Virus record (IMG/VR): IMGVR_UViG_3300042339_000788
Location: 29,499-93,498 of that record
Direction: 5' to 3' (one strand)
DNA: 64,000 bases
Origin: a virus
Made by a program: the position numbers and the translations under genes. Positions 1 through 64,000 of the stretch are shown here, one piece after another. Below the pieces are notes generated by a model. The model did not search any database. It was given only the letters and a program-made list of their open reading frames with translations, and had not been told where the DNA came from. Numbering within the stretch: position 1 is the stretch's first letter; the number at the start of each line of letters is the position of its first letter.

Positions 1-285
1 CAAATTTTCTAAAACATTGTTTGTTTTATTACCATCCCAATGATTAACCTGATCATACTTATCTGGATCTGGATTGGGTGAAAAGGATTCCAACAATAGT
101 ATGTGTACTCTATGTTTTTTACCAACACCGTTTTTACTCAATTCTATTCTGTGATAACCATCTTCAGTAAGGAACGGTTTGATAAATTTATTTGACCTAA
201 TACTAAAGATCTGACCATTTTCGGTAATTGTGTAATGTCCTTTGTAATTCTTTACATTTTTCATTTTAATCTCTGAGTTTTCCAT
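1..285 (-). CDS. NUMOD4/HNH homing-type endonuclease, N-terminal part (cut by window edge)
   Basis: Reading the minus strand from an ATG at 285 gives an open frame to the window edge. It contains a NUMOD4-like start (YKGHYTITENGQIFSIRS) and the beginning of an HNH motif (QVNHWDGNKTNNVLENL). These are the usual parts of phage HNH homing endonucleases, in which NUMOD4 binds DNA and the His-Asn-His metal site nicks it. The C-terminal part lies outside the window. The start sits 13 bases after the stop of the next gene upstream, so the two are probably cotranscribed. It resembles the intact HNH gene at 1489-1887 in layout. Whether it is active cannot be judged. Confidence 0.85.
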   Translation of the reverse strand, partial: MENSEIKMKNVKNYKGHYTITENGQIFSIRSNKFIKPFLTEDGYHRIELSKNGVGKKHRVHILLLESFSPNPDPDKYDQVNHWDGNKTNNVLENL

Positions 286-297
286 TTTGTTTTATTT

Positions 298-1269
298 TTA
301 TAGTTCGTACTTCATTCTGGGAACGAAAACATCTTCATCATCTTCCATCTCGTTTTTCCAAAAATCTTTTGGTAGCTTAGAAATGAATGTTATATCTTCA
401 TTTTCATTATCAATCCTTATTTCAATTATCTTATGGCCGTCGTTAACCTTTTCTTGAATTTTAAGTTCAACCAATTCAACAAGGTCTTCATAATAATCAC
501 AAAACCATTCTCCGCCAGTATTTCTATCCTTTTCGTTAAAGAAATCATGTAACTCTCTTTCAAGCCTAACACATAATTTTGTTGTCATGGTCCAAGCTCT
601 TAATGCTTTAACACACATTGGTGATAGTGTTCCACCACTCCTTTTATCAATTGATAACATATCCATTCTATCTGAAACATTTTTACCTATACCAATTTTT
701 TTATCATAATGTTTCATTTGAAACTTCTTTGGTCTTTTGTGTGCCATCTTGTCACCCCACTCGGCAATATATAATGAACAGGTTGTTATCTTTTCATTAT
801 AGAGACATTCATCTTCCGAATCTAATATCTTCTCGTCATATATTTTATACCCATTTTTATCTAATGTGTAGTTTTTAAAAGAATCTATTCTAAATTTAAA
901 CCCATAACTGTTGTATGCTTTAATACATTCATAGTTATTTAATTGCTTTTCTAATTCTTTAGCTGTTATAGACGGTGACTCACCGGTGATCTTTTGATTT
1001 AGATCGTCTATGTTTAATAACGCAATAACATCTCTAATTTCATCTTTAATTGTTTCCGAGATTTCATATACCGAATTTTTTGTTCCACCAGCATCAATAA
1101 TTTCTCTCTCTCTTAATAAATTATTCCAGGATAATCTGGATAAAAAAGTGTAATCACATTGAATCTCTTCCACACATCTCAATATGATGTACCATTCATA
1201 ATAGCCTTGAGATTTTAGATGTTCATAAATAAATTTCGTGTCTGAACTAGATAGGTAAATTGTTTTCAT
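298..1269 (-). CDS. GIY-YIG-like (T5orf172/Mug113-type) protein
   Basis: A 323-residue protein. The last 150 residues carry the pattern of the T5orf172/Mug113 branch of the GIY-YIG superfamily: KKIGIGKNVSDRMDMLS, then CVRLERELHDFF and GEWF. The leading GIY triplet is degenerate (CSLYIAEW). The first 140 residues show no fold I recognise. It sits next to two HNH genes, so a nuclease or DNA-binding role fits. It could equally be a catalytically dead DNA-binding relative. A promoter-like site lies just upstream. Confidence 0.55.
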   Translation of the reverse strand: MKTIYLSSSDTKFIYEHLKSQGYYEWYIILRCVEEIQCDYTFLSRLSWNNLLREREIIDAGGTKNSVYEISETIKDEIRDVIALLNIDDLNQKITGESPSITAKELEKQLNNYECIKAYNSYGFKFRIDSFKNYTLDKNGYKIYDEKILDSEDECLYNEKITTCSLYIAEWGDKMAHKRPKKFQMKHYDKKIGIGKNVSDRMDMLSIDKRSGGTLSPMCVKALRAWTMTTKLCVRLERELHDFFNEKDRNTGGEWFCDYYEDLVELVELKIQEKVNDGHKIIEIRIDNENEDITFISKLPKDFWKNEMEDDEDVFVPRMKYEL

Positions 1270-1300
1270 TCAATATATTATTTTATAATTTTATTATTAT

Positions 1301-1332
1301 CTAATATAGTGAAAATTTTTTAAATAAAAAAA
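1301..1332 (-). promoter_or_regulatory. promoter-like site for the GIY-YIG-like gene
   Basis: On the minus strand a TATATTAG box (1301-1308) follows a TTTT (1329-1332) by 20 bases. Other sites in this window have TTTG at the same distance, so this is a one-mismatch version. It overlaps the T tract of the preceding terminator. Confidence 0.45.
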
Positions 1333-1358
1333 ATCCCCATAAAAAATTATGAAGATTT
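1326..1358 (-). terminator. intrinsic terminator after the 41-residue membrane peptide
   Basis: On the minus strand AAATCTTCATAA and TTATGGGGATTT pair over 12 positions (two T:G wobbles) around a TTTT loop. A run of T follows. It lies 22 bases after the stop of the gene at 1380-1505. Confidence 0.75.
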
Positions 1359-1379
1359 AGATTTTTGCTGTGATTTAAA

Positions 1380-1505
1380 TTAAAATAATACTTTAAAAAT
1401 TTCTCTAGCGAATACAAATGTCGTTGAGAAGACTAATACACCAACAGCAACAGCTATTAGTAACATTATCAATTCACCTATTTCTTCTTTAGTTGGTTTT
1501 TTCAT
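1380..1505 (-). CDS. 41-residue single-span membrane peptide
   Basis: A small frame from ATG at 1505 to TAA at 1380. It has a charged start (MKKPTKEEIGE), one hydrophobic span (LIMLLIAVAVGVLVFSTTFV) and a short basic end. The start overlaps the 3' end of the HNH gene by 17 bases and a strong terminator follows, which supports translation. Function unknown. Confidence 0.6.
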   Translation of the reverse strand: MKKPTKEEIGELIMLLIAVAVGVLVFSTTFVFAREIFKVLF

Positions 1506-1887
1506 TTTGTTTCCTTCTTTTTTTAGCTCTAAACTTTCTTGCATGTTCAAGATTTTCACTTGGTGTTACCCATTCAAGATTCGTTGTTTTATTGTTTCTG
1601 GTATTCATATTTTTATGATTAACCTGAACATTTTTTTTCCTCGGTTTTTTTAAAAACATTTCAGCAACCAGCCTATGTAAATAATATTTTTTATTTGTAC
1701 CATCAGGTTTTAGTAATGTCACTCTACTATATTCAACAGCAGCGCTCATATCTCTCCATGATTTAATTTCGTTCCCTGTAACTGTGTTTAAAATCCTACC
1801 ACTTCTAGTGATTAAATACTTACCTTTAAATCCATCAATTTTAATTGGTTTTGCCGCTCTCTTGGGAAACCTTGTTAATGTTTTCAT
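1489..1887 (-). CDS. NUMOD4/HNH homing-type endonuclease
   Basis: A 132-residue complete HNH protein. Residues 15-45 (IDGFKGKYLITRSGRILN) form the NUMOD4-like part. Residues 85-115 hold the HNH core (VQVNHKNMNTRNNKTTNLEW followed by VTPSENLEHA). A basic tail follows. Members of this family are free-standing homing nucleases that nick phage or host DNA and spread themselves. The gene has its own promoter-like site and is not inserted in a recognisable gene, so it is a free-standing copy, not an intron-borne one. Confidence 0.88.
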   Translation of the reverse strand: MKTLTRFPKRAAKPIKIDGFKGKYLITRSGRILNTVTGNEIKSWRDMSAAVEYSRVTLLKPDGTNKKYYLHRLVAEMFLKKPRKKNVQVNHKNMNTRNNKTTNLEWVTPSENLEHARKFRAKKRRKQNEKTN

Positions 1888-1918
1888 TTTGATATTATTT
1901 TACTTTTTTAATAATAAC

Positions 1919-1950
1919 AAAATATAATTAATAAAATTGTAAAAAACAAA
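1919..1950 (-). promoter_or_regulatory. Bacteroidota-type promoter for the HNH gene
   Basis: On the minus strand TTTG (1947-1950), a 20-base spacer and TATATTTTG (box at 1919-1926). The start codon is about 30 bases downstream. The pattern and spacing match the primary-sigma consensus of Bacteroidota. Confidence 0.6.
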
Positions 1951-1966
1951 TATCTAATTGTATTTT

Positions 1967-3211
1967 TTAATCTTTTTTATCATCTGAAATAGCATCAACC
2001 CCGTCAATAATAAACTTAGAGCATTTAACTATAATATTTAAGTTCTTCATTATCTTTTCTTTATTTGCTTTCCATAGAACCAAATAAGTTGGATGTTGTG
2101 TAACAGGTAGCTCAAAATATTTCATAATAGCATATGATACAGATTCGGCTTGTAACTCTTTCATTTCCCTGGTGTTAACTGTGTCATCATCAATATAGAA
2201 TGGTGATTTTGTTTTCCAGTGTAATAATTCATGTGCCAATTCGTGTGCCAACGTACTTGCTTGACCAACACCAGAGATATCTGATGATAAATTGATATGT
2301 CCTCCGGCGCTATAACCTTTTTCTCCACCCTCAGCGTCAGATTTAGTTAGTTTAATCCCAAGTGTTTCAGCAAACCTACTCAACCTTTCAGTTAATTCAT
2401 CTGCCACATCACTTGGTTCGTTATCAGCATACCATTTTGGCGTCTCTGGAACCTCGCCCTTATCATTTAATGGATATGTGTCTGAGATATCATATACCTT
2501 ACCCATTTTGAATCTGGTGATTGTTTTCCCTTTTCTAACAGCGTCATCCACACCGGTAAAATCTATATTGGATGTGTCACCTTCTTCACCTGATTTAACT
2601 TGCATTGGGAACCATATCCATATTACTGTTGCGCCTGTTTTAACTCCTCTATTTTTTTTCCTCCAGGTATTATACCCCGCAACACGCTGAGCGTCTTTCT
2701 TTTGTAAAAATATTAATAGTGAATTGGTTAAACTATAATTGTGAAACTTACTATAAAATGTTAGATAATTTCTGATTGCTGCATCCATTGCAACCTGATC
2801 TGTTGCATTAGCTAAATCATTGATATACAACTCTAACTGATCCATAATCACATTCTTTTTTGTTGGATCAACATCGGTATCCTGAATAAAAAGCTCAAGC
2901 ATTTCGAGATCTTCAATGATATTACGTATTTTGTTATGTGACTTGATGAGCCCATTAATTGCATCAAATTTATCATAACCACCAACCCAGTGACCAAGTT
3001 CACCTTTCCACTCAAAACCTAATTTTCCAAATTCTTTATATAAACCATAGGTTTCATTCCCTCTTGCTCTCTTATCTTCTTTGTCAGAAAATATAATTAA
3101 TCTATTGTTATCTGGATCTTTTTTAACAAAGATATCCTCATCAATTTGTGATTCCTTTAGCTTTGGCCAAATTTTGTGTAGCTGAGATTCGGTTATAATA
3201 ATCTTTTTCAT
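1967..3211 (-). CDS. ArdC-like antirestriction protein with zinc metallopeptidase domain
   Basis: A 414-residue protein with an ArdC/DUF1738-type ssDNA-binding domain (about residues 130-205: NYSLTNSLLIFLQ, AGYNTWRKKNRGVKTGATVI). A metallopeptidase domain follows, with HELAHELLH at 323-331 (HExxH) and a probable third ligand at E356 (QAESVSY). ArdC proteins of conjugative plasmids bind single-stranded DNA and block restriction of incoming DNA. A phage could use one in the same way right after injection. The N-terminus (MKKIIITESQL) carries a short motif shared with the proteins at 10176 and 10711. The region about 25-95 is an extra unknown domain. The antirestriction role is by family only. 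Confidence 0.75.
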   Translation of the reverse strand: MKKIIITESQLHKIWPKLKESQIDEDIFVKKDPDNNRLIIFSDKEDKRARGNETYGLYKEFGKLGFEWKGELGHWVGGYDKFDAINGLIKSHNKIRNIIEDLEMLELFIQDTDVDPTKKNVIMDQLELYINDLANATDQVAMDAAIRNYLTFYSKFHNYSLTNSLLIFLQKKDAQRVAGYNTWRKKNRGVKTGATVIWIWFPMQVKSGEEGDTSNIDFTGVDDAVRKGKTITRFKMGKVYDISDTYPLNDKGEVPETPKWYADNEPSDVADELTERLSRFAETLGIKLTKSDAEGGEKGYSAGGHINLSSDISGVGQASTLAHELAHELLHWKTKSPFYIDDDTVNTREMKELQAESVSYAIMKYFELPVTQHPTYLVLWKANKEKIMKNLNIIVKCSKFIIDGVDAISDDKKD

Positions 3212-3214
3212 ACA

Positions 3215-3223
3215 TATAAATAT
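3215..3223 (-). promoter_or_regulatory. start-proximal ATATTTATA element
   Basis: On the coding strand ATATTTATA ends three bases before the ArdC-like start codon. The same nonamer sits 3-5 bases before the starts at 10176, 13821 and 44310. It may be a late-promoter or translation-initiation element. Confidence 0.4.
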
Positions 3224-3246
3224 AAAAAAACCCGGAATAATCCGGG
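3224..3246 (-). terminator. intrinsic terminator after the DnaA-domain gene
   Basis: On the minus strand CCCGGA-TTAT-TCCGGG forms a GC-rich hairpin and is followed by seven T. It lies 8 bases after the stop of the gene at 3254-3670 and separates it from the ArdC-like gene. Confidence 0.9.
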
Positions 3247-3253
3247 TCTTATA

Positions 3254-3670
3254 TTATCTATTATCCTTGATATCGATATAGTTATGGTGAAAATCGGTTC
3301 CTAGCTTGTTAAGAATTAGTCTAGCTCTCAACCTAAATAGATCATCATACTGACAATGATCCTTAAATTTGAGTAACTGGTGTCTTATTGTTGTGTGATC
3401 TCTATCACCCAGAATCTTGCCAATTGAAACAAGGGTCATGTTTAGTTTAATTTTTAAAGCACCGGATAAAAGTTTTCTACTATTAACGATTTCTGTTTTT
3501 CTAGACACAGACGATAACTCTTCTAGAGTAACATTACCTTCTTTACAAATTACCTCGATGATTTCTTCTTTTGTCATAATTGTTTTTTCATAGTTAAGAT
3601 AAGGGTATGTTTCTTTAGAAAGCCCAGCCGTTTTTAAGCCGGGGAAACTGTAGGGGCTAATCATTTCCAT
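3254..3670 (-). CDS. stand-alone DnaA domain IV-like DNA-binding protein
   Basis: A 138-residue protein whose residues about 32-125 match the DnaA C-terminal helix-turn-helix domain: VTLEELSSVSRKTEIVNSRK, then SIGKILGDRDHTTIRHQLLK. The GDRDHTT loop is the DnaA signature that contacts the 9-mer DnaA box. There is no AAA+ domain, so it can bind DnaA boxes but cannot build an initiator filament. It could compete with or recruit host DnaA, or regulate phage genes. It has a perfect Bacteroidota-type promoter upstream and a strong terminator downstream, so it is a monocistronic unit. The 30-residue N-terminal extension is of unknown use. Confidence 0.85.
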   Translation of the reverse strand: MEMISPYSFPGLKTAGLSKETYPYLNYEKTIMTKEEIIEVICKEGNVTLEELSSVSRKTEIVNSRKLLSGALKIKLNMTLVSIGKILGDRDHTTIRHQLLKFKDHCQYDDLFRLRARLILNKLGTDFHHNYIDIKDNR

Positions 3671-3685
3671 ATTTTCATGTTTTCA

Positions 3686-3717
3686 CAAATATATTCACAT
3701 TTGTGATTCCACCCAAA
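3686..3717 (-). promoter_or_regulatory. Bacteroidota-type promoter for the DnaA-domain gene
   Basis: On the minus strand TTTG (3714-3717), 20 bases, TATATTTG (3686-3693). This is an exact fit to TTTG-N19/21-TAnnTTTG. The start codon lies 15 bases downstream. Confidence 0.75.
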
Positions 3718-3724
3718 TATATTT

Positions 3725-4342
3725 TTAGAATGGCATCTCATCTAAAACTCCATATACTGATGGTTTTTCATTAAATCTATTTGTAACAATTCTATAAATG
3801 TTTCTAGTTAGTTCTATATCATATTCAGCATTGTGTAATTTAGATTCATCTATCTCAATACCAACCGCTCTAGCTGTAGACATCAACTTAAAATTTTCCA
3901 TACCAACACGTACATCCGCTAGATATTCTGATGCCAGGACCATTACATCAATAGTGTTACCCCAGAACCATGAATTAAAATAATCATCTTTTTGATGTCT
4001 CACATAAAACTCTCTCAAAAATGCATTATCAAACGCCGCGTTATTATATCCAACAAGAAACATTTTGTCTTTCTTATCAAACTTTTTAACATACCTTGAC
4101 AACATTCGCATAAACTCTGCGAATACCTCTTCAGCTGGCGGATAAGCCATGATCTGTTCTTCGGTGACGTTAGATGTCTCCAGGGCTTTTGGAACGATTA
4201 CAGCACCTTCAAATGGCTTAATTTTAAAGTTAAATGACTCGATAATTGTACCATCGAGTTCAATACAACCAGAGAACTGGTGAATAGCATTAGTTTTGTA
4301 ATCTAACCCTGTTGTTTCTAAGTCAAAGAATAGCTTTTTCAT
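3725..4342 (-). CDS. DnaQ-like DEDDh 3'-5' exonuclease
   Basis: A 205-residue protein with the three exonuclease motifs of the DnaQ/RNase T superfamily: Exo I LFFDLETTGL (Asp and Glu), Exo II YNNAAFDNAFL (Asp), and Exo III HNAEYDIELT (His and Asp). It should remove nucleotides from 3' ends with two metal ions, as a proofreading, repair or RNA-trimming enzyme. Two bases separate it from the upstream gene at 4344-4814. A second DEDD exonuclease is at 9258. The substrate cannot be told from sequence. Confidence 0.85.
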   Translation of the reverse strand: MKKLFFDLETTGLDYKTNAIHQFSGCIELDGTIIESFNFKIKPFEGAVIVPKALETSNVTEEQIMAYPPAEEVFAEFMRMLSRYVKKFDKKDKMFLVGYNNAAFDNAFLREFYVRHQKDDYFNSWFWGNTIDVMVLASEYLADVRVGMENFKLMSTARAVGIEIDESKLHNAEYDIELTRNIYRIVTNRFNEKPSVYGVLDEMPF

Positions 4343-4343
4343 G

Positions 4344-4814
4344 TTATTGTTTTTTTATGCACCAGATCCTTAAGTCTGATAGTTTAGATATGATTGGACG
4401 TTGTGTTTTGGGTGACACCATAATAACCTGGTCATCCTCTAGTATGTCTCGTAAGATCCATTTTGCTACAGGATTAGCCCAGGTTGTGGTGTACTCATTA
4501 CCTATCTTGATTTCTTTTGGTTCCTCTTTAATGTAAAGATTTTCAACAACATCAACATTTTCTTTCCAATGAATAAAATCTAATTTAAAGTGTTTACACA
4601 ATTTTCTTAAGAAAGTGTCTTTAGATTCAATTGTTGTTCTATTGGCGGTCATATTAAAGACCTTGAAAACATATGGGTTGTTCTTTATTGGAACTAAATC
4701 AATTAGGAAACTAATTTTAGCTGTATCAACTACAATCTGATCCTTAGCGAAATCTCGATAAGGGATATTGTATTTTTTAAATAAATCAATGTTTCTGATT
4801 GGTTGACTCGCCAT
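4344..4814 (-). CDS. conserved-type hypothetical protein
   Basis: A 156-residue soluble protein with no motif I recognise. It has charged, mixed alpha/beta character, no signal peptide and no membrane span. It is first in a unit with the exonuclease at 3725-4342 and has its own promoter-like site ending 5 bases before the ATG. A replication or repair accessory role is possible from position only. Confidence 0.6.
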   Translation of the reverse strand: MASQPIRNIDLFKKYNIPYRDFAKDQIVVDTAKISFLIDLVPIKNNPYVFKVFNMTANRTTIESKDTFLRKLCKHFKLDFIHWKENVDVVENLYIKEEPKEIKIGNEYTTTWANPVAKWILRDILEDDQVIMVSPKTQRPIISKLSDLRIWCIKKQ

Positions 4815-4818
4815 TATA

Positions 4819-4849
4819 TTAATATAGTGAAAAAAAATTGTAACTCAAA
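4819..4849 (-). promoter_or_regulatory. Bacteroidota-type promoter, near-leaderless
   Basis: On the minus strand TTTG (4846-4849), 19 bases, TATATTAA (4819-4826). The ATG at 4814 is so close that the transcript would start at or beside the start codon. Confidence 0.6.
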
Positions 4850-4856
4850 ATAATAT

Positions 4857-5333
4857 TTAATCCTCTTTTGATCTATCCCATTTAGCTTTCCTAGCCGCAG
4901 GTGACATAACCCATCGCTCATCAATTGTATGTTTAGTGGTGGCGAAGATACATGTTGTTGGTTGCTTAGAATTCTTTAAGTAATTGTTGATATATCCCAT
5001 TATATTATGAGCACCTATTGGATTAGCTGAGTGCACATATATTTGAGGTAACGGTATATTGTGTGTCATGCTTTCTGACACCAAAAACTTTGCGGCATCA
5101 TAACCGGTCTTCTCGTATATATTACTATAATCTAATGTTGAATTATTTTTAACGTTAGTATAGTATTCAACCATCGCTTGTTCGCCTAGATCGTGATCTA
5201 AGGATATAACTTCAAATGATGCGAGGCCATATCGTTTTATTTCAGCAACAAATTCCTCGTAACTCCTGACTAATATCCAATGATCACCAACAGGTATTCT
5301 AACATCATCCAGGTACAAATATTTTTTTTCCAT
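4857..5333 (-). CDS. cyclic-phosphate processing receiver (cREC-type) protein
   Basis: A 158-residue protein with the features of the cREC family: an N-terminal acidic strand (YLYLDDVRIP), a central SLDHDLGEQ, and a C-terminal VHSANPIGAHNIMGYINNYL. This receiver-like family is predicted to process cyclic phosphates at RNA ends or small cyclic nucleotides and is common in phages. The Asp pairs and the His of VHSANP would form the active site. It is the last gene of the run that starts at the phosphoesterase side (8.5 kb) and ends here. The biochemical activity is predicted for the family, not shown here. Confidence 0.7.
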   Translation of the reverse strand: MEKKYLYLDDVRIPVGDHWILVRSYEEFVAEIKRYGLASFEVISLDHDLGEQAMVEYYTNVKNNSTLDYSNIYEKTGYDAAKFLVSESMTHNIPLPQIYVHSANPIGAHNIMGYINNYLKNSKQPTTCIFATTKHTIDERWVMSPAARKAKWDRSKED

Positions 5334-5342
5334 TTTTTTTAA

Positions 5343-5837
5343 TTAAGCATATGTCGAGTCAAGATAAGTTACGGAATCACTTCCAGAATATTGTAGATAC
5401 CAGTTACCGTTTTCATCTAACCATGCGTATGGTTCATTCGGGCTAACTTCATCTTGCCAACCATATTTTGAATAGAACTCATAATCTTTTCTAAGTAAAT
5501 TTGCTCTATGTGATAGATAGAAAACCGGATTATTAATCCAATCAGGCAATGGAACACAACCATTATGTTCCTCGACTTCCATATTATTTTTAAATCCTCT
5601 TTCTTCCCATACCATTAATGATATGTTAAAATATTCTTTCAATGCATTCTCATATCCACGCCACATTCTAACACAAGGGTGATTTAACCAACCTTTATAT
5701 GGCTCTCCATCTTTTCTTGGTCTGTTCAACAAAACATTTAATATTTGTTTCGCTTCAACTCTTTGTTTTCCTAATCTTTTATTATCCAAAGATTTTAATG
5801 AATCATAAAAACTCGGATAGGTCATGAATGTTTGCAT
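5343..5837 (-). CDS. pyrimidine-dimer DNA glycosylase-like (MSMEG_6728/Pyr_excise-type) protein
   Basis: A 164-residue protein starting MQTFMTYPSFYDSLKSLDNK and continuing RLGKQRVEAKQILNVL and HPCVRMWRGYENAL. This is the signature of the small pyrimidine-dimer glycosylase/MSMEG_6728 family. A longer frame reaches to 5900, but the ATG at 5837 is chosen because it gives the family's usual start and leaves 7 bases after the upstream stop at 5845. The likely role is repair of UV damage in phage DNA, as with T4 DenV, although this is a different sequence branch. Confidence 0.7.
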   Translation of the reverse strand: MQTFMTYPSFYDSLKSLDNKRLGKQRVEAKQILNVLLNRPRKDGEPYKGWLNHPCVRMWRGYENALKEYFNISLMVWEERGFKNNMEVEEHNGCVPLPDWINNPVFYLSHRANLLRKDYEFYSKYGWQDEVSPNEPYAWLDENGNWYLQYSGSDSVTYLDSTYA

Positions 5838-5844
5838 AATATTG

Positions 5845-6759
5845 TTAGTTAACTGGTTTATATAATATAGGAGCTGTGCCGTAAACAGGAAGTTTACCAT
5901 CCCATTTGTTTATATATTCTAATTGTAATAATAGTGGTGTTAATGTAACTTGCTTCATTCTATTTGCTTCGGCCTCGGCCTTAGCTGATGTTAGCATAGC
6001 CTGAGCGTTACCCTCTGCTGTTGCCACTTTAATCTTAGCTTCTGCTTCTGCTTGTTTAACTTTATTCTCTGCCATCAACGCACCTTGAACAGCATTGTTC
6101 TTGGCCTCAATTGCTTTCTTAAATGTTTCAGGATAAACCAAGTTAGATGTCAACTGATTAATAATAAAACCTTCTGGTAACAAACTAGCGTCTAATGTTG
6201 CTCTTACTTTTGTTTCAAACAATTGACGATTACTAATCAATTCTTCTGCAGTATAAAAGTTTGCTGTCATTCTGAATGCATCATAAATGTTTGTCTTTAA
6301 AAAACCATCTTCGATTTCACCTAAACTTCTGCGGTACTTAGCGAAGATCGATGGTACCTTCTCGCGCTTAACAGAATAGTTTACGATTGGAGAAATGTGA
6401 AACTCACTACCGTCTTTTGAGTTTACAATGAATGCATTCTCTCCGGAATATTCTTTATGTTGAATGTATGTTGGGAACTCGTAGATATTATGTGTAATTG
6501 GATTATAGAAGACCATTCCGGTAACTTCTGTCACATCACTAACACCTTTGTTATCACCATAGAGGTTCACTTTAACACCCACATGTCCAGCATCAATTCT
6601 CTCGCAAGAGAAAAATAACATTGTTAATAGAAAGAATCCCAATACTGCTGCTCCGATTGTTTTCATAAGTTTTTTTCTTTTTAATTGTTGTTCTAATTTT
6701 AATTGTTCACGTTGTTTTTCTTGACGAATGTATCGTTCTTCAAATGATTCTAGTGCCAT
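5845..6759 (-). CDS. SPFH/band-7 (prohibitin-like) membrane protein
   Basis: A 304-residue protein with a cytoplasmic, Lys/Glu/Gln-rich start, one membrane span (about 33-51, TIGAAVLGFFLLTMLFFSC) and an SPFH domain from about 55 to 210 (ERIDAGHVGVKVNLYGD...). An Ala/Glu-rich coiled coil with NKVKQAEAEAKIKVATAEGN follows, as in prohibitins and HflK. Band-7 proteins form rings on membranes and regulate membrane proteases. Phage copies may shield or reshape the host inner membrane. It is coupled to another membrane gene at 6761, one base apart. Confidence 0.85.
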   Translation of the reverse strand: MALESFEERYIRQEKQREQLKLEQQLKRKKLMKTIGAAVLGFFLLTMLFFSCERIDAGHVGVKVNLYGDNKGVSDVTEVTGMVFYNPITHNIYEFPTYIQHKEYSGENAFIVNSKDGSEFHISPIVNYSVKREKVPSIFAKYRRSLGEIEDGFLKTNIYDAFRMTANFYTAEELISNRQLFETKVRATLDASLLPEGFIINQLTSNLVYPETFKKAIEAKNNAVQGALMAENKVKQAEAEAKIKVATAEGNAQAMLTSAKAEAEANRMKQVTLTPLLLQLEYINKWDGKLPVYGTAPILYKPVN

Positions 6760-6760
6760 A

Positions 6761-7180
6761 TTATTTTTTATTTATTGACTTTACAACCTTACTATGTGGT
6801 TTCATTGGAAACTCCGGTTTGGGGTTTTTCTTTCTGGTTTTTACAAATGGTTCATCACTCTTAACACCATCAAATTGTTTAGTGTTTCTTTTCTTTTTAA
6901 GAATTTCTTCTTTGGGAATGTAATCTAATTCGGTTTCACCCAACTTAATTTCATCAAGAGATGATTCAAAAATGTTTTTAAAGCGAGCAAAATAACCTGG
7001 AGCTAAATAAATGAATAGCAACGTTGTTACAATACCGATTAATGCTGAAATTATATTTAATATTGTATTTGGTTCCGTTAATCCAGGAAACACAATGAAT
7101 TCAAATACTAATACAATCCCAATAACCATTCCAACAAGATCTAACATGCCAGAATTAAAAAATGTTTTTATCTTTTTCAT
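6761..7180 (-). CDS. two-span membrane protein
   Basis: A 139-residue protein with two hydrophobic spans (about 13-33, LDLVGMVIGIVLVFEFIVF; 42-62, NIISALIGIVTTLLFIYLA) and a basic cytoplasmic tail ending in a Lys/Pro/Ser-rich stretch. It lies directly upstream of the band-7 gene, so the pair may work together at the membrane. No family recognised. Confidence 0.65.
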   Translation of the reverse strand: MKKIKTFFNSGMLDLVGMVIGIVLVFEFIVFPGLTEPNTILNIISALIGIVTTLLFIYLAPGYFARFKNIFESSLDEIKLGETELDYIPKEEILKKKRNTKQFDGVKSDEPFVKTRKKNPKPEFPMKPHSKVVKSINKK

Positions 7181-7193
7181 AACTTATTTTTTT

Positions 7194-7505
7194 TTAATAT
7201 AAATCTTCAGAATATAATTCCTTAAATGTTGTGTCTGATATAATTTGGTTAGCCTCTCTTGCTATTTTCATACCCTCATATCTATCCACAAATCTATTGG
7301 TATTTGTAACAAATCCCTGAACCGATTCTCCGGCACAATCTTCACCATTTGTACAAGTCCTTTTACCTAATAAAATCACCATAGTACGGATAATATCAGC
7401 ATGTCTATGTCCTTCTACAACTAAACCTGTTTCAATGTTTATAGGTTTGTATTTGGGAGTTGGTATATCCTTATACCAAATTGCTGCACAATATATTCTT
7501 TCCAT
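7194..7505 (-). CDS. conserved phage protein of unknown function
   Basis: A 103-residue protein with IYCAAIWYKD near the start, VVEGHRHADII in the middle, and QGFVTNTNRFVDRYEGMKIA towards the end. I recognise this arrangement from small proteins common in phages, but no function is known. Three conserved Cys (CTNGEDC, and C6) might bind a metal. It is part of a run of small same-strand genes. Confidence 0.7.
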   Translation of the reverse strand: MERIYCAAIWYKDIPTPKYKPINIETGLVVEGHRHADIIRTMVILLGKRTCTNGEDCAGESVQGFVTNTNRFVDRYEGMKIAREANQIISDTTFKELYSEDLY

Positions 7506-7515
7506 AACTTATTTT

Positions 7516-7704
7516 TTAATCTTCTTCGTCAATCACCCATTCTGCATGACATCCACCACCCTCACCATTATCATATAATTTTTTACAGTCATCACAAAAG
7601 TGAGATGCCGCATACTCCCAAGCTTCTTCACTAGAATTAAACCCACCCTTAGATGGGTCACCAAAATCAGATGCGGGCATATAAATTGCTTCCCATTTTT
7701 TCAT
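7516..7704 (-). CDS. 62-residue Cys-containing hypothetical protein
   Basis: A small acidic protein. FCDDCKKLYDNGEGGGCHAEW offers a possible C-x2-C...C-H metal site. Pure context gives no function. It is closely spaced with neighbours on both sides. Confidence 0.6.
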   Translation of the reverse strand: MKKWEAIYMPASDFGDPSKGGFNSSEEAWEYAASHFCDDCKKLYDNGEGGGCHAEWVIDEED

Positions 7705-7707
7705 TTT

Positions 7708-7812
7708 CTAAAATTTACCCCATTGGGATTTATCTCGGTTTTGTTCGGCAATTTTAATACCTAACCAAATCTCGTTAAATAATTGTTTAACCTTGTTAAT
7801 TATTAATTTCAT
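7708..7812 (-). CDS. 34-residue peptide
   Basis: A short frame from ATG at 7812 to TAG at 7708, beginning MKLIINKVKQLFNEIW and ending DKSQWGKF. It fills the gap between two genes and has a promoter-like site ending 4 bases upstream. It looks amphipathic, without a clear membrane span. Function unknown. Confidence 0.5.
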   Translation of the reverse strand: MKLIINKVKQLFNEIWLGIKIAEQNRDKSQWGKF

Positions 7813-7815
7813 AAT

Positions 7816-7847
7816 CTAATATAACTAAAATAATCCGAAATAAAAAA
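7816..7847 (-). promoter_or_regulatory. promoter-like site, near-leaderless
   Basis: On the minus strand TATATTAG (7816-7823) lies 20 bases after TTTT (7844-7847), one mismatch from TTTG. It ends 4 bases before the ATG of the 34-residue peptide. Confidence 0.4.
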
Positions 7848-8501
7848 TTATTGATCAACATTTTGCATATCGTCCATATGATGATCATCAACACCAAGCT
7901 CGAAACCAATTTCTCTTTTCTTCATATCATTTAATATTTTTTTCAAATCATATGGCGCGAACTCTGGGTTACCATCCATCCCCACGTCCATTCTACGTCC
8001 ATTACCGAACTTTTTATGGTTAGGTAGGTGACAATGGCCATGAAGGTGAACACGTCCCTTACGAAGCCCATTCCACGATGCAATTGGATAGTGACACATC
8101 TCAATTGTTTCACCTTGATATGAAAATTGTTCGAACCAACTCACACTTAAGAATTTACTTCTGATCTTATCTCTGTTTCTGTCGATGTGATGGTCGTGAT
8201 TACCTAATACCAAATGTATATTCTTGCAAATTAGTCTATTGTGAAACTCCTCAATGTTTTCAAACCCACCGAATGACCAATCACCCAAATGAATTAACAC
8301 ATCATCTTGACCAACAACTTCGTTGATGTTATTAACAATCGCCGAATTCATCTTATCGAGAGTTTCGAAGTTTCTTGTTTGTGATTCGGGAACAGAACCA
8401 TCTGGCATTCTCCAATTGGTCACACCTCTACATATGTTTTTATGATTGTAGTGTGTGTCGGATGTTATCCAAACTTTAATATCGTTATCTATCTTAATCA
8501 T
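7848..8501 (-). CDS. calcineurin-like metallophosphoesterase
   Basis: A protein of about 217 residues with the metallophosphoesterase motifs in order: ITSDTHYNHKNI (D-x-H), VLIHLGDWSF (GD), VLGNHDHH (GNHD), and CHYPI and HLHGHCH (His ligands). Related phage and bacterial proteins hydrolyse phosphodiesters or phosphomonoesters with two metal ions. The ATG at 8501 is preferred over 8516 because it follows the upstream stop by one base. It could trim nucleotides or RNA ends together with the cREC protein. The substrate is unknown. Confidence 0.85.
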   Translation of the reverse strand: MIKIDNDIKVWITSDTHYNHKNICRGVTNWRMPDGSVPESQTRNFETLDKMNSAIVNNINEVVGQDDVLIHLGDWSFGGFENIEEFHNRLICKNIHLVLGNHDHHIDRNRDKIRSKFLSVSWFEQFSYQGETIEMCHYPIASWNGLRKGRVHLHGHCHLPNHKKFGNGRRMDVGMDGNPEFAPYDLKKILNDMKKREIGFELGVDDHHMDDMQNVDQ

Positions 8502-8502
8502 A

Positions 8503-9003
8503 CTAACAAAAATCATCTGATGATGAAACTCTTAATCCGTCTATAATTCTATCGTCATATTTAGGGTCATCAAAAAATGAACCGGCTCCTTTTGAACGTT
8601 GTTCTTTTCTGTAGTCTTGATTTACAACCCAACCATCTGGTTCACCCCAATCAAGTGCCATTATAATAAACTCTTCAACATTACATTCATCACCATACTC
8701 ATCCACAACTCTACCTGAACGAATAAACTCTAATAGAGTTTCTTTATCTTGATAATATTTCTCCTTGTGAAAATTCCAACAGAATTTCCAACCGGAACTT
8801 CTTTTACCTAAATGTATATTGGTATCTTCTAAAAACATTTCCCATGGTGAAAACCATTCCCATTCTTTTCTTGGACTGATGAATTTAAATCCACTCTCAA
8901 CATTCTCAGGTGATAAATCAAGATTATTCACAAACCCAATTAAGGTTTGTTTACGAGATTCCATTTCCTCTACGGTTGGTATGCGATAGTAGTTAGTCCC
9001 CAT
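8503..9003 (-). CDS. MGTNYY-type conserved phage protein
   Basis: A 166-residue protein that begins MGTNYY and contains NIHLGKRSSGWKFCWNFH. This is the hallmark of a protein type seen in many phages and actinobacteria with no known function. An acidic C-terminal part ends DDFC. It overlaps the lipoprotein gene upstream by 11 bases. Confidence 0.7.
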   Translation of the reverse strand: MGTNYYRIPTVEEMESRKQTLIGFVNNLDLSPENVESGFKFISPRKEWEWFSPWEMFLEDTNIHLGKRSSGWKFCWNFHKEKYYQDKETLLEFIRSGRVVDEYGDECNVEEFIIMALDWGEPDGWVVNQDYRKEQRSKGAGSFFDDPKYDDRIIDGLRVSSSDDFC

Positions 9004-9256
9004 AGTTAATATATTTTGGATGTTTCATTTGTTTTATGAATTGTTTCTTAACAATCCACTCTTTTATTTCTTCGTTTGCCGTTTCTAATGTTGGATATGC
9101 AAAACGGGATTCTTCCCATCTTAACCCAACCCTTTGTGTTGGTATATAGAAAACATGATCATCATTATGACGAATCACAAGAACTTTATAATTAACACAC
9201 GATTGTACCGATAACACTCCCATTATCGATACCACTAATAAAATTATTTTTTTCAT
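8993..9256 (-). CDS. small putative lipoprotein
   Basis: An 87-residue protein with an N-terminal signal (KKIILLVVSIMGVLSVQSC) whose Cys at 20 fits a lipobox (SVQSC). The remaining 65 residues are charged. It should be exported and lipid-anchored in the host envelope. Surface-exclusion or lysis-timing roles are possible, with no direct evidence. Confidence 0.65.
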   Translation of the reverse strand: MKKIILLVVSIMGVLSVQSCVNYKVLVIRHNDDHVFYIPTQRVGLRWEESRFAYPTLETANEEIKEWIVKKQFIKQMKHPKYINYGD

Positions 9257-9257
9257 C

Positions 9258-9914
9258 TTAATAAAACTTTCTTAATAATTCAATCACATCCCATGCATCT
9301 TCCAATGCATTATGTGTAACAATACCTTCAATATTCATTCTTTCCTTACAAGTTATAAGTGATGGTAATGATGTGTCATTAGTCCAATCAACACAAAGGA
9401 TCGCCGGGTCTAAAACTCTTTGTCGAGTTCTAATTAACTTCTGCCACCATGGTAACTCTTGTAAGAATAGTTTATCAAATGTTCCAAAGTTCTTGCCAGC
9501 AACATTTAATGTAATTGGTTTAGTTTTCCCATCGATAATTGGTGTTAATTTTCCATTTATATGTGTTGATGGTGAATCTAAAGTTGAATAACCATTACTC
9601 CAAAGAAACTTATAAAATTCTTTCACAACATCGTCCTCCTCATAGAAGTTATATCCACTATTACTGTTTAACATTCCCCTAACTTCATCTGTTCCCTCAA
9701 GATATTCACCCATCAAAGAAATAATTTCTTTGTTCATTGTGATTGCTCTTGGCGACCCCTGAATGTTATTCTGAAGAACTATTGCGTTGAACTTTGGTAG
9801 TTCTTCGTATGGTAATTTGTTATTAGTGTCCTCGATGATAGCCCCAATAGAGAGGACATGATTCATATCATGATTCAGTCCCGAAGTCTCAATGTCAATT
9901 GATACGTATTTCAT
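9258..9914 (-). CDS. DEDDh 3'-5' exonuclease, second copy
   Basis: A 218-residue protein with Exo I YVSIDIETSGLNHDMNHVLS (Asp, Glu), an Exo II region around NFGTFDKLFLQ (Asp), and Exo III VTHNALEDAWDVIELL (His, Asp). It is more like RNase T/oligoribonuclease-type enzymes than a polymerase subunit and differs clearly from the exonuclease at 3725. It probably degrades short RNA or DNA ends. Confidence 0.8.
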   Translation of the reverse strand: MKYVSIDIETSGLNHDMNHVLSIGAIIEDTNNKLPYEELPKFNAIVLQNNIQGSPRAITMNKEIISLMGEYLEGTDEVRGMLNSNSGYNFYEEDDVVKEFYKFLWSNGYSTLDSPSTHINGKLTPIIDGKTKPITLNVAGKNFGTFDKLFLQELPWWQKLIRTRQRVLDPAILCVDWTNDTSLPSLITCKERMNIEGIVTHNALEDAWDVIELLRKFY

Positions 9915-9916
9915 AA

Positions 9917-10099
9917 TTAATCTTTTTTAATTGTTCCTATAATACCTTCAGCGCTAGAAAAGCTGAAGAATAAATAAACTATTTTTGTTAGCCAATGCCA
10001 GTCAAGAAGATTGGGTTCTTTGGTGATAAAAACGAACATTAGATACCAAAACCCAAACCCGAACATTATTGACGCCAGTAAAATTAAGAATATTTTCAT
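9917..10099 (-). CDS. two-span small membrane protein
   Basis: A 60-residue protein with two hydrophobic stretches (FLILLASIMFGFGFWYLMF and a weaker one near IVYLFFSFSS). I take the ATG at 10099 and not the GTG at 10120, because a promoter-like box occupies 10120-10127. Function unknown; an inner-membrane location is likely. Confidence 0.6.
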   Translation of the reverse strand: MKIFLILLASIMFGFGFWYLMFVFITKEPNLLDWHWLTKIVYLFFSFSSAEGIIGTIKKD

Positions 10100-10119
10100 A
10101 AAAACCAAAAACTTATTCA

Positions 10120-10151
10120 CTAATATATCCCTTTTTATTTAAAAAAACAAA
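10120..10151 (-). promoter_or_regulatory. Bacteroidota-type promoter
   Basis: On the minus strand TTTG (10148-10151), 20 bases, TATATTAG (10120-10127). It reads into the minus-strand operon starting at 10099, with a leader of about 14 bases. Confidence 0.65.
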
Positions 10152-10161
10152 AAAAAGCTGG

Positions 10162-10170
10162 ATATTTATA
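10162..10170 (+). promoter_or_regulatory. start-proximal ATATTTATA element
   Basis: ATATTTATA ends five bases before the ATG at 10176. The same nonamer lies before the other two genes with the (I/L)TExQ N-terminal motif. Confidence 0.4.
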
Positions 10171-10175
10171 TTATT

Positions 10176-10706
10176 ATGGGAATTAAAATAGTTTTAACTG
10201 AAGAGCAGGCTGAAAGATTAGAAGCCAAAGTTGGTAAATTACCAATAACAGAAGCCAATATGGCGTGTACTGACCTTAATTATGATTCACTCAACAGATT
10301 TGTAGGTGGGAAAGAAATGAAAAAATTAGGTAATAATACTATTGTTCATAAGATAGATGATAAAACTATTGGTGTGAAATACCATAGAACCGATATAATA
10401 AAAATAGATCAAGACAACACCGTTATACTTAACACTAATGGATGGGAAACCACCACAACTAAAGACAGATTGAATCAATTTTTACGTTGTAGAGGATATC
10501 ACATATTCCAAAAAAAGGGTATATGGTATCTTTCTGGTAAAGAAGATACATTTAAATACGAAGATGGGGTAAGAATAACATCAAATGGTGATGTTATTAG
10601 AGCAAGTGCAAACGCAATCAAAAATAATATTCTAAATTTAATTAAGAATAAAGAAATTGACCCTAAGTATAGTGAACTTTATGGGTTAAGTAACAACGAT
10701 AATTAA
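10176..10706 (+). CDS. TExQ-tagged protein of unknown function
   Basis: A 176-residue protein beginning MGIKIVLTEEQAERLEAKVG, the same N-terminal pattern as the ArdC-like and lysozyme-like proteins. The rest is soluble, with KEDTFKYEDGVRITSNGDV near the end and no known fold. It is divergent from the membrane gene at 9917 and convergent with the 1036-residue gene. The shared tag suggests the same destination as the other two, possibly the virion. No enzymatic motif is visible. Confidence 0.7.
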   Translation: MGIKIVLTEEQAERLEAKVGKLPITEANMACTDLNYDSLNRFVGGKEMKKLGNNTIVHKIDDKTIGVKYHRTDIIKIDQDNTVILNTNGWETTTTKDRLNQFLRCRGYHIFQKKGIWYLSGKEDTFKYEDGVRITSNGDVIRASANAIKNNILNLIKNKEIDPKYSELYGLSNNDN

Positions 10707-10710
10707 TACC

Positions 10711-13700
10711 CTATCTTTTTTTAGCCAACTTTAATGTTTCACCTGTAGCTGGATCAAATCTAAACCAATCTTGGTTTGCATTCTGAACCGTATATGTTTG
10801 TTTATTTTCAGGTGACACTCCAACAGCATAAAATTGAGGGTGAAGAATTGTTTCTCCAGTTCTTTTAAGTAACCCCCACAACCCATCTTCGGTTTTAACA
10901 ATTATATTACCGTTTTTATCTACTGGCGAATTTTCAACAAAACGTGATAGGAATGGTACTGACTCGGTACAAGAAAATAAAGATCTTTTTATTCCTCTTG
11001 ATCCAATAATCGCAATTACTGTGTCCTCATCAAATTTCTTAAAACCATGATCAATGTAATCACAGAATGTGGTATATATACTAAAAAAGTTTTGTGATAT
11101 TGATCTTAGACTTTCAATAAATACCATTTTAGATTGGCTAATAGATGATGAATCATAAACTTGATCAAAATTACTTTTAAGTAAATCATTTGATTTAGCC
11201 CCAAAAAAAGATGTAAATGTGGATTTTTCACCAGTGTTTAATGATTCAGCATCATTAATAATATTGATAACAACATCGTCAGTAAATTTAGTTAAAAGTT
11301 CAGTCTGATTATTTAATTCAATTGACTTCTTAAGTAATTTTAGTTTAACGTTATTTGGATACTGAGTGAAATTAAGCTCGCCTCCAATAACAGCATCAAT
11401 GATACCTGGCCAAGCGCTTTCATCATTAATATTATATTTTAATGCTGGATTATTATCATACACTCTTTTTAAATCAGCAGGTGATAGATCTGCTAACTGA
11501 AAATTATCTTCATATCTATGTACACCTTCTCTTGTGAGGCTTGTTACAGGAAATGTTGTATTAGTTAAAAGATCAATAATTTGATTGTGAAATCTTGATG
11601 TAGGTTTTTTATTACCGTGTCTGTGAAAATCACCAACAATACCACCACGTCTATAATCTAATGTCATTAACGATTCACCCTCACCAAAAGCATTTACTCT
11701 TCTGAATGATATCAACTCACCGTTATTACTTGCTCTACCGCAATGTCCCATTCTAGCTTGTTCATCTGAACAATAGCTCTTGTGTAGATTAACCCAATAA
11801 TAACCAACACCGTCAGCATTTCTATAATCAATAAAAACATCACCAGTCTCTTTATAATCAGTGTCTTTTCTTACTTCTAATGATTCATGCCATTCTTCTG
11901 CCTGATCATAAGCCATTTGAAATGTGAGATCGCGAATGTTTAATTGTTCTCTTCTTGGTGCACTAACCCAGTGCATAATATATTGATACATGGGTTTAAT
12001 CCCTTGATTCCATTGTACAAATCCTTCAGGTGTCTTTTCGTTTAGTTGACTAATGATAGATTCTTTTAAATCATCATCATCCCCTTGTCGAACAATTTCT
12101 CTATTTTGACCCTTTTCAACTTGATCAATGATAAATTTAACAAACGTATCTGCAATCCAGATTGATAGTTTTTTATTTAAACCGTGAAATTCATTAACCC
12201 AATCTTCACTAAAACCAAATGTGTTTATGATTGCCTGTCTTTTGTCTGCCTCTAACAATAATGATTCATTTAATGTTTCGGTTTTTGTTTGAGATAAACT
12301 TGCGTAAACAGATTGATTTCTTTTTCTTATAGAAGATATTAAATTCTTTAATCCAACTTCGTATGTGCCGGCAGTCGCATAATTATTACCATCTTCGTTT
12401 TTAAAGTCATTTACTAAGTCAGAAGCTGTTTTACCTCTAACCAAATATCTTCTAGCTAATAAATCATAGTAAGCATCAACACCCGCTTCAACGGTTGGAA
12501 AAGTTTTTGAACCAGTTTCAGTGTTACCAACATTAAATGGGTTGTTAGTTCTTCTTGGTCTACTATTACTAGATGAACCGATACCACCTTCTAGTGTTAA
12601 TTGTGCCAGAGCTAATTCTGGTGGAACATATTTTCTATATTGTCTGTAAGCCCTCTCCGCGCTATTGGCTAACATATCACCACTAACAACCGCATTGGGA
12701 TCTCTTTGTCTAATAAAATTATCCGAAATATCTCTATATGCTCTCTTACCTTCGTTAGTTAATAAATCAAGATCGGTAAAATCAGCACTACCACCACTTG
12801 ATACCGCAGGATCAACATGTTTTTTTAAATCATCTGATGTGACACCTTTATCTAAAAGATTATCGATCAATGTTTTAACCATACTAACAGTAATTGTTGC
12901 CCCACCAATAACATTCGCAGATCCTTTAGTGGCATAATACCCACCGATTGACGTACCAAAATATTCAAGAGGATTAACTCTATTACCATCTTTTTTTAGT
13001 GTTAAATGTAGGTGCGGGCCTTGTGAATTACCAGAGCCTGGTGCCCCCACAACACCACCTGAAAGACCAATGATATCACCTTGTTTGATAACATCACCAC
13101 TCTTAACACCAACATTAGATAGGTGACAATAGCTACTAACAAAACCATCAGCATGAGAAACTGACACACCATCACCACATCTAGAATCTAATGATCCAGC
13201 AGCAATAACCTTACCGTCTGCTATTGATTTAATTGGTGTGCCATTTTTAGCTGGTATGTCAATACCTTTATGTGCACCACTTGAACGTTTTTCATCCCAA
13301 CGATAAGTTTTACCAGATTCAATTGGTAGTGGCGGCATCAAAGCAGCTTCATTTAAATCATTAGTAGTATTATCTGCAGTATCATCAAAGTCTACAATAT
13401 TTTTATCCCTCTTATATTTGTTTACTGCCGCAGCGGTTTCTGGACCGAATAAACCATCCGTTCCAAATCTAGGTAGTGCATACCCCAGGATTTGCAATCC
13501 TATTTGTACCGCCTCAACCGCTTGTTGACGAGTCATTGTACCTAACTTCTGTTCACTAATATCAGAATCAATACCTTTTAATATTTTAAAAAAATCATCT
13601 ACATCATCTCCAATAAAGTCGGCTTTGGTTGGCTCATCTACAGCTTTTTTCTCAACATCGGTCTCCAAACCAGAAATAAATTGTTTTCCGGCTTCAATAC

Positions 13701-13821
13701 CTTTATTAATTAAATTAGATCCTTTAGCGATTAAATCGTCTAACTCATCTTCATTTAACCCTTCTTTAGCTATTTTTAATTTAATCCTAGCTATTTGATC
13801 TTCTGTAAGTACAATTCTCAT
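10711..13821 (-). CDS. multidomain peptidoglycan-degrading (lysozyme-like) protein with PcfJ-like segment
   Basis: A 1036-residue protein. Domains in order: a (I/L)TExQ N-terminal motif (MRIVLTEDQIARIKLKIA); a peptidoglycan-binding repeat at about 93-140 (GTDGLFGPETAAAVNKYK); an M23 endopeptidase at about 168-288 (H184, D188, H233, HLH at 270-272); a glucosaminidase-like region at about 390-505 (LALAQLTLEGGIGSSSNS with E411 as likely catalytic acid; NNPFNVGN); and then about 530 residues of unknown function. The unknown part has a PcfJ-like motif (EQARMGHCGRASNNGELISF, 687-706). It would cut both the glycan and the peptide of the cell wall, as a virion-borne entry enzyme or a late lysin. It has no signal peptide. 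Confidence 0.8.
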   Translation of the reverse strand: MRIVLTEDQIARIKLKIAKEGLNEDELDDLIAKGSNLINKGIEAGKQFISGLETDVEKKAVDEPTKADFIGDDVDDFFKILKGIDSDISEQKLGTMTRQQAVEAVQIGLQILGYALPRFGTDGLFGPETAAAVNKYKRDKNIVDFDDTADNTTNDLNEAALMPPLPIESGKTYRWDEKRSSGAHKGIDIPAKNGTPIKSIADGKVIAAGSLDSRCGDGVSVSHADGFVSSYCHLSNVGVKSGDVIKQGDIIGLSGGVVGAPGSGNSQGPHLHLTLKKDGNRVNPLEYFGTSIGGYYATKGSANVIGGATITVSMVKTLIDNLLDKGVTSDDLKKHVDPAVSSGGSADFTDLDLLTNEGKRAYRDISDNFIRQRDPNAVVSGDMLANSAERAYRQYRKYVPPELALAQLTLEGGIGSSSNSRPRRTNNPFNVGNTETGSKTFPTVEAGVDAYYDLLARRYLVRGKTASDLVNDFKNEDGNNYATAGTYEVGLKNLISSIRKRNQSVYASLSQTKTETLNESLLLEADKRQAIINTFGFSEDWVNEFHGLNKKLSIWIADTFVKFIIDQVEKGQNREIVRQGDDDDLKESIISQLNEKTPEGFVQWNQGIKPMYQYIMHWVSAPRREQLNIRDLTFQMAYDQAEEWHESLEVRKDTDYKETGDVFIDYRNADGVGYYWVNLHKSYCSDEQARMGHCGRASNNGELISFRRVNAFGEGESLMTLDYRRGGIVGDFHRHGNKKPTSRFHNQIIDLLTNTTFPVTSLTREGVHRYEDNFQLADLSPADLKRVYDNNPALKYNINDESAWPGIIDAVIGGELNFTQYPNNVKLKLLKKSIELNNQTELLTKFTDDVVINIINDAESLNTGEKSTFTSFFGAKSNDLLKSNFDQVYDSSSISQSKMVFIESLRSISQNFFSIYTTFCDYIDHGFKKFDEDTVIAIIGSRGIKRSLFSCTESVPFLSRFVENSPVDKNGNIIVKTEDGLWGLLKRTGETILHPQFYAVGVSPENKQTYTVQNANQDWFRFDPATGETLKLAKKR

Positions 13822-13825
13822 AAAC

Positions 13826-13834
13826 TATAAATAT
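13826..13834 (-). promoter_or_regulatory. start-proximal ATATTTATA element
   Basis: On the coding strand ATATTTATA ends four bases before the ATG of the 1036-residue protein, as at the other tagged genes. Confidence 0.4.
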
Positions 13835-13841
13835 CATTTAT

Positions 13842-14012
13842 CTAGGTAATTTGATCTTTATCATTACCATTATCTTCATTATTCCAATTTAACCAATCAT
13901 CCCCTTTATAATCCGGGTGATTTTTCTTCATGTAATCAATCCCAACCACCCATCTCCAAGAGATTAGTCCAACAATAATAAAGATTAATCCAAAAACTGG
14001 TAAGTATTCCAT
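13842..14012 (-). CDS. 56-residue membrane-anchored peptide
   Basis: From ATG at 14012 (chosen because it follows the upstream stop at 14017) the product has one span (YLPVFGLIFIIVGLISWRWV) and an acidic, Asn-rich tail. Function unknown. Confidence 0.6.
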   Translation of the reverse strand: MEYLPVFGLIFIIVGLISWRWVVGIDYMKKNHPDYKGDDWLNWNNEDNGNDKDQIT

Positions 14013-14016
14013 ATAG

Positions 14017-14379
14017 TTATTTTTTAGTTTTATTATGAGGTTTAGGTCTACCGTTTTCATCTAATAAAACGAAGACTATCTTGTCAATTTTAATAATAGA
14101 TTGTTTAGTTTTCTTATTTCTAACATCACAGCAGATTGTTACTGATGTTGTCCCAAATTTAACCAAGTCCATTCCAAACTCGATTACATCACCACTCTTT
14201 GCTGTGGCCACGAAATCAATCTCAGACATTATCTTAGTAACAATATTAGAACTATCTAATTGACAGATGGCATATATTGCAGCCTCCTCGTCAATCCATT
14301 GTAACAATCTACCACCAAACAAGGTTCCTCTGGGGTTTAAATCTTCTGGTTTAATTAATTTCCTGGTTCTATATATCAC
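14017..14379 (-). CDS. YciA-like acyl-CoA thioesterase (hotdog fold)
   Basis: A 120-residue protein with the hotdog thioesterase pattern: NPRGTLFGGRLLQWIDEEAA (Asn near the start, then Gly-Gly and an Asp on the central helix), then IDFVATAKSGDVIEF and TTSVTICCDVR. YciA enzymes hydrolyse acyl-CoAs. In a phage this could shift lipid or CoA pools or have been reused for another thioester. The start overlaps the stop of the HAD gene by one base. It is rare cargo for a phage, but the match is clear. Confidence 0.82.
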   Translation of the reverse strand: MIYRTRKLIKPEDLNPRGTLFGGRLLQWIDEEAAIYAICQLDSSNIVTKIMSEIDFVATAKSGDVIEFGMDLVKFGTTSVTICCDVRNKKTKQSIIKIDKIVFVLLDENGRPKPHNKTKK

Positions 14380-14903
14380 TATCTATTTAATTTCGTTATG
14401 CATTCATCAACCTTATCTCTCAACCTACCACCAAATCCATGATCACCATCTACCGATACGTGTCTCCACATTGCAACTCTTGGTGACAACCACTTGAACG
14501 CATGGTATAGATCTAGATCATCAATTGCTATCCAATTAGAAATCTTATTATCTTTAACCCACTTTGCAATTTCTAACGCCCTTTCATGTTCTAATGACGA
14601 CCTACTCATTTTATTCCATAAGTCCTGATGTGTAGTTATATCAATTAATCGGGCGGTTATACCATAGTGCCAGAAAATTCGTTTCATCTGATTGAATGTA
14701 AAATGCTTTTTCCAATCCGAACTAAGTACTAATTCAGCGTTTGTTTCCTCACATATTTTTTGTAGTGCTTCGCAGTCTTCTTTAACCCAAGGGTAGGGTA
14801 TTTGAAAATCTTCTGCGCCACCTGTTATAGTGACCTTACCATCTCTCCAAGTTCCCCAAGCTAATGGGCCATCGACATCAATGAATATTATTTTTCTTCT
14901 CAT
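14379..14903 (-). CDS. HAD-superfamily phosphatase-like (Swiss-army-knife RNA-repair type)
   Basis: A 174-residue protein with HAD motif I IIFIDVDGPLAWG, motif II LVLSSDWKKHF and a late acidic motif WIAIDDLDLYH. Small HAD proteins with the SSDW motif belong to the group predicted to dephosphorylate nucleic-acid ends in RNA repair. Together with the cREC protein and the phosphoesterase, it suggests end processing of RNA. The substrate is not demonstrated. Confidence 0.75.
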   Translation of the reverse strand: MRRKIIFIDVDGPLAWGTWRDGKVTITGGAEDFQIPYPWVKEDCEALQKICEETNAELVLSSDWKKHFTFNQMKRIFWHYGITARLIDITTHQDLWNKMSRSSLEHERALEIAKWVKDNKISNWIAIDDLDLYHAFKWLSPRVAMWRHVSVDGDHGFGGRLRDKVDECITKLNR

Positions 14904-15213
14904 TTCTTCTTTTAGTTAGTAACCTAAATGTATTAAAAATACCTAACAACATAAAGAGTTGTACTGGCCAAAATGGAAAATTTTGTAGCTCATGTAACAT
15001 CCAAAATATATTCATGAAGACCCATGAAAATAATGTAATGTTAGTGTCTCTATTATGTTTTTCCTTTATTAGGAGATATATTGTAAGAAGTGATGTCGGG
15101 AACACCATTAAAGTTGCTAACCACGTAAACTTCAGACACCAAAATATGTCCTTTAATAACCACGAAGTTACATGGATTTCTTGTATATCAAAATAAAAAT
15201 TACGAATTCTCAT
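14878..15213 (-). CDS. three-span membrane protein
   Basis: A 111-residue protein with hydrophobic spans at about 28-50 (FTWLATLMVFPTSLLTIYLL), 60-75 (ITLFSWVFMNIFWML) and 80-98 (FPFWPVQLFMLLGIFNTF). The tail is basic. It overlaps both neighbours (26 and 14 bases). Holin-like size, but no lysis gene is adjacent. Function unknown. Confidence 0.6.
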   Translation of the reverse strand: MRIRNFYFDIQEIHVTSWLLKDIFWCLKFTWLATLMVFPTSLLTIYLLIKEKHNRDTNITLFSWVFMNIFWMLHELQNFPFWPVQLFMLLGIFNTFRLLTKRRNEKKNNIH

Positions 15214-15625
15214 CTATGTACTGAAGTTGTGGTGTCCACACACCTTCTGATACAATTGTTGGGTTATTGTTTCTGTCGATCATAACCCACTCAACCTTAA
15301 CAATACCCCATGGTTCAAATTGTTCTAACACATCTTGTAGAGTAAATGATTTGCAGCTATAGATATCGAACTGAGCCATCGCGGGCTCATGATGATCCCA
15401 TATGTGTATTGACGCGTGTGATGTGGCTAATGTAACAGTTCCAGTTAATCCCTCATTACCAGGAAAGTCTACATAAACACTGGTTGGGCCAGCAACAACT
15501 TCCATTTTAACTTTATGAACTAATTGGATAAACCAATCATTTAAAACGCTAACCTTTTTTGGTGGGTTATTAAGCCAAACCTTCATTAAAAGGTGTTGGT
15601 GATAAGGTACAAATTCTTCCTGCAT
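15200..15625 (-). CDS. speD: S-adenosylmethionine decarboxylase-like protein (SpeD)
   Basis: A 141-residue protein matching the small bacterial SpeD. TLATSHASIHIWDH holds the self-cleavage Ser (of TSH, where relatives have ESH) that becomes the pyruvoyl group, and FDIYSCKSF holds the catalytic Cys. The enzyme makes decarboxylated AdoMet for spermidine synthesis. Polyamines neutralise packaged DNA, and speD is known cargo in marine cyanophages. No spermidine synthase is visible here, so the host would have to supply it. Confidence 0.8.
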   Translation of the reverse strand: MQEEFVPYHQHLLMKVWLNNPPKKVSVLNDWFIQLVHKVKMEVVAGPTSVYVDFPGNEGLTGTVTLATSHASIHIWDHHEPAMAQFDIYSCKSFTLQDVLEQFEPWGIVKVEWVMIDRNNNPTIVSEGVWTPQLQYIDENS

Positions 15626-15709
15626 TAATATATTTTTTACTATACATATATATCATAAAATTGGATTTTTCTACGATATTTAAAATATATTTTATATTAC
15701 TTACCTCAC

Positions 15710-16390
15710 TTATTTTTTGTATTTTTTAAAGTTATCTATGAATGGTTTTTCATATTTCTTTAATTCTTTAGTATCTAAACCGTTATATAAACCAGTTGAC
15801 ATAAAGGCTTGAATTTCATCATCAATTATTTTTTTGTCATCAATATACCCCATTTTGATAATCTTTTTTTTGAGTTTTTCATAATGAGATGGATTAATTT
15901 CAGAAATTAAATTGTCACAAATCTTTTTATATTCCTTATTTGTATAATATAATCCATGGGCGATTTCGTGATTCATTGTACTTGATTTAAAACTATCCGC
16001 ACCAATCAAATACCATTTTTTTCTTGGTTCCTCAAATCTTAGTGGATAATTCTCACAATGATACCATATGTTACTCATTATTTCGTCATATGGCCCCTTG
16101 TCTTTATCAAAGACATTCATCGCTTTGTCAACAATATTTGATGGTATATTAAACCCAGACCAATCTTCGGGATATGTAAACAAATCTTTGTTCCATCTGT
16201 TTTTATAAATCATCATGAATTTTTCCCAGGTGAAAAAATGCCCTCTTATTTCTTTATATGGGGACTCATAAAATTCTTGATATCTACAAAACAACATTGT
16301 TCTTTGATAATCATCTTTGATTGATACTGCGAATATTTGTGGTATAATTTGTTTTACTTCACCAACAACATATTCATTTTTAATTTTCAT
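15710..16390 (-). CDS. putative HExxH zinc metallopeptidase
   Basis: A 226-residue protein with MNHEIAHGLYYTNKEYKK (HEIAH zinc motif) and a downstream DDEIQAFMSTG that could give the third ligand. I recognise this HEIAHGLYYTN pattern from uncharacterised phage proteins. There is no signal peptide, so it would act inside the cell. The target is unknown; it could process phage structural proteins or host proteins. An 84-base gap upstream holds no feature I can support. Confidence 0.65.
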   Translation of the reverse strand: MKIKNEYVVGEVKQIIPQIFAVSIKDDYQRTMLFCRYQEFYESPYKEIRGHFFTWEKFMMIYKNRWNKDLFTYPEDWSGFNIPSNIVDKAMNVFDKDKGPYDEIMSNIWYHCENYPLRFEEPRKKWYLIGADSFKSSTMNHEIAHGLYYTNKEYKKICDNLISEINPSHYEKLKKKIIKMGYIDDKKIIDDEIQAFMSTGLYNGLDTKELKKYEKPFIDNFKKYKK

Positions 16391-16408
16391 ATAAAATGTT
16401 TAAAGATA

Positions 16409-16738
16409 TTATAGAGAAAAACTTTCTCCACATCCACATGTGCGTGATGCGTTGGGGTTTACCCAATGAAACCCCTTTCCATTTAGACCGTCGGAAAATT
16501 GTAATTCCGTTCCGTATAAATAAAGAACAGATTTTTTATCAATTATAACACTCAGCGGCCCAAGATCAACAACCTCATCCATATCCGTAACCTGGGTATC
16601 AAAATCCATAACATATGAAAGACCACTACATCCACCACCCTTAACACCAACCCTTAGTTTATGTGTATCTGGTGCTATCTGTTGTGAAGCCATTAACGTT
16701 ACTAGATGATTTAATGCGTTGTCACTTATTGTTATCAT
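16409..16738 (-). CDS. iscA: A-type Fe-S cluster carrier (IscA/ErpA/HesB family)
   Basis: A 109-residue protein with GGGCSGLSYVMDF, VIIDKKSVLYLYGTELQFSD and a C-terminal CGCGESF. This is the three-Cys pattern (one Cys, then CGC) of A-type carriers that hand Fe-S clusters to target enzymes. It lies next to iscU with one small membrane gene between. The host or phage radical-SAM proteins are likely clients. Confidence 0.92.
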   Translation of the reverse strand: MITISDNALNHLVTLMASQQIAPDTHKLRVGVKGGGCSGLSYVMDFDTQVTDMDEVVDLGPLSVIIDKKSVLYLYGTELQFSDGLNGKGFHWVNPNASRTCGCGESFSL

Positions 16739-16923
16739 TATTTAATGCCAGATTTATTTAATAAACTATCTGTAGTTTTTTTATCTATTTTAATTTCACT
16801 ATTGGTCTGAGTCTCTTTTCTTAATCTTGTTAACTCTTTTTGTTGGAAGTAACATATCAATAGCAAAGCCACAGCCCCACCCATTGTTATATTCTTTTGA
16901 TTCTTTTTTAAAAATTCTATCAT
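16738..16923 (-). CDS. 61-residue membrane-anchored peptide between iscA and iscU
   Basis: From ATG at 16923 (7 bases after the iscU stop) to a stop that overlaps the iscA start by one base. It has one span (ITMGGAVALLLICYF) followed by a charged coiled-coil-like tail (QQKELTRLRKETQTNSEIKI). A role in Fe-S assembly is suggested only by position. Confidence 0.6.
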   Translation of the reverse strand: MIEFLKKNQKNITMGGAVALLLICYFQQKELTRLRKETQTNSEIKIDKKTTDSLLNKSGIK

Positions 16924-16930
16924 AATTAAT

Positions 16931-17341
16931 TTATATGTGTGTTTCTTCAAAGGTAATTTCTTCTAACCCCTGTTTTTTTCTGTAATCATTTATTGCAGAT
17001 TTTATTGCATCTTCCGCTAAAACTGAACAATGTATTTTAACTGGAGGTAAACTTAACTCCTCAACTAAATCCATATTATCAATTGTAATCGCCTCATCTA
17101 ACGATTTACCTTTTAACCATTCTGTGGCAACCGAAGATGATGCTATTGCTGATCCACAACCAAATGTTTTAAACTTAGCATCAATAATTATATTATCCAC
17201 CACCTCAATTTGTAACCTCATTACATCTCCACATTCTGGGGCACCAACTAAGCCGGTACCAACATTTGATTTAGTTTTATCTAATGTTCCAATGTTTTTA
17301 GGGTTTTCGTAATGATCTATTACTTTTTGTGAATATGACAT
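16931..17341 (-). CDS. iscU: Fe-S cluster assembly scaffold (IscU/NifU N-terminal type)
   Basis: A 136-residue protein starting MSYSQKVIDHYENPKNIGTL and carrying the three scaffold Cys motifs GAPECGDVM, FGCGSAIASSS and KIHCSVLAEDA, with the Asp of CGD that labilises the cluster. Its length and layout match bacterial IscU, except that the chaperone-binding LPPVK is present as SLPPVKIHC. IscU builds 2Fe-2S and 4Fe-4S clusters with a cysteine desulfurase. No IscS is in the window, so the host enzyme would be used. Phage copies are uncommon. Confidence 0.92.
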   Translation of the reverse strand: MSYSQKVIDHYENPKNIGTLDKTKSNVGTGLVGAPECGDVMRLQIEVVDNIIIDAKFKTFGCGSAIASSSVATEWLKGKSLDEAITIDNMDLVEELSLPPVKIHCSVLAEDAIKSAINDYRKKQGLEEITFEETHI

Positions 17342-17361
17342 ATTTGTTTATATGATAAATA

Positions 17362-17607
17362 TCAGTTAATTAGTTCATCCGTATTGATATTGTGGTCATC
17401 TAATATTTCGTGTATCTTTTCATACACCAACTCTAAGGCGTCATATTTGTCAATTTCTTTACCCTCCATTGACCACTCTAAACCTTTCTTAGTGTTATGT
17501 ACAATATTCCATAACGCCAATGCCATATCCAAAGACTTGACAGCTCTTAGATGTGCTAATACATCATCTGGTTCATTTAAATCAAATTCTAACGTTGCTT
17601 TCGCCAT
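17362..17607 (-). CDS. small conserved phage protein
   Basis: An 81-residue protein beginning MAKATLEFDLNEPDDVLAHL and then LDMALALWNIV. The start resembles a family of small phage proteins of unknown function (ATLEF(D/N)L then a helical acidic part). Predicted helical. No activity assigned. Confidence 0.6.
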   Translation of the reverse strand: MAKATLEFDLNEPDDVLAHLRAVKSLDMALALWNIVHNTKKGLEWSMEGKEIDKYDALELVYEKIHEILDDHNINTDELIN

Positions 17608-17729
17608 AAATCACTTAGTTTTTTACCTGGTTTTATTACTCTGCCGCTCTCATCCATCATTGGGGCACGGTATATCTCAAACGCAATCCACAGATAAGTG
17701 ACAAACATGATCAATATAAAAAATTTCAT
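17589..17729 (-). CDS. 46-residue membrane-anchored peptide
   Basis: From ATG at 17729 to TAG at 17589. An N-terminal span (MKFFILIMFVTYLWIAFEIY) is followed by a basic tail (GRVIKPGKKLSDLWRKQR). It overlaps the next gene by 19 bases in another frame, which is common in this genome. Function unknown. Confidence 0.5.
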   Translation of the reverse strand: MKFFILIMFVTYLWIAFEIYRAPMMDESGRVIKPGKKLSDLWRKQR

Positions 17730-17740
17730 ATTAGATATTT

Positions 17741-18040
17741 TTAAATTTGTTCAATATACTTTTTTTTCCAAAACTCCCACCATCTTCTTTTGATAATTGG
17801 TTTACATTCAGAAAATGGGTTGTCACCAAATGATGCTTTATTCAGATATTTTGAAGATAAAACATTAAAGAATATCTCATGGTACTTTGGATCTATCGTT
17901 GCAAAATCAGCGGTTACTTCAGCTCTTAATGTTATTGGGCCGTCCGGTGTAAATATGATGAACTGTTCGTCCAACCTAACCAGCGAACTGGTTTTCATAT
18001 TAATATAAGAACCATTACCTATGTGAAAATCACTATTCAT
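17741..18040 (-). CDS. hypothetical protein
   Basis: A 99-residue soluble protein, beta-rich by appearance (FIIFTPDGPITLRAEVTADF), with a basic aromatic end (KRRWWEFWKKKYIEQI). No family recognised. It ends 12 bases before the next gene's start and begins one base after the upstream stop. Confidence 0.6.
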   Translation of the reverse strand: MNSDFHIGNGSYINMKTSSLVRLDEQFIIFTPDGPITLRAEVTADFATIDPKYHEIFFNVLSSKYLNKASFGDNPFSECKPIIKRRWWEFWKKKYIEQI

Positions 18041-18343
18041 TTACTCTGTTTGTGTTGTTAAAATTAATTCAAATTCATCAGCCGCTTTTTTGTTTTGTTC
18101 TTTAAAAATTTCAAGTGCTGTTTCATAACGACCAACCTCAGTAAATCTGATAAATAATTCATCTCGTAAACTATCTCTTTCATTGATCAACATTTGTTTT
18201 TCAATGTCACCACCCTGAATAAAATTATCAACGGATTTGTGTTTTTGTAGTTCGTATTGCTGTTTGAAATAAAAGAACATCGTTATTATTAGTCCTAGTA
18301 GAATAATTGTTACCCCAGCTCTAATTTTTGTTTCTCTTTTCAT
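18041..18343 (-). CDS. single-span protein with coiled coil
   Basis: A 100-residue protein. An N-terminal anchor (VTIILLGLIITMFFYF) precedes a charged heptad-rich region (QMLINERDSLRDELFIRF). The size and shape match phage spanin or Rz-like proteins, but no outer-membrane partner is next to it, so this is only a possibility. Confidence 0.6.
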   Translation of the reverse strand: MKRETKIRAGVTIILLGLIITMFFYFKQQYELQKHKSVDNFIQGGDIEKQMLINERDSLRDELFIRFTEVGRYETALEIFKEQNKKAADEFELILTTQTE

Positions 18344-18642
18344 TTGTCTAAATTTTTAATATCCATTAATGTTTTTTCTACCTCTAGTTCTGATAGGTAA
18401 CCTAACACATCATTAGTGATTGGTGTATCATAAGTTATCTCACCGTTTTTACCAAAGACAGCCAATTCATATAAACCATTAGGTCCGCCATATGTGTGTG
18501 GCCCTTGTACAATACTAGCCCCATAACCATTTGAAAATTTTACTACACATTGTTTCCCCATTCCAATTGGATGTCCTTTGAAGTTCAACTCTTGAAATGT
18601 TGTCACGTCGAAGTTGTTTGTTGGTCTTGTTGTTGTTTTCAT
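18340..18642 (-). CDS. conserved phage hypothetical protein
   Basis: A 100-residue soluble protein with VKFSNGYGASIVQGPHTYGG and ELAVFGKNGEITYDTPITND. Small proteins with this beta-rich core occur in many phages without known function. The ATGA overlap with the next gene indicates translational coupling. Confidence 0.65.
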   Translation of the reverse strand: MKTTTRPTNNFDVTTFQELNFKGHPIGMGKQCVVKFSNGYGASIVQGPHTYGGPNGLYELAVFGKNGEITYDTPITNDVLGYLSELEVEKTLMDIKNLDK

Positions 18643-18687
18643 CTTTAATTTTTTGTGCGAATGCTCGCGTTAAATAATAATTCATAG

Positions 18688-18852
18688 CTAAAATATTTCT
18701 TCAGCAATACCTAAGACTTCTGCGAGTCCAAACAAGGCTGCCGATGATTTAAAATCACCATTAAATAATTGATAACAGGCCCCGAATCTTAATCCACTTT
18801 TGAATAAACTTATCCAAAAATGTGTATTGGTTTTACTTTCTTTCTCTTGCAT
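18688..18852 (-). CDS. 54-residue peptide
   Basis: A frame from ATG at 18852 to TAG at 18688, beginning MQEKESKTNTHFWISLFKSG and ending GIAEEIF. It is helical with alternating hydrophobic residues. It fills part of a 420-base stretch that otherwise lacks long frames. Function unknown. Confidence 0.5.
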   Translation of the reverse strand: MQEKESKTNTHFWISLFKSGLRFGACYQLFNGDFKSSAALFGLAEVLGIAEEIF

Positions 18853-18871
18853 ATTTTTAATATAAATAAAA

Positions 18872-18982
18872 TTATTGAATTAAAAAAATAAGTAATAATG
18901 TTATTATCATACCAAGAGTGGCATAATATGAAACGTCTTCTGAAAATTTAATCTGTTCGGGTCTTTTACCTTGATTTTTCAT
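18872..18982 (-). CDS. 36-residue single-span peptide
   Basis: A frame from ATG at 18982 to TAA at 18872. A polar start (MKNQGKRPEQIKFSEDVSYY) is followed by a C-terminal span (LGMIITLLLIFLI). A weak A/T hairpin (AATCTTTTT...AAAAAGATT, 19011-19035) lies between it and the upstream gene. Function unknown. Confidence 0.5.
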   Translation of the reverse strand: MKNQGKRPEQIKFSEDVSYYATLGMIITLLLIFLIQ

Positions 18983-19064
18983 GAGTATTAGTTTAGACCG
19001 CTAAATTAATAATCTTTTTTTAAATTAAAAAGATTTTAATGATTATTTTTTAACTGGTTATAAA

Positions 19065-20450
19065 TCAACGATTTATGATGTCATATTTTTCTTTTTCTGG
19101 TGAGACCATAGAATATTTTAACATTTTCTTGCTTAAGATTTCAATAGCTGGTTCGAATTCTTGGGGCACTGTAGTGTTTGCTTTGGCTTTGTTTTGATTC
19201 AATAGTCCTCTTCTGTATTGTAAATTAATTCTTTTTTTATTTAAAGACATCGCCATATGAATATATAAAGCACCAACGTTAAATTGTTTGGCCATACAGT
19301 TTTTCATTATCATCCCTTCTATTTTAAACTGATCTTCACTCAAAATAAGCATTGGTTTAAAAACTTGATTATCAATGATAATTTCCTGTTCCAGATCTTT
19401 TATCATTTCATGGGGTATTGTGTATCTTAACTTATATCCAAGTTTAAAATGTTTTTTATATAGATCCCAGGTATCTTTCAATGTGATAAGCTGGTGTGAT
19501 GAATTCGATTTTAATTTGACAATCAGTCCATTTTGTTTTAAAAAATCTTTTAATGTATATAAATCAAATAATGTATTCAACACCCCATCATTAATATACG
19601 CTTCGATCTCCGAATATGTTTTCAACGATTTGGTAATGGCTTTCTTTTCTGCATCATTTTCACAAATAAATAATTTGTTTGATTTAATGTACTCCATACA
19701 AATAGTGTTCCACTCAAACTCCCTGAAATAATCCACGTAGTTTTCACCTAATAGTGTGCATAAAAAACGAAGAGATTTAAGATTTATTTTACATTTCTTT
19801 TCTTTAACCGATAGTGTGGAAATTAAAAATCTGGACTTAATCCCATATTGGTCTAAAACGGCAGGTAAAAACTTATTGTCATTAAGTTTCAACCATTTCT
19901 TTTTAGGAAACACTTCACATATGTGCCAGTAAACATTATCATGCCCTTTGATTCCCTTTTTATCTAAATGATAATCAACGAGCATATCATATAGTGGGTT
20001 GATAGCTTGGTCTTTTTCGTATTCCTTACCTTCCAGATTGATTTTTAACTCCTTAACAATTGATTTATAAATTTCACTAATTGTTCTTTTATATTTTACA
20101 CCCCAAAAATTATATCTTTTCTCTCCACCATAAAAACCTCTTTGAGTAATTTCAATTAACATATCAAAATTATTCTTTTTTACTTTTGCGGTGTTTTGAT
20201 ATAGTTTATGTGTGTTGTCTTTTTTATTGACCAATCGATATATAACAGTAAAATCTCCAGTATTTTTGTTTATGGTTAGGCCATGTTCGTAGGTTAGATA
20301 GTTCATTCTACCAAGACGAAGATACTCAACATAAAATTCTGATGTAAAGATTAAGAAATCATCATCAGCTGCTAATTTTAATTTAGCTTCGCTTCGTAAT
20401 GGTTTGTTTTTTTCATACTTCTCTTGTTCATAATAATGTAAAATTTCCAT
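19065..20450 (-). CDS. divergent PcfJ-like protein
   Basis: A 461-residue protein. The C-terminal third has IEGMIMKNCMAKQFNVGALY followed by a basic strand and NTTVPQEFEPAIEIL. This is the layout of PcfJ-like proteins (short helix, (H/N)C, then beta hairpin), but with Asn-Cys where the family has His-Cys. It shares the N-terminal arrangement (FGVTM/HGLTINxxTG, YRL) with the adjacent 633-residue protein, so the two are probably old duplicates. PcfJ was first named from a conjugative plasmid; its biochemical role is unknown. A promoter-like TATATTTT lies at 20469-20476. Confidence 0.5.
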   Translation of the reverse strand: MEILHYYEQEKYEKNKPLRSEAKLKLAADDDFLIFTSEFYVEYLRLGRMNYLTYEHGLTINKNTGDFTVIYRLVNKKDNTHKLYQNTAKVKKNNFDMLIEITQRGFYGGEKRYNFWGVKYKRTISEIYKSIVKELKINLEGKEYEKDQAINPLYDMLVDYHLDKKGIKGHDNVYWHICEVFPKKKWLKLNDNKFLPAVLDQYGIKSRFLISTLSVKEKKCKINLKSLRFLCTLLGENYVDYFREFEWNTICMEYIKSNKLFICENDAEKKAITKSLKTYSEIEAYINDGVLNTLFDLYTLKDFLKQNGLIVKLKSNSSHQLITLKDTWDLYKKHFKLGYKLRYTIPHEMIKDLEQEIIIDNQVFKPMLILSEDQFKIEGMIMKNCMAKQFNVGALYIHMAMSLNKKRINLQYRRGLLNQNKAKANTTVPQEFEPAIEILSKKMLKYSMVSPEKEKYDIINR

Positions 20451-20457
20451 CTATATA

Positions 20458-20503
20458 AGGGTTTACCTAAAATATAGACGAAAAAATTATATTATTAAAC
20501 CCT
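20458..20503. repeat. 8-bp inverted repeat around the intergenic promoter region
   Basis: AGGGTTTA (20458-20465) and TAAACCCT (20496-20503) are perfect inverted arms 30 bases apart. They enclose a promoter-like TATATTTT box for the 461-residue gene, and one arm overlaps the stop codon of the 633-residue gene. Possible operator or attenuator. Confidence 0.4.
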
Positions 20504-22403
20504 AAAATTCTCGTTCATTGTCAAAGAGCATTCGGTATATAGCGTCTTGTTCCCTTTCTTTTATTTCAATTGTTTTACCGTTTATAACCAATGGTATTTT
20601 TTCTTTACCGGTTGATTTGATTGACCCACGATATGTTTCAATTCTATGTTTAAGTTTTTCAATGATCACTTCAAATCGTTCTGGTGGTTTTGCGTTACAA
20701 TAATATTTGGCTTGAACCATTTTCTTTTGTAAATCGAATTCACAAGTTACTCTCTCATGACCTTCACTAGATTTCTCTCTGATTGATATAATAATACTAT
20801 TATCTCTATCAGCATATGTTGCAACACAATGATGCATGTGCGCACCTTCTTCAGTATATTCTGAATCGCTCTTAAGGATAACCGGATAAAAATCCTCACC
20901 ATCTATAAGATTAACCATTGATGGTTTAATAACGCTCTCAACATGTTTAATTAACTTATTGTCAAATGTGTATTGAATAGTATATCCTTTCTTTATTGAT
21001 CTATCAATCTTGGATAATTCTAGGTGTTCATGATGAAAATCCATAAGTCCATTGCATTTGATTTCCATTTCAGGGATATGAACCCTGATCTTCGTTATTA
21101 AATCTAAATGATCATTAAACTGTCTGATTTGATGTTTTATTGTTTGTGAATCATTCATTGCTGGTGATGAAATATTTATATCATTAAAAAACTCATTAAT
21201 TAATTTTAATAATACCGATCTTTCTGAATCTCTGATATCATATTCAAATTTATCATTTAAAATGGAGTACATTGATTCTATGTGATTTTGATCATCATAT
21301 AAAATCCAACTATTATCGAAATAGTAAGGAGATAAATTATGAATATACTTGTGTACGTTTGAATACCCAAAATACTTACCAAGCAGCGTCAGTTTACATA
21401 AATCTAATTTTGGGTTACTATGAAGTAATTTAATTAATGATTTAGTTTTAAGTCCCATTCTATCTAAAATAGAAACAACTAATTTATTATCATTGTTTTT
21501 TAAGTACTTTTTTGTTGGGTACCATCTTAAGATTAGATCCTCATAGTTGTTGGGAACTTTTATTTTATTAACCTGGATAAACAATTTAAGAAACCCTTTG
21601 TATGCGAAATCAGTAATAGTTTTAGGGTCTACAAAATAACGTGAGTCTAGTTGTTGTGTTTTTGACGAAATGGTATGAAATAATATCTTGTTAAATTCAG
21701 AATCAACAAATTGATTCAAGAATAACTCATTGATTTTGTCTGTGCGTCTAGGTTTAGATGTGGGGTTAAGAAACGAAAAATCATAAGTACACGCATTGGT
21801 TTCTTTTAAAAACTCCTTTAATATTTCTTGTAGATAAATAAAACTATTTTGTCTAATTTTCATTATATTCTTATCGCCACGGTATATAATAATATTACCT
21901 GTTTTTAAGTTCATGGTAACACCCATAGAATAAGTGCTCTTTCTAAAATATTTACAATTTAAATCTCGATACTTTTCAAAACGGCAAAATCTAATAGATA
22001 TTTTTTCATCAGACATACTGATGTTCCTCTCAAGTATTGTTGTTTTGACCTTAGCAAATGGGTCACCATAATATTTTTTTAATTTAGTTTCATCTTGTGT
22101 GTAGAACGTGCCGAGCCAATATAATTGAACCTTATCATCAGGTAAATCATCATCACAATAAAAAAACTTGGTATTTTTCTTTTTACTTCCTTTTTTATTA
22201 TGTAAAAACAATGTATCAGGAGTGGAAACCCGTTTTGATGTTATTGTTTCATCTAAAAAGAGAAATAGATCATCAATACCCGTTGTTTCTAATTGAATTG
22301 ACGCCACTTTTTCTTTCTCCGGTCTAGATGATAAGGTGGAATAATCCCTATATAATGTGATTTCAAAGAAGTTAAATCTTTGTTTTAAGATGTTATTTAC
22401 CAT
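20502..22403 (-). CDS. PcfJ-like protein
   Basis: A 633-residue protein. The C-terminal part shows the PcfJ pattern clearly: YTEEGAHMHHCVATYADRDN, IISIREKSSEGHERVTCEFD and VQAKYYCNAKPPERFEVII. The long N-terminal part is of unknown structure. The same HC core occurs in the adjacent 461-residue protein and inside the 1036-residue lysozyme-like protein. The upstream region has a TATATTTG box (22422-22429) without a matching TTTG. Function unknown; a nucleic-acid or protein-processing role is a guess. Confidence 0.65.
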   Translation of the reverse strand: MVNNILKQRFNFFEITLYRDYSTLSSRPEKEKVASIQLETTGIDDLFLFLDETITSKRVSTPDTLFLHNKKGSKKKNTKFFYCDDDLPDDKVQLYWLGTFYTQDETKLKKYYGDPFAKVKTTILERNISMSDEKISIRFCRFEKYRDLNCKYFRKSTYSMGVTMNLKTGNIIIYRGDKNIMKIRQNSFIYLQEILKEFLKETNACTYDFSFLNPTSKPRRTDKINELFLNQFVDSEFNKILFHTISSKTQQLDSRYFVDPKTITDFAYKGFLKLFIQVNKIKVPNNYEDLILRWYPTKKYLKNNDNKLVVSILDRMGLKTKSLIKLLHSNPKLDLCKLTLLGKYFGYSNVHKYIHNLSPYYFDNSWILYDDQNHIESMYSILNDKFEYDIRDSERSVLLKLINEFFNDINISSPAMNDSQTIKHQIRQFNDHLDLITKIRVHIPEMEIKCNGLMDFHHEHLELSKIDRSIKKGYTIQYTFDNKLIKHVESVIKPSMVNLIDGEDFYPVILKSDSEYTEEGAHMHHCVATYADRDNSIIISIREKSSEGHERVTCEFDLQKKMVQAKYYCNAKPPERFEVIIEKLKHRIETYRGSIKSTGKEKIPLVINGKTIEIKEREQDAIYRMLFDNEREF

Positions 22404-22471
22404 AGTATTTTAAATTATTAACAAATATATAATAGTTTTCCGAATAATTATAAAAAATAAAGAATAATTTT

Positions 22472-22600
22472 ATGGCAAAAGCAAAAGGAAGTTCTTCTGC
22501 AATGAAGATATCATTTGGTAAAAAAACAAGAGGTAAAGCTCGTAAATGTTACGGACCAAAGGATCAAAAACCAAAGAAATATAGAGGTCAGGGACGTTAA
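22472..22600 (+). CDS. 42-residue basic peptide on the opposite strand
   Basis: A frame from ATG at 22472 to TAA at 22600. It begins MAKAKGSSSAMKISFGKKT and ends GPKDQKPKKYRGQGR, with 15 Lys/Arg and one Cys. It lies on the plus strand between minus-strand genes. Its stop overlaps the stop of the NlpC/P60 gene by four bases. The composition suggests nucleic-acid or virion-core binding. I have the impression that similar peptides recur in large marine phages, but I cannot name a family. Confidence 0.7.
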   Translation: MAKAKGSSSAMKISFGKKTRGKARKCYGPKDQKPKKYRGQGR

Positions 22601-23094
22601 TCTAATCGACCAGCACCTTTATATCCACTAAGATAACGGGGTTCAAGTAAGCTACTTACTTTGACCCCTTCATCTTTATTTGCTGAGTGAACAAACATAT
22701 CCATACCTAAGTAAACTCCGCAATGCCAACCGCTTGGGCTTTGCTTACTTCTAAAGAAGACAATATCACCAACCATTAATGAATCTTTAGGTATTCTTTT
22801 GGTTTCTTTCCACTGAGCAGCACAGTTTTCACCTAATTTCCTACCATATACCTCCCAGTATAATTTCTTACTGAACTGGGAGCAGTCAATACCTTTCATT
22901 GTAGATCCGCCTAAACGATACTTGACACCATACCATCTCATTACAAACGAAGACAATGGAGTCATTTCTACATTGTTTTCTTTATTGTAAGTGACATAAT
23001 CTGAAAACTGATTTTGTGCGTTGGATGAATAATAAGTTAATCCTAACAATAGTGTTAACGTAACCGATAATAAATTAGTTTTATTTTGTCTCAT
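22597..23094 (-). CDS. NlpC/P60 family peptidoglycan endopeptidase with signal peptide
   Basis: A 165-residue protein. A signal peptide (about 1-26, LLSVTLTLLLGLTYYSSNAQ) is followed by an NlpC/P60 domain with the Cys-His-His triad in MKGIDCSQFSKKLYWEV, GWHCGVYLG and FVHSANKDEGV. It would be exported by the host Sec system and cut peptide stems of the cell wall, so it is a candidate endolysin of the signal-exported kind. It overlaps the start of the holin-like gene by 4 bases. Confidence 0.85.
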   Translation of the reverse strand: MRQNKTNLLSVTLTLLLGLTYYSSNAQNQFSDYVTYNKENNVEMTPLSSFVMRWYGVKYRLGGSTMKGIDCSQFSKKLYWEVYGRKLGENCAAQWKETKRIPKDSLMVGDIVFFRSKQSPSGWHCGVYLGMDMFVHSANKDEGVKVSSLLEPRYLSGYKGAGRLD

Positions 23095-23396
23095 AATATT
23101 GATAATAAATAATATGACAGTTTGTAGCCAGCAAATGCACCCAAGGCCGATGGTATTGGAAATACAATTAACTTACCCAAATCTGTTACATATTTTGGTC
23201 TATTAACTATTTTACCCATAAAGAAGTAATAAGTTAAATAACCGATTAATACTGCGATGTCCGTTCTAGTTGCTATAAAGACAACTAAGGTTGCACCGAT
23301 AAACCCAAATGTAAAATTATCTCTAACACCTTCCCAGATTTCTAACCATGTGGCATTTTTCCATTCTTTGTATATTTTTTGTGTTTGTTTTCTCAT
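23091..23396 (-). CDS. candidate holin (multi-span membrane protein)
   Basis: A 101-residue protein with hydrophobic spans at about 28-46 (FTFGFIGATLVVFIA), 47-62 (IAVLIGYLTYYFFM) and 76-99 (LIVFPIPSALGAFAGYKLSY), and a basic N-terminus. ATGA-coupled to the NlpC/P60 gene. Size, topology and position fit a holin. No holin family is recognised by sequence. Confidence 0.55.
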   Translation of the reverse strand: MRKQTQKIYKEWKNATWLEIWEGVRDNFTFGFIGATLVVFIATRTDIAVLIGYLTYYFFMGKIVNRPKYVTDLGKLIVFPIPSALGAFAGYKLSYYLLSIL

Positions 23397-23645
23397 TTAA
23401 TTTACTAACGGTATTTTTATGTTTATAGTAATACCTGCTCTACCTGCTGATATATCATATGTGTTCTGTCGGTTATCATTTATCCATCCATACTTATTAA
23501 ATCTGAATATGATTACCAATTTACCTTCAAAAACGGCATAAATTGCATTATCCGCATAATCTATTGATGGGTGTATAATGTGGCCTAATTTCCAAGACTC
23601 TCTGAATTCTTCTTCTAATTCATCGGGTGTAATGTGAATGAACAT
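23397..23645 (-). CDS. hypothetical protein
   Basis: An 82-residue soluble protein (MFIHITPDELEEEFRESWKL) with a beta-rich end. No family recognised. It lies tightly between thyA and the candidate holin (0-1 base gaps). Confidence 0.6.
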   Translation of the reverse strand: MFIHITPDELEEEFRESWKLGHIIHPSIDYADNAIYAVFEGKLVIIFRFNKYGWINDNRQNTYDISAGRAGITINIKIPLVN

Positions 23646-23646
23646 A

Positions 23647-24810
23647 TTAATTACTTAATGGTGCTTTTATTGCTGGGTGTGATTGATAATTTTCCAATAT
23701 TACATCATGATCTCCAAATGAAAATATACCATCTCTAACATGTACTGTTGGTAGATTGAATGGTTCTCTTTTTATTTGTTCCTTAGCTTGTTCAATATGG
23801 TTTGAATATAAATGCACATCACCTAAATTACCAATTAATTCATCGGGAACCATATTCATTTCATCCGCAATCATTTTTAATAATAAACCATAAGACGCTA
23901 TGTTGAACGGTAACCCTAAGAATGTATCAACTGAACGTTGGTTCCACATTAGTGAGATTGCCCTTTTAGGAATATTGTATACTTGTAATTCTTCTCTTAA
24001 TCCACCACCGAATGGAACAATGTCATCAACCATCAATTGAAACTTCTCTTCTCCTACTTTTTTCTTTAATAAATCCCACATCTCTTCTCCCGTTAATTTT
24101 CTAGTGTATACTTGAAACCCATAATGACAAGGCGGAAGAACCATATGTTCTAACTCACCAACATTCCAAGCACTTACCATCAATCGTCTTGAGTCTGGGT
24201 TTGTTTTAAGTTCATCAATTAAGTTTTGAATTTGGTCAATTGTTTTATCACCCTCAACATATGTATCGTTTCCAGTTAATGGATCTTTCAACGTGGTCTT
24301 AATTAATGTTTTGGTGTTCCACTGTCTCCACTGTGCACCATATATGGGACCTAACTCACCCCACTCTTCGGCAAATTCGTCATCTGTTTTAATTCTTTCA
24401 ATGAATTCTTCTTGAGTTAATGGTGTTAAGTCATCAGGATTACTAAACATAATTTCAATATGTGGTTGCATTCCCATTATGTCACCACACATATATCCAT
24501 CAATAAGTTCAGTTACTTCTTTAGTGTAGTTCTTGTAAGCATCACCATTCCAAATGTTACATCCGTTCATAACTAGATACTTGATGTTGGTGCTCCCACT
24601 TAAAAACCAAATTAACTCGGTCACCATTGTCTTCCAAGCCATCTTCTTAGTTGTAAGTAATGGGAACCCTTGTGACATTCTATGCCGAATTTGTCTACCA
24701 AATACTGAAATGGTACCTGTACCAGTCCTATCACTTTTTGTGATACCATTATCTAAAATATCTTGTAATAATTCTTGATATTTTGAATCCAATGTATTCA
24801 TATTTCTCAT
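23647..24810 (-). CDS. thyA: thymidylate synthase ThyA
   Basis: A 387-residue protein with all ThyA motifs: SDRTGTGTISVFGRQIRHRM (phosphate-binding Arg), GFPLLTTKKM, LGPIYGAQWRQW, PDSRRLMVSAWN, LPPCHYGFQVY (catalytic Cys), FLGLPFNIASYGLL and GDVHLYSNHIEQ. It methylates dUMP to dTMP for AT-rich phage DNA. It is over 100 residues longer than the E. coli enzyme because of two insertions, after residue about 95 (YTKEVTELIDGYMCGDIMG...) and near 235. The ATG at 24810 overlaps the upstream stop (ATGA). Confidence 0.97.
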   Translation of the reverse strand: MRNMNTLDSKYQELLQDILDNGITKSDRTGTGTISVFGRQIRHRMSQGFPLLTTKKMAWKTMVTELIWFLSGSTNIKYLVMNGCNIWNGDAYKNYTKEVTELIDGYMCGDIMGMQPHIEIMFSNPDDLTPLTQEEFIERIKTDDEFAEEWGELGPIYGAQWRQWNTKTLIKTTLKDPLTGNDTYVEGDKTIDQIQNLIDELKTNPDSRRLMVSAWNVGELEHMVLPPCHYGFQVYTRKLTGEEMWDLLKKKVGEEKFQLMVDDIVPFGGGLREELQVYNIPKRAISLMWNQRSVDTFLGLPFNIASYGLLLKMIADEMNMVPDELIGNLGDVHLYSNHIEQAKEQIKREPFNLPTVHVRDGIFSFGDHDVILENYQSHPAIKAPLSN

Positions 24811-25172
24811 TCCAGTATTTTTAATGTTTTTTTATTATCTCTTTCAAGCTCATGTGAATAATGTTCTCTCATGCCGACTATTCTATGAAAATCTTTATAT
24901 GCATCATTATGATAATATTTTAAATAACTAACCCCTGATTCATATTGTGAGATAATACTTTGATAGTGTTGTTCTTGAGAATCAAAAGTACTCTCCTCAA
25001 TTAATATCTTGGATTCTAACTCACAAATCACATTTTGTAGTGAGTCCTCTTTAGACACAAGAATTGGTTCTGGTACCATATCATGCGGCTTCCTGATTGC
25101 TGTTATCACTAACAAGATAATGATAACAACACCACCAGTAATTCTTATTAATAAATCTTTTTTATTTCCCAT
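24807..25172 (-). CDS. single-span protein with coiled coil
   Basis: A 121-residue protein with an N-terminal anchor (ITGGVVIIILLVITAI) and a long charged helix (SLQNVICELESKILIEES...). It resembles the gene at 18041 in plan. Translationally coupled to thyA. Function unknown; a spanin-like role is possible because the lysis genes are nearby. Confidence 0.6.
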   Translation of the reverse strand: MGNKKDLLIRITGGVVIIILLVITAIRKPHDMVPEPILVSKEDSLQNVICELESKILIEESTFDSQEQHYQSIISQYESGVSYLKYYHNDAYKDFHRIVGMREHYSHELERDNKKTLKILE

Positions 25173-25377
25173 TTTTGTAATAAATGTTTTTTTGAATTTG
25201 TATCCCCATAAAAAAGGTTAACCACCTTAATGAAATTCCGAAAGCGGGTGAAGATACCCCGGTTTCATAAAACTCTTCTTTATTATAGAAAACAATAATG
25301 GCAGGAATAAGAAACCAATGATATTTTTTTCGATATATAAAAAAATCGGTATGATATTTTGGTTCTCTATTCGTCAT
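25162..25377 (-). CDS. small membrane-associated hypothetical protein
   Basis: A 71-residue aromatic-rich protein with two short hydrophobic stretches (WFLIPAIIVFYN, LRWLTFFMGIQI). It overlaps both neighbours by 11 bases. No family recognised. Confidence 0.5.
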   Translation of the reverse strand: MTNREPKYHTDFFIYRKKYHWFLIPAIIVFYNKEEFYETGVSSPAFGISLRWLTFFMGIQIQKNIYYKNGK

Positions 25378-25657
25378 AGTTTCCGGTTGTTCTTCTTAAT
25401 AAACGATCCACATCATCTTCTTTTTCTTTAAGTTCGATCATACGAATATAATAACAATCAGCATTCGCATTAGAGTTTGCTGTTTTTATATTCTTCTCAA
25501 ACCATTTACTAAACCATTTACCTTTGTAAGTTAAAACTTGACATCTTTCAGAAAATTCTTCTGCATCTGATTGATCTAGTAAACCTTCACTTACTAATTT
25601 GTTCAGTACAATGTCTTTAACCTTGTTGTAATTCTCCATCTCCGCTGTTAGATCCAT
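25367..25657 (-). CDS. hypothetical protein
   Basis: A 96-residue charged helical protein (LNKLVSEGLLDQSDAEEFSE; KEKEDDVDRLLRRTTGNYDE). No known motif. The start lies 41 bases inside the upstream gene in another frame. Confidence 0.55.
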   Translation of the reverse strand: MDLTAEMENYNKVKDIVLNKLVSEGLLDQSDAEEFSERCQVLTYKGKWFSKWFEKNIKTANSNANADCYYIRMIELKEKEDDVDRLLRRTTGNYDE

Positions 25658-25847
25658 TTTCTTTTTGTTTTAAGTTTTTTAAACATTTGTATATAACGTG
25701 ACTTTCCACTATGCTAAATCTATCATTACAACCATCTAAGGCTATTTCTAATAGCTTGATAGCTAGTGTGTTATCCATTTTGTCTAATAGGGAATCCAAG
25801 TCCGATTCGTTCTTAAATTCCAATAAATCATTAAAAATTGCTGGCAT
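25617..25847 (-). CDS. hypothetical protein
   Basis: A 76-residue helical protein (FKNESDLDSLLDKMDNTLAI) with a Gly/Asn-rich tail. It is first in the minus-strand run that leads to thyA and the lysis genes. Its promoter-like site ends 5 bases before the ATG. Confidence 0.55.
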   Translation of the reverse strand: MPAIFNDLLEFKNESDLDSLLDKMDNTLAIKLLEIALDGCNDRFSIVESHVIYKCLKNLKQKENGSNSGDGELQQG

Positions 25848-25851
25848 AGGA

Positions 25852-25883
25852 CAATATTAAGTAAAAAAAATTAAAAAAACAAA
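25852..25883 (-). promoter_or_regulatory. Bacteroidota-type promoter, near-leaderless
   Basis: On the minus strand TTTG (25880-25883), 20 bases, TAATATTG (25852-25859). It drives the run toward thyA and lysis genes and lies in the divergent gap with the plus-strand DUF192 gene. Confidence 0.55.
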
Positions 25884-25899
25884 TACTGTATTTATTATT

Positions 25900-26256
25900 A
25901 TGGAATTAAGAGTAAATGGTAATAGTTTTCCAGTCGAAATGCTAACACATCCTGATGATATTCAAAAGGGTATGATGGGTAGGGAAAATCTAGATGGTTG
26001 TATGGGATTCAAACTAAAGAAGGGGTTCCATAGTTTCTATATGAAAGACTGTTTAATACCATTGGACATTATATTTGTGTTAAATGGTCGAATTAATAAG
26101 ATCTTTAGGGACTGTCAGCCTTGCTCTGATGTTGATTGCGCCCATTTTACCGCAGCTGCGGATCATGTGTTTGAATTCCCTTCTGGTACTTGTTCAGACT
26201 TTAGTGAGGGAGACACAGCAAATCTTTATTTAGGAACAAAAAATAATCCGGTTTAG
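25900..26256 (+). CDS. DUF192 family protein
   Basis: A 118-residue protein with the DUF192 pattern: HPDDIQKGMMGRENLDGCMG, FYMKDCLIPLDIIFV and FPSGTCSDF. DUF192 proteins are small beta-barrel-like domains, mostly exported in bacteria; this one lacks a signal peptide, as do other phage copies. Five Cys (GCMG, KDC, CQPC, DC, TC) are more than usual. Function unknown. It opens the plus-strand region and is followed by a terminator. Confidence 0.82.
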   Translation: MELRVNGNSFPVEMLTHPDDIQKGMMGRENLDGCMGFKLKKGFHSFYMKDCLIPLDIIFVLNGRINKIFRDCQPCSDVDCAHFTAAADHVFEFPSGTCSDFSEGDTANLYLGTKNNPV

Positions 26257-26278
26257 GATTTGTTTTTTTCTTTTTTTT
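26245..26278 (+). terminator. terminator after the DUF192 gene
   Basis: AATCC (26245-26249) and GGATT (26256-26260) pair around a 6-base loop and are followed by a long T-rich run. The stem overlaps the stop codon. Confidence 0.5.
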
Positions 26279-26334
26279 ACCTATATTTTATAAAGAAAAT
26301 AATCAAATAAATATTTATATAAAAACATACAACT

Positions 26335-26484
26335 ATGGGATGCGGATGTAAAAAAAAGAATGAAGACCAGCCAGTTCAGGGCCAAACTGAACCAACACCA
26401 CCACCAACGCCGGAGGTTCAACAAGAACAAGTTATCCAAGTGGCGGTAGCTCTTCGAGAAATGATTGAAAATAAAGAACTTTAA
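26335..26484 (+). CDS. 49-residue Cys-x-Cys peptide
   Basis: A frame from ATG at 26335 to TAA at 26484. It begins MGCGCKKKNEDQ, has a Pro/Gln-rich middle (QTEPTPPPTPEVQQEQ) and ends in a short helix (VIQVAVALREMIENKEL). The terminator right after it supports it as a gene. An MGCGC start is known to me from small phage peptides of unknown use. Confidence 0.65.
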   Translation: MGCGCKKKNEDQPVQGQTEPTPPPTPEVQQEQVIQVAVALREMIENKEL

Positions 26485-26494
26485 GATTGATTAT

Positions 26495-26522
26495 AGCGGA
26501 TACTTTGTGTCCGTTATTTTTT
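26495..26522 (+). terminator. intrinsic terminator
   Basis: AGCGGATAC and GTGTCCGTT form a 9-pair stem with two G:T pairs around a TTT loop, followed by ATTTTTT. It isolates the small CxC gene from the glycan island. Confidence 0.75.
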
Positions 26523-26557
26523 ACTCTTAGAGTATATAAGAATATATATTTTTAAAT

Positions 26558-26755
26558 ATGAAAGGAAACACTAAATTAACAAGTGTAACCGTCTTAGATG
26601 ACGTTTACAAAAAATTCAAAGTCAAAATTATTGACGGTAGTATTAATTTTCAGAAACTGGTAAACAGATCTATGGATTTATACAATAAGAGCGAGGACTT
26701 CAGAAAACAAGTTGATAATCACGAGAGTCTAGCTTCGACAGGATCAAAGTTTTAA
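26558..26755 (+). CDS. ribbon-helix-helix-like small protein
   Basis: A 65-residue protein. TSVTVLDDVYKKFKVKIID followed by NFQKLVNRSMDLYN has the strand-helix-helix rhythm of Arc/MetJ-type repressors. It sits at the head of the glycan island, 4 bases before the first glycosyltransferase, so it could regulate the island. The fold call is from pattern only. Confidence 0.5.
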   Translation: MKGNTKLTSVTVLDDVYKKFKVKIIDGSINFQKLVNRSMDLYNKSEDFRKQVDNHESLASTGSKF

Positions 26756-26759
26756 ATTA

Positions 26760-28115
26760 ATGAAAAAAAAGATTTTATTATTATCTGATGATTTAAGAAT
26801 GACATCTGGAATCGCAACTATGTCAAAGGAAATTGTTATGGGAACAATTGATAAGTATGATTGGATACAACTAGGCGCAGCAATATCACATCCAGAGATT
26901 GGAAAAATTGTTGATGTTAATGATGATATCAGAAAGAGAACAGGTGTTGAAGACGCTAATCTTAAGATAATTCCATACAATGGTTATGGTGATATTAACA
27001 TCCTTAGAAAGTTAATAAATGAAGAAAAGCCAGATGCTATCTTACACTTCACCGATCCGCATTATTGGCAATGGTTATATGATAATGAACATGAGATCAG
27101 ACAACACACACCAATATTATATTATCACATATGGGATGATTTACCAGACCCACAATACAATAGAGATGTTTTTGAATCTTGTGATTGGTTAGGTTGTATA
27201 TCTAAACAAACATATGGAATTGTACATCGTGTTGGTAAGAGAACTGATAAAGTAACATTCAAACCATTGGAAGATTGGCAGATAAGTTATGTTCCACATG
27301 GTATCAATCCAGAAACATTTAAACCACTGGATAAAGTTTCAGATGAAATAAAAAATATTATCTTTGGTGATAAGAAGTATGATTTTGTTTTATTTTTTAA
27401 CAGTAGAAACATTAGAAGGAAACAACCAAGTGATGTTATCTATTCATTTAAATTGTTTTGTGATCAACTACCAAAAGAAAAAGCAGATAAGTGTTTATTA
27501 TTAATGCACACAGCCGCTGTTGATGAGAACGGAACAGACTTACCAGCAGTTATCGAAGCTCTTTGTCCATATGATGTTAAGTTCACAGGATTAAAGTTAG
27601 AACAAGATAAGTTAAATGAAATATATAACCTAGTTGATTGTACTATCAACATCGCTAACAATGAAGGGTTTGGTTTAACAACAGCAGAATCATTGATGGC
27701 TGGTACACCAATTATTGTTAATGTGACTGGTGGCTTACAAGATCAATGTGGATTTGAATATAGTGCAGATGATTATATTTCAGTTGGAACGTTACATAAT
27801 AAAAAAGTACACAGCTCAATATCACATGGCGAATGGGTAGAACCGATTTGGTCATCAGCTATAAATTTAAATGGATCTGTACCAACCCCATACATTTTTG
27901 ATGACAGGGTAAACGATGATGATGTTGCAAATGTTATCATGAAGATGTATAAGATAGGTAAGAAAAAAAGAAAAGCAAGAGGTTTGCTAGGTAGAGAGTT
28001 TATGATTAACAATCTATCAAATAAAATAATGTGTGATAAAATGTCTGAAGGGATTGAGCAAGCAATCAGTAACTTCAAGCCGAGAAAGAAATTTGATTTA
28101 TATAAAATTATATGA
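26760..28115 (+). CDS. GT4-type glycosyltransferase
   Basis: A 451-residue GT-B protein of the group 1 kind. The N-terminal Rossmann part has LLLSDDLRMTSGIATMSKEI. The C-terminal part has the donor site NEGFGLTTAESLMAGTPIIV (E-x7-E motif), and VPHGINPETFKPL marks the hinge. It transfers a nucleotide-activated sugar with retention. ATGA-coupled to the next glycosyltransferase. First enzyme of a plus-strand glycan island. Confidence 0.85.
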   Translation: MKKKILLLSDDLRMTSGIATMSKEIVMGTIDKYDWIQLGAAISHPEIGKIVDVNDDIRKRTGVEDANLKIIPYNGYGDINILRKLINEEKPDAILHFTDPHYWQWLYDNEHEIRQHTPILYYHIWDDLPDPQYNRDVFESCDWLGCISKQTYGIVHRVGKRTDKVTFKPLEDWQISYVPHGINPETFKPLDKVSDEIKNIIFGDKKYDFVLFFNSRNIRRKQPSDVIYSFKLFCDQLPKEKADKCLLLMHTAAVDENGTDLPAVIEALCPYDVKFTGLKLEQDKLNEIYNLVDCTINIANNEGFGLTTAESLMAGTPIIVNVTGGLQDQCGFEYSADDYISVGTLHNKKVHSSISHGEWVEPIWSSAINLNGSVPTPYIFDDRVNDDDVANVIMKMYKIGKKKRKARGLLGREFMINNLSNKIMCDKMSEGIEQAISNFKPRKKFDLYKII

Positions 28116-29365
28116 GAAAACCATTTTTATTATTTAGAGGGCCAGTAAAAACAAGAAGTGGATATGGTGCACACTCAAGAGATTTGCTAGAAGCGTTACA
28201 TAAGATGGATATGTTTGATATTAAAATAGATAGCTGTTCATGGGGATCAACACCGTTAACCGCGTTGGAGGATGATAACATGTTTCATAAATGGATTGAT
28301 TCAAATATTGTAACCAATATAAATGTTCAGCCAGATTTTTATGTGCAAGTGACAGTACCTAACGAATTTCAAACATTAGGTAAAATAAACATAGGAGTAA
28401 CCGCCGGTATTGAAACAACTGTAGCGCCAAAGAATTGGATAGACGGTTGTAACAAGATGGATATGGTTATAACAACATCTGAATTTTCAAAGGATGTTTT
28501 ATTGTCAACTGTTTATAATGAAAATGATAATGTTACTGGTAAACTAATAAAACAATATAGAATTGAAAAACCATTGTTAGTATTGTTTGAGGGTGTTGAC
28601 ACATCTATATACAATAACGAGTATACTGGAATCGACCTAGACATAAAAGAAGATTTTGCTTATCTGTTTGTTGGTCATTGGTTGAAAGGAGATACTGGTC
28701 AAGACAGAAAAGATGTGGGGATGTTGATTAGATGTTTTACAGAAGCATTTAAAGATCAAGAAGATCAACCAGCACTTGTTTTAAAGACATCTGCGGCCTC
28801 TTTCTCTATTAAACAAAGGGAAGAGTTCAGAAAGAAAATTGAAGGCCTTGTTGGTCAAATTGATAACCCACCTTCGATATACCTTTTGTTCGGTGATTTA
28901 AGTAACAAAGAGATGAACGAGCTTTATAATCATCCAAAAATAAAAGCTATGGTTACTCTCACCAAGGGTGAGGGATTTGGTAGACCTCTACTAGAATTTA
29001 CAATGACAGGTAAACCCGTTATTGCATCTAATTGGTCTGGGCATAAAGATTTTTTACCAATGGATAAAGCTATTATGATTGGTGGTAAACTTACGGATGT
29101 AGATCAAAGTGCTATTGACGATTTTATTATTAAAGGGTCTAAATGGTTCACAGCAAATTATAATGAAGTTGCAGAGGTTTTAAAATTGGTTAAAATAGAT
29201 TATGAAAAGTTTTTATCTAAATCAGAAACATTAAGAATTGAAAACAAAGAAAAGTTTTCTATGGAAAAAATGATGGAAAAGTTTAGATCGTTTATCCCAG
29301 ATGAGGCCAAAGAAGAACCAATACAAAAGCAATTAAATTTACCTAAATTAAATAAAATAAAGTAG
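28112..29365 (+). CDS. GT4-type glycosyltransferase
   Basis: A 417-residue protein of the same class: FRGPVKTRSGYGAHSRDLLE at the start and GEGFGRPLLEFTMTGKPVIA at the donor site. It differs enough from its neighbour to use another donor or acceptor. It starts four bases inside the upstream gene. The Lys-rich C-terminus could bind membranes. Confidence 0.85.
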   Translation: MRKPFLLFRGPVKTRSGYGAHSRDLLEALHKMDMFDIKIDSCSWGSTPLTALEDDNMFHKWIDSNIVTNINVQPDFYVQVTVPNEFQTLGKINIGVTAGIETTVAPKNWIDGCNKMDMVITTSEFSKDVLLSTVYNENDNVTGKLIKQYRIEKPLLVLFEGVDTSIYNNEYTGIDLDIKEDFAYLFVGHWLKGDTGQDRKDVGMLIRCFTEAFKDQEDQPALVLKTSAASFSIKQREEFRKKIEGLVGQIDNPPSIYLLFGDLSNKEMNELYNHPKIKAMVTLTKGEGFGRPLLEFTMTGKPVIASNWSGHKDFLPMDKAIMIGGKLTDVDQSAIDDFIIKGSKWFTANYNEVAEVLKLVKIDYEKFLSKSETLRIENKEKFSMEKMMEKFRSFIPDEAKEEPIQKQLNLPKLNKIK

Positions 29366-29366
29366 T

Positions 29367-29645
29367 ATGCCAAAAAGGAAAAGAGAATCAATATTTTTAA
29401 CTACACCTACCCCGCAATCATCTTCTTTCACAATTGCTGACGCAAAGTATATTGATACATGTGAATGGTGTTTTCAATTCGATGATGACCAACCGATAGT
29501 ATTTGCAAAAGGGTCAAAAAAAGAGTTTGCATCTGAACCTAAAATAAGTTTTACCTTAACAAATAGAACAGATAGTACCATGACTTTTTTTGATGATAAA
29601 ACAAAAAAGAAATTAAAGATCTTCACAAGAGAAAAGGCCATTTAA
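29367..29645 (+). CDS. hypothetical protein in glycan island
   Basis: A 92-residue protein with a basic start (MPKRKRESIFLTTPTP) and a beta-rich body (TFFDDKTKKKLKIFT). No family recognised. It has one-base gaps on both sides and belongs to the island operon. Confidence 0.6.
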   Translation: MPKRKRESIFLTTPTPQSSSFTIADAKYIDTCEWCFQFDDDQPIVFAKGSKKEFASEPKISFTLTNRTDSTMTFFDDKTKKKLKIFTREKAI

Positions 29646-29646
29646 T

Positions 29647-30492
29647 ATGAAAATTTTAGTAACAGGCGGGGCTGGGTTTATTGGTACTAATTTAATTAAA
29701 AGATTGGTATCTGAGAAACATGATGTTGTTTCACTGGACAATTATGATAGTGGGTCGGTGTCTAACCATATTGATGGGTGTAACTATCATAGTGGCGATA
29801 TTGAAAGTATATCACTTATGGATAAAGATTTTGATTTAATTTATCATTTGGCTGCGCTTAGTAGAATACAACCATCATTTGAAAATCCATCAGAGTTCTT
29901 TAGAGTAAATGTAATTGGTACTGAGGCTGTATGTGAGTGGGCTAGAAAATTGAATATAAGAGTTGTATACAGTGGGTCATCTTCAAGATGGCACGACCCG
30001 TTTCAATCACCTTATGCTATGTATAAGAAGTTAGGTGAGGATGTGTGTAAGATGTATAAGAAAGTATTTGGTAGTAAAATTGAAATTACTCGCTTCTACA
30101 ATGTTTATGGGCCCAATGAAATAACTGAAGGCAAATGGGCAGCAGTCATTGGTTTATGGAGAGGTCAGGTTAAAAAAAATCACCCTATTACAATTGTGGG
30201 TGATGGTAAACAACGTAGAGATTTTACACACGTTGATGATATTGTTGATGGGTTAATTAGGATAGGTTTTTCAAATGAAGAACATGAGGATGCGTGGGAA
30301 TTGGGTACTGGTTTTAATTATTCCTTAAATGAAGTGGCCTATATGTTTGAACAAAGGTTTAATGCAGTAAAAGTATATATGGCTGAGCAAAAAGGGAATT
30401 ATAGAGAGACTAAACGTGAAAACAACGACGCGTTAAATAGACTAGGATGGTCACCTAAAGACAGACTTAAAAATTATATAGATACTTTATGA
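29647..30492 (+). CDS. NAD-dependent sugar epimerase/dehydratase (extended SDR)
   Basis: A 281-residue protein with the nucleotide-binding GGAGFIGTNLIKRL, YHLAALSRIQPSF, the catalytic triad region SGSSSRWHDPFQSPYAMYKK (Ser, then YxxxK) and RFYNVYGPNE. It belongs to the UDP-glucose 4-epimerase/dTDP-glucose dehydratase kind. It likely makes an activated sugar for the island, perhaps UDP-galactose for the mutase at 33075. The exact substrate is not readable. Confidence 0.87.
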   Translation: MKILVTGGAGFIGTNLIKRLVSEKHDVVSLDNYDSGSVSNHIDGCNYHSGDIESISLMDKDFDLIYHLAALSRIQPSFENPSEFFRVNVIGTEAVCEWARKLNIRVVYSGSSSRWHDPFQSPYAMYKKLGEDVCKMYKKVFGSKIEITRFYNVYGPNEITEGKWAAVIGLWRGQVKKNHPITIVGDGKQRRDFTHVDDIVDGLIRIGFSNEEHEDAWELGTGFNYSLNEVAYMFEQRFNAVKVYMAEQKGNYRETKRENNDALNRLGWSPKDRLKNYIDTL

Positions 30493-31109
30493 AAATAAGC
30501 TTCGCCATTACAGTATGTAATGAACTAGAGGAGATAAAAAGATTAGTTCCATTTATACTTGAGCACAAAGGAATTCAGGATGAAATTGTTATTTTATTTG
30601 ACGATAAAAATGGTAACAAAGAGGTACTAGATTTTCTTTTACCTTTTAATATTAAACCCAACGTACAAGTATGGAGAGGTTTAGATTGGGATAACAACTT
30701 TGCCGATTGGAAGAATAAGTTAAACGAGTATTGTACAGGAGATTATATATTTCAGTTAGATGCTGATGAAATGGTTACTGAGTTTTTAATTAAAAATGTA
30801 AGTCAAGTAATTCAAGAAAATAATGAGGTTGATCTTTTTTATCTAGCAAGGGTTAATACTGTTGATGGTATAACCATGGAACATATTAATAAGTGGAGAT
30901 GGAATTTGGATAAAGAAGGTAGAATTAATTTTCCAGATTATCAAGGTAGGATCTATAAGTCTAATCTTAAATGGGAGGGTAAAGTTCATGAAAAAATAAC
31001 AGGAGTCAAATATTATGCAGTACTACCGTTAGAGGAAGAATATTGTTTGATACATCATAAATCAATTAATAAACAAGAGAGTCAAAACAATTATTATAAC
31101 ACAATTTAA
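30489..31109 (+). CDS. GT2-type glycosyltransferase
   Basis: A 206-residue GT-A protein: FAITVCNELEEIKRLVPFIL, then FQLDADEMVTEFL (DxD-type metal motif) and WEGKVHEKITG. Similar to WaaE/KdtX-like enzymes of lipopolysaccharide synthesis. ATGA overlap with the epimerase. Confidence 0.82.
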   Translation: MKISFAITVCNELEEIKRLVPFILEHKGIQDEIVILFDDKNGNKEVLDFLLPFNIKPNVQVWRGLDWDNNFADWKNKLNEYCTGDYIFQLDADEMVTEFLIKNVSQVIQENNEVDLFYLARVNTVDGITMEHINKWRWNLDKEGRINFPDYQGRIYKSNLKWEGKVHEKITGVKYYAVLPLEEEYCLIHHKSINKQESQNNYYNTI

Positions 31110-31113
31110 TCAA

Positions 31114-31659
31114 ATGGAAGTATTGGAAAATATCTACAATAAAAGATGTGAAATACCATCAGACATTAATGAACATTTACCAACATTAAAAAAATATGCT
31201 GAAGAGTGTGATCATATAACCGAAATGGGGGTTAGATGGGTAGTGTCTACTTTCGCGTTTATGATGGGTAAACCTAAAAAATTAATATCAATCGATATTA
31301 ACCCAGTTGAAAAACATGGTATCCAAACAATAGATTTAATATCATTAGCTAAAACCGCTGGTGTTGAATTTGAATTTGTTTTAGGTGACACAACAGAAAT
31401 AGAAATTGAAGAAACAGATTTTTTATTTATAGATACCCTACACACATATACTCAACTAAAAAAAGAGTTAGCTTTGCATCCAAGTAAAGTTAAAAAATAC
31501 ATTGGCTTTCATGATACCACAACATTTGCTCAAGTGGGTGAATATAAAGAAGTGGGGTTGTGGCCAGCAATAGAGGAGTTTCTAAGTAGTAATCCTGAAT
31601 GGGTTATTGCTGAAAAATTTGAAAACAATAATGGTTTAACAATTTTAAAAAAAATATAA
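31114..31659 (+). CDS. class I methyltransferase-like protein (Methyltransf_24 type)
   Basis: A 181-residue protein with a Rossmann start (ITEMGVRWVVSTFAFMMG) and DFLFIDTLHTYTQLKKEL, where AdoMet enzymes of this type have (I/F)IDxxH. GFHDTTTF follows. The glycine-rich loop is reduced (EMGVRW), so cofactor use is less sure. It is related in layout to the proteins at 32417 and 37834. A sugar O-methyltransferase is the most likely role. Confidence 0.65.
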   Translation: MEVLENIYNKRCEIPSDINEHLPTLKKYAEECDHITEMGVRWVVSTFAFMMGKPKKLISIDINPVEKHGIQTIDLISLAKTAGVEFEFVLGDTTEIEIEETDFLFIDTLHTYTQLKKELALHPSKVKKYIGFHDTTTFAQVGEYKEVGLWPAIEEFLSSNPEWVIAEKFENNNGLTILKKI

Positions 31660-32415
31660 ATGAACAAACTAATATTAGCAACCGGTAGCAATCTAAACTA
31701 CCTACACAAGATGACAGGTTATTTGAAGTCTATTGAAGAGAACTCGAATTTCGATTCAAATTATTTAATCTTCTTAGGTGATGATGAAATGAAGATGAAG
31801 TATCAAAAAATAACAATAGCAAATGTTTATGAAAAAGATTTGGAAGTTGTACCATCAAACTATTGTATACAACATGGTGAGTTTTTAAAGTCAAAGTTAT
31901 TCAATGAATCAACAAATGATGATGATGTTATTTTCTTTACTGATGGCGACATTAAAATACAAAGACCTTTGAGTGAGGATGAAATAAAACAATTTAAAAA
32001 CTTTAAAGATGATGATGTATATGTGGGTTATAACGAATCACCAACAGACACTTTATATAACGAATCTTTAAGGTTAGGTATAATCAATAGTGAATCAGAT
32101 TTATTAAAGTATGATCTAAAGAAGATTAAGGTTTATAATACCGGTGTACTAGCAATGAATAAGAAAACATGGTTAAAATTAATGAATCAATTCATTGAGT
32201 TGTATCCGTTAGTTAATAATACTTTTCACCACTATGCTAAACAACAATGGTTATTATCGCTATTGATAAACACCAAGGGCTACAATGTTTATGAGATGCC
32301 GTATGATATTCATAATCATCTACATTACCCTAGCCCCGCTGGCACACAACGAGATAATAACGGAACAGTATATTATAATAATAAAAAGGTTTTATTTAAA
32401 CACAAATGGGATTAA
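31660..32415 (+). CDS. GT-A glycosyltransferase-like protein (GT8 type)
   Basis: A 251-residue protein with VIFFTDGDIKIQRPL (DxD), VYNTGVLAMNKKTWLKLM and HHYAKQQWLLSLLI. These are typical of GT8 and related nucleotide-sugar transferases. No signal or membrane segment. One base from its neighbours on both sides. Confidence 0.7.
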   Translation: MNKLILATGSNLNYLHKMTGYLKSIEENSNFDSNYLIFLGDDEMKMKYQKITIANVYEKDLEVVPSNYCIQHGEFLKSKLFNESTNDDDVIFFTDGDIKIQRPLSEDEIKQFKNFKDDDVYVGYNESPTDTLYNESLRLGIINSESDLLKYDLKKIKVYNTGVLAMNKKTWLKLMNQFIELYPLVNNTFHHYAKQQWLLSLLINTKGYNVYEMPYDIHNHLHYPSPAGTQRDNNGTVYYNNKKVLFKHKWD

Positions 32416-32416
32416 A

Positions 32417-33073
32417 ATGGAAAAAGAAATTAAATTAATTAGGTCATTAGAAATTGACAAAATAACTGAAAAAGAATTAGAGGACTTCTTACCTAAATTA
32501 GGAATGAATGATGAGTGCCTAAGGGAAATGCCTGAAGAGTTATCAGAATACTATGGTAAAGGTCTTAAGTTTTGGCAATATCCAAATCAATTTAGTAAGT
32601 ATCTTAAACAACTTTCTAAATATGAAATTAACTCTTACTTAGAAATTGGTTGTAGATGGGGTGGAACATTCATTATCACAAATGAAATATTAAAATTAAA
32701 AAATCAAGATGTTAAATCATATGCATGTGATTTGATACCGATATGTGGTGTGCTAACTGAATATAAAAATTATTCTGACTTCACATATGTTCACGAATCA
32801 AGTTTTGGTTTAACTAAGAGTCACGTGGGTGATCAGATTGATTTGATTTTAATCGACGCCGAACATTCATACGATGCAGTTAAAAAAGACTTAGAGGTTG
32901 CTAAACAATTCAATCCAAAGTATGTTGTATTCCATGACATAACTAACGATGTGTGTAGGGGCGTAAATCAATTTTGGGAAGAAATAAAAAACGACTATAA
33001 ACATCATGAGTTCATTGAACAATATGATAGTGTTGTTGGTACATACTTAGGAATCGGATTAATCGAATTATAA
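32417..33073 (+). CDS. class I methyltransferase (Methyltransf_24 type)
   Basis: A 218-residue protein from ATG at 32417. A longer frame to 32285 overlaps the upstream gene and is rejected. SYLEIGCRWGGTFIITNEIL is motif I and LILIDAEHSYDAVKKDLEVA is the family's IDxxHxY motif, with VVFHDITND after it. Probably methylates a sugar of the island product. Confidence 0.75.
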   Translation: MEKEIKLIRSLEIDKITEKELEDFLPKLGMNDECLREMPEELSEYYGKGLKFWQYPNQFSKYLKQLSKYEINSYLEIGCRWGGTFIITNEILKLKNQDVKSYACDLIPICGVLTEYKNYSDFTYVHESSFGLTKSHVGDQIDLILIDAEHSYDAVKKDLEVAKQFNPKYVVFHDITNDVCRGVNQFWEEIKNDYKHHEFIEQYDSVVGTYLGIGLIEL

Positions 33074-33074
33074 T

Positions 33075-34160
33075 ATGTATGATTATTTAATTGTTGGGGC
33101 GGGATTTTACGGATCTATATGTGCGCATGAGTTAACCAAAGCTGGTAAAAAGGTTTTAGTTATTGACAATAGAGAACATATAGGTGGTAACTGTTACACA
33201 AAAAATAGAGACGGAATTAATGTACACGAATATGGTGCACATATATTTCATACATCAAATGAAGAAGTATGGAAATGGATTAATCAATTTGTGACGTTTA
33301 ACAATTATGTTAATTCACCTGTTGCATATTATCGTGGTAAATTATATTCTTTACCGTTTAATATGTGGACATTCAATCAACTGTGGGGAATTACAACACC
33401 TGATGAAGCTAAACAAAAAATAGAAGAGCAATCTGGTGGTATTAGTGAGCCTAAAAACTTAGAAGAACAAGCGATTAAGTTAGTGGGTAAAGATGTTTAT
33501 GAAAAATTAATTAAGGGGTATACAGAAAAGCAATGGAGAAAGCCATGTGATCAACTACCTAAGGAAATTATTAAACGATTACCAGTTAGATTTACATATA
33601 ACAACAACTACTTTAATGACAAATATCAAGGTATTCCTATTGGTGGTTACACACAGGTGTTTGAAAAACTATTAGATGGTGTTGATGTTAAATTAAATTG
33701 TGATTATTTCAAGGATGAATTACCAGAACATGATAAGGTTATATATACCGGGCCAATTGATATGTTCTTTGATTACAAATATGGTGAACTAGAATATAAA
33801 ACAACAAAATTCGACCATATTCATTTTACTGATAAATCAAACTATCAAGGTAATGCTGTTGTTAATTTTACCGATAAAGAAATACCATATATAAGAATAA
33901 TAGAACATAAACACTTTGAATTTGCTGACACACCAACGACCTGGATTACAATTGAATATCCAACAGAATATAAGGCCGGTGTAACTGAACCTTATTATCC
34001 GGTAAATGATGTTGAGAATAATAAAAAATATCAGCAATATAAATTAGAATCAGATAAGTTTGAAAATATACATTTTGGTGGTAGATTAGCAGAATACAAA
34101 TACTATGATATGCATCAGGTAATTGAGTCGGCATTAAATTATATAAAAAAAGAGATATGA
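33075..34160 (+). CDS. glf: UDP-galactopyranose mutase
   Basis: A 361-residue flavoprotein: YLIVGAGFYGSICAHELTKA (FAD Rossmann), HIGGNCYTKNRDGINVHEYG, HIFHTSNEEVWKWI, GYTEKQWRKPCDQLPKEI and FNDKYQGIPIGGYTQVF. These are the diagnostic segments of UGM, with the active-site His in HEYGAHIFHT and the Arg of the KQWRKP region. It converts UDP-Galp to UDP-Galf. So the island can make galactofuranose, and one of the GT2 enzymes may add it. Confidence 0.95.
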   Translation: MYDYLIVGAGFYGSICAHELTKAGKKVLVIDNREHIGGNCYTKNRDGINVHEYGAHIFHTSNEEVWKWINQFVTFNNYVNSPVAYYRGKLYSLPFNMWTFNQLWGITTPDEAKQKIEEQSGGISEPKNLEEQAIKLVGKDVYEKLIKGYTEKQWRKPCDQLPKEIIKRLPVRFTYNNNYFNDKYQGIPIGGYTQVFEKLLDGVDVKLNCDYFKDELPEHDKVIYTGPIDMFFDYKYGELEYKTTKFDHIHFTDKSNYQGNAVVNFTDKEIPYIRIIEHKHFEFADTPTTWITIEYPTEYKAGVTEPYYPVNDVENNKKYQQYKLESDKFENIHFGGRLAEYKYYDMHQVIESALNYIKKEI

Positions 34161-35263
34161 ATATAACATTTGTTTTAGCCGTTTATAATAAATTAGATTT
34201 AACAAAGGAATGTTATAAACGTCTTCGTGATGTTTACCCAACAGCACCTTTAGTGATTAGTAGTGGTGGGTCAAGTGATGGAACAAAAGAATGGTTGGCG
34301 TCATTAGAAGATGATAATTTATCTTATCTACATGATGATGAAAGGTTAACATTCTCTGACACATATAACACCGGAATTAAATTAGTTGATACCGAGAAAC
34401 TCGTTTTAATACATAACGATATGGTTATTGGTGAAGGATTCCTAGAAGCCATAGAAAGATTATTAGAACCAAATATGTTGTTGTCATATACAACTATTGA
34501 ACCACCAATATTCAGAGGTCACCAGAGACCAGGTAAAGTATTATTGGATCTTGGTAGTGGGTTTGATAATTTTGACGATTTTAATTTTAATAGCTATGTT
34601 AAACAATGGAATCAAAACGATAAATTATATGATGGCGCGGTATTTTTTATGTCTGGATATAAAAAGATGTTTGAAGATGTTGGTTTCTTTGATGGTTTTA
34701 GTTTTTTTCCGTGCTTCTGTGAAGATGATGATTTTTTAATCAGAGCAAAATTAAAAGGTTATAACTTAAAGACTTGTGAATCAGCCATAACATATCATTT
34801 TGTTTCTCAAACATCTAGATTCGGTGATGATTTCAAAAAAGATAGAGGATTGTATGAGGTTTGTTCAATTAGAAACTTTGTTAGAAAATGGGGAATACCA
34901 TACACAGCGTTTAATGAAATGAGATATTGGGAGGAAAAGGATTTTAAATACAAAACCTTTAATATGGGGTTAACAACCAGGAGCAGATCTTATTTAATGA
35001 GATTGGAACCATTCTTCGATAAAATCAATTTAGGAGCCATTCCTGAGGACTATATAGAGAATGAACAGAAGAATACCAAATATGATTTAAGATCAAAATT
35101 TACCCTTACAGAAGACGTTGATGTGATGATTTATGAAACTAACCCATTTGATGAAGAGGATCTAGAAACACTTAAGAAATTAAGGCTCTCAATTCCTTAT
35201 TATGAACCAGGGGAATACCAAATAGGTAATATGTTGATAGAAATAAAAAAGGAGCTTAATTAG
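34157..35263 (+). CDS. GT2-type glycosyltransferase
   Basis: A 368-residue protein: ITFVLAVYNKLDLTKECYKR, SSGGSSDGTKEWL, KLVLIHNDMVIGEGF and DDDFLIRAKLKGYNL. A GT-A inverting enzyme of the rhamnosyl/galactofuranosyl-transferase kind. It overlaps glf by four bases, so a role in galactofuranose transfer is attractive. Its last codons lie in the shared bidirectional hairpin. Confidence 0.83.
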   Translation: MNITFVLAVYNKLDLTKECYKRLRDVYPTAPLVISSGGSSDGTKEWLASLEDDNLSYLHDDERLTFSDTYNTGIKLVDTEKLVLIHNDMVIGEGFLEAIERLLEPNMLLSYTTIEPPIFRGHQRPGKVLLDLGSGFDNFDDFNFNSYVKQWNQNDKLYDGAVFFMSGYKKMFEDVGFFDGFSFFPCFCEDDDFLIRAKLKGYNLKTCESAITYHFVSQTSRFGDDFKKDRGLYEVCSIRNFVRKWGIPYTAFNEMRYWEEKDFKYKTFNMGLTTRSRSYLMRLEPFFDKINLGAIPEDYIENEQKNTKYDLRSKFTLTEDVDVMIYETNPFDEEDLETLKKLRLSIPYYEPGEYQIGNMLIEIKKELN

Positions 35264-35276
35264 CTCCTTCTTTTTT
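35243..35276. terminator. bidirectional terminator shared by convergent genes
   Basis: AAGGAGCT (35249-35256) and AGCTCCTT (35262-35269) pair perfectly around a 5-base loop. A run of A precedes and a run of T follows, so it works on both strands. The stop codons and last residues of both convergent genes lie inside it. Confidence 0.9.
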
Positions 35277-35735
35277 AACTTCCTTTTTGATCAGTTTAAA
35301 TAGTACCTGATACTTGTCTTTCGTTTTACCCGCATCCTTTAAATCTTCTTTGGTAATTTCAGGATATTCAATTTCAATTTCTTGATTTAAAAGCACACCA
35401 TATTCATTATCAAATTCAATGTATTGAGGGTTAATAACTTTACCAGTTACGTTACCTTCATCATCCTTAACTTCATTGTACATTTTTACTAAGACACCAC
35501 CATTACCATCTTCTTCTCCATACTTTTTGATTAATTCATCTCTTAATGTCTCAACCTTAGTTCTCTCACTTTTAAGTTCCGTTGAAAAGTCACTCAATTC
35601 GTATTTCAAAATGATTGAAAGGTTTTGTTTACTGAACCCCTCAAACACTTGTTCTCCGGTTTGTGGTTCGATATACCCGTTAATTTCGCTTTCTAATTGT
35701 AAAACATCTCCTAGTTTTAAAGTAATTTTGTCCAT
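35256..35735 (-). CDS. hypothetical protein
   Basis: A 159-residue acidic protein, ITLKLGDVLQLESEINGYIE at the start and a Lys/Glu-rich end. Repeated short beta-like and helical segments; no known motif. It has its own promoter and a shared terminator, so it is a single-gene unit, which suggests an abundant or separately timed product. Function unknown. Confidence 0.7.
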   Translation of the reverse strand: MDKITLKLGDVLQLESEINGYIEPQTGEQVFEGFSKQNLSIILKYELSDFSTELKSERTKVETLRDELIKKYGEEDGNGGVLVKMYNEVKDDEGNVTGKVINPQYIEFDNEYGVLLNQEIEIEYPEITKEDLKDAGKTKDKYQVLFKLIKKEVKKEGAN

Positions 35736-35754
35736 AAATTTTTATTTTTCTTTT

Positions 35755-35786
35755 ATAATATATATTTTATTTTTAAAAAAGTCAAC
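35755..35786 (-). promoter_or_regulatory. Bacteroidota-type promoter
   Basis: On the minus strand GTTG (35783-35786), 20 bases, TATATTAT (35755-35762). The leader is about 14 bases to the ATG at 35735. The -33 part overlaps the end of the permease gene. Confidence 0.6.
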
Positions 35787-35787
35787 C

Positions 35788-36795
35788 CTACAGAACTGTA
35801 AATATTGCATAAGTTATCATCATTGATATCCAAATTATTAATGCTTTTAGATATGTTAGAAACCCAGTATGAAAATACCTTTGGCCAATAGGTAAGCACT
35901 TATGTGATGGTGAAATAAGGTATGCTGAATATTCTAAGGTAAAGAATAAAACAAAATAATGCATCCCAAATACACTCGTTAATAAACTAACAATTCCAGC
36001 ATATTTTGCTGAAGAACCTAATAGAAATGAGGCTAAAAACCCTAACACAGAGACAATCAATATGTTAGATGGTGCGTTGTATTGTTTTATTATTGCTTCT
36101 ATCTGTGTATAATAAGATCCAACAAGGTTACCAAGAATAATAACAAAAGCAACAATCCATATTAGTTCCCAGTCGATATAGCCCAATATTTTACTCCAAC
36201 TTTTAGAGTAATATACTAACCATATTGTGAATCCTGTGAAGAAACCAAAATAGTATTCAGTAAAAAACACACACATTAATATGGTTACTAAAAATGGTAT
36301 AACCACCATCGTTATGTTTTGCATATTAATTGGTTCATCTTTAACTTCGATATCTATTTCATCATCTTTTAATGATAAGATATAATAAGTAATATATAAC
36401 GCTGAGATTAAAAGCAATGGCCAGATATATGACATGAATTGCATATAGGTTAAACTTAACACAGCCATTGGAATAATAACAGTTTTCTCTAAAGGTGACC
36501 ATAGATAATAGTGATGTGTTGCTAGATAGTCGATGATGCCAAACTTCTTACGTTTCTTATTATCAACCGGTGCAATACTATTCAACATAGACGCCGATAA
36601 CGCAACGCGACCAGGGATCGGTAAGATCCCACCAAATAGTGATACTAAGAATACCACCATTCTCTTTGACTTAACTTTTTGTTCAAGTAGTCTGAAGATG
36701 TCCATAAGGTATCCTCTTTCTTTGAGGATACCTGTTACGAACATAATGAATATTAAATAGACAAGGAATACTTGACCGTTGATTAGAATCTCCAT
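35788..36795 (-). CDS. polytopic inner-membrane permease-like protein (DUF401-like)
   Basis: A 335-residue protein with about nine or ten membrane spans. GGILPIPGRVALSASMLNSI resembles the conserved loop of DUF401-type putative anion permeases, and a matching loop with GSSAKYAGIVSLLTSVF lies in the second half, as in two-repeat transporters. It probably moves a small solute across the host inner membrane. It overlaps the outer-membrane gene by 13 bases, so the pair is cotranslated. Transporters of this size are rare in phages. The substrate is unknown. Confidence 0.65.
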   Translation of the reverse strand: MEILINGQVFLVYLIFIMFVTGILKERGYLMDIFRLLEQKVKSKRMVVFLVSLFGGILPIPGRVALSASMLNSIAPVDNKKRKKFGIIDYLATHHYYLWSPLEKTVIIPMAVLSLTYMQFMSYIWPLLLISALYITYYILSLKDDEIDIEVKDEPINMQNITMVVIPFLVTILMCVFFTEYYFGFFTGFTIWLVYYSKSWSKILGYIDWELIWIVAFVIILGNLVGSYYTQIEAIIKQYNAPSNILIVSVLGFLASFLLGSSAKYAGIVSLLTSVFGMHYFVLFFTLEYSAYLISPSHKCLPIGQRYFHTGFLTYLKALIIWISMMITYAIFTVL

Positions 36796-37667
36796 GCGAA
36801 TATAATTGTGGTTCTTGATTGTTTTGCGTCTTGATTTAAACCTGGCATATGCTCAATGTTTAAATAACCCTTATTGTTGAAACGATATTGTACAAGTGGT
36901 CCAATATACCATTCTTTAGATCCACCTTCGAAGTCATTATATCTAAACATATGTGACACACCTAATGTTAAATCATTATTGATTATGTTTCCATATGATG
37001 CGGTATATGCGTATTCTCTTTCTTGTTCTTCTTTGGTTCCAGCTAAGTTACCCTCGTAAATTGCATTAAACCCCCAAATACCATTCTTACCAATTCTATC
37101 ACCTAATAATAATTTTGGTTCAATACCCCAACGACCATCTAACATTTTGGTTTCGAAGTATAGTGTTGGGTTACCCCACACTTTACCCCAGTCGGCAAGA
37201 GCATAACGAAACTCCCAAGAGAATCCTCTCCATTTGAATTCCTTGTCACCATCTTCACCGTCATAAACTGTGTGAGAATAAAGATCTAATTGAAGTCTGT
37301 TACCTAAACCGAATGTGAATTCATCTCTCATTCTAATTTGTGCCGGTCCGTTTCTTCTTTGTCTGATGTCAAACCACTTCTCGTACATTGCGGTACCTGG
37401 TGGGTTCATCACATAAACTCTAGTGGATGCAAACATTCTCATTGTTGTCCAAAGTGGTTGACCATAAGGACCTACCTTGGTCATTAAAGGTACCTTCTTT
37501 GCTGTAACAACAATTTCTTGTAATTGATTAGGGACTGTGTCCGTTTGAACTTTTAAGGATTGTTCTGAACCTTTCTGAATTGCACTACTACTGTATTGTC
37601 CAAATGACATAGTGGTAGTAAACAATAGTGCTAACATTAGCGATAGCATTGTGATTGTTTTTCTCAT
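36783..37667 (-). CDS. outer-membrane beta-barrel protein with signal peptide and TonB-box-like motif
   Basis: A 294-residue protein from ATG at 37667; the longer frame runs into the tRNA and is rejected. A signal peptide (MLSLMLALLFTTTMSFGQ) has the Bacteroidota style. The segment LQEIVVTAKKV resembles a TonB box. Alternating strands follow (LQLDLYSHTVYD, LYFETKML, GFNAIYEG, YIGPLVQYRF) and the protein ends IIFAWRF, with the terminal Phe that BAM recognises. There is no TonB plug domain. Likely inserted in the host outer membrane, for uptake together with the permease or for superinfection exclusion. Confidence 0.72.
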   Translation of the reverse strand: MRKTITMLSLMLALLFTTTMSFGQYSSSAIQKGSEQSLKVQTDTVPNQLQEIVVTAKKVPLMTKVGPYGQPLWTTMRMFASTRVYVMNPPGTAMYEKWFDIRQRRNGPAQIRMRDEFTFGLGNRLQLDLYSHTVYDGEDGDKEFKWRGFSWEFRYALADWGKVWGNPTLYFETKMLDGRWGIEPKLLLGDRIGKNGIWGFNAIYEGNLAGTKEEQEREYAYTASYGNIINNDLTLGVSHMFRYNDFEGGSKEWYIGPLVQYRFNNKGYLNIEHMPGLNQDAKQSRTTIIFAWRF

Positions 37668-37700
37668 TTTGTTTTTGTTTAAGAAAAGTTTATAAAATTG

Positions 37701-37790
37701 CGGGGAGGAAGAGATTCGGACTCTCGATTGAATGTTAAGTCCAATAGCAGCTTCGGAGGCTGTCGGTTTAAACCACTCACCCACCTCCCC
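37701..37790 (-). tRNA. class II tRNA, anticodon CCG (unusual)
   Basis: On the minus strand the acceptor GGGGAGG pairs with CCTCCCC, the discriminator is G, and CCA is not encoded. The D arm is GGT...ACC with AGTGGTTTAAA in the loop. The anticodon arm CAGC-CTCCGAA-GCTG gives anticodon CCG. A long variable arm (ATTGGA...TTCAAT) and a T arm (GAGAG-TCCGAAT-CTCTT) follow. A long arm and G73 mark serine tRNAs, yet CCG reads the Arg codon CGG. Base pair 27-43 is mismatched. It may be a serine-type tRNA with an altered anticodon or a non-standard Arg tRNA. Confidence 0.82.
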
Positions 37791-37833
37791 TTAAATTTAT
37801 TATTAATATAAACAAAAAATATCTGATAATCAA

Positions 37834-38499
37834 CTATCTTTCAATTAGAAATACTCCTAATCCATTCCAAAAATCTTTTGAGTCTTCACCAGATGTATAT
37901 AACTCCTTATGATGGGTTATCATTAAGTTGTTATCTTCAATAAATTTATCGAAGGCCCCACTGTTCCAATTCCAATCATCCATAATTACTATGGTTTCTT
38001 TGGAGAAAATTGGTAGCATGTTTGTTAATGCAACATATTGATCATGATACTTTGTTTCACCATCATAAAAAATAATATCAACATATGGTAGCGTTTTAAA
38101 ATCAAATGTTTGGTAATCAGTTTTGTATACCGATATGTTATTCACATTACCAAATCGTTTTACATTATGTAAAAATTCTTCTTGTGGTAAAATATCTATA
38201 TTGTGTTTGTAGTAGTTACCTAACTTCTGACTAACACCCTTTGGTGTTAAATTAGGTGACATAAAATTATCAATTGCAATTGATTTAATATCATTACCAT
38301 ATATCGCAGAACAAAATGTGGCACCCCTGAACACACCAACCTCAAGATAAGTTGCGTTATCCAGACTACATATGTTATTAAGAAATGATCTCACTTTATT
38401 ACTTGTAATCCCATGAATATCTAAAATGTCTTGTGTTAATTTAGATACCTCTAGTTTACCCCATTCAATTGAATCCTCAATATGTTTAACTAAGTCCAT
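37834..38499 (-). CDS. class I methyltransferase (Methyltransf_24 type)
   Basis: A 221-residue protein from ATG at 38499 (an alternative ATG lies at 38523). TYLEVGVFRGATFCSAIYG is motif I, DIIFYDGETKYHDQYVALTN is the family's acidic metal motif, and IVIMDDWNW follows. It is the last gene of the minus-strand operon with the U32-like and radical-SAM genes, and it is similar to the two methyltransferases of the glycan island. Confidence 0.75.
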   Translation of the reverse strand: MDLVKHIEDSIEWGKLEVSKLTQDILDIHGITSNKVRSFLNNICSLDNATYLEVGVFRGATFCSAIYGNDIKSIAIDNFMSPNLTPKGVSQKLGNYYKHNIDILPQEEFLHNVKRFGNVNNISVYKTDYQTFDFKTLPYVDIIFYDGETKYHDQYVALTNMLPIFSKETIVIMDDWNWNSGAFDKFIEDNNLMITHHKELYTSGEDSKDFWNGLGVFLIER

Positions 38500-39526
38500 A
38501 TGATTTCTTTTTGTGGTCAGCAACTACATCACAATAGTTACAATCCCAACATTGAAATTTACATTTCTTTATTTTATTTCTCCAACCTTTTAATTCTTCA
38601 TGTGGAATACCATCAAGATAAAGATTCGATGTTTCAGATAAAATTTCATTACCTGCAACATATGAATCCACAATCTCTATTGTTTCATTTAAACGATTAA
38701 AGCTATCTCTACCATGCATTTTAAAGACATCAATATATTCTAATAACTCATCAAACTCTTCTTTAAATGGTGGTATTGTTGCGGCTTTAAAAAAGAATGC
38801 ATTGATCTCTTTTTCCCATTTGTATTCACATGTTACTTTAGATATCTCATGATGAAAATATGGTAACTCATTAGGTTGTCTAAGGTTATTATATGAATAG
38901 TGTTCATCCATTACTGGGCATCTACCTAGACAACCTTCATTAACTAAAAGTGATAGTTTAACATATCTACCCTTCTCTTCGTAATATTTTAATTGAGCTC
39001 GCTTAATGTTTTTAAGCTCCTCAATATCTCTCATTAAAATTCTATCAAGATTAATATAATCAAATCCTTGATCAGCATTATACCAAAAGTCTTGTCCGGT
39101 TGCTACTTTTCTTAATATGGTATTTTTAATTTCCATTTCTGGAAAATGTTTCTTTAATCCCATTGCAACCCAATGACCATGAGGAATGGTTATACACCTT
39201 AATCCCTTTTCATATAATGGTTTTAAATTATCAACAAACAATTTATAGTTCTCATATTTTGGAGAAACATTAATATTATTGAACGTTGCACTAATTCTAA
39301 TACCTAAAGCCTTTTGTATAATCATTGCGTTTTCAAACACAATGTCTCTATCCTCTTCTCTAAAGATAGCACCCATCGCATCTTGTGTGAAAGGTGGTAT
39401 TCTACAGGTAAAATAAATGTCATAGATTGATTCCTTGTTCCTTTCCAGGAATGGGTAGAACTCTTTCAAGAATACTTCTTCCGATAGCATCGGATTAAAC
39501 GGTATTGAAAATATTTTATTTGTCAT
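38486..39526 (-). CDS. peptidase U32-like Fe-S protein
   Basis: A protein of about 346 residues. SLLVNEGCLGRCPVMDEHYS matches the Cys-rich signature of the U32 family (NxGCxxxCP...H), with further Cys at the end (CKFQCWDCNYC). U32 members such as RlhA, TrhP and UbiU/V carry Fe-S clusters and hydroxylate RNA or ubiquinone precursors. The ATG at 39526 overlaps the upstream stop (ATGA); a longer start at 39553 is less likely. It is paired with a radical-SAM gene, so a joint oxidation or modification pathway is possible. Confidence 0.65.
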   Translation of the reverse strand: MTNKIFSIPFNPMLSEEVFLKEFYPFLERNKESIYDIYFTCRIPPFTQDAMGAIFREEDRDIVFENAMIIQKALGIRISATFNNINVSPKYENYKLFVDNLKPLYEKGLRCITIPHGHWVAMGLKKHFPEMEIKNTILRKVATGQDFWYNADQGFDYINLDRILMRDIEELKNIKRAQLKYYEEKGRYVKLSLLVNEGCLGRCPVMDEHYSYNNLRQPNELPYFHHEISKVTCEYKWEKEINAFFFKAATIPPFKEEFDELLEYIDVFKMHGRDSFNRLNETIEIVDSYVAGNEILSETSNLYLDGIPHEELKGWRNKIKKCKFQCWDCNYCDVVADHKKKSYGLS

Positions 39527-40524
39527 TTGGTTCCCTCTAAACAACCACCACAAATTCCATTACATTCTGTCTTGTAAAAAACACAATCTAAACATCCTTG
39601 TGGTATTGAATAATTTTTATGGTTTTCTATATAAAGTTTATCGAACTCTTCTCTAAGACCTAATATACCATTTTCTCCCGATATTTCCAAAACATTACTG
39701 ATCTTTACTTTATCTTCTAATGGATAACAATGAATAGAACTACCATCTGGAAATATATCCAATGGCATAAACCCACATATTGTTTCATACTCAGGTATTT
39801 TAAACGTAGCAAAGTTTAATGAGTTTTCCATCACAGCCCCTTTTGTTTTACCCTCCCAAAGACATGGTGGGACTTGACAGTCTGAAGTTATTTTAATCTC
39901 ATTATAACGCCCAAATTTAAGTATTTTGGTCATCTCAACGCCCATCTCTTTATTGTTGATCAGATAGGTACCAGTAAGGTCTAAACCTAGTCTTATGGCG
40001 TTTATATTACCATCTAACTCGTGGTATAACCATTTGATATATTCATAAAAATTTCTATCTTTCCAATCACTTGACATTGTTAGTGCCAAATATAATCTTG
40101 GGTGGTTATCGAATCCCCATGTGTTAGCATAAGCCTTATAGATTTCTAAATAGTTCTTTTTAAAAACAACCATTCGGTTTTTCTCATTGAGTTCCGCGGC
40201 GTTAGGAAAGGCCCATCTAATGTTTTTAATATTATCTATAATATAATCTCTAGTTGTTTTTCCAAAAAGAAAATTACTAACTAGATTTACCTTATAACCT
40301 CTAGAGAAAATGTGATCCATTATCCCAATAAAATTAGAATGTTGTGTTGGTTCACCTCCGAGTATTGTGATTTCTTCGTTGGAGTTGTTTAGATGAAAAT
40401 GGTCGATAACTTTATCGACCATGTTTATATCCATTTCTCCGAGTGTGTGTTTTAGTCTTGCGTCTTCTTTTGTGAAACAAAATGAGCATCCTTTGGCACA
40501 CGTCCCGTTAATAGCTAAATTCAT
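39523..40524 (-). CDS. radical-SAM protein with SPASM-like C-terminus
   Basis: A 333-residue protein. The N-terminus LAINGTCAKGCSFCFTKED holds the radical-SAM C-x3-C-x2-C (C9, C13, C16). ITILGGEPTQHSNF is the GGE motif that binds AdoMet. The C-terminal part has CGFMPLDIFPDGSSIHCYPL and CLDCVFYKTECNGICGGC, matching SPASM auxiliary clusters. SPASM enzymes usually modify peptides or proteins. One-base overlap with the gene upstream. Confidence 0.85.
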   Translation of the reverse strand: MNLAINGTCAKGCSFCFTKEDARLKHTLGEMDINMVDKVIDHFHLNNSNEEITILGGEPTQHSNFIGIMDHIFSRGYKVNLVSNFLFGKTTRDYIIDNIKNIRWAFPNAAELNEKNRMVVFKKNYLEIYKAYANTWGFDNHPRLYLALTMSSDWKDRNFYEYIKWLYHELDGNINAIRLGLDLTGTYLINNKEMGVEMTKILKFGRYNEIKITSDCQVPPCLWEGKTKGAVMENSLNFATFKIPEYETICGFMPLDIFPDGSSIHCYPLEDKVKISNVLEISGENGILGLREEFDKLYIENHKNYSIPQGCLDCVFYKTECNGICGGCLEGTK

Positions 40525-41264
40525 TAAAAATCCATTTTCAATGTGAGAGGTGTTGTTGGAATATTTTCATCTTCCCTTTGTTGTTTGCTCAATGCAACAC
40601 CAAATTTTTCGTGCTTAAGTCTGTGGCAATCTGCGATGTTTACACACGCCTTAATTCTTTCTTCTAATAGTTGTTGTTCTAATAATAGATTTGCTAATTT
40701 AACATTATATGCTGTAACATTGTTAATTATCTTTTGTACAAATAATGTTTTATCTATATTTCTACCCGCACATAATATATCAATAATTGGAGTTTGATAA
40801 TCTTGGTCAGCCATCCAACCAAACGCTTCTCTTTTTTGTTCTTCCCAAGTATCTTTTTCTAAGATGGAAGCATCAACCATCAGCTCTTTATATCTTTCAG
40901 AAAACCTGTCAGCAACAACTTTTTTCATTACCGCTTTATTAAATAATACACCAGCTAGTTTATCATCATCACTAAGAAAATGTTTTACCTTTTCTGCTTC
41001 TGTTTCGCTAGATTCCGCTAACTGAGGAATCTCATCCATGATATTTGAATTTGTTCTAACACTAATATAATCTTTATATATGTCAGCAAAAACAAATCCT
41101 TTAGCAATCTCTTCTGGAATAACTATTGCATCGAGTTTATTTAACTCAACTCTCATGTCGTTATATTCATCGGCGATTCTTCCGTAGTTATAGTTTAGAT
41201 ACATACCTATCACTTGAATGTATCCAGGAACATTACCTTGTAGTTTAAAAAGAATATGTGTCAT
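40524..41264 (-). CDS. hypothetical protein, possibly virion or tail assembly
   Basis: A 246-residue helical protein (ETEAEKVKHFLSDDDKLAGV). No known motif. It is coupled to its neighbours by one-base overlaps and lies between a tail-side protein and the radical-SAM gene. Virion assembly is a guess from position. Confidence 0.6.
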   Translation of the reverse strand: MTHILFKLQGNVPGYIQVIGMYLNYNYGRIADEYNDMRVELNKLDAIVIPEEIAKGFVFADIYKDYISVRTNSNIMDEIPQLAESSETEAEKVKHFLSDDDKLAGVLFNKAVMKKVVADRFSERYKELMVDASILEKDTWEEQKREAFGWMADQDYQTPIIDILCAGRNIDKTLFVQKIINNVTAYNVKLANLLLEQQLLEERIKACVNIADCHRLKHEKFGVALSKQQREDENIPTTPLTLKMDF

Positions 41265-42028
41265 TATAATAATTTTTCTGTTTCTGTTTTATTTGGTTCA
41301 CTTAATCTTAACTGATTTTTTAATGACTCTTCAATTGTAAAATTGTTTGTTGTTGCTTCTGTCATTAATTGGTTTATATTTTTATCGGTTGAGATAGTGT
41401 ATGCTGACGCTAATGCTAACACTTGTTTTTGTTGTTCTGGGTCCATCATAAGAATTGAATCTAAGTTACCGGTACCAATTCTACCATATGAAATCATATC
41501 TAACATAGCTTGCTTTGCCATACGAACGGTCCAGTATTCGTGTTCATATTTTTCTTCTAATTCTGGATTTCCAAATACATCGATTAATTTCGTTCCGTTA
41601 GGTAAAATCGCCTGATCAGATTCCAAGAATTCTTTTATCAAATCAATAAACCCTTGTCTTTCTCTATATGCGTCTTTAAGATTTCTATTAAACTTTCTTA
41701 AATCAATCATTTTATCAGCAATGGTTATATTAACCATTTCTTTTCTTTTGGGGTCGGTTATAAATTCTTTACTTTCTTCATCCATTTGGATTTCAAGTTC
41801 CATCTTTCTAACAGTATATTCCAAATGTTCTACCGCATCTTCTCTACCTCTTAGCTCTAATAACCACTGTTTTAACCTCGCGTAAGGTGTGATTTGCGCT
41901 CCACCCACAAAGTTATATGCTTTATATTTTGGTAATGCAAAAGACATGCTTTCAGAAATTTGCATTAGTTTTTCATCAAATGGGTTATTGATAAAATTAG
42001 ATCTATCATATTTGTAACCTTGTTCCAT
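41264..42028 (-). CDS. hypothetical protein, possibly virion or tail assembly
   Basis: A 254-residue helical protein (YTVRKMELEIQMDEESKEF, IADKMIDLRKFNRNLKDAYR). It opens the operon that contains the radical-SAM, U32 and methyltransferase genes and has a clear promoter. It ends ETEKLL, similar to but not identical with the LI ends in the modification island. No family recognised. Confidence 0.6.
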   Translation of the reverse strand: MEQGYKYDRSNFINNPFDEKLMQISESMSFALPKYKAYNFVGGAQITPYARLKQWLLELRGREDAVEHLEYTVRKMELEIQMDEESKEFITDPKRKEMVNITIADKMIDLRKFNRNLKDAYRERQGFIDLIKEFLESDQAILPNGTKLIDVFGNPELEEKYEHEYWTVRMAKQAMLDMISYGRIGTGNLDSILMMDPEQQKQVLALASAYTISTDKNINQLMTEATTNNFTIEESLKNQLRLSEPNKTETEKLL

Positions 42029-42045
42029 AATTAATTTGTTTTCAT

Positions 42046-42077
42046 CTAATATACTTAAAAATATTCATAAAGTCAAA
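42046..42077 (-). promoter_or_regulatory. Bacteroidota-type promoter
   Basis: On the minus strand TTTG (42074-42077), 20 bases, TATATTAG (42046-42053). The leader to the ATG at 42028 is about 12 bases. Confidence 0.68.
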
Positions 42078-42079
42078 TG

Positions 42080-43189
42080 TTATCTCCAACCACAATGTCC
42101 AGATGATGTCCCAGCGTTAACCCGTGGTGCTAATCCCGTAATGGCATTTGAACCTGTGTCGGTTGCGTAAACCATTATCCAAGACGTATTGTTTTGTCCT
42201 GTTCCATCATAATTTCCTAACATATATTGCCAGTCTTGTCCTAATGCGAAGTTTTCTTCACCACAGTTGGCATGTGGCTTTGCAACATTACCAAGATTCG
42301 TATCCGTAGAATTACTCCATCTTCTTAAGTTGTAACCACCATTATATGACCCCTCGTTACCACAATAACCTTTCCCAACTTTAGATGGTATACCTTTTTG
42401 TTGTGCGTGTGCTCCCCATTGTGTTGATGAGCTTGGTGTTTCATTTGAAAAATTAAATTTTATACCCGCAGATGTTGTCCACGCATATCCAAAACTTTCA
42501 TCATAAAATGCGCCGGCACCATCGTTACCGCTTATTGACGTTACACCAAATCCACTTACATAACTTTCGTTAGATAGGTTAAATTTTTCAATTGTTGTTG
42601 ATCCACCCGAAATTAAATAGGCAAACTCTGTTTCTTTTTGCATAGTTGCAACGTCACTTCTAGCAATACCTGTGTTAAATTTAGCTTGATGAGCATAGTT
42701 TGTATCGTTAAACAAATTAATTGCTGATGTCCGAGTCCCATGAATACTATCTGGACCTTTCCATGCCCCATCATCATTTACTGACCAAATAAACAATATT
42801 GTTTTATTACATGCACCAGATGTATATGATGCGGGATAATCTAACAATTCACCGACGTGTGTTGTTTGATTCGTTGAGTTTGTTGTTTTATGTACGTTTC
42901 TCCAAGGTGATGAATCTTTATAACCACCAGCCAAATATGTGTATGATAAAACTTGTCTATATTTAAATGCTATTGGAATGGTTTCTTGTGCCGCAATTCT
43001 CTCCCATCCGTTATCAATATTTGATACGCCGGTATATAACATTAAAAAGCTACCACTAGTGGATTCTTCCAAATATAAAGAACCAGATAATGGTGAACCA
43101 GGTCTGCTTGCTCTAACACCTCTAGGTGGTCTATTAACCACCCTATCTGATGTTAAACTACCACTAACTTCTAAATTCTCGTATATCAT
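42080..43189 (-). CDS. receptor-binding/tail-tip protein, paralogue 1
   Basis: A 369-residue protein. The N-terminus (YENLEVSGSLTSDRVV, RPGSPLSGSLYLEESTSGSF) is the fibre-attachment type. The body has YSYTYLAGGYKDSSPW-like and NEGSYNGGYNLRRWSNST, and the end is NCGEENFALGQDWQYMLGNY...GTSSGHCGWR. It shares this layout with the two next genes, so they arose by tandem duplication. Two conserved Cys may bind metal or form a disulfide. Likely recognises the host surface. Confidence 0.7.
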   Translation of the reverse strand: MIYENLEVSGSLTSDRVVNRPPRGVRASRPGSPLSGSLYLEESTSGSFLMLYTGVSNIDNGWERIAAQETIPIAFKYRQVLSYTYLAGGYKDSSPWRNVHKTTNSTNQTTHVGELLDYPASYTSGACNKTILFIWSVNDDGAWKGPDSIHGTRTSAINLFNDTNYAHQAKFNTGIARSDVATMQKETEFAYLISGGSTTIEKFNLSNESYVSGFGVTSISGNDGAGAFYDESFGYAWTTSAGIKFNFSNETPSSSTQWGAHAQQKGIPSKVGKGYCGNEGSYNGGYNLRRWSNSTDTNLGNVAKPHANCGEENFALGQDWQYMLGNYDGTGQNNTSWIMVYATDTGSNAITGLAPRVNAGTSSGHCGWR

Positions 43190-43203
43190 AATTTAATTAT
43201 TTT

Positions 43204-44310
43204 TTACCCTCTCCATCCACAATGCCCAGATGATGTTCCAGCATTGACTGCGGGGTTTAACCCACTTACACTGGTTGTTCCTGTATCTGTTGCATAGAAG
43301 AATTTCCAACTTGTATTATTTTGTAGCCCATCATAATTACCTAACATATACTGATGATCTTGACCCATGGTAAAATTTTCTTCACCGCAATTAGGATGAG
43401 GCTTTGATACGTTTCCAATGTTGGTATCATTAGCATTACTCCATCTTCTTAAGTTGTAACCACCATTATATGAACCTTCGTTTCCAGCATAACCTTTTCC
43501 AACTTTTGAACTAATTCCTTTTTGTTGTGAATGTGCGCCCCACATTCCACTTGATGTAATTGTTTCCGTTGCAAAACTCATTTTAATACCTGCAGATGAC
43601 GTCCAACCATATCCAAAGTTTTCATCAGAAAATGCTGAACCACCATCACTACCATCGATCGTTGTTAAATGAAAACCAGTTGCTATTGTTTCTGTACTTA
43701 AATCAAATCTTTCAACGACAGTACTACCGCCGGTAAACATATAAGCCATTTCTGTTTCTTTATGCATGGTTCCCAAGTCACTTCTAGCATTGGTAATATT
43801 GAATTTTTGATTATGTGTATAGTTTGTGTCATTAGCCATATTAATTGCTGAGGTTCTAACACTATCTACAGTACTCGGTCCTTTAAATGTATTATCTGTA
43901 TTAACCGACCAAATAAAAAAGATATATTTGCTACAAGCTCCCGATGTATATGATGCTGGATGATCTAACAATTCTCCAATGTGTGTTGTTTGATCTGTAG
44001 AGTTAATTGTTTTGTGAACATTTTTCCAAGGGGATGAATCTTTATAACCACCCGCAAGATAAGAAACACTAATTATCTGTCTAAATTTAAAACCAACATT
44101 GGCATTTACTTGAGAAGATACCCTAACCCATCCACTATCACTATTACTTAAACCAACATAAACCATTAAAAAACTACCACTAGTTGCTTGTTCTAAATAT
44201 AAAGAACCAGTTTGCGGACTGCCAGGTCTATTTGCCCGTGTTCCAATTGGTGATTTTATCACACCTTGTGCTTTTAGGGACCCACTAATTTCAATATTTT
44301 CGTGTAGCAT
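43204..44310 (-). CDS. receptor-binding/tail-tip protein, paralogue 2
   Basis: A 368-residue protein, close to paralogue 1 (SGSLYLEQATSGSFLMVYVG, GYAGNEGSYNGGYNLRRWSN, GTSSGHCGWRG). Differences cluster in the middle (about 165-250), as expected for a recognition surface. An ATATTTATA element lies four bases before its start codon. Confidence 0.7.
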   Translation of the reverse strand: MLHENIEISGSLKAQGVIKSPIGTRANRPGSPQTGSLYLEQATSGSFLMVYVGLSNSDSGWVRVSSQVNANVGFKFRQIISVSYLAGGYKDSSPWKNVHKTINSTDQTTHIGELLDHPASYTSGACSKYIFFIWSVNTDNTFKGPSTVDSVRTSAINMANDTNYTHNQKFNITNARSDLGTMHKETEMAYMFTGGSTVVERFDLSTETIATGFHLTTIDGSDGGSAFSDENFGYGWTSSAGIKMSFATETITSSGMWGAHSQQKGISSKVGKGYAGNEGSYNGGYNLRRWSNANDTNIGNVSKPHPNCGEENFTMGQDHQYMLGNYDGLQNNTSWKFFYATDTGTTSVSGLNPAVNAGTSSGHCGWRG

Positions 44311-44314
44311 ATCT

Positions 44315-44323
44315 TATAAATAT
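44315..44323 (-). promoter_or_regulatory. start-proximal ATATTTATA element
   Basis: On the coding strand ATATTTATA ends four bases before the ATG of paralogue 2. It is identical to the elements before the three TExQ-tagged genes and supports a late-gene role for the motif. Confidence 0.4.
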
Positions 44324-44328
44324 AAATT

Positions 44329-45468
44329 TTATGTTCTCCAACCGCAATGGCCTGATGATGTTCCATCATTTACTCCTGGCGCCAAACCACTAGGGTTTAC
44401 TGTACCAGTATCCGTAGTGTAACCAAATTTCCAACTAGTATTTACCTGTGCACCGTCATAACAACCTAACATATATTGATGATCTTGTCCCATTGTAAAG
44501 TTTTCTTCTCCGCAGTTAGGGTGTGGCTTTGCTACATTGCCAATATTTGTTTCTGTGAAAACATTCCATCTTCTTAAATTATAACCTCCGTTATATGTTC
44601 CTTCATTTCCCGCATAACCTTTACCCACCTTTGAACTAATACCTTTTTGTTGACCGCTCGCACCCCACTGCTGATTATTTGTGAATGTATCATTTGCGAA
44701 GAATAGTTTTGTACCACTTTGTTGTGTCCATCCATAACCATAATTCTCATCTGAAAATCCTGATGCACCAGAAGGGCCACTACCCGTGATTGATGATGTT
44801 GTTGTAATGTATGGGACACCTGCTTGATAGTAAACACTATACATTGTCTCGTTTGTTAAATTGAACTTCTCGACCGCAGCAACTCCAGCACCAAATATCC
44901 AAGCAAATTCCGTTTCTTGGTGTAAAGTACCACAATCATCTCTCGCGTTTGCTAAATCCCATTTGGTTTGATGAGCGTATGATGTTTCGTTTACCATATT
45001 AACACCACTTGTCCATGTTGAATGAATGGTGCTATCTCCTTTAAATGTACCATCGGTATTTGTTGACCATAGAAATAAAATACTTTTACTGCAAGCACCA
45101 GATGTATATGATGCTGGGTAATCTAATAATTCACCTAAGTGAACCGTTTGGTCTGTTGAATTTGTTGTTCTATGAACATTCTTCCATGGTGATGCGGATT
45201 TATAACCACCAGCTAAGTATGAGTAATTAATAACCTGTCTATATTTAAATCCTGTTCTATCTGTATTTTGTGAACCAACTGGTTCCCAACCACCATCATA
45301 ATTTGAAGATGCAGTATATGTAACTACAAAGCTACCACTAGTAGATTCTTCCAAATATAATGACCCAATATCAGGACTAGATGGCCTATTTGCTCGTGGC
45401 CCTCTTGGTATAATATATTGTCCACTAACATTTAAGGACCCACTAACTTCTACATTTTCTCTTAACAT
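44329..45468 (-). CDS. receptor-binding/tail-tip protein, paralogue 3
   Basis: A 379-residue protein. It keeps all conserved parts (RPSSPDIGSLYLEESTSGSF, NEGTYNGGYNLRRWNVFT, GTSSGHCGWRT) but has about 10 extra residues in the central variable part (YYQAGVPYITTTSSITGSGP). It is next to the long fibre gene, so the four proteins probably form one tail-fibre complex. Confidence 0.7.
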   Translation of the reverse strand: MLRENVEVSGSLNVSGQYIIPRGPRANRPSSPDIGSLYLEESTSGSFVVTYTASSNYDGGWEPVGSQNTDRTGFKYRQVINYSYLAGGYKSASPWKNVHRTTNSTDQTVHLGELLDYPASYTSGACSKSILFLWSTNTDGTFKGDSTIHSTWTSGVNMVNETSYAHQTKWDLANARDDCGTLHQETEFAWIFGAGVAAVEKFNLTNETMYSVYYQAGVPYITTTSSITGSGPSGASGFSDENYGYGWTQQSGTKLFFANDTFTNNQQWGASGQQKGISSKVGKGYAGNEGTYNGGYNLRRWNVFTETNIGNVAKPHPNCGEENFTMGQDHQYMLGCYDGAQVNTSWKFGYTTDTGTVNPSGLAPGVNDGTSSGHCGWRT

Positions 45469-45487
45469 ATTATATAATATACGGATT

Positions 45488-48400
45488 TTATCTTACAACT
45501 ACAACCCTACCTGATCTAGAAGATGAAAAAGTTATTGTAACCACCGATGTGCTTGTTGTAACAATTGATGATGGCCAGAACATATTATCTGAACTGTCAT
45601 AAACAAATACTGCCACATCTTTTGTTCCTAAACTATGTGTTACCGTTACTGATGATACACTACTAAATGTTGTTGAGTATGATGAGTTTGAATATGATTT
45701 AGCGGTACTTCCACCGATAGTTAATGCGGTGTGGAAATTTGGTATACCACCTCCACTAATTGAAAATATATACCCGGTATTTGTTCCATCATTTTTATAA
45801 ATGTAAAATGGCGTTGCATCTGTATTAGATCTACCAACTATTTCCCATTTGTTATTTCCCGCAGAGTCTTGGAATTGAATAATGTTACCACTAGTTGAAG
45901 CTAACTCTCTTAATTTTAAAACCCGACTATCGGTATCACTGGTAAATATCGCAGCCTTAAATGTAGGTACTGCCGATGTTGCAACTGATTGTCCTATGGA
46001 TACGGTAACCGAACCTGTTGTTGTGTCAACACCAACACCAGTTCCCGCATTAACCGCAGTTACTTTAGCCGCGGTATATGTTGTTGATATTGAACTACCA
46101 TTCCAAGTACCACTTGTAATTGTACCAACCGTTGCTAAATTCGATAATGACGTTAATGATGTATTTGAACTTGCTGTAATGTTTGTTGCATTTCCAGTTA
46201 ATGTACCAACAAAATTACCGGAGTTCATTGTTACCCCCGCACTGTCAACGGTCATTATTTTGGTCCAAGTACCTCCACCCGTTCCGGCTGAGTTGTACCA
46301 ATGAGTTAAACCACCAGTACTAAGACTATCAATTGCACCATGTGGAACATTATCACCATTTGCATCTGGAGCTCCCCACCAAACCGATGCGGTTGATGTT
46401 CCTCTAAAATATACTGTTCTACTCGTATCTGTTGCATTACCACCAAATGAATTACCAAATGTAACACTACCCGCACCAGATGAAAATTTAACAAGATTTG
46501 ATGTTGCAGTACCACTTCTTAAATAGGTAGAGGTTACTCCCGCAAATGTTGGTGTTGATGTTGTTGCAATACTTTGTGGTAAACTTAATGTAACACCACC
46601 AGTATTTGCACTAACCGTTACTTGATTAGTTGTTCCTGTTAAAGATGTCACACCACTATTTGTGACCGTAACGGCACCTGTTGTTGTGTTTACACTTATA
46701 CCTGTTCCAGCACTAACACTAGTTACTTTTGCATCTGTATATGTTGTTGAAATCGATGAACCATTCCAAACACCGCTATTAATTGTACCCACTGTGGTGA
46801 TTGCTAGTGCGTTTACTCTTGCTAATGTCTCATCCCCAGTATTGGTTCCTGAAGATGCACCACTATGTGTTCCGCTAAAATTAGCTGCGGTCATATTATA
46901 ACCAAATGTGGCAACGCCCGTTGTTTGATTTAACGTTAACACGTCAGCCGCAAGTGTTTCACTATAACATATATAATTGTTAGATGTTAAATTTTCTCTT
47001 AAACCTATGAACCACTTAGAACTACCCGCAGTTTGATAATATAAACCAACATAATTTGATGTTGCGGGTCTATTAAGATTTAACCCTCCTGTTGAATTAT
47101 TAATTATTAATGCGGTACTTGTTGTTGCACCTCTACTAGTAACAGTTGATAATGTTTCACTTGTTGCGAGTCCTTGTAATGAACCCGTAAATGCTGTTGA
47201 CGTAACCGAAGTTAAACCTGCAAGTGATGTTGACGTTCCACCCAATGTTGTTGATGTGGAACCAATTGTAATTGTTTTATTTGAACCTAATTGTGACCCA
47301 TCTATTTGTGATGAACCACTAATAACACCATCAGCGTTTAATTTTGATTTAACACCGGTGGTAAATGTTGCTGACGATGTGTCAATTGCAATATCGTCAG
47401 CGTTTACTGTTATACCATTACCGGCGCCCACATTAATCGTCCGAGTTGCTGAAATATCACCACCTCCCGTTAAACCACTTCCGGCAGTAATTGAAACCGT
47501 TGTGTGATCTATATGTTGATTAGCTACATAATTTGTTGTTGCGTTATGATTCACTTGAACGGAACCACTTATAACACCGTCACTATTTAATTTATTTTTA
47601 ATCGTTGTATTAATAGAACTAGTGAATGAGTTTAATGAACCTGTTGATGTTTCAACATTACCTATTCTTGTAACAGCATTGTTAAATTCTGTTTCTCTTA
47701 CTAATCTTTGTTCTGAACCTAACTGACCAGCAACCCAATAATCATTCGTTGAATCCCATAATAAAGATCCTGATATTTGACTTGGTGCTGTTGTATCTTT
47801 AACTCTTAAACCAGCAAATGTTGCACCACTACCATTCAGATTAATTAAGTTATTATCGACATCAAGTGTTGATGTGTTTACGTTTGTTGTTGTACCCTTA
47901 ACTAAAAAGTCGCCCCTAACAGTTAAGTTTGAACCTGTTAATTCTATTGCAGTTAATAACGAAGAGGTAAATGTGTTTAAACTACCTGTGGATGTCTCAA
48001 TTGCGGTTATAGTTGGGCTACTGATAACTTCAGTTACTTTTAATGTACCTGTAACTTCCGTATTTGAATTAATGGATACCTTAGTTCCATTATCAGTGAT
48101 ATTACTATCGTTTAAGTGTTCTATCCCTGTACCTTTAGGTATACGGTTTAATGTAAGATATGGCTCCCCACCAAGATTATTGTAGGTCTCTGGACCCATT
48201 AATAAAACAGAAGATGTTACTGAAGCTTGATCTTGGTGAACAAATAACCATTGGTTGTTAACGGAATCAAATAACATTGAGCCTGAAACTTGTGGTGATG
48301 AACCACTGTCAATAACAGCTAAACCACCAAATCTTACTGACGGATTAAGTGCGTTAACAGTTATGATGTTATCGGCAATGTTTAATACGGAAGAACTTAT

Positions 48401-50416
48401 ATTTTGTATTGATGAAGATCCTCCAACAATTAAATCTTGAGATATATAAAGTGATCCAGTAATTGTTTGATTACCTTGAAATATATTACTACCGGTTGTT
48501 GCATAACTTCCGGTTTTTGCTTCAATAGAATCAACCCTGTTTTTTGTGGTTAATGTGGTTGTTGCAACACTAGAACTCAAACTAACTATAGATGAGCTTA
48601 ATCCTAATGTGGTTGTTGCGACACTAGAACTTAAACTTGTTATTGTGCTCGTTAACCCCGATGTTGTTGTTGCGACACTAGAACTTAAATCATTAGTTGT
48701 TGTTGCAATTGAAGAACTAAATGTACTATAACCAGTTGTACTAGCTATATTAACTTGTACCGAACCAGATAAAACACCATCAGAATTTATTTTGTCTTTT
48801 ATTGTTGTATTAATAGAACTGGTAAATAAATTTAATGAACCGGTGGTTGTTTCAATTGAATCAACTCTATTTTTAATATTGAGAGTTGTTGTTGCAATTG
48901 AAGAACTTAAACTTCCGATTGAACTAGATAATGAGGAACTTAATTCTAACGTGGTTGTTGCAACACTAGAACTCAAACTAACTATAGATGAACTTAACCC
49001 TGATGTTGTTGTTGAAACCGATGAAGATAAATTTCCAATTGAACTAGATAATGAGGAACTTAATCCTAACGTGGTTGTTGCAACCGAGGAACTTAAATTT
49101 TCAATTGAACTAGATAATGAGGAACTTAATCCTGATGTTGTTGTTGCAACGCTAGAACTTAACGAACCAATACTAGAACCTAATCCACTTGTTGTGGTTG
49201 CAAGGCTAGAACTCAAGAAATCAACACTAGATGATAACCCGCTTGTTGTTGTTGCGACAGAGCCGGATAATGATCCAATACTTGTTGATATACTTGAGCT
49301 AAATGTTGAATATCCTGTTGTGCCCGTGATTAAAACTTGAACACTTCCCGATATAACCGTTTCTGTGTTAAGTTTATTTTTAATTGTTGTATCAATAGAA
49401 CTAGTAAATGTGTTATATGATGATGTGGAATTTTCAATTGCAAATAACCTACCATCGTTTGATGATGTATATGACTGAAAAGTTGTTTCATCTAATTTAC
49501 CTGTACCAATTGCTTGACCATTTAATGTAATAGAACCAGTTATATTAACTGAGCCGGTAACGTTATGAGATCCACTAATATCGACGGATCCAGTAACAAC
49601 CAATGATCCACTAGTTCTTTGAATATTTGTAAAGTTATTTGATCCTGTTGTGGCAAGTGCTGTTGTATCTACGTTAATCAGACCAATATTAGATTGACCA
49701 TGTAGAAAATCCGAATATACTGTTATAGAATTACCCATCCCAACATGATGGTCACACCAATAATAGAATGTTGCAGCTGTTGCATCGGTAACATCAACCT
49801 CAATATAAAAAGGGTCAGAATTGGTTGTTACTCCAGTAGTATATATTGTTCCTCCATTATGTTCCCCGTCGCTAGTTAACGAGAAAAGTAATGGGTGAGT
49901 AGCAATGTTATTATAATAAAATCTATATTTGAATCCCTTAATGAAGGATAATCTTGGGGATTTAACTCCGTTTATGTAATATTTCCCACCACCATCTGTT
50001 AGGGTCATATCAACAATGTTGTTACTACCTAAGTTTACTTTATTAAGTTTTAATGTCCCTGTAATTTCGGTATTTGAGTTAATTTTTAAGCCATTCGCCG
50101 AAGAAATGGATGCGGTGGCGCTTCCATCCGCAATCCGTGTTAAATTGAGACCTGTAACGCCGCTAGAGGGTATGTTTGTTAGATTACTACCATCTCCACC
50201 AAATGAACCTGTAAACGAACCCGTTGTATAGGATGAGGTAAACGCCCCAAAACTAGATGTTAGTGTGTAGTTTGCTGCGTGTGATGCTGAAACAGCATTT
50301 TGCGATGTTCCCGAAATTGTACCAAATAAGGTTCCTAATACCGTTAAATCGCCTGAAATTTCTCCAGAACCTGATACGGACAGGGAACCCGATATGTGAG
50401 GATCAAATATATTCAT
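45488..50416 (-). CDS. 1642-residue tail fibre/virion surface protein with cupredoxin-like domain
   Basis: A very long, Ser/Thr/Gly-rich protein. Parts in order: an ISGSLSVSGSGEISGDLTVL-type beta start; a cupredoxin-like domain at about 140-235 (H174, C221, H224, M227); a long coiled-coil stalk of Ser/Thr repeats at about 365-620; two repeated modules with GGLAVIDSG and AGLRVKDTTAPSQISGSLLW; beta-helical fibre segments (AGSGLTGGGDISATRTINVG); and a C-terminal domain ending SSSRSGRVVVVR. Such proteins form trimeric fibres that contact the host. Extra shadow frames on the other strand arise only from the repeats. Confidence 0.82.
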   Translation of the reverse strand: MNIFDPHISGSLSVSGSGEISGDLTVLGTLFGTISGTSQNAVSASHAANYTLTSSFGAFTSSYTTGSFTGSFGGDGSNLTNIPSSGVTGLNLTRIADGSATASISSANGLKINSNTEITGTLKLNKVNLGSNNIVDMTLTDGGGKYYINGVKSPRLSFIKGFKYRFYYNNIATHPLLFSLTSDGEHNGGTIYTTGVTTNSDPFYIEVDVTDATAATFYYWCDHHVGMGNSITVYSDFLHGQSNIGLINVDTTALATTGSNNFTNIQRTSGSLVVTGSVDISGSHNVTGSVNITGSITLNGQAIGTGKLDETTFQSYTSSNDGRLFAIENSTSSYNTFTSSIDTTIKNKLNTETVISGSVQVLITGTTGYSTFSSSISTSIGSLSGSVATTTSGLSSSVDFLSSSLATTTSGLGSSIGSLSSSVATTTSGLSSSLSSSIENLSSSVATTTLGLSSSLSSSIGNLSSSVSTTTSGLSSSIVSLSSSVATTTLELSSSLSSSIGSLSSSIATTTLNIKNRVDSIETTTGSLNLFTSSINTTIKDKINSDGVLSGSVQVNIASTTGYSTFSSSIATTTNDLSSSVATTTSGLTSTITSLSSSVATTTLGLSSSIVSLSSSVATTTLTTKNRVDSIEAKTGSYATTGSNIFQGNQTITGSLYISQDLIVGGSSSIQNISSSVLNIADNIITVNALNPSVRFGGLAVIDSGSSPQVSGSMLFDSVNNQWLFVHQDQASVTSSVLLMGPETYNNLGGEPYLTLNRIPKGTGIEHLNDSNITDNGTKVSINSNTEVTGTLKVTEVISSPTITAIETSTGSLNTFTSSLLTAIELTGSNLTVRGDFLVKGTTTNVNTSTLDVDNNLINLNGSGATFAGLRVKDTTAPSQISGSLLWDSTNDYWVAGQLGSEQRLVRETEFNNAVTRIGNVETSTGSLNSFTSSINTTIKNKLNSDGVISGSVQVNHNATTNYVANQHIDHTTVSITAGSGLTGGGDISATRTINVGAGNGITVNADDIAIDTSSATFTTGVKSKLNADGVISGSSQIDGSQLGSNKTITIGSTSTTLGGTSTSLAGLTSVTSTAFTGSLQGLATSETLSTVTSRGATTSTALIINNSTGGLNLNRPATSNYVGLYYQTAGSSKWFIGLRENLTSNNYICYSETLAADVLTLNQTTGVATFGYNMTAANFSGTHSGASSGTNTGDETLARVNALAITTVGTINSGVWNGSSISTTYTDAKVTSVSAGTGISVNTTTGAVTVTNSGVTSLTGTTNQVTVSANTGGVTLSLPQSIATTSTPTFAGVTSTYLRSGTATSNLVKFSSGAGSVTFGNSFGGNATDTSRTVYFRGTSTASVWWGAPDANGDNVPHGAIDSLSTGGLTHWYNSAGTGGGTWTKIMTVDSAGVTMNSGNFVGTLTGNATNITASSNTSLTSLSNLATVGTITSGTWNGSSISTTYTAAKVTAVNAGTGVGVDTTTGSVTVSIGQSVATSAVPTFKAAIFTSDTDSRVLKLRELASTSGNIIQFQDSAGNNKWEIVGRSNTDATPFYIYKNDGTNTGYIFSISGGGIPNFHTALTIGGSTAKSYSNSSYSTTFSSVSSVTVTHSLGTKDVAVFVYDSSDNMFWPSSIVTTSTSVVTITFSSSRSGRVVVVR
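48530..49300 (-). repeat. tandem Ser/Thr coiled-coil repeats within the fibre gene
   Basis: The coding strand repeats a unit of about 14-21 residues of the type LSSSVATTTSGLSSS with SSSIGNL. Leu/Ile spaced in heptads suits a parallel trimeric stalk. Unit copies differ in third codon positions, so they are old or selected as protein. Variation in copy number could change fibre length. Confidence 0.75.
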
Positions 50417-50492
50417 CTAAATGTGTATTATACATAGATAAATAGTTTGTCCTTTGATTATGGTAATTAAAATATTGGTTTTATAATAGGTT

Positions 50493-51056
50493 TTAAATTA
50501 AAGACCTAGGTTTGTCAATATTAATTCTATATTTCTGGCCATATGGGAACCCAACGTTCTTAACACCATCAATATTAAGGTAATCCACAACCCTTTGAAA
50601 CCCATTATTATAATATAATTCTTCGTATGATATTGTGAAATAATTTTTATTAATATAATTTTCTTTAATACCTTCTTTTATGTCATAAAGATAATCTAAC
50701 CCTACGGTTTGTTTTTTTTTCGACTTTTCTTCATAAACCCATGGCCTGTCCCAGTTATTTGTTGCAACAGCGTTTTCCCAGGAGAGTGATTGTTCATCTT
50801 CATTTTCTCTATAAAGAATAATGATTTTGTCTGATATATCTAATAAATCGGTATAATTTATTTCTTTTGAATAAATTTCCTTTATTAATAGATGTTCAGT
50901 TGTAAATTCCCAGTTTTGGGGTGGTATTTTGTTTTTATACCATTCTGACTTAATATTATACGGTTCATATAATACTGTGAAGTCCTTTCTTATGAAAAAC
51001 CAATTGGCCAAATTTGTAGATCCACTTCTAGGTTCACATAGTATTGTAATAATCAT
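50493..51056 (-). CDS. sulfotransferase-like protein with C-terminal LI
   Basis: A 187-residue protein. ILCEPRSGSTNLANWF is the 5'-phosphosulfate loop of PAPS-dependent sulfotransferases, and KIIILYRENEDEQSLSWENA is at the 3'-phosphate-binding position (Arg, Ser). It should transfer sulfate from PAPS. It is the last gene of the modification operon and ends PRSLI. Acceptor unknown; tyrosine or a sugar hydroxyl are both possible. Confidence 0.78.
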   Translation of the reverse strand: MIITILCEPRSGSTNLANWFFIRKDFTVLYEPYNIKSEWYKNKIPPQNWEFTTEHLLIKEIYSKEINYTDLLDISDKIIILYRENEDEQSLSWENAVATNNWDRPWVYEEKSKKKQTVGLDYLYDIKEGIKENYINKNYFTISYEELYYNNGFQRVVDYLNIDGVKNVGFPYGQKYRINIDKPRSLI

Positions 51057-51057
51057 T

Positions 51058-51465
51058 TTATATTAATTTATATTCATGTATATGGTTCTTCCCATAATTA
51101 CTAAACAACTCCTCATTTAATGAAATATCGGCCAACGCTTTAAATGTGAAACAATCAACCGTTCCGTTTTCAAAATTTGTATTAATATAATGATTTGTAC
51201 AACCATATACACACCCATTTGTAAGTTTAACTTTATACGGGTGGCCACGCATTGCTCTTATAAAATCTTGTAATTCCTCTGAAAAGGTATCAAACTCAGC
51301 TTTAGAAATTTCATATATGCCCGTTTTTCCTTGCCAAAATTCAAAAACGGTTTCACCCTTTTTAATATCTCTAATTGCAAAAACACCAACACCATGTACC
51401 CCACTTGGTTTAATTCTAGTCATTACACAATTTTTTAAAAAATCATATGGTGTTATATAATTCAC
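51058..51465 (-). CDS. SET-domain methyltransferase-like protein with C-terminal LI
   Basis: A 135-residue protein. MTRIKPSGVHGVGVFAIRDI and KKGETVFEF form the start of a SET domain; TNHYINTNFENGTVDCFTFK and ALADISLNEELFSNYG are the AdoMet-binding and catalytic Tyr motifs (NHxxxxN, then DYG-like NYG). It would methylate lysine side chains. No pre-SET zinc part. It ends EYKLI. It sits between two sulfotransferases. Confidence 0.8.
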   Translation of the reverse strand: MNYITPYDFLKNCVMTRIKPSGVHGVGVFAIRDIKKGETVFEFWQGKTGIYEISKAEFDTFSEELQDFIRAMRGHPYKVKLTNGCVYGCTNHYINTNFENGTVDCFTFKALADISLNEELFSNYGKNHIHEYKLI

Positions 51466-51470
51466 AATAA

Positions 51471-51968
51471 TTAAATTAGTTTTTTATTAAATTCACTTTT
51501 ATTCCCTTTTCGTAATCTTTTATCACTATTGACATCATATATGTCTTCATAATAAGTAATTGGAGTGTTAAGTTTATATGATAATTCATTCAAATCCTTA
51601 TTCCATTTTATTACATCATTATAACATAAATCAAATAACTTAGGTGGAACCTCTTCGTAATAATATTGATGATTTGAATTGTAATTTTTATTTTTTGAGA
51701 AGTAGGTTTGATATGCGTGGGATTCTACACATTGTAATATGTTTTTTCTAGATAATAATATTACCTCATCGAATTCTTTACTTAATTCAAAATTATTTGA
51801 GTGATGACATATGATCGTTTTAAGAACAATATTTTTTTCACCATTATATTTAAATCTACCGCTATTATCGAACGGTTCAAATATAGGAGTAAAGCCCTTT
51901 TCTTTTGCTAATTTATATAATAATGAAGTTGAGCCGGTTCTAGGTAATGCAACGATTAATATACTCAT
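51471..51968 (-). CDS. sulfotransferase-like protein with C-terminal LI
   Basis: A 165-residue protein. ILIVALPRTGSTSLLYKLA is the 5'-phosphosulfate loop, and FDEVILLSRKNILQCVESHA the 3'-phosphate motif (Arg, then Ser). It is shorter than the usual sulfotransferase. ATGA overlap with the upstream hydroxylase. It ends FNKKLI. Confidence 0.8.
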   Translation of the reverse strand: MSILIVALPRTGSTSLLYKLAKEKGFTPIFEPFDNSGRFKYNGEKNIVLKTIICHHSNNFELSKEFDEVILLSRKNILQCVESHAYQTYFSKNKNYNSNHQYYYEEVPPKLFDLCYNDVIKWNKDLNELSYKLNTPITYYEDIYDVNSDKRLRKGNKSEFNKKLI

Positions 51969-52552
51969 ATCAATGTTTTTTCAACTTTACGTTTTGGCCG
52001 GTCAGAATTGATGTTATCCATCCAAACATTTAACGCATATCGCGTACCATTTGTGACTGGTAGAACTCCATGATATGTTTTAAATCCATTAAAAGAAATC
52101 ATATCGCCAATTTTTAAATCATAAGTTGTAATGCCATCCATTTTATTAAAATGAATATCTGGAGTGTTACTATCACTTAATGCGAATTGACCACCTTCAA
52201 ACCCATTTGATAACACAATTACTGATGTTAACTCACTATCCGCATCTTTATGTAAATTTAGATACCTACCATTGTAATAAGATGTTAAACTAATGAGAAA
52301 ATTCTTTAGATTAAAATTATCAAAATCAAACCATAAATTAAAATTTCCAGTTTTATAATTATTCATTAATGAAGTAATTATTTGTTCCTTAAACCCCTCA
52401 TCATGTATGCGTCTACAATCCCATAATTCATTTGGGCGATATGAAAAAGGCTTACCGTGTTGAATACAAAAATTAATTATATCAGCACATTCGGTTTCTG
52501 TAAAAACATTATTATTTATTGAATAATTTATCATATATAAATAAATGAACAA
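51965..52552 (-). CDS. 2-oxoglutarate/Fe(II) oxygenase (prolyl-hydroxylase type) with C-terminal LI
   Basis: A 195-residue protein. The metal triad is readable in RYLNLHKDADSELTSVIVLS (H-x-D) and FKTYHGVLPVTNGTRYALNV (distal His, 2OG-binding Arg). It likely hydroxylates a peptide side chain. It ends VEKTLI. The gene follows the 48-residue peptide gene and the ATP-grasp/Hint gene. Confidence 0.8.
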   Translation of the reverse strand: MFIYLYMINYSINNNVFTETECADIINFCIQHGKPFSYRPNELWDCRRIHDEGFKEQIITSLMNNYKTGNFNLWFDFDNFNLKNFLISLTSYYNGRYLNLHKDADSELTSVIVLSNGFEGGQFALSDSNTPDIHFNKMDGITTYDLKIGDMISFNGFKTYHGVLPVTNGTRYALNVWMDNINSDRPKRKVEKTLI

Positions 52553-52569
52553 ACATTCATCTTTTTAAA

Positions 52570-52716
52570 TTATGATAAGTGTTTGTCTTTTATAGCAGTA
52601 ACAACAGCTTGGAATGCAGTTGATATTTTTGTCTTTATGTCAGCTGGTAATGAACTAATTATTGGTTTAATAACTGTTGCGGGTCTTTCTTGTCTAATTT
52701 TAGGGGTCTTTGCCAT
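52570..52716 (-). CDS. 48-residue peptide next to the Hint protein gene
   Basis: From ATG at 52716 to TAA at 52570. It begins MAKTPKIRQERPATVIKPI and ends in an amphipathic helix (KTKISTAFQAVVTAIKDKH). It lies between the Hint protein and the first downstream hydroxylase, 35 bases after the Hint stop. It could be a substrate, an adaptor or a regulator of the island. No family recognised. Confidence 0.55.
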   Translation of the reverse strand: MAKTPKIRQERPATVIKPIISSLPADIKTKISTAFQAVVTAIKDKHLS

Positions 52717-52751
52717 GATATATTTTTATTTTATATTTTTTATTAAAATTA

Positions 52752-54251
52752 TTAAGGAACAAATTTTTGTTGTCCGCCACCACCCCATGCACAAGTTGGG
52801 CAATAATATGAATAACAATAATTACCACAATAAGACCAACTACACCAACAACCGTTGTGCATTACACTAAAATCTCCATCCCCAATATCAACTAAGAATA
52901 AGTCAGATGGCGCAAAATCAAGTGTATAAATTGTTTTAGTTTCATATATCATTTCTAAACCACTAATTAGAACCGTTGTTAATTCATTAGTGTTTGAATC
53001 GGTTATTACCAATTTATCTCCAACATATAAACTATTTACCTTTTCAAATCTGGTTGCTGTTGAATCTTTTTCTTCAATATAATATACACACGCGGGGGTG
53101 TCTGACCAACTTCTACCATCTTCTAATGTTATTTGTATCATTACCGTTTCTACTTGTGTTGACACCATGTTCTGTAAACCAGACGATACCTGTGTTAATG
53201 TGTCGTTTGATTGTTGAAGTGTACTATCCCAACCATATGTATTAATTTCTGGTGTAAAAGATGCCGCTTCGTTTTCATTTGAATCTACAAAATTAATAGA
53301 TCGGACATAGTCACCTAATTGTATTGTGCTAACATTTGTTAATGTACCATCATAATTCAAAATGTTTGATTCGTCATCTGTGTGATAATCATTTCCCGAT
53401 CCTTTACCCACCTCTTTAGTGATATATTTGTATCTACTTTTTTGGTTTAATTTTTTTGTACCGGAAACGAATTCGGTAGCAGCAAACGAAACTGGGATTA
53501 CCGCAGATTGTGTGTACCCACCCATATTAATAATGTCCAAATTCGAACCGTATATAATATCAATTCCTCTTATAATTGAATACTTACCATCTACCAAGTT
53601 ATCTTCTGAAAATATAAATTCTTGAACTAAGAAATTATTTTCAGCAGAATTTATTGTGTCAACTAATTCGGTATTATTTGAAACCGCGTATAGCGCTGGA
53701 TATTTCATTTTATCATATTGTGGATAACGATATTTTATCAACACATTTGGATTTGTAGTATCACTATAGTCAACATCATCCAAAGTATTTACATTTAACG
53801 TATCCGAGATACAATGTGTTTTGGGAATATGTTGTGAATCTTTCATTAAATTAAAAAATTCAAACTTATCGGCGCAGTATGTTTCGTCTACTAATGCTGT
53901 GGTATCAAAAGCCTGTCTTAAAATAAATTTATTATTGGCGTCTTCAATAAATGGTACCGTTACTGAATTCATCGGTACTATATGGTCAGTATATGATATG
54001 TTATTTTCTGCACATTTTATTTGTAATATTTGTCTAAATCTATGTGTTTGATTTATAGGGCTATACGCGACGCCTTCTGTCCATATATAATGAAATTCAG
54101 TAATATTATTACTATTTAATACATCAAATAATGCATCATAATCTAATAAATCCGCTCCATCATTATATATTGTGGTGTTTGTGTTTATCTCCAAAAATTT
54201 AACATTATCATCTTTTTGTAAAAAATCACTACCAATTATTGTTGCTTTCAT
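52752..54251 (-). CDS. ATP-grasp-like/Hint protein with Cys-Tyr-Trp-rich C-terminal tail
   Basis: A 499-residue protein. Residues 1-265 look ATP-grasp-like, with VKFLEINTNT (E21, N23) at the start, where normal members carry it at the end, so possibly circularly permuted; ILRQAFDTTALVDETYCADK and NNFLVQEFIF follow. Residues about 295-466 form a Hint (intein-like) domain: DGTLTNVSTIQLGDYVRSIN, LEDGRSWSDTPACVYY, VGDKLVI, and DGDFSVMHN ending at N466. After HN comes a 33-residue tail with six Cys (468, 470, 475, 479, 484, 487), five Tyr and GGGG. The Hint N-terminal Cys is missing and the block-B His is replaced, so cleavage is uncertain. Confidence 0.65.
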   Translation of the reverse strand: MKATIIGSDFLQKDDNVKFLEINTNTTIYNDGADLLDYDALFDVLNSNNITEFHYIWTEGVAYSPINQTHRFRQILQIKCAENNISYTDHIVPMNSVTVPFIEDANNKFILRQAFDTTALVDETYCADKFEFFNLMKDSQHIPKTHCISDTLNVNTLDDVDYSDTTNPNVLIKYRYPQYDKMKYPALYAVSNNTELVDTINSAENNFLVQEFIFSEDNLVDGKYSIIRGIDIIYGSNLDIINMGGYTQSAVIPVSFAATEFVSGTKKLNQKSRYKYITKEVGKGSGNDYHTDDESNILNYDGTLTNVSTIQLGDYVRSINFVDSNENEAASFTPEINTYGWDSTLQQSNDTLTQVSSGLQNMVSTQVETVMIQITLEDGRSWSDTPACVYYIEEKDSTATRFEKVNSLYVGDKLVITDSNTNELTTVLISGLEMIYETKTIYTLDFAPSDLFLVDIGDGDFSVMHNGCWCSWSYCGNYCYSYYCPTCAWGGGGQQKFVP

Positions 54252-54284
54252 AAAATTTTATTTCTCATTTTCATTTATTGTGTC

Positions 54285-54304
54285 TTAGTTATAAATATAA
54301 CTAA
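54285..54304. repeat. 20-bp perfect palindrome upstream of the Hint gene
   Basis: TTAGTTATA-AA-TATAACTAA, arms of 9 bp, 34 bases upstream of the Hint ATG. It includes ATATTTATA on the coding strand. This is the only free gap of about 100 bases in the island, so an operator or promoter is plausible. Confidence 0.5.
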
Positions 54305-54348
54305 CCACCATTTTAAACTAAGTATATAGATATATAGATATATATCGT

Positions 54349-54651
54349 CTAAATTAAAGTGTTCTCACTTTTATCTTCAAGTGGTTTTAAATAGCCTGAA
54401 TCAATTTCGCCCCAAAATTTTTCTGGGCACGCATTATAATCTGTTGAAAAAACTTTCTTATTTAGGGGACATCCACATTTATTACAAAAAACACTCCATT
54501 TTAACCCTTTTATCATTTCTTTTCTATGGTCACAGCCTAAACAAAAATCCAGTCTTAGTTTAGCCAATTCTTCTTGTCTGATAGTTGGATTTAAGGAAAT
54601 CTTCCAAGCCTCAAATATTTTTTTATAATCAATCTTAGGGGTATTAATCAT
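54349..54651 (-). CDS. zinc-ribbon protein with C-terminal LI
   Basis: A 100-residue protein. FCLGCDHRKE, CNKCGCPLNKKVF and NACPEKFWG give five or six Cys in zinc-ribbon spacing. Small proteins with C-GCPL...CP-xxx-W motifs are found beside radical-SAM genes in phages. It ends ENTLI. It may deliver a metal or act as an adaptor; no enzyme motif is visible. Confidence 0.7.
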   Translation of the reverse strand: MINTPKIDYKKIFEAWKISLNPTIRQEELAKLRLDFCLGCDHRKEMIKGLKWSVFCNKCGCPLNKKVFSTDYNACPEKFWGEIDSGYLKPLEDKSENTLI

Positions 54652-55376
54652 ATTAATGTTTTATTATTTTTTTGGATATCGTAATAATCATAAATATCGT
54701 TATATCTCCGTATGAAATCGTCATTCAATTTTAAATTACAATCAAAATGTTGACTCCCATTTGATTTTTCCATTTTAAATGGTTTACCAGTTTTATTAGA
54801 CACCCATTCTTCCAATTCTTCAAAATTTCCAAATTCGAACCATTTTATTTTTTGATTATTGTTGTGCCAATGTGATATAGGTCTAAATAAAATTAATAAC
54901 ATATTTTTCATATAATCATTAAAATATTTTTCAATTTTGTTTTTTTTTGCAAATTCAAACATTAATAATTCTTGAGATTTTATGGAAATTAAATCTAAAT
55001 CTTTAAAAAATAATATGTCCTCTAAACTTAATTTTTTTAATATGTTAGTTAATTCCTTTGGGTATAACATATAAGTTAAATCAATTATATGTTTCCATAA
55101 TGAAATAAATCTTTCATGTTTATTTCGTCTAATTGAAATTATATCATATTCATCACCAAATTTCATAGTTAAATCAACTAGTCTTTCGTGACTATGAACA
55201 ATATTGTCGGCCAAATCTTCATTGGTTAGAGATAAATCTATTTTATCTTGGTAACTATCTATTAATAGTTGGTCAAAGTGTTTTATTATAAATCCACTTC
55301 GTATGCAGGACATATAAAAAGATGTTGATGCGCATCTTGGTAATGATATAAATAAAAATTTATTTTCCACTAACAT
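54648..55376 (-). CDS. sulfotransferase-like protein with C-terminal LI
   Basis: A 242-residue protein. FLFISLPRCASTSFYMSCIR is the 5'-phosphosulfate loop, and YDIISIRRNKHERFISLWKH the 3'-phosphate motif. It is the longest of the three sulfotransferases and the closest to the bacterial/viral Sulfotransfer_2-type layout. It ends NNKTLI and overlaps both neighbours (ATGA upstream of the zinc ribbon). Confidence 0.78.
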   Translation of the reverse strand: MLVENKFLFISLPRCASTSFYMSCIRSGFIIKHFDQLLIDSYQDKIDLSLTNEDLADNIVHSHERLVDLTMKFGDEYDIISIRRNKHERFISLWKHIIDLTYMLYPKELTNILKKLSLEDILFFKDLDLISIKSQELLMFEFAKKNKIEKYFNDYMKNMLLILFRPISHWHNNNQKIKWFEFGNFEELEEWVSNKTGKPFKMEKSNGSQHFDCNLKLNDDFIRRYNDIYDYYDIQKNNKTLI

Positions 55377-56014
55377 TATATTAACGATTTTTGATTTTTA
55401 ATATAATCAAACCCCACATTACCGGCCATAACAATTCTGTCCAGTGTTGAATTCGGTGCAGTATTTGGTGAGTGTGGAACATCGGCTTCCATTATGATTA
55501 AATCATCTTCTTCTGGTCTGATCCAATACTCCTTATCATCTTTACCTAAAAAATACAATACACCATCCTCATCATTCATTACGTCTGGCATTTGAATATA
55601 ATAAACATAGGTATAATGTGGGGTGAAGAGTTTATTTGATTTATTTATTTCAGTATGTATATGGTGTTTTTTATCTCCATAAAAATTCCCTTGTACCGGA
55701 TTTTTTGAACGAACAACATTAACCCACGCATCCGTATTAATTTTATTATAATTTATGTTTTTTTCATTATAGATTTCTTTACACTTATCAACACCAACCT
55801 GAACTATTTCGTCTAATTTTGTTTCTATTTTAAAATTACCAATAAAATTTAAATTTTCGTTCCATTCTTTTTTATAACCAAACCCATCTGTTTTAACATC
55901 AGGTAAAGATTCAATAACAGAATATGCTTCTTCTAAAAATAATGGTTTATCTTCTGTGCGATTTAGTTTTGTTTTCCATATATAAGTGGCTTCATCAAAA
56001 TATATTTTTTCCAT
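55376..56014 (-). CDS. 2OG/Fe(II) oxygenase-like protein (HxE variant) with C-terminal LI
   Basis: A 212-residue protein. HHIHTEINKSNKLFTPHYTY gives H-x-E in place of H-x-D; VPHSPNTAPNSTLDRIVMAG gives the distal His and the Arg. Glu as ligand is seen in some branches of this superfamily, but activity is less sure. It begins one base before the stop of its upstream neighbour and ends NQKSLI. Confidence 0.72.
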   Translation of the reverse strand: MEKIYFDEATYIWKTKLNRTEDKPLFLEEAYSVIESLPDVKTDGFGYKKEWNENLNFIGNFKIETKLDEIVQVGVDKCKEIYNEKNINYNKINTDAWVNVVRSKNPVQGNFYGDKKHHIHTEINKSNKLFTPHYTYVYYIQMPDVMNDEDGVLYFLGKDDKEYWIRPEEDDLIIMEADVPHSPNTAPNSTLDRIVMAGNVGFDYIKNQKSLI

Positions 56015-56015
56015 A

Positions 56016-56633
56016 TTATATTAAATTATTTTGGTTATTATTTTTGGCAACTAAATCAAAATTAATCACATATCTATCAGTTATAGTTGGGTATTCTCCG
56101 TAGTGATGAATATTACCATCAAATATAACGGCTCTTCCTTTTTTTGGTTGTATTTTATTTAGTGTTTCAAACCCATCAACATTAATACTTTTAAAATTGT
56201 GTTGAAGAAATTCCCCTGTATTTCCCATTTTATTATTTAAAAAAACGGTATTACCATCGGTGTTATTTATATAATAAACTATAGCAATATGATCCACACT
56301 CATATCAACATGAATTAAATTTTTAAAATCATAACTTTCACTTATGGGTGTTGTCCAGTTTATTTTACACCTATAATCTCTTTCAAATTTCATATTAAGT
56401 TTATTGAGTAAATTTAACTTTATGGAATTTATTATATTAATAATATCGGTATTATCAATGTCAACACCTTTTAGTACATTTGCGGGTAATTTTAATGATT
56501 CGGTTCCACCATAAAGCCCTGTAATATTATGTTGGTAATTCCATTTTAGGTTTGAAATTTTTACATAGTTTTCTAATTTAGTTTGGTCTGATTCTGGAAT
56601 TATATTATCAAATACTTGATACCCGTTTATCAT
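56016..56633 (-). CDS. 2OG/Fe(II) oxygenase with C-terminal LI
   Basis: A 205-residue protein. NLIHVDMSVDHIAIVYYINN (H-x-D) and VIFDGNIHHYGEYPTITDRY (distal His, Arg) complete the triad. It starts MINGYQVFDNIIPESDQTKL, the family's usual N-terminal layout. It ends QNNLI. Confidence 0.8.
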   Translation of the reverse strand: MINGYQVFDNIIPESDQTKLENYVKISNLKWNYQHNITGLYGGTESLKLPANVLKGVDIDNTDIINIINSIKLNLLNKLNMKFERDYRCKINWTTPISESYDFKNLIHVDMSVDHIAIVYYINNTDGNTVFLNNKMGNTGEFLQHNFKSINVDGFETLNKIQPKKGRAVIFDGNIHHYGEYPTITDRYVINFDLVAKNNNQNNLI

Positions 56634-57193
56634 ATTAAATTTTGTTTTTTTGAATCGGTTTTAATTAATCTTATCCAATTTACTAATGAATAACGCACCC
56701 CTTCAACTATAGGTACCACTCTATGAAGTAACCTTGAATTAAAAATATACAACGTGCCTATTTTATTCTTTATTGGCACAATCTCCCCTTTACTATTTTT
56801 AATCTCTAATATTCCACCGATATAGTTATCATTTAACTGAATTACTATTGATGCAAATCTATCTCTATATAATAAATCGGTACTATCAACATGCCAATCA
56901 AAGTATTCATTTTCTTTATATTCGGTGAATTGATAATCACCCAAACCAGTAACCTCCATTCCGTTAATATTGAACGACTCCCTTAATTTGTTTATTAATC
57001 TTTCATTTAAAAATCCCAAATCAGATACCCAAGCAATAGACGATTTCCTACGTATATTTTCAATATTTTCACGATTTTTATTATTATATACTTTAGCTGA
57101 TTCTAATGTTAATTCACTCTTACATTTCTTTAAAATGATGTCACATTCTTCAGGTGATAGAAAGTTTTCAAATATGTCTATATTATCAATCAT
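56630..57193 (-). CDS. 2OG/Fe(II) oxygenase (P4H/PiuC type) with C-terminal LI
   Basis: A 187-residue protein. EYFDWHVDSTDLL (H-x-D) and NSRLLHRVVPIVEGVRYSLV (distal His, Arg), with YIGGILEIKN between. This is the best match of the five to the prolyl-4-hydroxylase fold. It ends KKQNLI. ATGA-coupled on both sides. Confidence 0.83.
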   Translation of the reverse strand: MIDNIDIFENFLSPEECDIILKKCKSELTLESAKVYNNKNRENIENIRRKSSIAWVSDLGFLNERLINKLRESFNINGMEVTGLGDYQFTEYKENEYFDWHVDSTDLLYRDRFASIVIQLNDNYIGGILEIKNSKGEIVPIKNKIGTLYIFNSRLLHRVVPIVEGVRYSLVNWIRLIKTDSKKQNLI

Positions 57194-57678
57194 ATTAGTG
57201 TTTTTTCTTTTTTTCGTTTTTTATTATAAAACGAAATCAAACTAAAACGTTCGTTTTTTGTTATTTTAAGGACTCGATGCCTAACTTTATTATCGATAAA
57301 TAAACTTACATTTCTTATAGGTTTAATCTTAAGTAAGTTTTTATTTTCAATATATTCAAATTCTCCTCCGTCAAATGTGTTATTTATGTATGTTATAATT
57401 GTTAAATCACACGCATCATTATGATATTCATCATCAATATTTGTATTAACAGTTACTTTGTTAACCCATAAACCAAATAACTCATATTCATCGTTTATTA
57501 AGTCTTCACAATTTTTTTGGTATTCTAATAAATCTTTTTCAATATCTAATATTTTTCTAATGTAGTAGTTATGCTTGTTTTTAATACTATGAGTTTCCGT
57601 TTCTACGAAATTTATACACACCGAGTCCAAAAAAAATAGTTCTTCTTCAGATAAGAGATTTTCATATGTGCTAACCAT
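57190..57678 (-). CDS. 2OG/Fe(II) oxygenase with C-terminal LI
   Basis: A 162-residue protein. DDEYHNDACDLTIITYINNT (H-x-D) and DNKVRHRVLKITKNERFSLI (distal His, Arg). FDGGEFEY is the conserved turn of the jellyroll. It ends KEKTLI. It begins 9 bases after the DUF2061 gene, so it is probably in the same operon as the PAPS genes. Confidence 0.82.
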   Translation of the reverse strand: MVSTYENLLSEEELFFLDSVCINFVETETHSIKNKHNYYIRKILDIEKDLLEYQKNCEDLINDEYELFGLWVNKVTVNTNIDDEYHNDACDLTIITYINNTFDGGEFEYIENKNLLKIKPIRNVSLFIDNKVRHRVLKITKNERFSLISFYNKKRKKEKTLI

Positions 57679-57687
57679 AACATTTTA

Positions 57688-57897
57688 CTATTTTTTAAGC
57701 CCATACTTAATCCATCTATACCATACTCTTTCATGTATATAATATTGGATGGGTTTATAGATCAATTCCGCCACCCCAAATGCAGCACCAAATTTAATTG
57801 ATCCACTTATTAACCACATCAATAAGAATCCAATTAAGGTACTTACAATTCGATATGAGATGGTTTTAGCAATGTGTCTCTTCTTTTCTACTATCAT
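57688..57897 (-). CDS. DUF2061 membrane protein
   Basis: A 69-residue protein. HIAKTISYRIVSTLIGFLLM and KPIQYYIHERVWYRWIKYGL match DUF2061, which in bacteria occurs next to or fused with CysC/CysN sulfate-activation enzymes. Two membrane spans. Its overlap of one base with the nucleotidyltransferase supports a sulfate-activation role, maybe membrane attachment of the module. Confidence 0.82.
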   Translation of the reverse strand: MIVEKKRHIAKTISYRIVSTLIGFLLMWLISGSIKFGAAFGVAELIYKPIQYYIHERVWYRWIKYGLKK

Positions 57898-58277
57898 TAT
57901 CCCTTTGTTTGATCATATTTAATTTCACCGTCGGGTGTCATGTGGCCAGTTCTAATTGCTGTACCACTAATCGTTGCTATCTCAGTTGGTGGTTCGTGGT
58001 ATATTACATCATAACCAACCCCTCTACCATAATTAATGCTCTCAATATCAGGAATAATTGATATGTTAATTCTTTGTGAATTTTCTCTAAAGAAAGGTTC
58101 TTCACTTAGATCCATCATAACTTGCTGTGCGGTCTTAGGGTTATTTTCATCCGTTGGCACGTTCCTAATTGCAACCCACACATCTTTTCCTTTATCTAAT
58201 TGTTGGTTAATAAGCCATTCGTGGCCCTTATGCCAATTTTGCCAACGCCCCACATACATTGCGTATTTTTTACTCAT
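57897..58277 (-). CDS. nucleotidyltransferase, ATP-sulfurylase-like
   Basis: A 126-residue HIGH-type nucleotidyltransferase. YVGRWQNWHKGHEWLINQQL holds the H-x-G-H motif. VWVAIRNVPTDENNPKTAQQ is in the middle, and ISGTAIRTGHM near the end is the ISGTxIR motif. It belongs to the compact adenylyltransferases found with APS kinase. I infer that it makes APS from ATP and sulfate, but NMN- or other nucleotide transfer cannot be ruled out. Confidence 0.7.
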   Translation of the reverse strand: MSKKYAMYVGRWQNWHKGHEWLINQQLDKGKDVWVAIRNVPTDENNPKTAQQVMMDLSEEPFFRENSQRINISIIPDIESINYGRGVGYDVIYHEPPTEIATISGTAIRTGHMTPDGEIKYDQTKG

Positions 58278-58708
58278 AATGATAATTTTTTTAACAGTTC
58301 ATAATATGAATCTGTTTCGTTTTTTATTGTTGTGTCTATATCTATAAAATTTTCTAATGGTGGTTCATATTCCTCAACATGGAATTGATTCCTACCTCTA
58401 TCTTCTGTAGTGTGAACATAAATCTCAACAACCGATGTGCTGAACTTAAATGCCTCTCTTTGATCTCTATACGGTGAAACTAGGGATACAATAACATTGT
58501 GTCCTTTACTATGCATAAATTGCGCAATGTATTGTGCTCTCTGGATGTTTAGTCTTCTTCCTGTAATGGAATAGTCTTTATTCTTAAAGATGTCTCTTAG
58601 ATCATCCCCATCGATATGAGTGACCTCATCTTTTGGGAAGTATTCCACCAAGTATTTTGCAAGGGTTGTTTTACCTGCTCCGGGTTGTCCTGTTAACCAG
58701 TATATCAT
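58274..58708 (-). CDS. cysC: adenylylsulfate (APS) kinase
   Basis: A 144-residue protein. YWLTGQPGAGKTTLAKYLV is the P-loop. THIDGDDLRDIFKNKDYSIT, GRRLNIQRAQYIAQF, NVIVSLVSPYRDQREAFKFS and ENFIDIDTT complete the CysC set (the substrate Arg and Asn in NIQRA). The product, PAPS, is the donor for the three sulfotransferases of the island. ATGA overlap with the nucleotidyltransferase. A promoter-like site just upstream suggests that it heads the operon. Confidence 0.93.
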   Translation of the reverse strand: MIYWLTGQPGAGKTTLAKYLVEYFPKDEVTHIDGDDLRDIFKNKDYSITGRRLNIQRAQYIAQFMHSKGHNVIVSLVSPYRDQREAFKFSTSVVEIYVHTTEDRGRNQFHVEEYEPPLENFIDIDTTIKNETDSYYELLKKLSL

Positions 58709-58712
58709 AATG

Positions 58713-58744
58713 ATAATATACCTAAAACAAGTTGAAAAGTCAAT
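58713..58744 (-). promoter_or_regulatory. Bacteroidota-type promoter of the sulfation/hydroxylation operon
   Basis: On the minus strand ATTG (58741-58744), 20 bases, TATATTAT (58713-58720). It is 5 bases before the cysC ATG, so the mRNA would be nearly leaderless. It would drive cysC through 57190 and perhaps further. Confidence 0.58.
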
Positions 58745-58746
58745 TT

Positions 58747-59970
58747 TTAATCAATAAAAATATCACCTAACCATGGGCATATTTCCTTATAATCGGTTTT
58801 ATTAATTTCGTCAAATCTCCTTAAGGTTTCCGGTAGTGAAATAGTAACATATTTCTTCTTATCTAATAGGTGGCTATAAACTTCCTCATCCTCAGTGTTT
58901 CTTAAATATTTAACAAATTCAATCAACGTATATCTACAAAGTGATGTTAAATTGTTTATGTTGTTTTCATAAAGTTCTATTAACGCTTGTTTCATGCCAC
59001 CCTTACAAATTCCAGGTGCAAAATAAAAAGGTTGAGTCACAGTATGAAACCTAATGTGATCTGAATGGAGGTAATTTTCTTCAACAAACTTTATGAAATC
59101 AAAAGAATGGTACATGTTTATTGTTGAAATAGTATAATCAATAGAAACTTTGAAATTGTCGTTGGTTTCTTTAAACTTAATTAGCGTTTCCAGATTTTTA
59201 AAGAATTTTTCAGAATTAAATCCTGGTCTTTGATATTCACCAATTTTACCATACCCATCACATGAACAAGAAATATCTACAGTTTTAAAACGTTTAAGTT
59301 TATCAAGTATGTCAATACCTTTGTATGTTAGTGTGGATAAGTTTGTATTGATTAATATATAAACCTTTTTAGCCTGTTCATCACTGAATCTATCTAACAA
59401 GGTAAATGTTGTTGGTGTTATAAATGGTTCACCACCAGCTAAATAAACTTTACGAATAGAATCAATATTTTCTTCTGAAAACTTATCAAGAGCGTCGTCA
59501 CCCGCTGTTAAGTACTTGGTATTGATGGTATCATATTCTGGTTGATTTTGAACATAACCCCAATACTCAAACCAGGTTGATGATGACCCATGAAAACACA
59601 TTCTACATTTAAAGTTACAATGATTAGAAAGTCTCAAATCTGTGTAAACAATTTTGTTTACACTATAGTCTTCATTATATAGTGATGGGTCCGCTATTTC
59701 TTCTCTAAACTCAATGTTACTATGCTCTTTGTGTCTATTTTTATAAACAAAACATTCCGCACATTCAGATGGCGCAATATTAGATAACATCTCTTTTCTA
59801 ATACGTTTATATGGTTCACTATTAATTGCTTCATCAACAGAATTGAAATCCTTGAAATGAATATTCTCTTTAAATGGAGAAGCCACACAACAAGGTGATA
59901 GTGTGCCAGATGCCCCAACATAAATTGAACCAAAGGGTAAATAACAAAATTTCTCTGAGATGGTATTCAT
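58747..59970 (-). CDS. twitch-type radical-SAM protein
   Basis: A 407-residue protein. The N-terminal part has the twitch-domain Cys (C9, CC at 27-28, C70, C73), then the radical-SAM NHCNFKCRMCFHGSS (C118, C122, C125), VYLAGGEPFITPTTFTLL, and a C-terminal CPW. Enzymes of this layout (N-terminal auxiliary cluster domain) are frequent in marine phages and bacteria; their substrates are unknown but probably peptides or proteins. One-base overlap with the next radical-SAM gene. It ends GDIFID, without the LI ending. Confidence 0.85.
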   Translation of the reverse strand: MNTISEKFCYLPFGSIYVGASGTLSPCCVASPFKENIHFKDFNSVDEAINSEPYKRIRKEMLSNIAPSECAECFVYKNRHKEHSNIEFREEIADPSLYNEDYSVNKIVYTDLRLSNHCNFKCRMCFHGSSSTWFEYWGYVQNQPEYDTINTKYLTAGDDALDKFSEENIDSIRKVYLAGGEPFITPTTFTLLDRFSDEQAKKVYILINTNLSTLTYKGIDILDKLKRFKTVDISCSCDGYGKIGEYQRPGFNSEKFFKNLETLIKFKETNDNFKVSIDYTISTINMYHSFDFIKFVEENYLHSDHIRFHTVTQPFYFAPGICKGGMKQALIELYENNINNLTSLCRYTLIEFVKYLRNTEDEEVYSHLLDKKKYVTISLPETLRRFDEINKTDYKEICPWLGDIFID

Positions 59971-61268
59971 TACAATAATTTTACATTATCATCTTTTGGT
60001 AATTCAATGATAACATTTGGATCGATAAAATCTCTAAACTCAGTAAACACAGAAAAGAAATCATCACCTCTGAATGTGTCAACCATGTCTGTCATTTTTA
60101 AAAACTTTTGGAACATTTCTTCGTCTCTTTCTTGATTTAACAAGTCTATTACAAATTCAAATTGTCCTATATCTCGTTGTGCTTCACTGTTATCCGCTAT
60201 GTTATTTTTTATCCAAATTATAAGGTTATTATACAATATTCTAAGAACCTCTTTATGTCTTTCAGGTAGCATTTTTATCTGAAGGTGTTCTGGATGTGTC
60301 AATAAATTAATATGAATTTTACCAGGAAGTAAGTAGCCATTTTCTATCCAATTTTTATATAAATCAATTATGGTATAGCTATTCATTATGTTAATTGTTG
60401 GTACAATTCCAAAAAAAGTATCTGGTAGTTCTCTCAAAAGTGTTTTTCTATTCTCAACTATTTCAGACCATTTTGATCCACTTCTAAGATATTGGCCTCT
60501 CTCTTCAAAACCATCTATACTTGCTGTTATCTCAACGGCTTTGAACTTCTTCCACATCTCAATTATATTATAATCTTTATAATATAATTTTGTGAAATTG
60601 GTTGTAACCCACACTGTTATATTTTTAGCATAGTCATTGTCTATGCAGTATTGTAATATTTGATAATGTTTATCTTGTGTTAATGGTTCGCCACCAGCAA
60701 AAAATAATGACTTAACATGCTTTAATTGGCTTAAAATAAAATTAAACTCATCATCATCAACCGACATACTATATGGTTGACCATAATCTTTAAAATTATT
60801 GAAGCCTAACGCTTTATACTCTTTATATAATGATGATGAAAAACCGGGATTACAAATCCTACATTTTAAATTACATTTATTATCAAAACGTAGATCTAAG
60901 TGTTTAAATTGTATTATTTTTAATGAAAAATCTTCATTTGTGTTTTCCACAATGTTTTCTATTTCATCTTCAAACTGTTTGTTTAAATTAAATCTGTAAC
61001 TATCAACTTGGCTCTTCCCTTTTGAAACCTCTTCTCTATACCAGCAAATTTGACACTCGTTTATCTTCTCACCATTCCACAATCTTTTTCTAACATCCTT
61101 TGCAACATCAGAATTATACATTTCATTTAATGGAACGCCTTGCTTAAGTTCTCCGAAAACTCGTTCTTGTTTATATAAACAACAAGGTACAACATTTCCA
61201 AATGTACTTAAATGTGAAGCAATCCATGGAGCAACACAAAAGGTTTCTTCGTTATAATTTTTTTCCAT
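59970..61268 (-). CDS. twitch-type radical-SAM protein
   Basis: A 432-residue protein. Twitch Cys C11, CC at 29-30, C72, C75; the core is LDLRFDNKCNLKCRICNPGF (C132, C136, C139), and LFFAGGEPLTQDKH is the AdoMet GGE. It resembles the gene at 58747 in plan but differs in sequence, so different substrates are likely. It ends NVKLL, close to the LI ending. Confidence 0.85.
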   Translation of the reverse strand: MEKNYNEETFCVAPWIASHLSTFGNVVPCCLYKQERVFGELKQGVPLNEMYNSDVAKDVRKRLWNGEKINECQICWYREEVSKGKSQVDSYRFNLNKQFEDEIENIVENTNEDFSLKIIQFKHLDLRFDNKCNLKCRICNPGFSSSLYKEYKALGFNNFKDYGQPYSMSVDDDEFNFILSQLKHVKSLFFAGGEPLTQDKHYQILQYCIDNDYAKNITVWVTTNFTKLYYKDYNIIEMWKKFKAVEITASIDGFEERGQYLRSGSKWSEIVENRKTLLRELPDTFFGIVPTINIMNSYTIIDLYKNWIENGYLLPGKIHINLLTHPEHLQIKMLPERHKEVLRILYNNLIIWIKNNIADNSEAQRDIGQFEFVIDLLNQERDEEMFQKFLKMTDMVDTFRGDDFFSVFTEFRDFIDPNVIIELPKDDNVKLL

Positions 61269-62741
61269 TTAATTTAATTCATTTTTTTGTCTGGCATTAT
61301 TTCTAGCCATAATGTCTGGTTTATACTCACCAAGCTCCCAACCTTCCATACCACCACCAGACAATTTAACATCTGGTATATAGTTGTCTATTTGAATAGA
61401 ATCGTACCAATCAACTAACATTGGAAATGTTTTTCTAAAGTCTTTGTTCCTTCTGATATCATATTGTACATAAAAACTTTTGAAATCATGGAAGTGTTTA
61501 TCTTTATCGAACTCAGCTCTAGCGTGTCCTTGATCAACAACATCAATGTAATCAATTACTCTTTGAGTTTGTGTTATCTCATGTTCTAATAATAAACCAG
61601 AATCTCTGTTCTTATCTAACCAAACTTGAATTTTATTTTTAGCTTCAATCTTAATATTATCTGGTAAATTTAATGGTGACATAAATCCTGGCCATCTTAA
61701 GAAGTTAAGATCCATTGTTGGTTTATTAGGGCCATACTTTTTCTTTAACTCCAACATATCATCCATGAACTCAGTAATAGACATTAATGATAAACCAGTC
61801 ACAGTCATCATGATTACAATTTGTCTAATGTTCGCTTCTTCAATCATTCTAACAACATTACCTCTCCATTTTGGATAAATCAAACCATCTCTAAGATATT
61901 CAGCATGATCACCATATGATTCACAACTTGTATAGATATCATATGATTGAATATCTAATTCGTGTGTTGTTCTAATTAATTTATCGATCAATTCATCTTT
62001 AACACCTAAATTAGAATTTATTGATAGATTCAACTTAGGATATGATTGGCCCTTAATTTTATCTAGGAATTTCCAAAAGTTATGACTCGTTGATGGTTCC
62101 CCGCCAGTGATTCTTAATGTTTGTAAATCTTTTGATAAGTCTGGCCACCATTCTAGGAATGCCGTAACGTATGGGTTATCACCAATAAATTTATTTTCAG
62201 GATCTGCCCATGAACCATTTTGTTGATATGCACCGGCAGTTAATGTTTTAAACTTTTGATATGGACCATGTTCGTCAATATCTCTACCCCAAGTTGTTGA
62301 ATAACTTGGATTACAATATGAACAAGCAAAATTACAACTTCTATCAAATGATAATTCAACAGTTCTTAAATTAACATCAGCATCCCATGGTAGATCTTTT
62401 AACATGTCAATATCTTCATGTTTATATTCCATGCTTCTATATACTCTATCTGATATGTTATTTCTACCAATATCTTCTACCTTCCAACAATAAGAACATT
62501 CGGCTGGTCTAATACCTGATAACATCATTCTTCTCATTTTCTTTTTATGTGAAGTATTATGTAATGCCGATGGGTTTGTTTTAATTTCCTCCAAATCAAT
62601 TGGGTGAGGTAATGGTAGGAAACATGACCTACTATACCCACTACCTAAATCAATAGTTGCGTTATACCACTTGGCAGGACAGAAGCTACAGCTAACTGAA
62701 TCTAATTTTTCTTCTTTAAATTTTAATAGTCTTTCTGACAT
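61269..62741 (-). CDS. twitch-type radical-SAM protein
   Basis: A 490-residue protein, the longest of the four. N-terminal Cys C18, C21, C40, C82, C85; the core is LSFDRSCNFACSYCNPSYST (C136, C140, C143), and LRITGGEPSTSHNFWKFL carries GGE. An extra C-terminal region of about 90 residues ends ARNNARQKNELN. One-base gap to each neighbour. Confidence 0.85.
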   Translation of the reverse strand: MSERLLKFKEEKLDSVSCSFCPAKWYNATIDLGSGYSRSCFLPLPHPIDLEEIKTNPSALHNTSHKKKMRRMMLSGIRPAECSYCWKVEDIGRNNISDRVYRSMEYKHEDIDMLKDLPWDADVNLRTVELSFDRSCNFACSYCNPSYSTTWGRDIDEHGPYQKFKTLTAGAYQQNGSWADPENKFIGDNPYVTAFLEWWPDLSKDLQTLRITGGEPSTSHNFWKFLDKIKGQSYPKLNLSINSNLGVKDELIDKLIRTTHELDIQSYDIYTSCESYGDHAEYLRDGLIYPKWRGNVVRMIEEANIRQIVIMMTVTGLSLMSITEFMDDMLELKKKYGPNKPTMDLNFLRWPGFMSPLNLPDNIKIEAKNKIQVWLDKNRDSGLLLEHEITQTQRVIDYIDVVDQGHARAEFDKDKHFHDFKSFYVQYDIRRNKDFRKTFPMLVDWYDSIQIDNYIPDVKLSGGGMEGWELGEYKPDIMARNNARQKNELN

Positions 62742-62742
62742 C

Positions 62743-64000
62743 TTATATTAATTTTGTTGTTTTTGTAATATTATATATTTCTTCTAAATCCGCAAATGTA
62801 TCAGCAAAAGATTCATTCCTTAAAATGTCTAATGCTAATGTTTGTCTCTTAAATTCTTGCCAATCGCCTTGTGTACCCTCAACAGGTAATTTTAATGTGT
62901 TTATAACTTTATGTGCTTGCCTCATTACATCCCTTCTATATTGTTTTTCAGAATCATCTATTGTTGTATCATCATTAATTTGTAAAATCCTAAGATTATA
63001 TTCGGATTCAAGTTTTTCTAAAATAAGTTTTTTACACTTCTCTGGCATATATCCAATATGTAAGTGTCTAGGGTTGTAAACAAAAGCTATCATTAATTTT
63101 AAATGATTCTCAATAACAAAATCAACCATCTCAAAAACATAAAGAACATTTAGCATTGATATAGTACAACACACCTCAAAGATTATTTTATGGTCTGGAA
63201 TTAATTTAACTTTATTTTGCCAAATATTAATATTTTCACTAACCACATCCCATTTACCAAAATGTCTTAAATAGTTGAATCTTTTACCAACACCATCAAT
63301 ACTAAAACCAATTCTACACTGTTCAAATGAGCTTAAAATATCAATATATTTCTCATTTATAATTGTGCCGTTTGTATTAAAACTCATTTGTTGTGTTTTA
63401 GAATATCCTAACTTAACGGACATTTCTAAAATCTCCCATTGCTTTTTCATCAACATTGGTTCACCACCATATATGTCTAAACTTCTAACTTCAGGAAGTA
63501 TACTCATTAATTCAGCCCAAACAATACTATTGTCTCTAAATGCTTTTGAATATTTATCTACATAATAGTCTAATCTTTCTTCGGTCACATCGGTTTCTGT
63601 TACATGATGAAAGTCTTTCCATTTTGATGATGCAGATATATGACATATTCTACATGCGAGATTACATGTGTTACCAAGATTTAATTCTAAAAAAAATAAA
63701 TCAGAATCTTTTCTTTCTGGATATAATTCAAGAGTAGTCTTATATGTTTCATTATCTCTTTCTCGTTTGCTAACAAATCCAGCATCTTCTGCTGACCAAC
63801 AAACAACACAAGCCGGATGCCTAATATCATTTTTAAAATCATCTAACATTTTCATTCTAGTTGGGCTTTTTAGCCCTTCTTCAATTGAATGTGTGCTAGC
63901 TAACATTTCATCACCATTTTCATCTTTAAATGGGTTATTAAACGTGTGACAACACGCAAAATAGCCCCCAGATGTTGCTATTCTAAAACCGTTTGTTAGA
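62743..64000 (-). CDS. twitch-type radical-SAM protein with C-terminal LI (N-terminus cut by window edge)
   Basis: The frame stays open from the first internal ATG (63906) to the window edge. The extra codons read a twitch-type N-terminus (LTNGFRIATSGGYFACCHTF), so the true start lies outside the window. Core LELNLGNTCNLACRICHISA, then LDIYGGEPMLMKKQWEIL. It ends ITKTTKLI, the only one of the four radical-SAM proteins with the LI ending. It is the first gene visible of the radical-SAM array. Confidence 0.85.
   Translation of the reverse strand, partial: LTNGFRIATSGGYFACCHTFNNPFKDENGDEMLASTHSIEEGLKSPTRMKMLDDFKNDIRHPACVVCWSAEDAGFVSKRERDNETYKTTLELYPERKDSDLFFLELNLGNTCNLACRICHISASSKWKDFHHVTETDVTEERLDYYVDKYSKAFRDNSIVWAELMSILPEVRSLDIYGGEPMLMKKQWEILEMSVKLGYSKTQQMSFNTNGTIINEKYIDILSSFEQCRIGFSIDGVGKRFNYLRHFGKWDVVSENINIWQNKVKLIPDHKIIFEVCCTISMLNVLYVFEMVDFVIENHLKLMIAFVYNPRHLHIGYMPEKCKKLILEKLESEYNLRILQINDDTTIDDSEKQYRRDVMRQAHKVINTLKLPVEGTQGDWQEFKRQTLALDILRNESFADTFADLEEIYNITKTTKLI

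Follow-up and report, generated by a model that had tools for sequence, protein, structure and literature searches.

Encapsulin cargo peptides, microcompartment peptides, PTS1 and PDZ ligands are C-terminal address tags, and PDZ ligands have [ST]-x-hydrophobic ends. In the maturation of quinohaemoprotein amine dehydrogenase, the radical SAM enzyme QhpD and the flavin enzyme QhpG act on a small Cys/Trp-rich subunit, and we know of no shared C-terminal tag in that system. Leader recognition by a PqqD-like RRE domain is common, but not universal, among RiPPs. Clusters of halogenase and 2OG oxygenase genes also occur in cyanophages, VirX1 of phage Syn10 being one example. Capsule decoration or a secondary metabolite has been proposed for such clusters (PMC7824862). 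SrpI, acting on the proteusin SrpE, and MibH are peptidyl Trp halogenases of RiPP pathways (PMC10858898).

The window analysed here (64,000 nucleotides of a 93,498-bp virus record) contains an island of a kind seen in a group of uncultured phages, in which about a dozen families of apparently protein-decorating enzymes, many of them mutually unrelated, share one C-terminal tag. No description of such a shared tag system was found in the literature. As with known address tags, a few end residues on a flexible tail would gather unrelated enzymes. The motif is different from the encapsulin, microcompartment, PTS1 and PDZ tags, and the encapsulin (PF04454) and BMC (PF00936) models each matched 0/6 island-bearing phage records, which are possibly fragments. 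The proposed combination of radical SAM and flavin enzymes with a Cys/Trp-rich target resembles QhpD/QhpG maturation; a phage halogenase gave weak matches below the cut-off to QhpG, LodB and GoxB. The island group shares a phage-borne Trp halogenase together with several 2OG oxygenases with the cyanophage clusters (PMC7824862). However, in five cultured marine phages (HTVC008M, P-SSM2, Syn10, S-SCSM1 and S-RSM4) the relatives of the halogenase and of the 2OG oxygenases carried no tag, except for one KIV end, and the ATP-grasp/Hint protein found in the middle of the island had no match among 50,697 phage records. The features of the island are the following, in window coordinates.

50493..51056, minus strand: sulfotransferase-like protein, family B; tail ..KPRSLI
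51058..51465, minus strand: SET-domain protein (PF00856, E 1.3e-7); tail ..EYKLI
51471..51968, minus strand: sulfotransferase-like protein, family B (family-B profile); tail ..FNKKLI
51965..52552, minus strand: 2OG-Fe(II) oxygenase (PF13640, E 2e-8); tail ..KVEKTLI
52570..52716, minus strand: conserved 48-aa peptide, untagged (..IKDKHLS); candidate adaptor or substrate
52752..54251, minus strand: 499-aa ATP-grasp and Hint protein (predicted folds), untagged; proposed receptor and substrate
52755..52853, minus strand: peptide GCWCSWSYCGNYCYSYYCPTCAWGGGGQQKFVP, C-terminal to the Hint end HN (tail alignment); candidate modified core
54349..54651, minus strand: zinc-ribbon-like protein, 100 aa (conserved Cys pairs); tail ..KSENTLI
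54648..55376, minus strand: sulfotransferase-like protein, family A (LPRCAST loop); tail ..KNNKTLI
55376..56014, minus strand: 2OG-Fe(II) oxygenase-like protein (PF13640, E 0.0014, below cut-off); tail ..KNQKSLI
56016..56633, minus strand: 2OG-Fe(II) oxygenase-like protein (PF13640, E 7.6e-5, below cut-off); tail ..NQNNLI
56630..57193, minus strand: 2OG-Fe(II) oxygenase (PF13640, E 3e-13); tail ..SKKQNLI
57190..57678, minus strand: 2OG-Fe(II) oxygenase-like protein (PF03171, E 1.2e-4, just under cut-off); tail ..KKEKTLI
57688..57897, minus strand: DUF2061 membrane protein (PF09834, E 3.4e-16), untagged control
57897..58277, minus strand: nucleotidyltransferase, NMN adenylyltransferase-like (NCBIfam, E 3.7e-5, far below cut-off), untagged control
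58274..58708, minus strand: APS kinase for PAPS supply (PF01583, E 3.8e-17), untagged control
58747..59970, minus strand: twitch-type radical SAM/SPASM protein (NF033640, E 5.6e-79), untagged (..IFID)
59970..61268, minus strand: radical SAM/SPASM protein; end ..NVKLL
61269..62741, minus strand: radical SAM-like protein (PF04055, E 3.1e-5, below cut-off), untagged (..NELN)
62743..63906, minus strand: twitch-type radical SAM protein (NF033640, E 9.9e-76); tail ..KTTKLI

The family-B profile matched the LPS sulfotransferase NodH (9vki) at E 3.5e-4 over 35 residues only. Family A had no Pfam match above the cut-off and just a 59-residue match to zeta toxin (E 0.0022); its sulfotransferase fold is suggested by the motif only. 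The zinc-ribbon-like protein had no Pfam match, and a gap of 97 nt separates its gene from the next one. The ORF at 62743..63906 is cut by the record end; its relatives are 424 aa long, and its true start probably lies beyond that end.

All eleven ORFs for which the first-pass annotation reported a shared ending were present, with the ends SLI, KLI, KLI, TLI, TLI, TLI, SLI, NLI, NLI, TLI and KLI and with the codon and stop variation described there. The ORFs at 57688, 57897 and 58274, the Hint protein and the 48-aa peptide were untagged, as had been claimed. The first three had been taken together as PAPS-supply genes, an assignment that applies to 58274 only, since 57688 is a DUF2061 protein and the closest match of 57897, far below cut-off, is to NMN adenylyltransferases. 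LI ends were found in 11/19 island ORFs and 2/133 ORF calls elsewhere in the record (Fisher p = 3e-10), the ORFs being greedy calls of at least 40 aa from our own caller over the whole record, some of them surely spurious and one counted twice where pieces overlapped. LI ends are thus rare elsewhere in this record, the first-pass annotation having named equal frequency there as a sign of an artefact. Of the two exceptions, one is a B12/radical-SAM enzyme and the other is homologous to an island protein. Under a wider rule, any two of L/I/V at the end, the counts were 12/19 and 11/133.

Although LI holds for the eleven island ORFs, it is not strict. Related phages carry the tag in degenerate form, as K-x-x-K-[T/S]-[L/I]-[I/L]-COOH: the two terminal L/I (sometimes V, M or F) usually follow T/S, positions -4 and -7 usually being Lys, and the end of the motif coincides exactly with the C-terminal carboxylate. 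The KLL end of 59970..61268 fits this wider motif. Eleven sequence families were tagged: three 2OG oxygenase, two sulfotransferase, Trp halogenase, SGNH hydrolase, methyltransferase, zinc ribbon and two others. Ends of the type [LIV][LIV], a pair with an internal frequency of 5%, were found in 147/148 members of the merged 2OG family, 79/80 of family A, 69/69 of family B, 54/64 zinc-ribbon-like relatives of 54349, 60/63 and 15/15 2OG-like relatives of 55376 and 56016, and 48/54, 47/48, 16/16, 12/12 and 10/11 members of the other families; these counts are not independent, given the common ancestry of tagged enzymes within families and a halogenase query made from 12 tagged and 2 untagged sequences. 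Outside such islands, most homologues had other C-termini. Both computational checks that the first-pass annotation set for its claim thus came out in its favour. At the same loci, the co-substrate enzymes and the majority of the remaining phage families were without the tag (Hint 0/80, 46-48-aa peptide 0/59, DUF2061 0/34, nucleotidyltransferase 0/29, APS kinase 1/27). Radical-SAM families were mixed, with 19/45 and 21/30 tagged, and the proteins at 58747 and 61269 lack the tag. Such ends also occurred in some non-tailoring families: HAD-like proteins (6/6, NKLL etc.), a 211-aa family (4/4, E[IV]V) and a Clp-type ATPase.

The tag is tied to the ATP-grasp/Hint gene. Halogenases adjoining this gene were tagged at 31/32 loci, compared with 1/16 at loci with full flanks and no such gene, where only 6/138 neighbours had such ends. 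Among distinct plus-strand proteins of at least 80 aa, [LIV][LIV] ends were found in 524/595 lying no more than 2.5 kb from the Hint gene and in 59/302 at 5 kb or more, with those in between left out. In two other whole phage records, 10/13 and 7/12 proteins were tagged within 4 kb vs 14/244 and 15/342 far away. At locus L200, which has the Hint gene, the halogenase ends in -LF, and so do a 2OG-like and a zinc-ribbon-like protein, these two identified by eye from the N-terminus. On the other side, locus L203, on a 74.6-kb record (G007), had a halogenase ending in PII and other LI-type ends, with no ATP-grasp/Hint match and just small ORFs that looked Hint-like by eye.

The 499-aa protein consists of an ATP-grasp (glutathione-synthetase-like) domain, a Hint domain ending in VMHN and a Cys/Trp/Tyr-rich C-terminal peptide. 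Both folds are predicted. The model of the N-terminal ATP-grasp domain (pLDDT 91) gave a Foldseek match at E 9.1e-5 and, by VIA, Z scores of 10.5 to YgiC (214 residues, 4.0 Å) and 10.3 to yeast GSH synthase. Residues E21, N23 and K173, which may correspond to GSH synthetase ligands, were invariant in 65 aligned rows. The Hint model (mean pLDDT 60) matched inteins and hedgehog with a best Foldseek E of 1.6e-6, and its terminal H465 and N466 were invariant in 30 aligned sequences. Aligned by eye, the usual N-terminal Cys/Ser position seems to be His290, which would leave C-terminal cleavage only. By the pattern used, 80/83 distinct complete relatives have the Cys-rich tail; the folded region and the Cys/Trp/Tyr-rich tail that follows it may correspond to the leader and variable core of a RiPP precursor. 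Across 38 loci that had sufficient flank and an identifiable core, the peptide co-varied with the enzyme repertoire once distance between N-domains was allowed for (partial Mantel r 0.37, p 0.0005), as did the Hint domain (r 0.165, p 0.0025); local recombination may also account for the former. A virion-type C-terminal stretch (phrog_6121, virion structural protein) was found at L005 (E 7e-8), L078 (2.4e-8) and L204 (3.2e-12).

We consider it an even call that the tag is a short linear docking tag through which peptide-modifying enzymes reach the ATP-grasp/Hint protein. Docking on a substrate, scaffold or virion part had been suggested by the first-pass annotation, and docking is still the best inference, although the data do not tell the Hint protein, a fibre and a scaffold apart. 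The tag, which terminates a Lys/Asn-rich tail, would mark enzymes that share one macromolecular substrate, and makers of small-molecule co-substrates alone would carry none. The likeliest partner would be the ATP-grasp/Hint protein encoded mid-island: either its glutathione-synthetase-like domain or its Hint domain may hold the enzyme tails, and the oxygenases, sulfotransferases, halogenases and radical-SAM enzymes held there would modify the Cys/Trp/Tyr-rich peptide past the Hint end (HN, then xCWC..). This would be a RiPP-like maturation of a virion-type protein, with the recognition tag on the enzymes and the receptor on the substrate. At L204, tag-like ends were kept though the Cys-rich and 46-aa peptides were both missing, so that the shared element left is the ATP-grasp/Hint protein, and the Cys-rich peptide cannot be the sole target everywhere.

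More tentatively, such docking may serve a phage RiPP-like decoration with inverted recognition, in which the ATP-grasp/Hint protein both reads the tag and bears the peptide, perhaps displaying it on the virion. The peptide would be sulfated, hydroxylated, halogenated and cross-linked; new enzymes could enter simply by gaining the tag. The proposed system would resemble RiPP Trp-halogenase pathways in having a flavin halogenase that acts on a gene-encoded Cys/Trp C-terminal peptide behind a long folded leader, with further tailoring enzymes for the same peptide (PMC10858898). In those pathways an RRE domain or the enzyme itself binds the leader; here unrelated enzymes share a C-terminal tag. 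The sole RRE model tried, PF05402 (PqqD-like), matched 0/6 phage records (possibly fragments) and 3/14 controls. The tag would allow phage enzymes with a common target, even island-distant ones, to be predicted from sequence only. It points to a testable and reusable plug-in assembly of protein-modifying enzymes, and gives a testable substrate for such halogenase/oxygenase clusters in aquatic phages.

The tag could instead dock on another phage partner, namely the 46-48-aa peptide as an adaptor, a tail fibre, or a complex of the tagged enzymes themselves. We regard this as unlikely, if worth keeping in view. The peptide follows 74/78 distinct Hint genes, fibre-like genes adjoin the island (window 42080-50416), and tagged B12/radical-SAM and SGNH genes occur far from the island too. 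However, L019, L022 and L204 have tagged genes and no recognisable 46-aa peptide, so the peptide is probably not the sole receptor, and the halogenase/2OG loci of cultured marine phages, three of which lie beside annotated tail-fibre or fibre-assembly genes, are untagged.

An address to a host factor (PDZ protease, chaperone, membrane or compartment) that sets enzyme place or stability is improbable. The [ST]-x-hydrophobic end does resemble PDZ ligands. PDZ models (PF17820, PF13180) matched 0/6 island-bearing phage records (possibly fragments) and 14/14 control genomes, so a PDZ partner would have to be the host's. Against this explanation, the nucleotidyltransferase, DUF2061 and Hint proteins of the same islands are untagged and the APS kinase nearly so, the tag follows the ATP-grasp/Hint gene, and distant phage genes are at background level in the two records examined whole.

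There is a slim chance that the ATP-grasp domain ligates the free carboxylate of the tag, joining enzymes to a carrier or capping them. The motif ends right at the carboxylate, and among the structural neighbours of the domain are glutathione and glutathionylspermidine synthetases and, with lower Z scores, tubulin-tyrosine ligase and RimK, the last two of which act on protein C-termini. On the other side, the domain had no Pfam/PDB profile match except RimK at E 0.063, and seems to lack the Gly-rich loop of known GSH synthetases.

Selection for the tag at the protein level is well supported. Tag rates were 311/327 for genes overlapping the downstream gene, 135/139 at 0-15 nt, 30/34 at 16-40 nt and 84/91 above 40 nt; Ser at -3 used both codon boxes, AGY and TCN, and Leu codons at -2 were near normal usage. 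Since no downstream overlap is needed and Ser comes from both boxes, selection acts on the protein. Ile at -1 was ATA in 77% of cases vs 42% internally, as ATGA overlaps demand, and the window has 32% GC, with no-Hint control loci somewhat less AT-rich (30-41% GC vs 26-33% at Hint loci). Yet it is very improbable that the tag merely reflects AT bias, ATGA overlaps or a signal for translating the next gene; if the counts hold, this is ruled out by the distant genes (14/244, 15/342), the no-Hint neighbours (6/138) and the codon and overlap counts. The distance profile, the two whole-record scans, the codon/overlap controls and the presence or absence of the partner gene all bear out the original claim of a protein-level C-terminal tag on unrelated tailoring enzymes. 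Within loci, the last residue was weakly co-ordinated (p 0.055, 0.036 and 0.003, for three levels of redundancy), which counts against the docking reading.

The eleven open reading frames to which the first-pass annotation had ascribed a common (K/T/S/N)-Leu-Ile ending were all found in the island (window 50493-63906, minus strand), with the ends it had listed. It had treated these ends as a feature of the island, and they proved rare elsewhere in the record: 11 of the 19 island ORFs end in LI versus 2 of 133 calls outside (Fisher p 3e-10). With [LIV][LIV] as the scoring rule, the counts over the whole 93,498-bp record were 12/19 and 11/133; the ORFs came from a simple greedy caller, and one was counted twice at the overlap of pieces. 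The two sole further LI-ended proteins of the record, which lie in locus L002, are encoded before the window:

G000:C1:19487-21625, LI-ended protein
G000:C1:22549-23706, LI-ended protein

The first has 712 residues with B12-binding and radical-SAM domains and ends PKKLI. The second has 385 residues, ends TNLI and clusters with an in-island protein of locus L008. Among the 77 distinct long ORFs listed in a search for relatives of the B12/radical-SAM protein, some of which are not this enzyme, three end in [LIV][LIV]: TKLI and RKLI in two phages with a Hint gene, and KVKVI in locus L265. In phage G001 a B12/radical-SAM protein has the end KITKLI, while no such end is seen on most of the relatives retrieved for the 712-residue protein. 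The tagged radical-SAM gene at window 62743-63999 is cut by the record end and its relatives have 424 residues; translation therefore probably does not begin at 63906, where the ORF was called.

Relatives were collected by scanning 2.9 million viral contigs, which gave 15 loci with the sulfotransferase query, 13 with the radical-SAM protein and 53 with the 499-residue Hint protein (window 52752-54251, minus strand); a wider profile gave 348 relatives of the last, of which 80 were kept. No relatives of the Hint protein were found in 50,697 named phage records and none of sulfotransferase A in named phages, while 79 pattern matches to the Hint protein in bacterial and archaeal GTDB genomes yielded none that was confirmed. 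Clustering of 1,802 distinct proteins from 138 sources separated tagged from untagged families. The distinct-protein counts are not independent, because some loci share sequence and some contigs are almost identical. Ends in [LIV][LIV] were carried by the 2OG oxygenases (147/148, 60/63 and 15/15 in the first, second and third family), sulfotransferases A (79/80) and B (69/69), zinc ribbon (54/64), SGNH hydrolase (48/54), Trp halogenase (47/48), a 416-aa family (16/16), a DUF6734-like family (12/12) and a methyltransferase (10/11); the names are those of representatives, and zinc ribbon and sulfotransferase A were named from conserved residues only. The untagged families were the Hint protein (0/80), the conserved 46-aa peptide encoded beside it (0/59), DUF2061 (0/34), nucleotidyltransferase (0/29) and APS kinase (1/27). 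Two radical-SAM families were mixed (19/45 and 21/30). The end was also found in a 211-aa family (4/4) and in a HAD-like family, named by eye and apparently unrelated to tailoring (6/6).

In view of the ends of these relatives, the strict LI rule was dropped for a degenerate motif, K-x-x-K-[T/S]-[L/I]-[I/L]-COOH. The 11 tagged families were represented by 172 sequences sharing less than 60% identity, among which position -7 is Lys in 89, -4 is Lys or Asn in 119, -3 is Thr or Ser in 105 (Lys in 30, Asn in 20), -2 is Leu or Ile in 163 and -1 is Ile or Leu in 165. Thr or Ser at -3 is seldom seen in the SGNH (2/21) and sulfotransferase-B (7/28) families, and coordinated evolution of the tag letters inside loci was only weak.

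The frequency of the tag depends on the distance from the Hint gene. Within 2.5 kb of it, 524 of 595 distinct plus-strand proteins end in [LIV][LIV], versus 59 of 302 that lie at least 5 kb away. In two whole records (251 and 289 kb), scanned with the genes between the two zones left out, the near counts were 10/13 and 7/12 and the far counts 14/244 and 15/342. Ten distant proteins, chosen for their tag-like look and hence no fair sample, were compared with Pfam: two were SGNH proteins, one each matched B12/radical SAM, glycosyltransferase, carbamoyltransferase, DUF6734 and a Clp-type ATPase, and three had no match.

The same association was seen for a single enzyme. The query was a profile of Trp halogenases, 12 of its rows tagged and 2 untagged, and the best 80 of at least 591 relatives were kept, with the ORF complete to its stop in 79. 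Among these best 80, 31 of the 32 halogenases with a Hint gene end in [LIV][LIV], versus 1 of 16 where 5 kb on both sides hold no Hint gene. With shorter flanks and no Hint gene, 11 of 31 were tagged; all 11 have less than 1.9 kb after the halogenase, and the contig would therefore often end before a Hint gene. The tagged halogenases are mutually related and the control loci without a Hint gene are slightly less AT-rich, and the result is an association rather than a set of independent trials. The sole full-flank tagged case without a Hint gene, L203, belongs to a record of 74.6 kb that has further tag-like ends but no ATP-grasp/Hint match; small Hint-like ORFs were noticed by eye in this record (G007, loci L247/L248) at 3594-4082, 21194-21625 and 21607-22074, near tag-bearing genes. 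The sole exception with a Hint gene is L200, whose halogenase ends NQLF and whose 2OG-looking and zinc-ribbon-looking neighbours end GLF and TLF. Several ends at L200:5097-10835 are -LF, -LM or -FI (GLF, QLF, TLF, TLM, SFI) in place of -LI, with one ILI, possibly a coordinated switch of the tag within one phage. Homologues outside such islands mostly end differently: those of the halogenases and 2OG oxygenases in five cultured marine phages lack the tag, with one 2OG enzyme ending KIV. A 2OG-oxygenase homologue of S-SCSM1 (NC_070962.1, 176023-176505) is labelled 'ferrochelatase' in RefSeq and '2OG-Fe(II) oxygenase' in GenBank (MK867354.2).

An origin of these ends in the DNA was also considered. 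ATA at -1 is enriched (77% versus 42%), as ATGA overlaps require. However, genes are tagged at a high rate whether or not they overlap the next one: 311/327 with overlap, 135/139 at a spacing of 0-15 nt, 30/34 at 16-40 nt and 84/91 where more than 40 nt intervene. Both codon boxes are used for Ser at -3, Leu at -2 is near general usage, and moving the test 1-7 residues inward gave only 3-7%. These results point to selection on the protein, and on them, together with the near and far scans and the loci without a Hint gene, AT bias, ATGA overlap and a translation signal were rejected as explanations. It is practically certain that the tag exists and that selection maintains it at the protein level.

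The distribution of the tag over families is consistent with a single principle, by which it marks enzymes that would act on a macromolecule and is absent from those that supply co-substrates. This division is most simply explained by a C-terminal docking tag, and docking of some kind is very probable. The tag would dock the enzymes onto the ATP-grasp/Hint protein, and the likeliest substrate would be the C-terminal peptide of that protein itself, which offers Trp, Tyr, Ser and Cys side chains as plausible sites of halogenation, sulfation, hydroxylation and cross-linking. L204 keeps tag-like ends without the Cys-rich tail and without the 46-aa peptide, which speaks against the Cys-rich peptide as the sole reason for the tag. 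The 46-aa peptide is likewise an unlikely sole receptor: of the four loci without it, three (L204, and L019 and L022, where none is recognisable) keep tagged genes, and in the fourth, L026, one of five neighbours has a tag-like end. Given these losses, what the tagged loci best have in common is the ATP-grasp/Hint protein, which was chosen as the receptor, an assignment towards which we lean modestly. On a similarly slight balance, its C-terminal peptide may well be a main substrate.

That a C-terminal sequence can serve as an address tag is an old principle, and on a stricter view the phage tag could be a variant within C-terminal docking tags. No description of such a tag on phage enzymes was found in open-licence papers, nor any system in which many unrelated phage enzymes share one tag together with an ATP-grasp/Hint partner. 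Peptidyl Trp halogenases occur in RiPP pathways, where the leader is read by an RRE or directly (PMC10858898); here, a search of six phage records found no PqqD-type RRE, and no PDZ, encapsulin or BMC receptor either. Cyanophage halogenase/2OG clusters have been presented as capsule or secondary-metabolite systems (PMC7824862).

The N-terminal 289 residues of the Hint protein are confidently predicted to form an ATP-grasp domain resembling those of glutathione synthetase and YgiC (pLDDT 91); no sequence relatives of this domain were found in the PDB up to E 10. It is followed by the Hint domain, an invariant His-Asn end and then a tail, e.g. GCWCSWSYCGNYCYSYYCPTC. By pattern, the Cys-rich tail is present in 80 of 83 distinct relatives, the remaining three being L005 (different Cys spacing), L204 (no Cys-rich tail) and L026, a diverged relative (18057-19949, one of whose five neighbours is tag-like) in which the place of the peptide is taken by a second Hint domain, canonical in type, that ends VHNK. 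A virion-type stretch (phrog_6121) continues the protein in L005, L078 and L204; Peptidase_S74 was below cut-off in L005 and absent from L078, and a comparison of the L078 tail with solved structures found nothing. In the 38 loci where the flanks were long enough and the core could be recognised, variation of the tail peptide follows that of the enzyme set more than N-domain distance accounts for (partial Mantel r 0.37, p 0.0005); for the Hint domain the link is weaker (r 0.165, p 0.0025). CWCS cores occur in none of the 26 halogenase loci of this set versus 8 of the 12 without halogenase; L123, outside the set, is a counter-example with both. Another recurring end, unlike the enzyme tag, is seen on many Hint proteins, where Lys is followed by a single aliphatic residue (PKL, QKI, EKV, AKL). 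At window 42080-45468, three tandem paralogues of 368-379 residues have near-identical ends (GTSSGHCGWR) and adjoin a 1642-aa fibre-like protein; the copy at 44329 has a match to phrog_1417 and a weak one to a family of virion structural proteins.

Follow-up and report, generated by a model that had tools for sequence, protein, structure and literature searches.

At positions 52752 to 54251 of the window (the whole stretch of 64,000 nucleotides analysed here) lies, on the minus strand, a real open reading frame of 499 codons with about 80 full-length homologues, which the first-pass annotation, made from the sequence alone, had drawn without a strand. Its precursor-like product is built of three parts. 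Residues 1-285 (53397 to 54251) form a circularly permuted ATP-grasp ligase-like domain, recognised from an AlphaFold2 model, Foldseek matches and invariant residues. Residues 286-466 (52854 to 53396) form a degenerate Hint domain, recognised from the model, from Foldseek and from residue states over the relatives. Residues 467-499 (52755 to 52853), with the sequence GCWCSWSYCGNYCYSYYCPTCAWGGGGQQKFVP, are the proposed core peptide and carry a conserved Cys pattern. Single-protein and profile searches of Pfam, PHROGs and PDB sequences gave no significant match for the 499-aa protein.

The gene is embedded in an island of enzyme genes of the same strand. Its upstream neighbour (54349 to 54651) encodes a small zinc-ribbon-like protein (CxxC..CxxCGCPL..CP, ending ENTLI) present in 46 of 53 loci. 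Beyond it come a sulfotransferase-like protein with an LPRCASTSF loop (54648 to 55376, ending NKTLI; 48 of 53 loci, a weak Pfam match in one homologue only) and a run of 2OG-Fe(II) oxygenases or oxygenase-like proteins, at 55376 to 56014 (ending QKSLI; PF13640 E 1.4e-3, below cut-off; 48 of 53 loci), 56016 to 56633 (QNNLI; PF13640 E 7.6e-5, below cut-off), 56630 to 57193 (KQNLI; PF13640 E 3e-13) and 57190 to 57678 (EKTLI; PF03171 E 1.2e-4, just under cut-off). On the other side of the gene stand a further 2OG-Fe(II) oxygenase (51965 to 52552, EKTLI; PF13640 E 2e-8), a sulfotransferase-like protein with an LPRTGSTSL loop (51471 to 51968, NKKLI), whose aligned homologue matches Sulfotransfer_3 at E 1.8e-4, a SET-domain protein (51058 to 51465, EYKLI; PF00856 E 1.3e-7) and another sulfotransferase-like protein, proposed from its EPRSGSTNL loop motif only (50493 to 51056, PRSLI). 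Farther upstream, an adenylylsulfate kinase (APS kinase, for PAPS supply; 58274 to 58708; PF01583 E 3.8e-17) lies beside a nucleotidyltransferase-like protein (57897 to 58277; PHROG 10255, second half), possibly its APS-forming partner. They are followed by radical SAM/SPASM enzymes at 58747 to 59970 (PF04055, PF13186) and 59970 to 61268 (ending NVKLL), a radical SAM-like protein at 61269 to 62741 (PF04055 E 3.1e-5, below cut-off) and a radical SAM enzyme at 62743 to 63906 (PF04055 E 1.3e-11; TTKLI). In all, the island of the window holds five 2OG-oxygenase-like, three sulfotransferase-like and four radical-SAM-type proteins, the sulfotransferase assignments, made from sequence, being weak.

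The core of 2OG, sulfotransferase-like, zinc-ribbon and HINT proteins is present in 46-48 of the 53 loci, and in the smallest islands (L157, L203) a single tagged 2OG enzyme accompanies the HINT gene, the zinc-ribbon protein being optional. Large fibre-like genes adjoin the island (42080 to 50416). Three of them, paralogous and on the minus strand (42080 to 45468), encode proteins with the short conserved Cys/Trp end ...SSGHCGWR(x). Elsewhere in the window are glycosyltransferase-type genes, and IscA/SufA- and IscU/NifU-like genes for iron-sulfur assembly (16409 to 16738 and 16931 to 17341) fit the many radical-SAM genes.

A tryptophan halogenase (PF04820 E ~1e-86) is encoded one to three genes upstream in 51 of 65 testable loci, for example just upstream of the island core at L011:1555-2799 and L164:3438-4667, and is absent from the window's clade. 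A distant island of halogenase, zinc-ribbon protein (ending TKSIL) and permuted ATP-grasp, interrupted by the contig end, occurs on a phage-like contig of a 'Euryarchaeota' MAG (L093). A small zinc-ribbon protein of similar type, and a halogenase sharing 39% identity with that of L093, are encoded in cyanophage S-RIM4 (L110, 2845-3030 and 5992-7155); in cyanophages the two occur close to tail genes, and the HINT protein is missing.

The roughly 80 full-length relatives come from uncultured T4-like jumbo phages. A first scan gave 53 loci confirmed by tblastn, profile scans gave further ones, and 81 distinct full-length proteins were gathered for the comparison of tail and His-Asn. No cultured relative was found, since tblastn of named phage records (INPHARED, 50,697) returned no relative of the ATP-grasp/Hint/tail protein. 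From GTDB came a single partial and distant homologue, lying on a contig of a MAG and resembling misbinned phage DNA in its setting, and a scan for the pattern CGNYWCD outside the family returned zinc ribbons and chance frames only, together with one more member having two Hint domains, L265. The gene is present in single copy per genome (14 related records), and the genomes that carry it contain no paralogous tails. The window itself belongs to a 93-kb record of an uncultured virus, and contigs with relatives reach 289 kb; one of these contigs (G001, the contig of L014) encodes, as read from its ORFs, tail-sheath-like and ribonucleotide-reductase-like proteins in T4 style. Several secreted-looking proteins of this contig have signal peptides that end in ...FGQ, a hint of a host among the Bacteroidota. 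Neither the family nor the C-terminal tag described below appears in the papers searched, a coverage lying mostly outside subscription journals.

The N-terminal half of the protein was poorly modelled in a first full-length AlphaFold2 run and well with a more diverse alignment (62 diverse sequences; residues 1-294, pLDDT 90.8, pTM 0.85). Its best PDB match by Foldseek is glutathionylspermidine synthetase (2io7, E 1.2e-5), with 2ioa, the GspS-like 3n6x and homoglutathione synthetase 3kak (E 6e-3) among the others; enzymes of the 2io7, 3n6x and 3kak type are circularly permuted ATP-grasp proteins. The first-pass annotation had called this part ATP-grasp-like and pointed to an ExN motif at its N-terminus. 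It was right, and model, Foldseek and motif spacing together explain the position of the motif: the terminal Asp...Glu-x-Asn segment sits at the N-terminus of the ATP-grasp fold. Because the fold is permuted and D9, E21 and N23 are spaced like D318-E330-N332 in E. coli Gss, the ExN motif represents the end of the domain, displaced from its usual place. G7, D9, E21, N23, T24, R112, D116, K173, Q210, E211, R228 and K275 are invariant in the 62 sequences, so that all the predicted catalytic residues of a permuted ATP-grasp are conserved. Sequence statistics are insufficient by themselves: Pfam RimK reaches E 0.06 over the motif alone, restoring the un-permuted order brought no gain in Pfam or PDB scores, and a PDB search with the permuted profile was without match. 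The assignment is settled by the predicted structure. Compared with glutathionylspermidine synthetase and eukaryotic-type glutathione synthetase, the phage domain has the same Foldseek fold, permutation and D-x11-E-x-N spacing, but it is shorter, fused to Hint and of undetectable sequence homology beyond the motif.

For residues ~286-466 the first AlphaFold2 model was already good (pLDDT mostly 75-90). Foldseek relates this part to the Hedgehog autoprocessing domain (E 8e-8, TM (target) 0.77) and, at E ~1e-7, to inteins, Hedgehog Hint and bacterial intein-like (BIL) domains, with 2lwy, 6y75 and 6tmm among the matches. The Hint fold that had been proposed from sequence and left to structure prediction is thus predicted, and its details hold: the region ends in DGDFSVMHN at residue 466, TPAC occupies the block-B position, and the N-terminal nucleophile is missing, His290 being aligned at the Cys1 site. 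Residue states were followed in 70 relatives chosen by a regular expression demanding Cys and HN, which fixes those two by construction. In this set, position 1 of the domain (hereafter Hint1) is His in 70/70, the His of block B (TxxH) is replaced by C, A, S or T, and the block-F His position (D450) is Asp in 70/70. The residue after Asn is S in 38, G in 13, T in 9, A in 7 and P in 3; a few members thus have Asn-Pro junctions (3/70; 4/68). The C-terminal His465-Asn466 is kept in 81/81 full-length relatives of the unselected set.

Two intein classes were considered and rejected: class 1, as Cys or Ser is missing from position 1 and the +1 residue is S or T in just 47/70, and class 3, as the block-F stretch PSDLFLVD has no Cys and residue 450 is Asp in 70/70. 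With these residues gone from Hint1, neither its N-terminal chemistry nor canonical splicing is expected to work, Asn cyclisation alone being chemically feasible, and the earlier view that splicing is unlikely stands. Release of the tail by Asn cyclisation is likely but unproven; the losses (Cys1, the TxxH His, the block-F His) could also render Hint1 inert. BIL domains are known to cleave with a C-terminal His-Asn and variable flanks (PMC7765530). Of the A-type BIL traits, the C-terminal His-Asn with variable +1 residue is present in Hint1, whereas the N-terminal Cys is absent there and present in a second Hint domain (Hint2) of L157, L158, L164, L203 and L265. Like BIL domains, including the Tetrahymena BUBL ones that flank ubiquitin-like domains, our protein combines the Hint fold and C-terminal His-Asn with a non-intein context, and its long members likewise hold a small unit between two Hint domains, as do BUBL loci. 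It differs in the absence from Hint1 of the N-terminal Cys and of further catalytic residues, and in the enclosed unit, which is a Cys-rich peptide in place of a ubiquitin-like domain.

The tail had been correctly described as 33 residues with six Cys, five Tyr, three Trp and GGGG. Such a tail is not a product of chance: of 609 ORFs, drawn from the window and from two jumbo phages related to it, only the three orthologues of the 499-aa protein carry six Cys in their last 33 residues. Across relatives the tail is neither absent nor random, HN plus a Cys-rich stretch being conserved in 81/81, with the consensus HN-x-C-W-C-P-W-x-Y-C-G-x-[YW]-C-x-S-x-Y-C-P-x-C-x-G-G...K-[LIVA]. Six Cys are present in 71/81 full-length relatives; the 3/81 that scored seven are two-Hint members, in which Cys1 of Hint2 adds to the six, and 7/81 have eight or nine, the extra two (positions 471 and 480) having been gained together on one branch. 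Mean pairwise identity is 50% at the non-Cys tail positions against 64-65% in the body. The protein thus shows one RiPP trait, a genetically encoded precursor whose leader is conserved and whose core lies at the C-terminus (Cys fixed, remaining tail variable), and tailoring-type enzymes encoded beside the precursor, another RiPP trait, are present as well. The pLDDT of the tail is low and uninformative on crosslinks.

In the gene cluster that holds the halogenase, the tail carries a nearly invariant Trp. Tail and halogenase appear to vary together: Pro471 becomes Ser or Gly in the halogenase-less clade of the window and Thr in L033, and L053 has Ser at 472, with L086 and L166 as exceptions. 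This covariation is suggestive, the independent events on the tree being too few to prove the tail as substrate.

In five relatives (L157, L158, L164, L203, L265) the second Hint, with intact Cys1, brackets the tail in the layout ...HN-[tail]-GG-CFVAGTKV...VHN-KK. These proteins have 625-665 aa in L157/L205, L158/L202, L164/L201 and L203, and L265 has an identical junction. Hint2 begins with CF[VI][AS]GT after the tail, mostly at GG, has a block B of TxxHPF type and ends VHN-KK; it passes the Pfam cut-offs in all three members scanned. The KK that follows echoes the terminal K of short members, so that Hint2 could be an insertion before the terminal Lys. At the point equivalent to the Hint2 start, after GGFK, L053 carries an S74-like segment (SDISFKENVNLIG...YEGIIAQEL), a weak match (PF13884 E 0.02, 15.6 bits against a cut-off of 22) for which the PDB gave none. 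Hint Cys1 and S74 modules cut themselves at their own N-terminus. Two different self-processing modules at one point, with Hint1 on the opposite side, are the best sequence evidence that a unit of ~30 residues may be meant for release.

Island enzymes of unrelated folds share a C-terminal K-x-[LI]-[LI] or close variants (in the window 50493 to 57678 and 59970 to 63906, minus strand). The ending [LIVF][LIVM] is found in 598/607 island enzymes, and a looser one, [LIVF][LIVMF], in ~9% of 504 other ORFs from two genomes; in the window, 11/15 genes of the 50-60 kb bin carry the tag, against 1/59 elsewhere (Fisher p 4e-9). A DNA-level motif at gene ends was rejected as its cause. Because codons and stops vary, all three stops being used, the tag is a peptide signal. 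In the lineage of L157, L158, L164, L200 and L203 it changes to ...LF on 2OG enzymes, zinc-ribbon proteins and halogenases alike; the ...F ending is found in 10/15 enzymes of that lineage against 2/607 elsewhere, though the sequences are related and a p-value on these counts overstates their independence. Such a switch in three unrelated families is notable, and the K-x-[LI]-[LI] ending, with its shift to ...LF within a single lineage, has the look of a docking tag. The HINT protein is the sole protein to accompany it in all these islands, and a shared receptor would be the simplest reading. On G001 a few genes outside the island are also tagged (27078-28361, 41999-43791; KDQTLI, NKKII, NSSLI); by their N-termini these may be glycosyltransferases, and they could be further clients.

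What computation establishes here, namely fold, conservation, synteny, tag and domain architectures, leads us to infer a cleavage, a peptide as substrate and a docking partner. On balance, and by no great measure, we consider it probable that the 499-aa protein is a precursor from which these phages make a modified peptide of RiPP-like kind, with an ATP-grasp platform, release by Hint and tailoring enzymes gathered by the tag. Residues 1-285 would be a permuted ATP-grasp amide ligase, probably doubling as folded leader or platform. The enzymes would dock by the K-x-[LI]-[LI] tag on a common partner, possibly the 499-aa protein and perhaps its residues 1-285, and their targets within the tail would be Trp, Tyr, Pro, Asn or Cys. 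These modifiers would be the 2OG oxygenases, the sulfotransferase-like proteins fed by APS kinase, the radical-SAM and SET enzymes and, in most relatives, the halogenase. The Hint domain, its N-terminal chemistry lost and its His-Asn kept, would free the tail by Asn cyclisation, and in some relatives Hint2 or the S74-like segment would trim the other peptide end. The ATP-grasp, for its part, may attach an amine or an amino acid, or may couple the tail to something else. The first-pass annotation had already taken the tail for a RiPP-like substrate. The idea has gained the two-Hint members, the S74-like fusion, the halogenase of most relatives and the shared enzyme tag; bracketing and tag favour a released, modified peptide, while cleavage, modification and release stay at the level of what we infer.

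The main alternative, which we hold to be rather unlikely and yet serious, sees in the tail a small disulfide- or metal-stabilised domain kept on a structural protein, e.g. a tail-fibre-associated one, the Hint being a frozen relic and the enzymes acting on fibres, surface glycans or another target. The neighbourhood lends itself to this reading, with its adjoining fibre-like genes and the glycosyltransferase-type genes elsewhere in the window, as does the S74-like segment of L053, of a type typical of trimeric fibres. Even Cys counts (6 or 8), with gains in pairs, suit such a mini-domain, and the Asn-Pro junctions of a few members and the active-site losses of Hint1 point the same way; but His-Asn has stayed invariant despite the loss of the other Hint catalytic residues, and so have the catalytic residues of the ATP-grasp. 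Moreover, Hint2 with its intact Cys1 is placed exactly at the tail end, and the tag keeps to the island that holds the HINT gene, the smallest islands keeping one tagged 2OG enzyme, all of which argues against a purely structural role.

It is improbable that the protein serves as scaffold for a small molecule, the ATP-grasp extending the peptide end by an amino acid or amine, this added group or a free amino acid being tailored, and a halogenated, sulfated metabolite being released. Such a scheme resembles peptide-scaffold pathways, e.g. that of ammosamide, and the metabolite predicted for cyanophage S-SSM6a, whose cluster of halogenase and 2OG oxygenases has been predicted to make a halogenated amino-acid metabolite or to decorate polysaccharide (PMC7824862). 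An ATP-grasp with complete active site fused to the chain would suit it, as would the conserved K-[LIVA]-type end of the tails, but a mere carrier has no need of conserved Cys and many aromatics within the tail, and the Hint precedes the whole tail, not its last residue. It is very improbable that Hint2 is an ordinary mini-intein-like insertion, the tag a local genomic habit without function and the tail not specially linked to the enzymes: Hint2 does look inserted before the last residues, but its canonical splicing is impossible because the +1 residue is Lys, and the tag has no DNA motif behind it and shifts in step across families.

Read as the precursor of a RiPP-like peptide, the protein can be compared with proteusins, which offer a precedent for peptide halogenation on a large folded leader (SrpI, with a flavin-dependent peptide brominase; PMC10858898). 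Both systems have a ribosomal precursor, a conserved leader, a variable C-terminal Cys/aromatic core and clustered tailoring enzymes with a flavin halogenase among them. In the phage system, by contrast, an ATP-grasp ligase of ~285 aa together with a Hint of self-cleaving type makes up the leader, the enzymes are commonly tagged, the whole is phage-encoded and the modification is putative; no separate protease or RRE was seen there. The S-SSM6a cluster is similar in its phage-borne flavin halogenase, its 2OG oxygenases and its predicted secondary-metabolite role, whereas no Hint precursor with core peptide and no tag are described for it.

Carried to its full extent, the proposal would be that marine jumbo phages of T4-like type produce a Cys-rich peptide that excises itself and bears several modifications (hydroxylation, sulfation and, in most relatives, halogenation). 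Its precursor would be ligase, self-cleaving protease and substrate, its enzymes would be assembled by the tag, and the two-Hint lineage would leave a C-terminal thioester able to cyclise the peptide or link other molecules. In all its parts together this is tentative and rather unlikely. Marine phages commonly encode sulfotransferases, 2OG oxygenases, halogenases and radical-SAM enzymes that have no known target. The role of phage sulfotransferases in particular has been called unclear (PMC10580990). The tail described here offers these enzymes a candidate substrate, concrete and conserved. If the reading is true, a short docking tag would let unrelated tailoring enzymes share one client, with a possible use in peptide engineering, and these viruses would encode a RiPP-like pathway with a self-cleaving ligase precursor, leading to a modified peptide of an undescribed kind.
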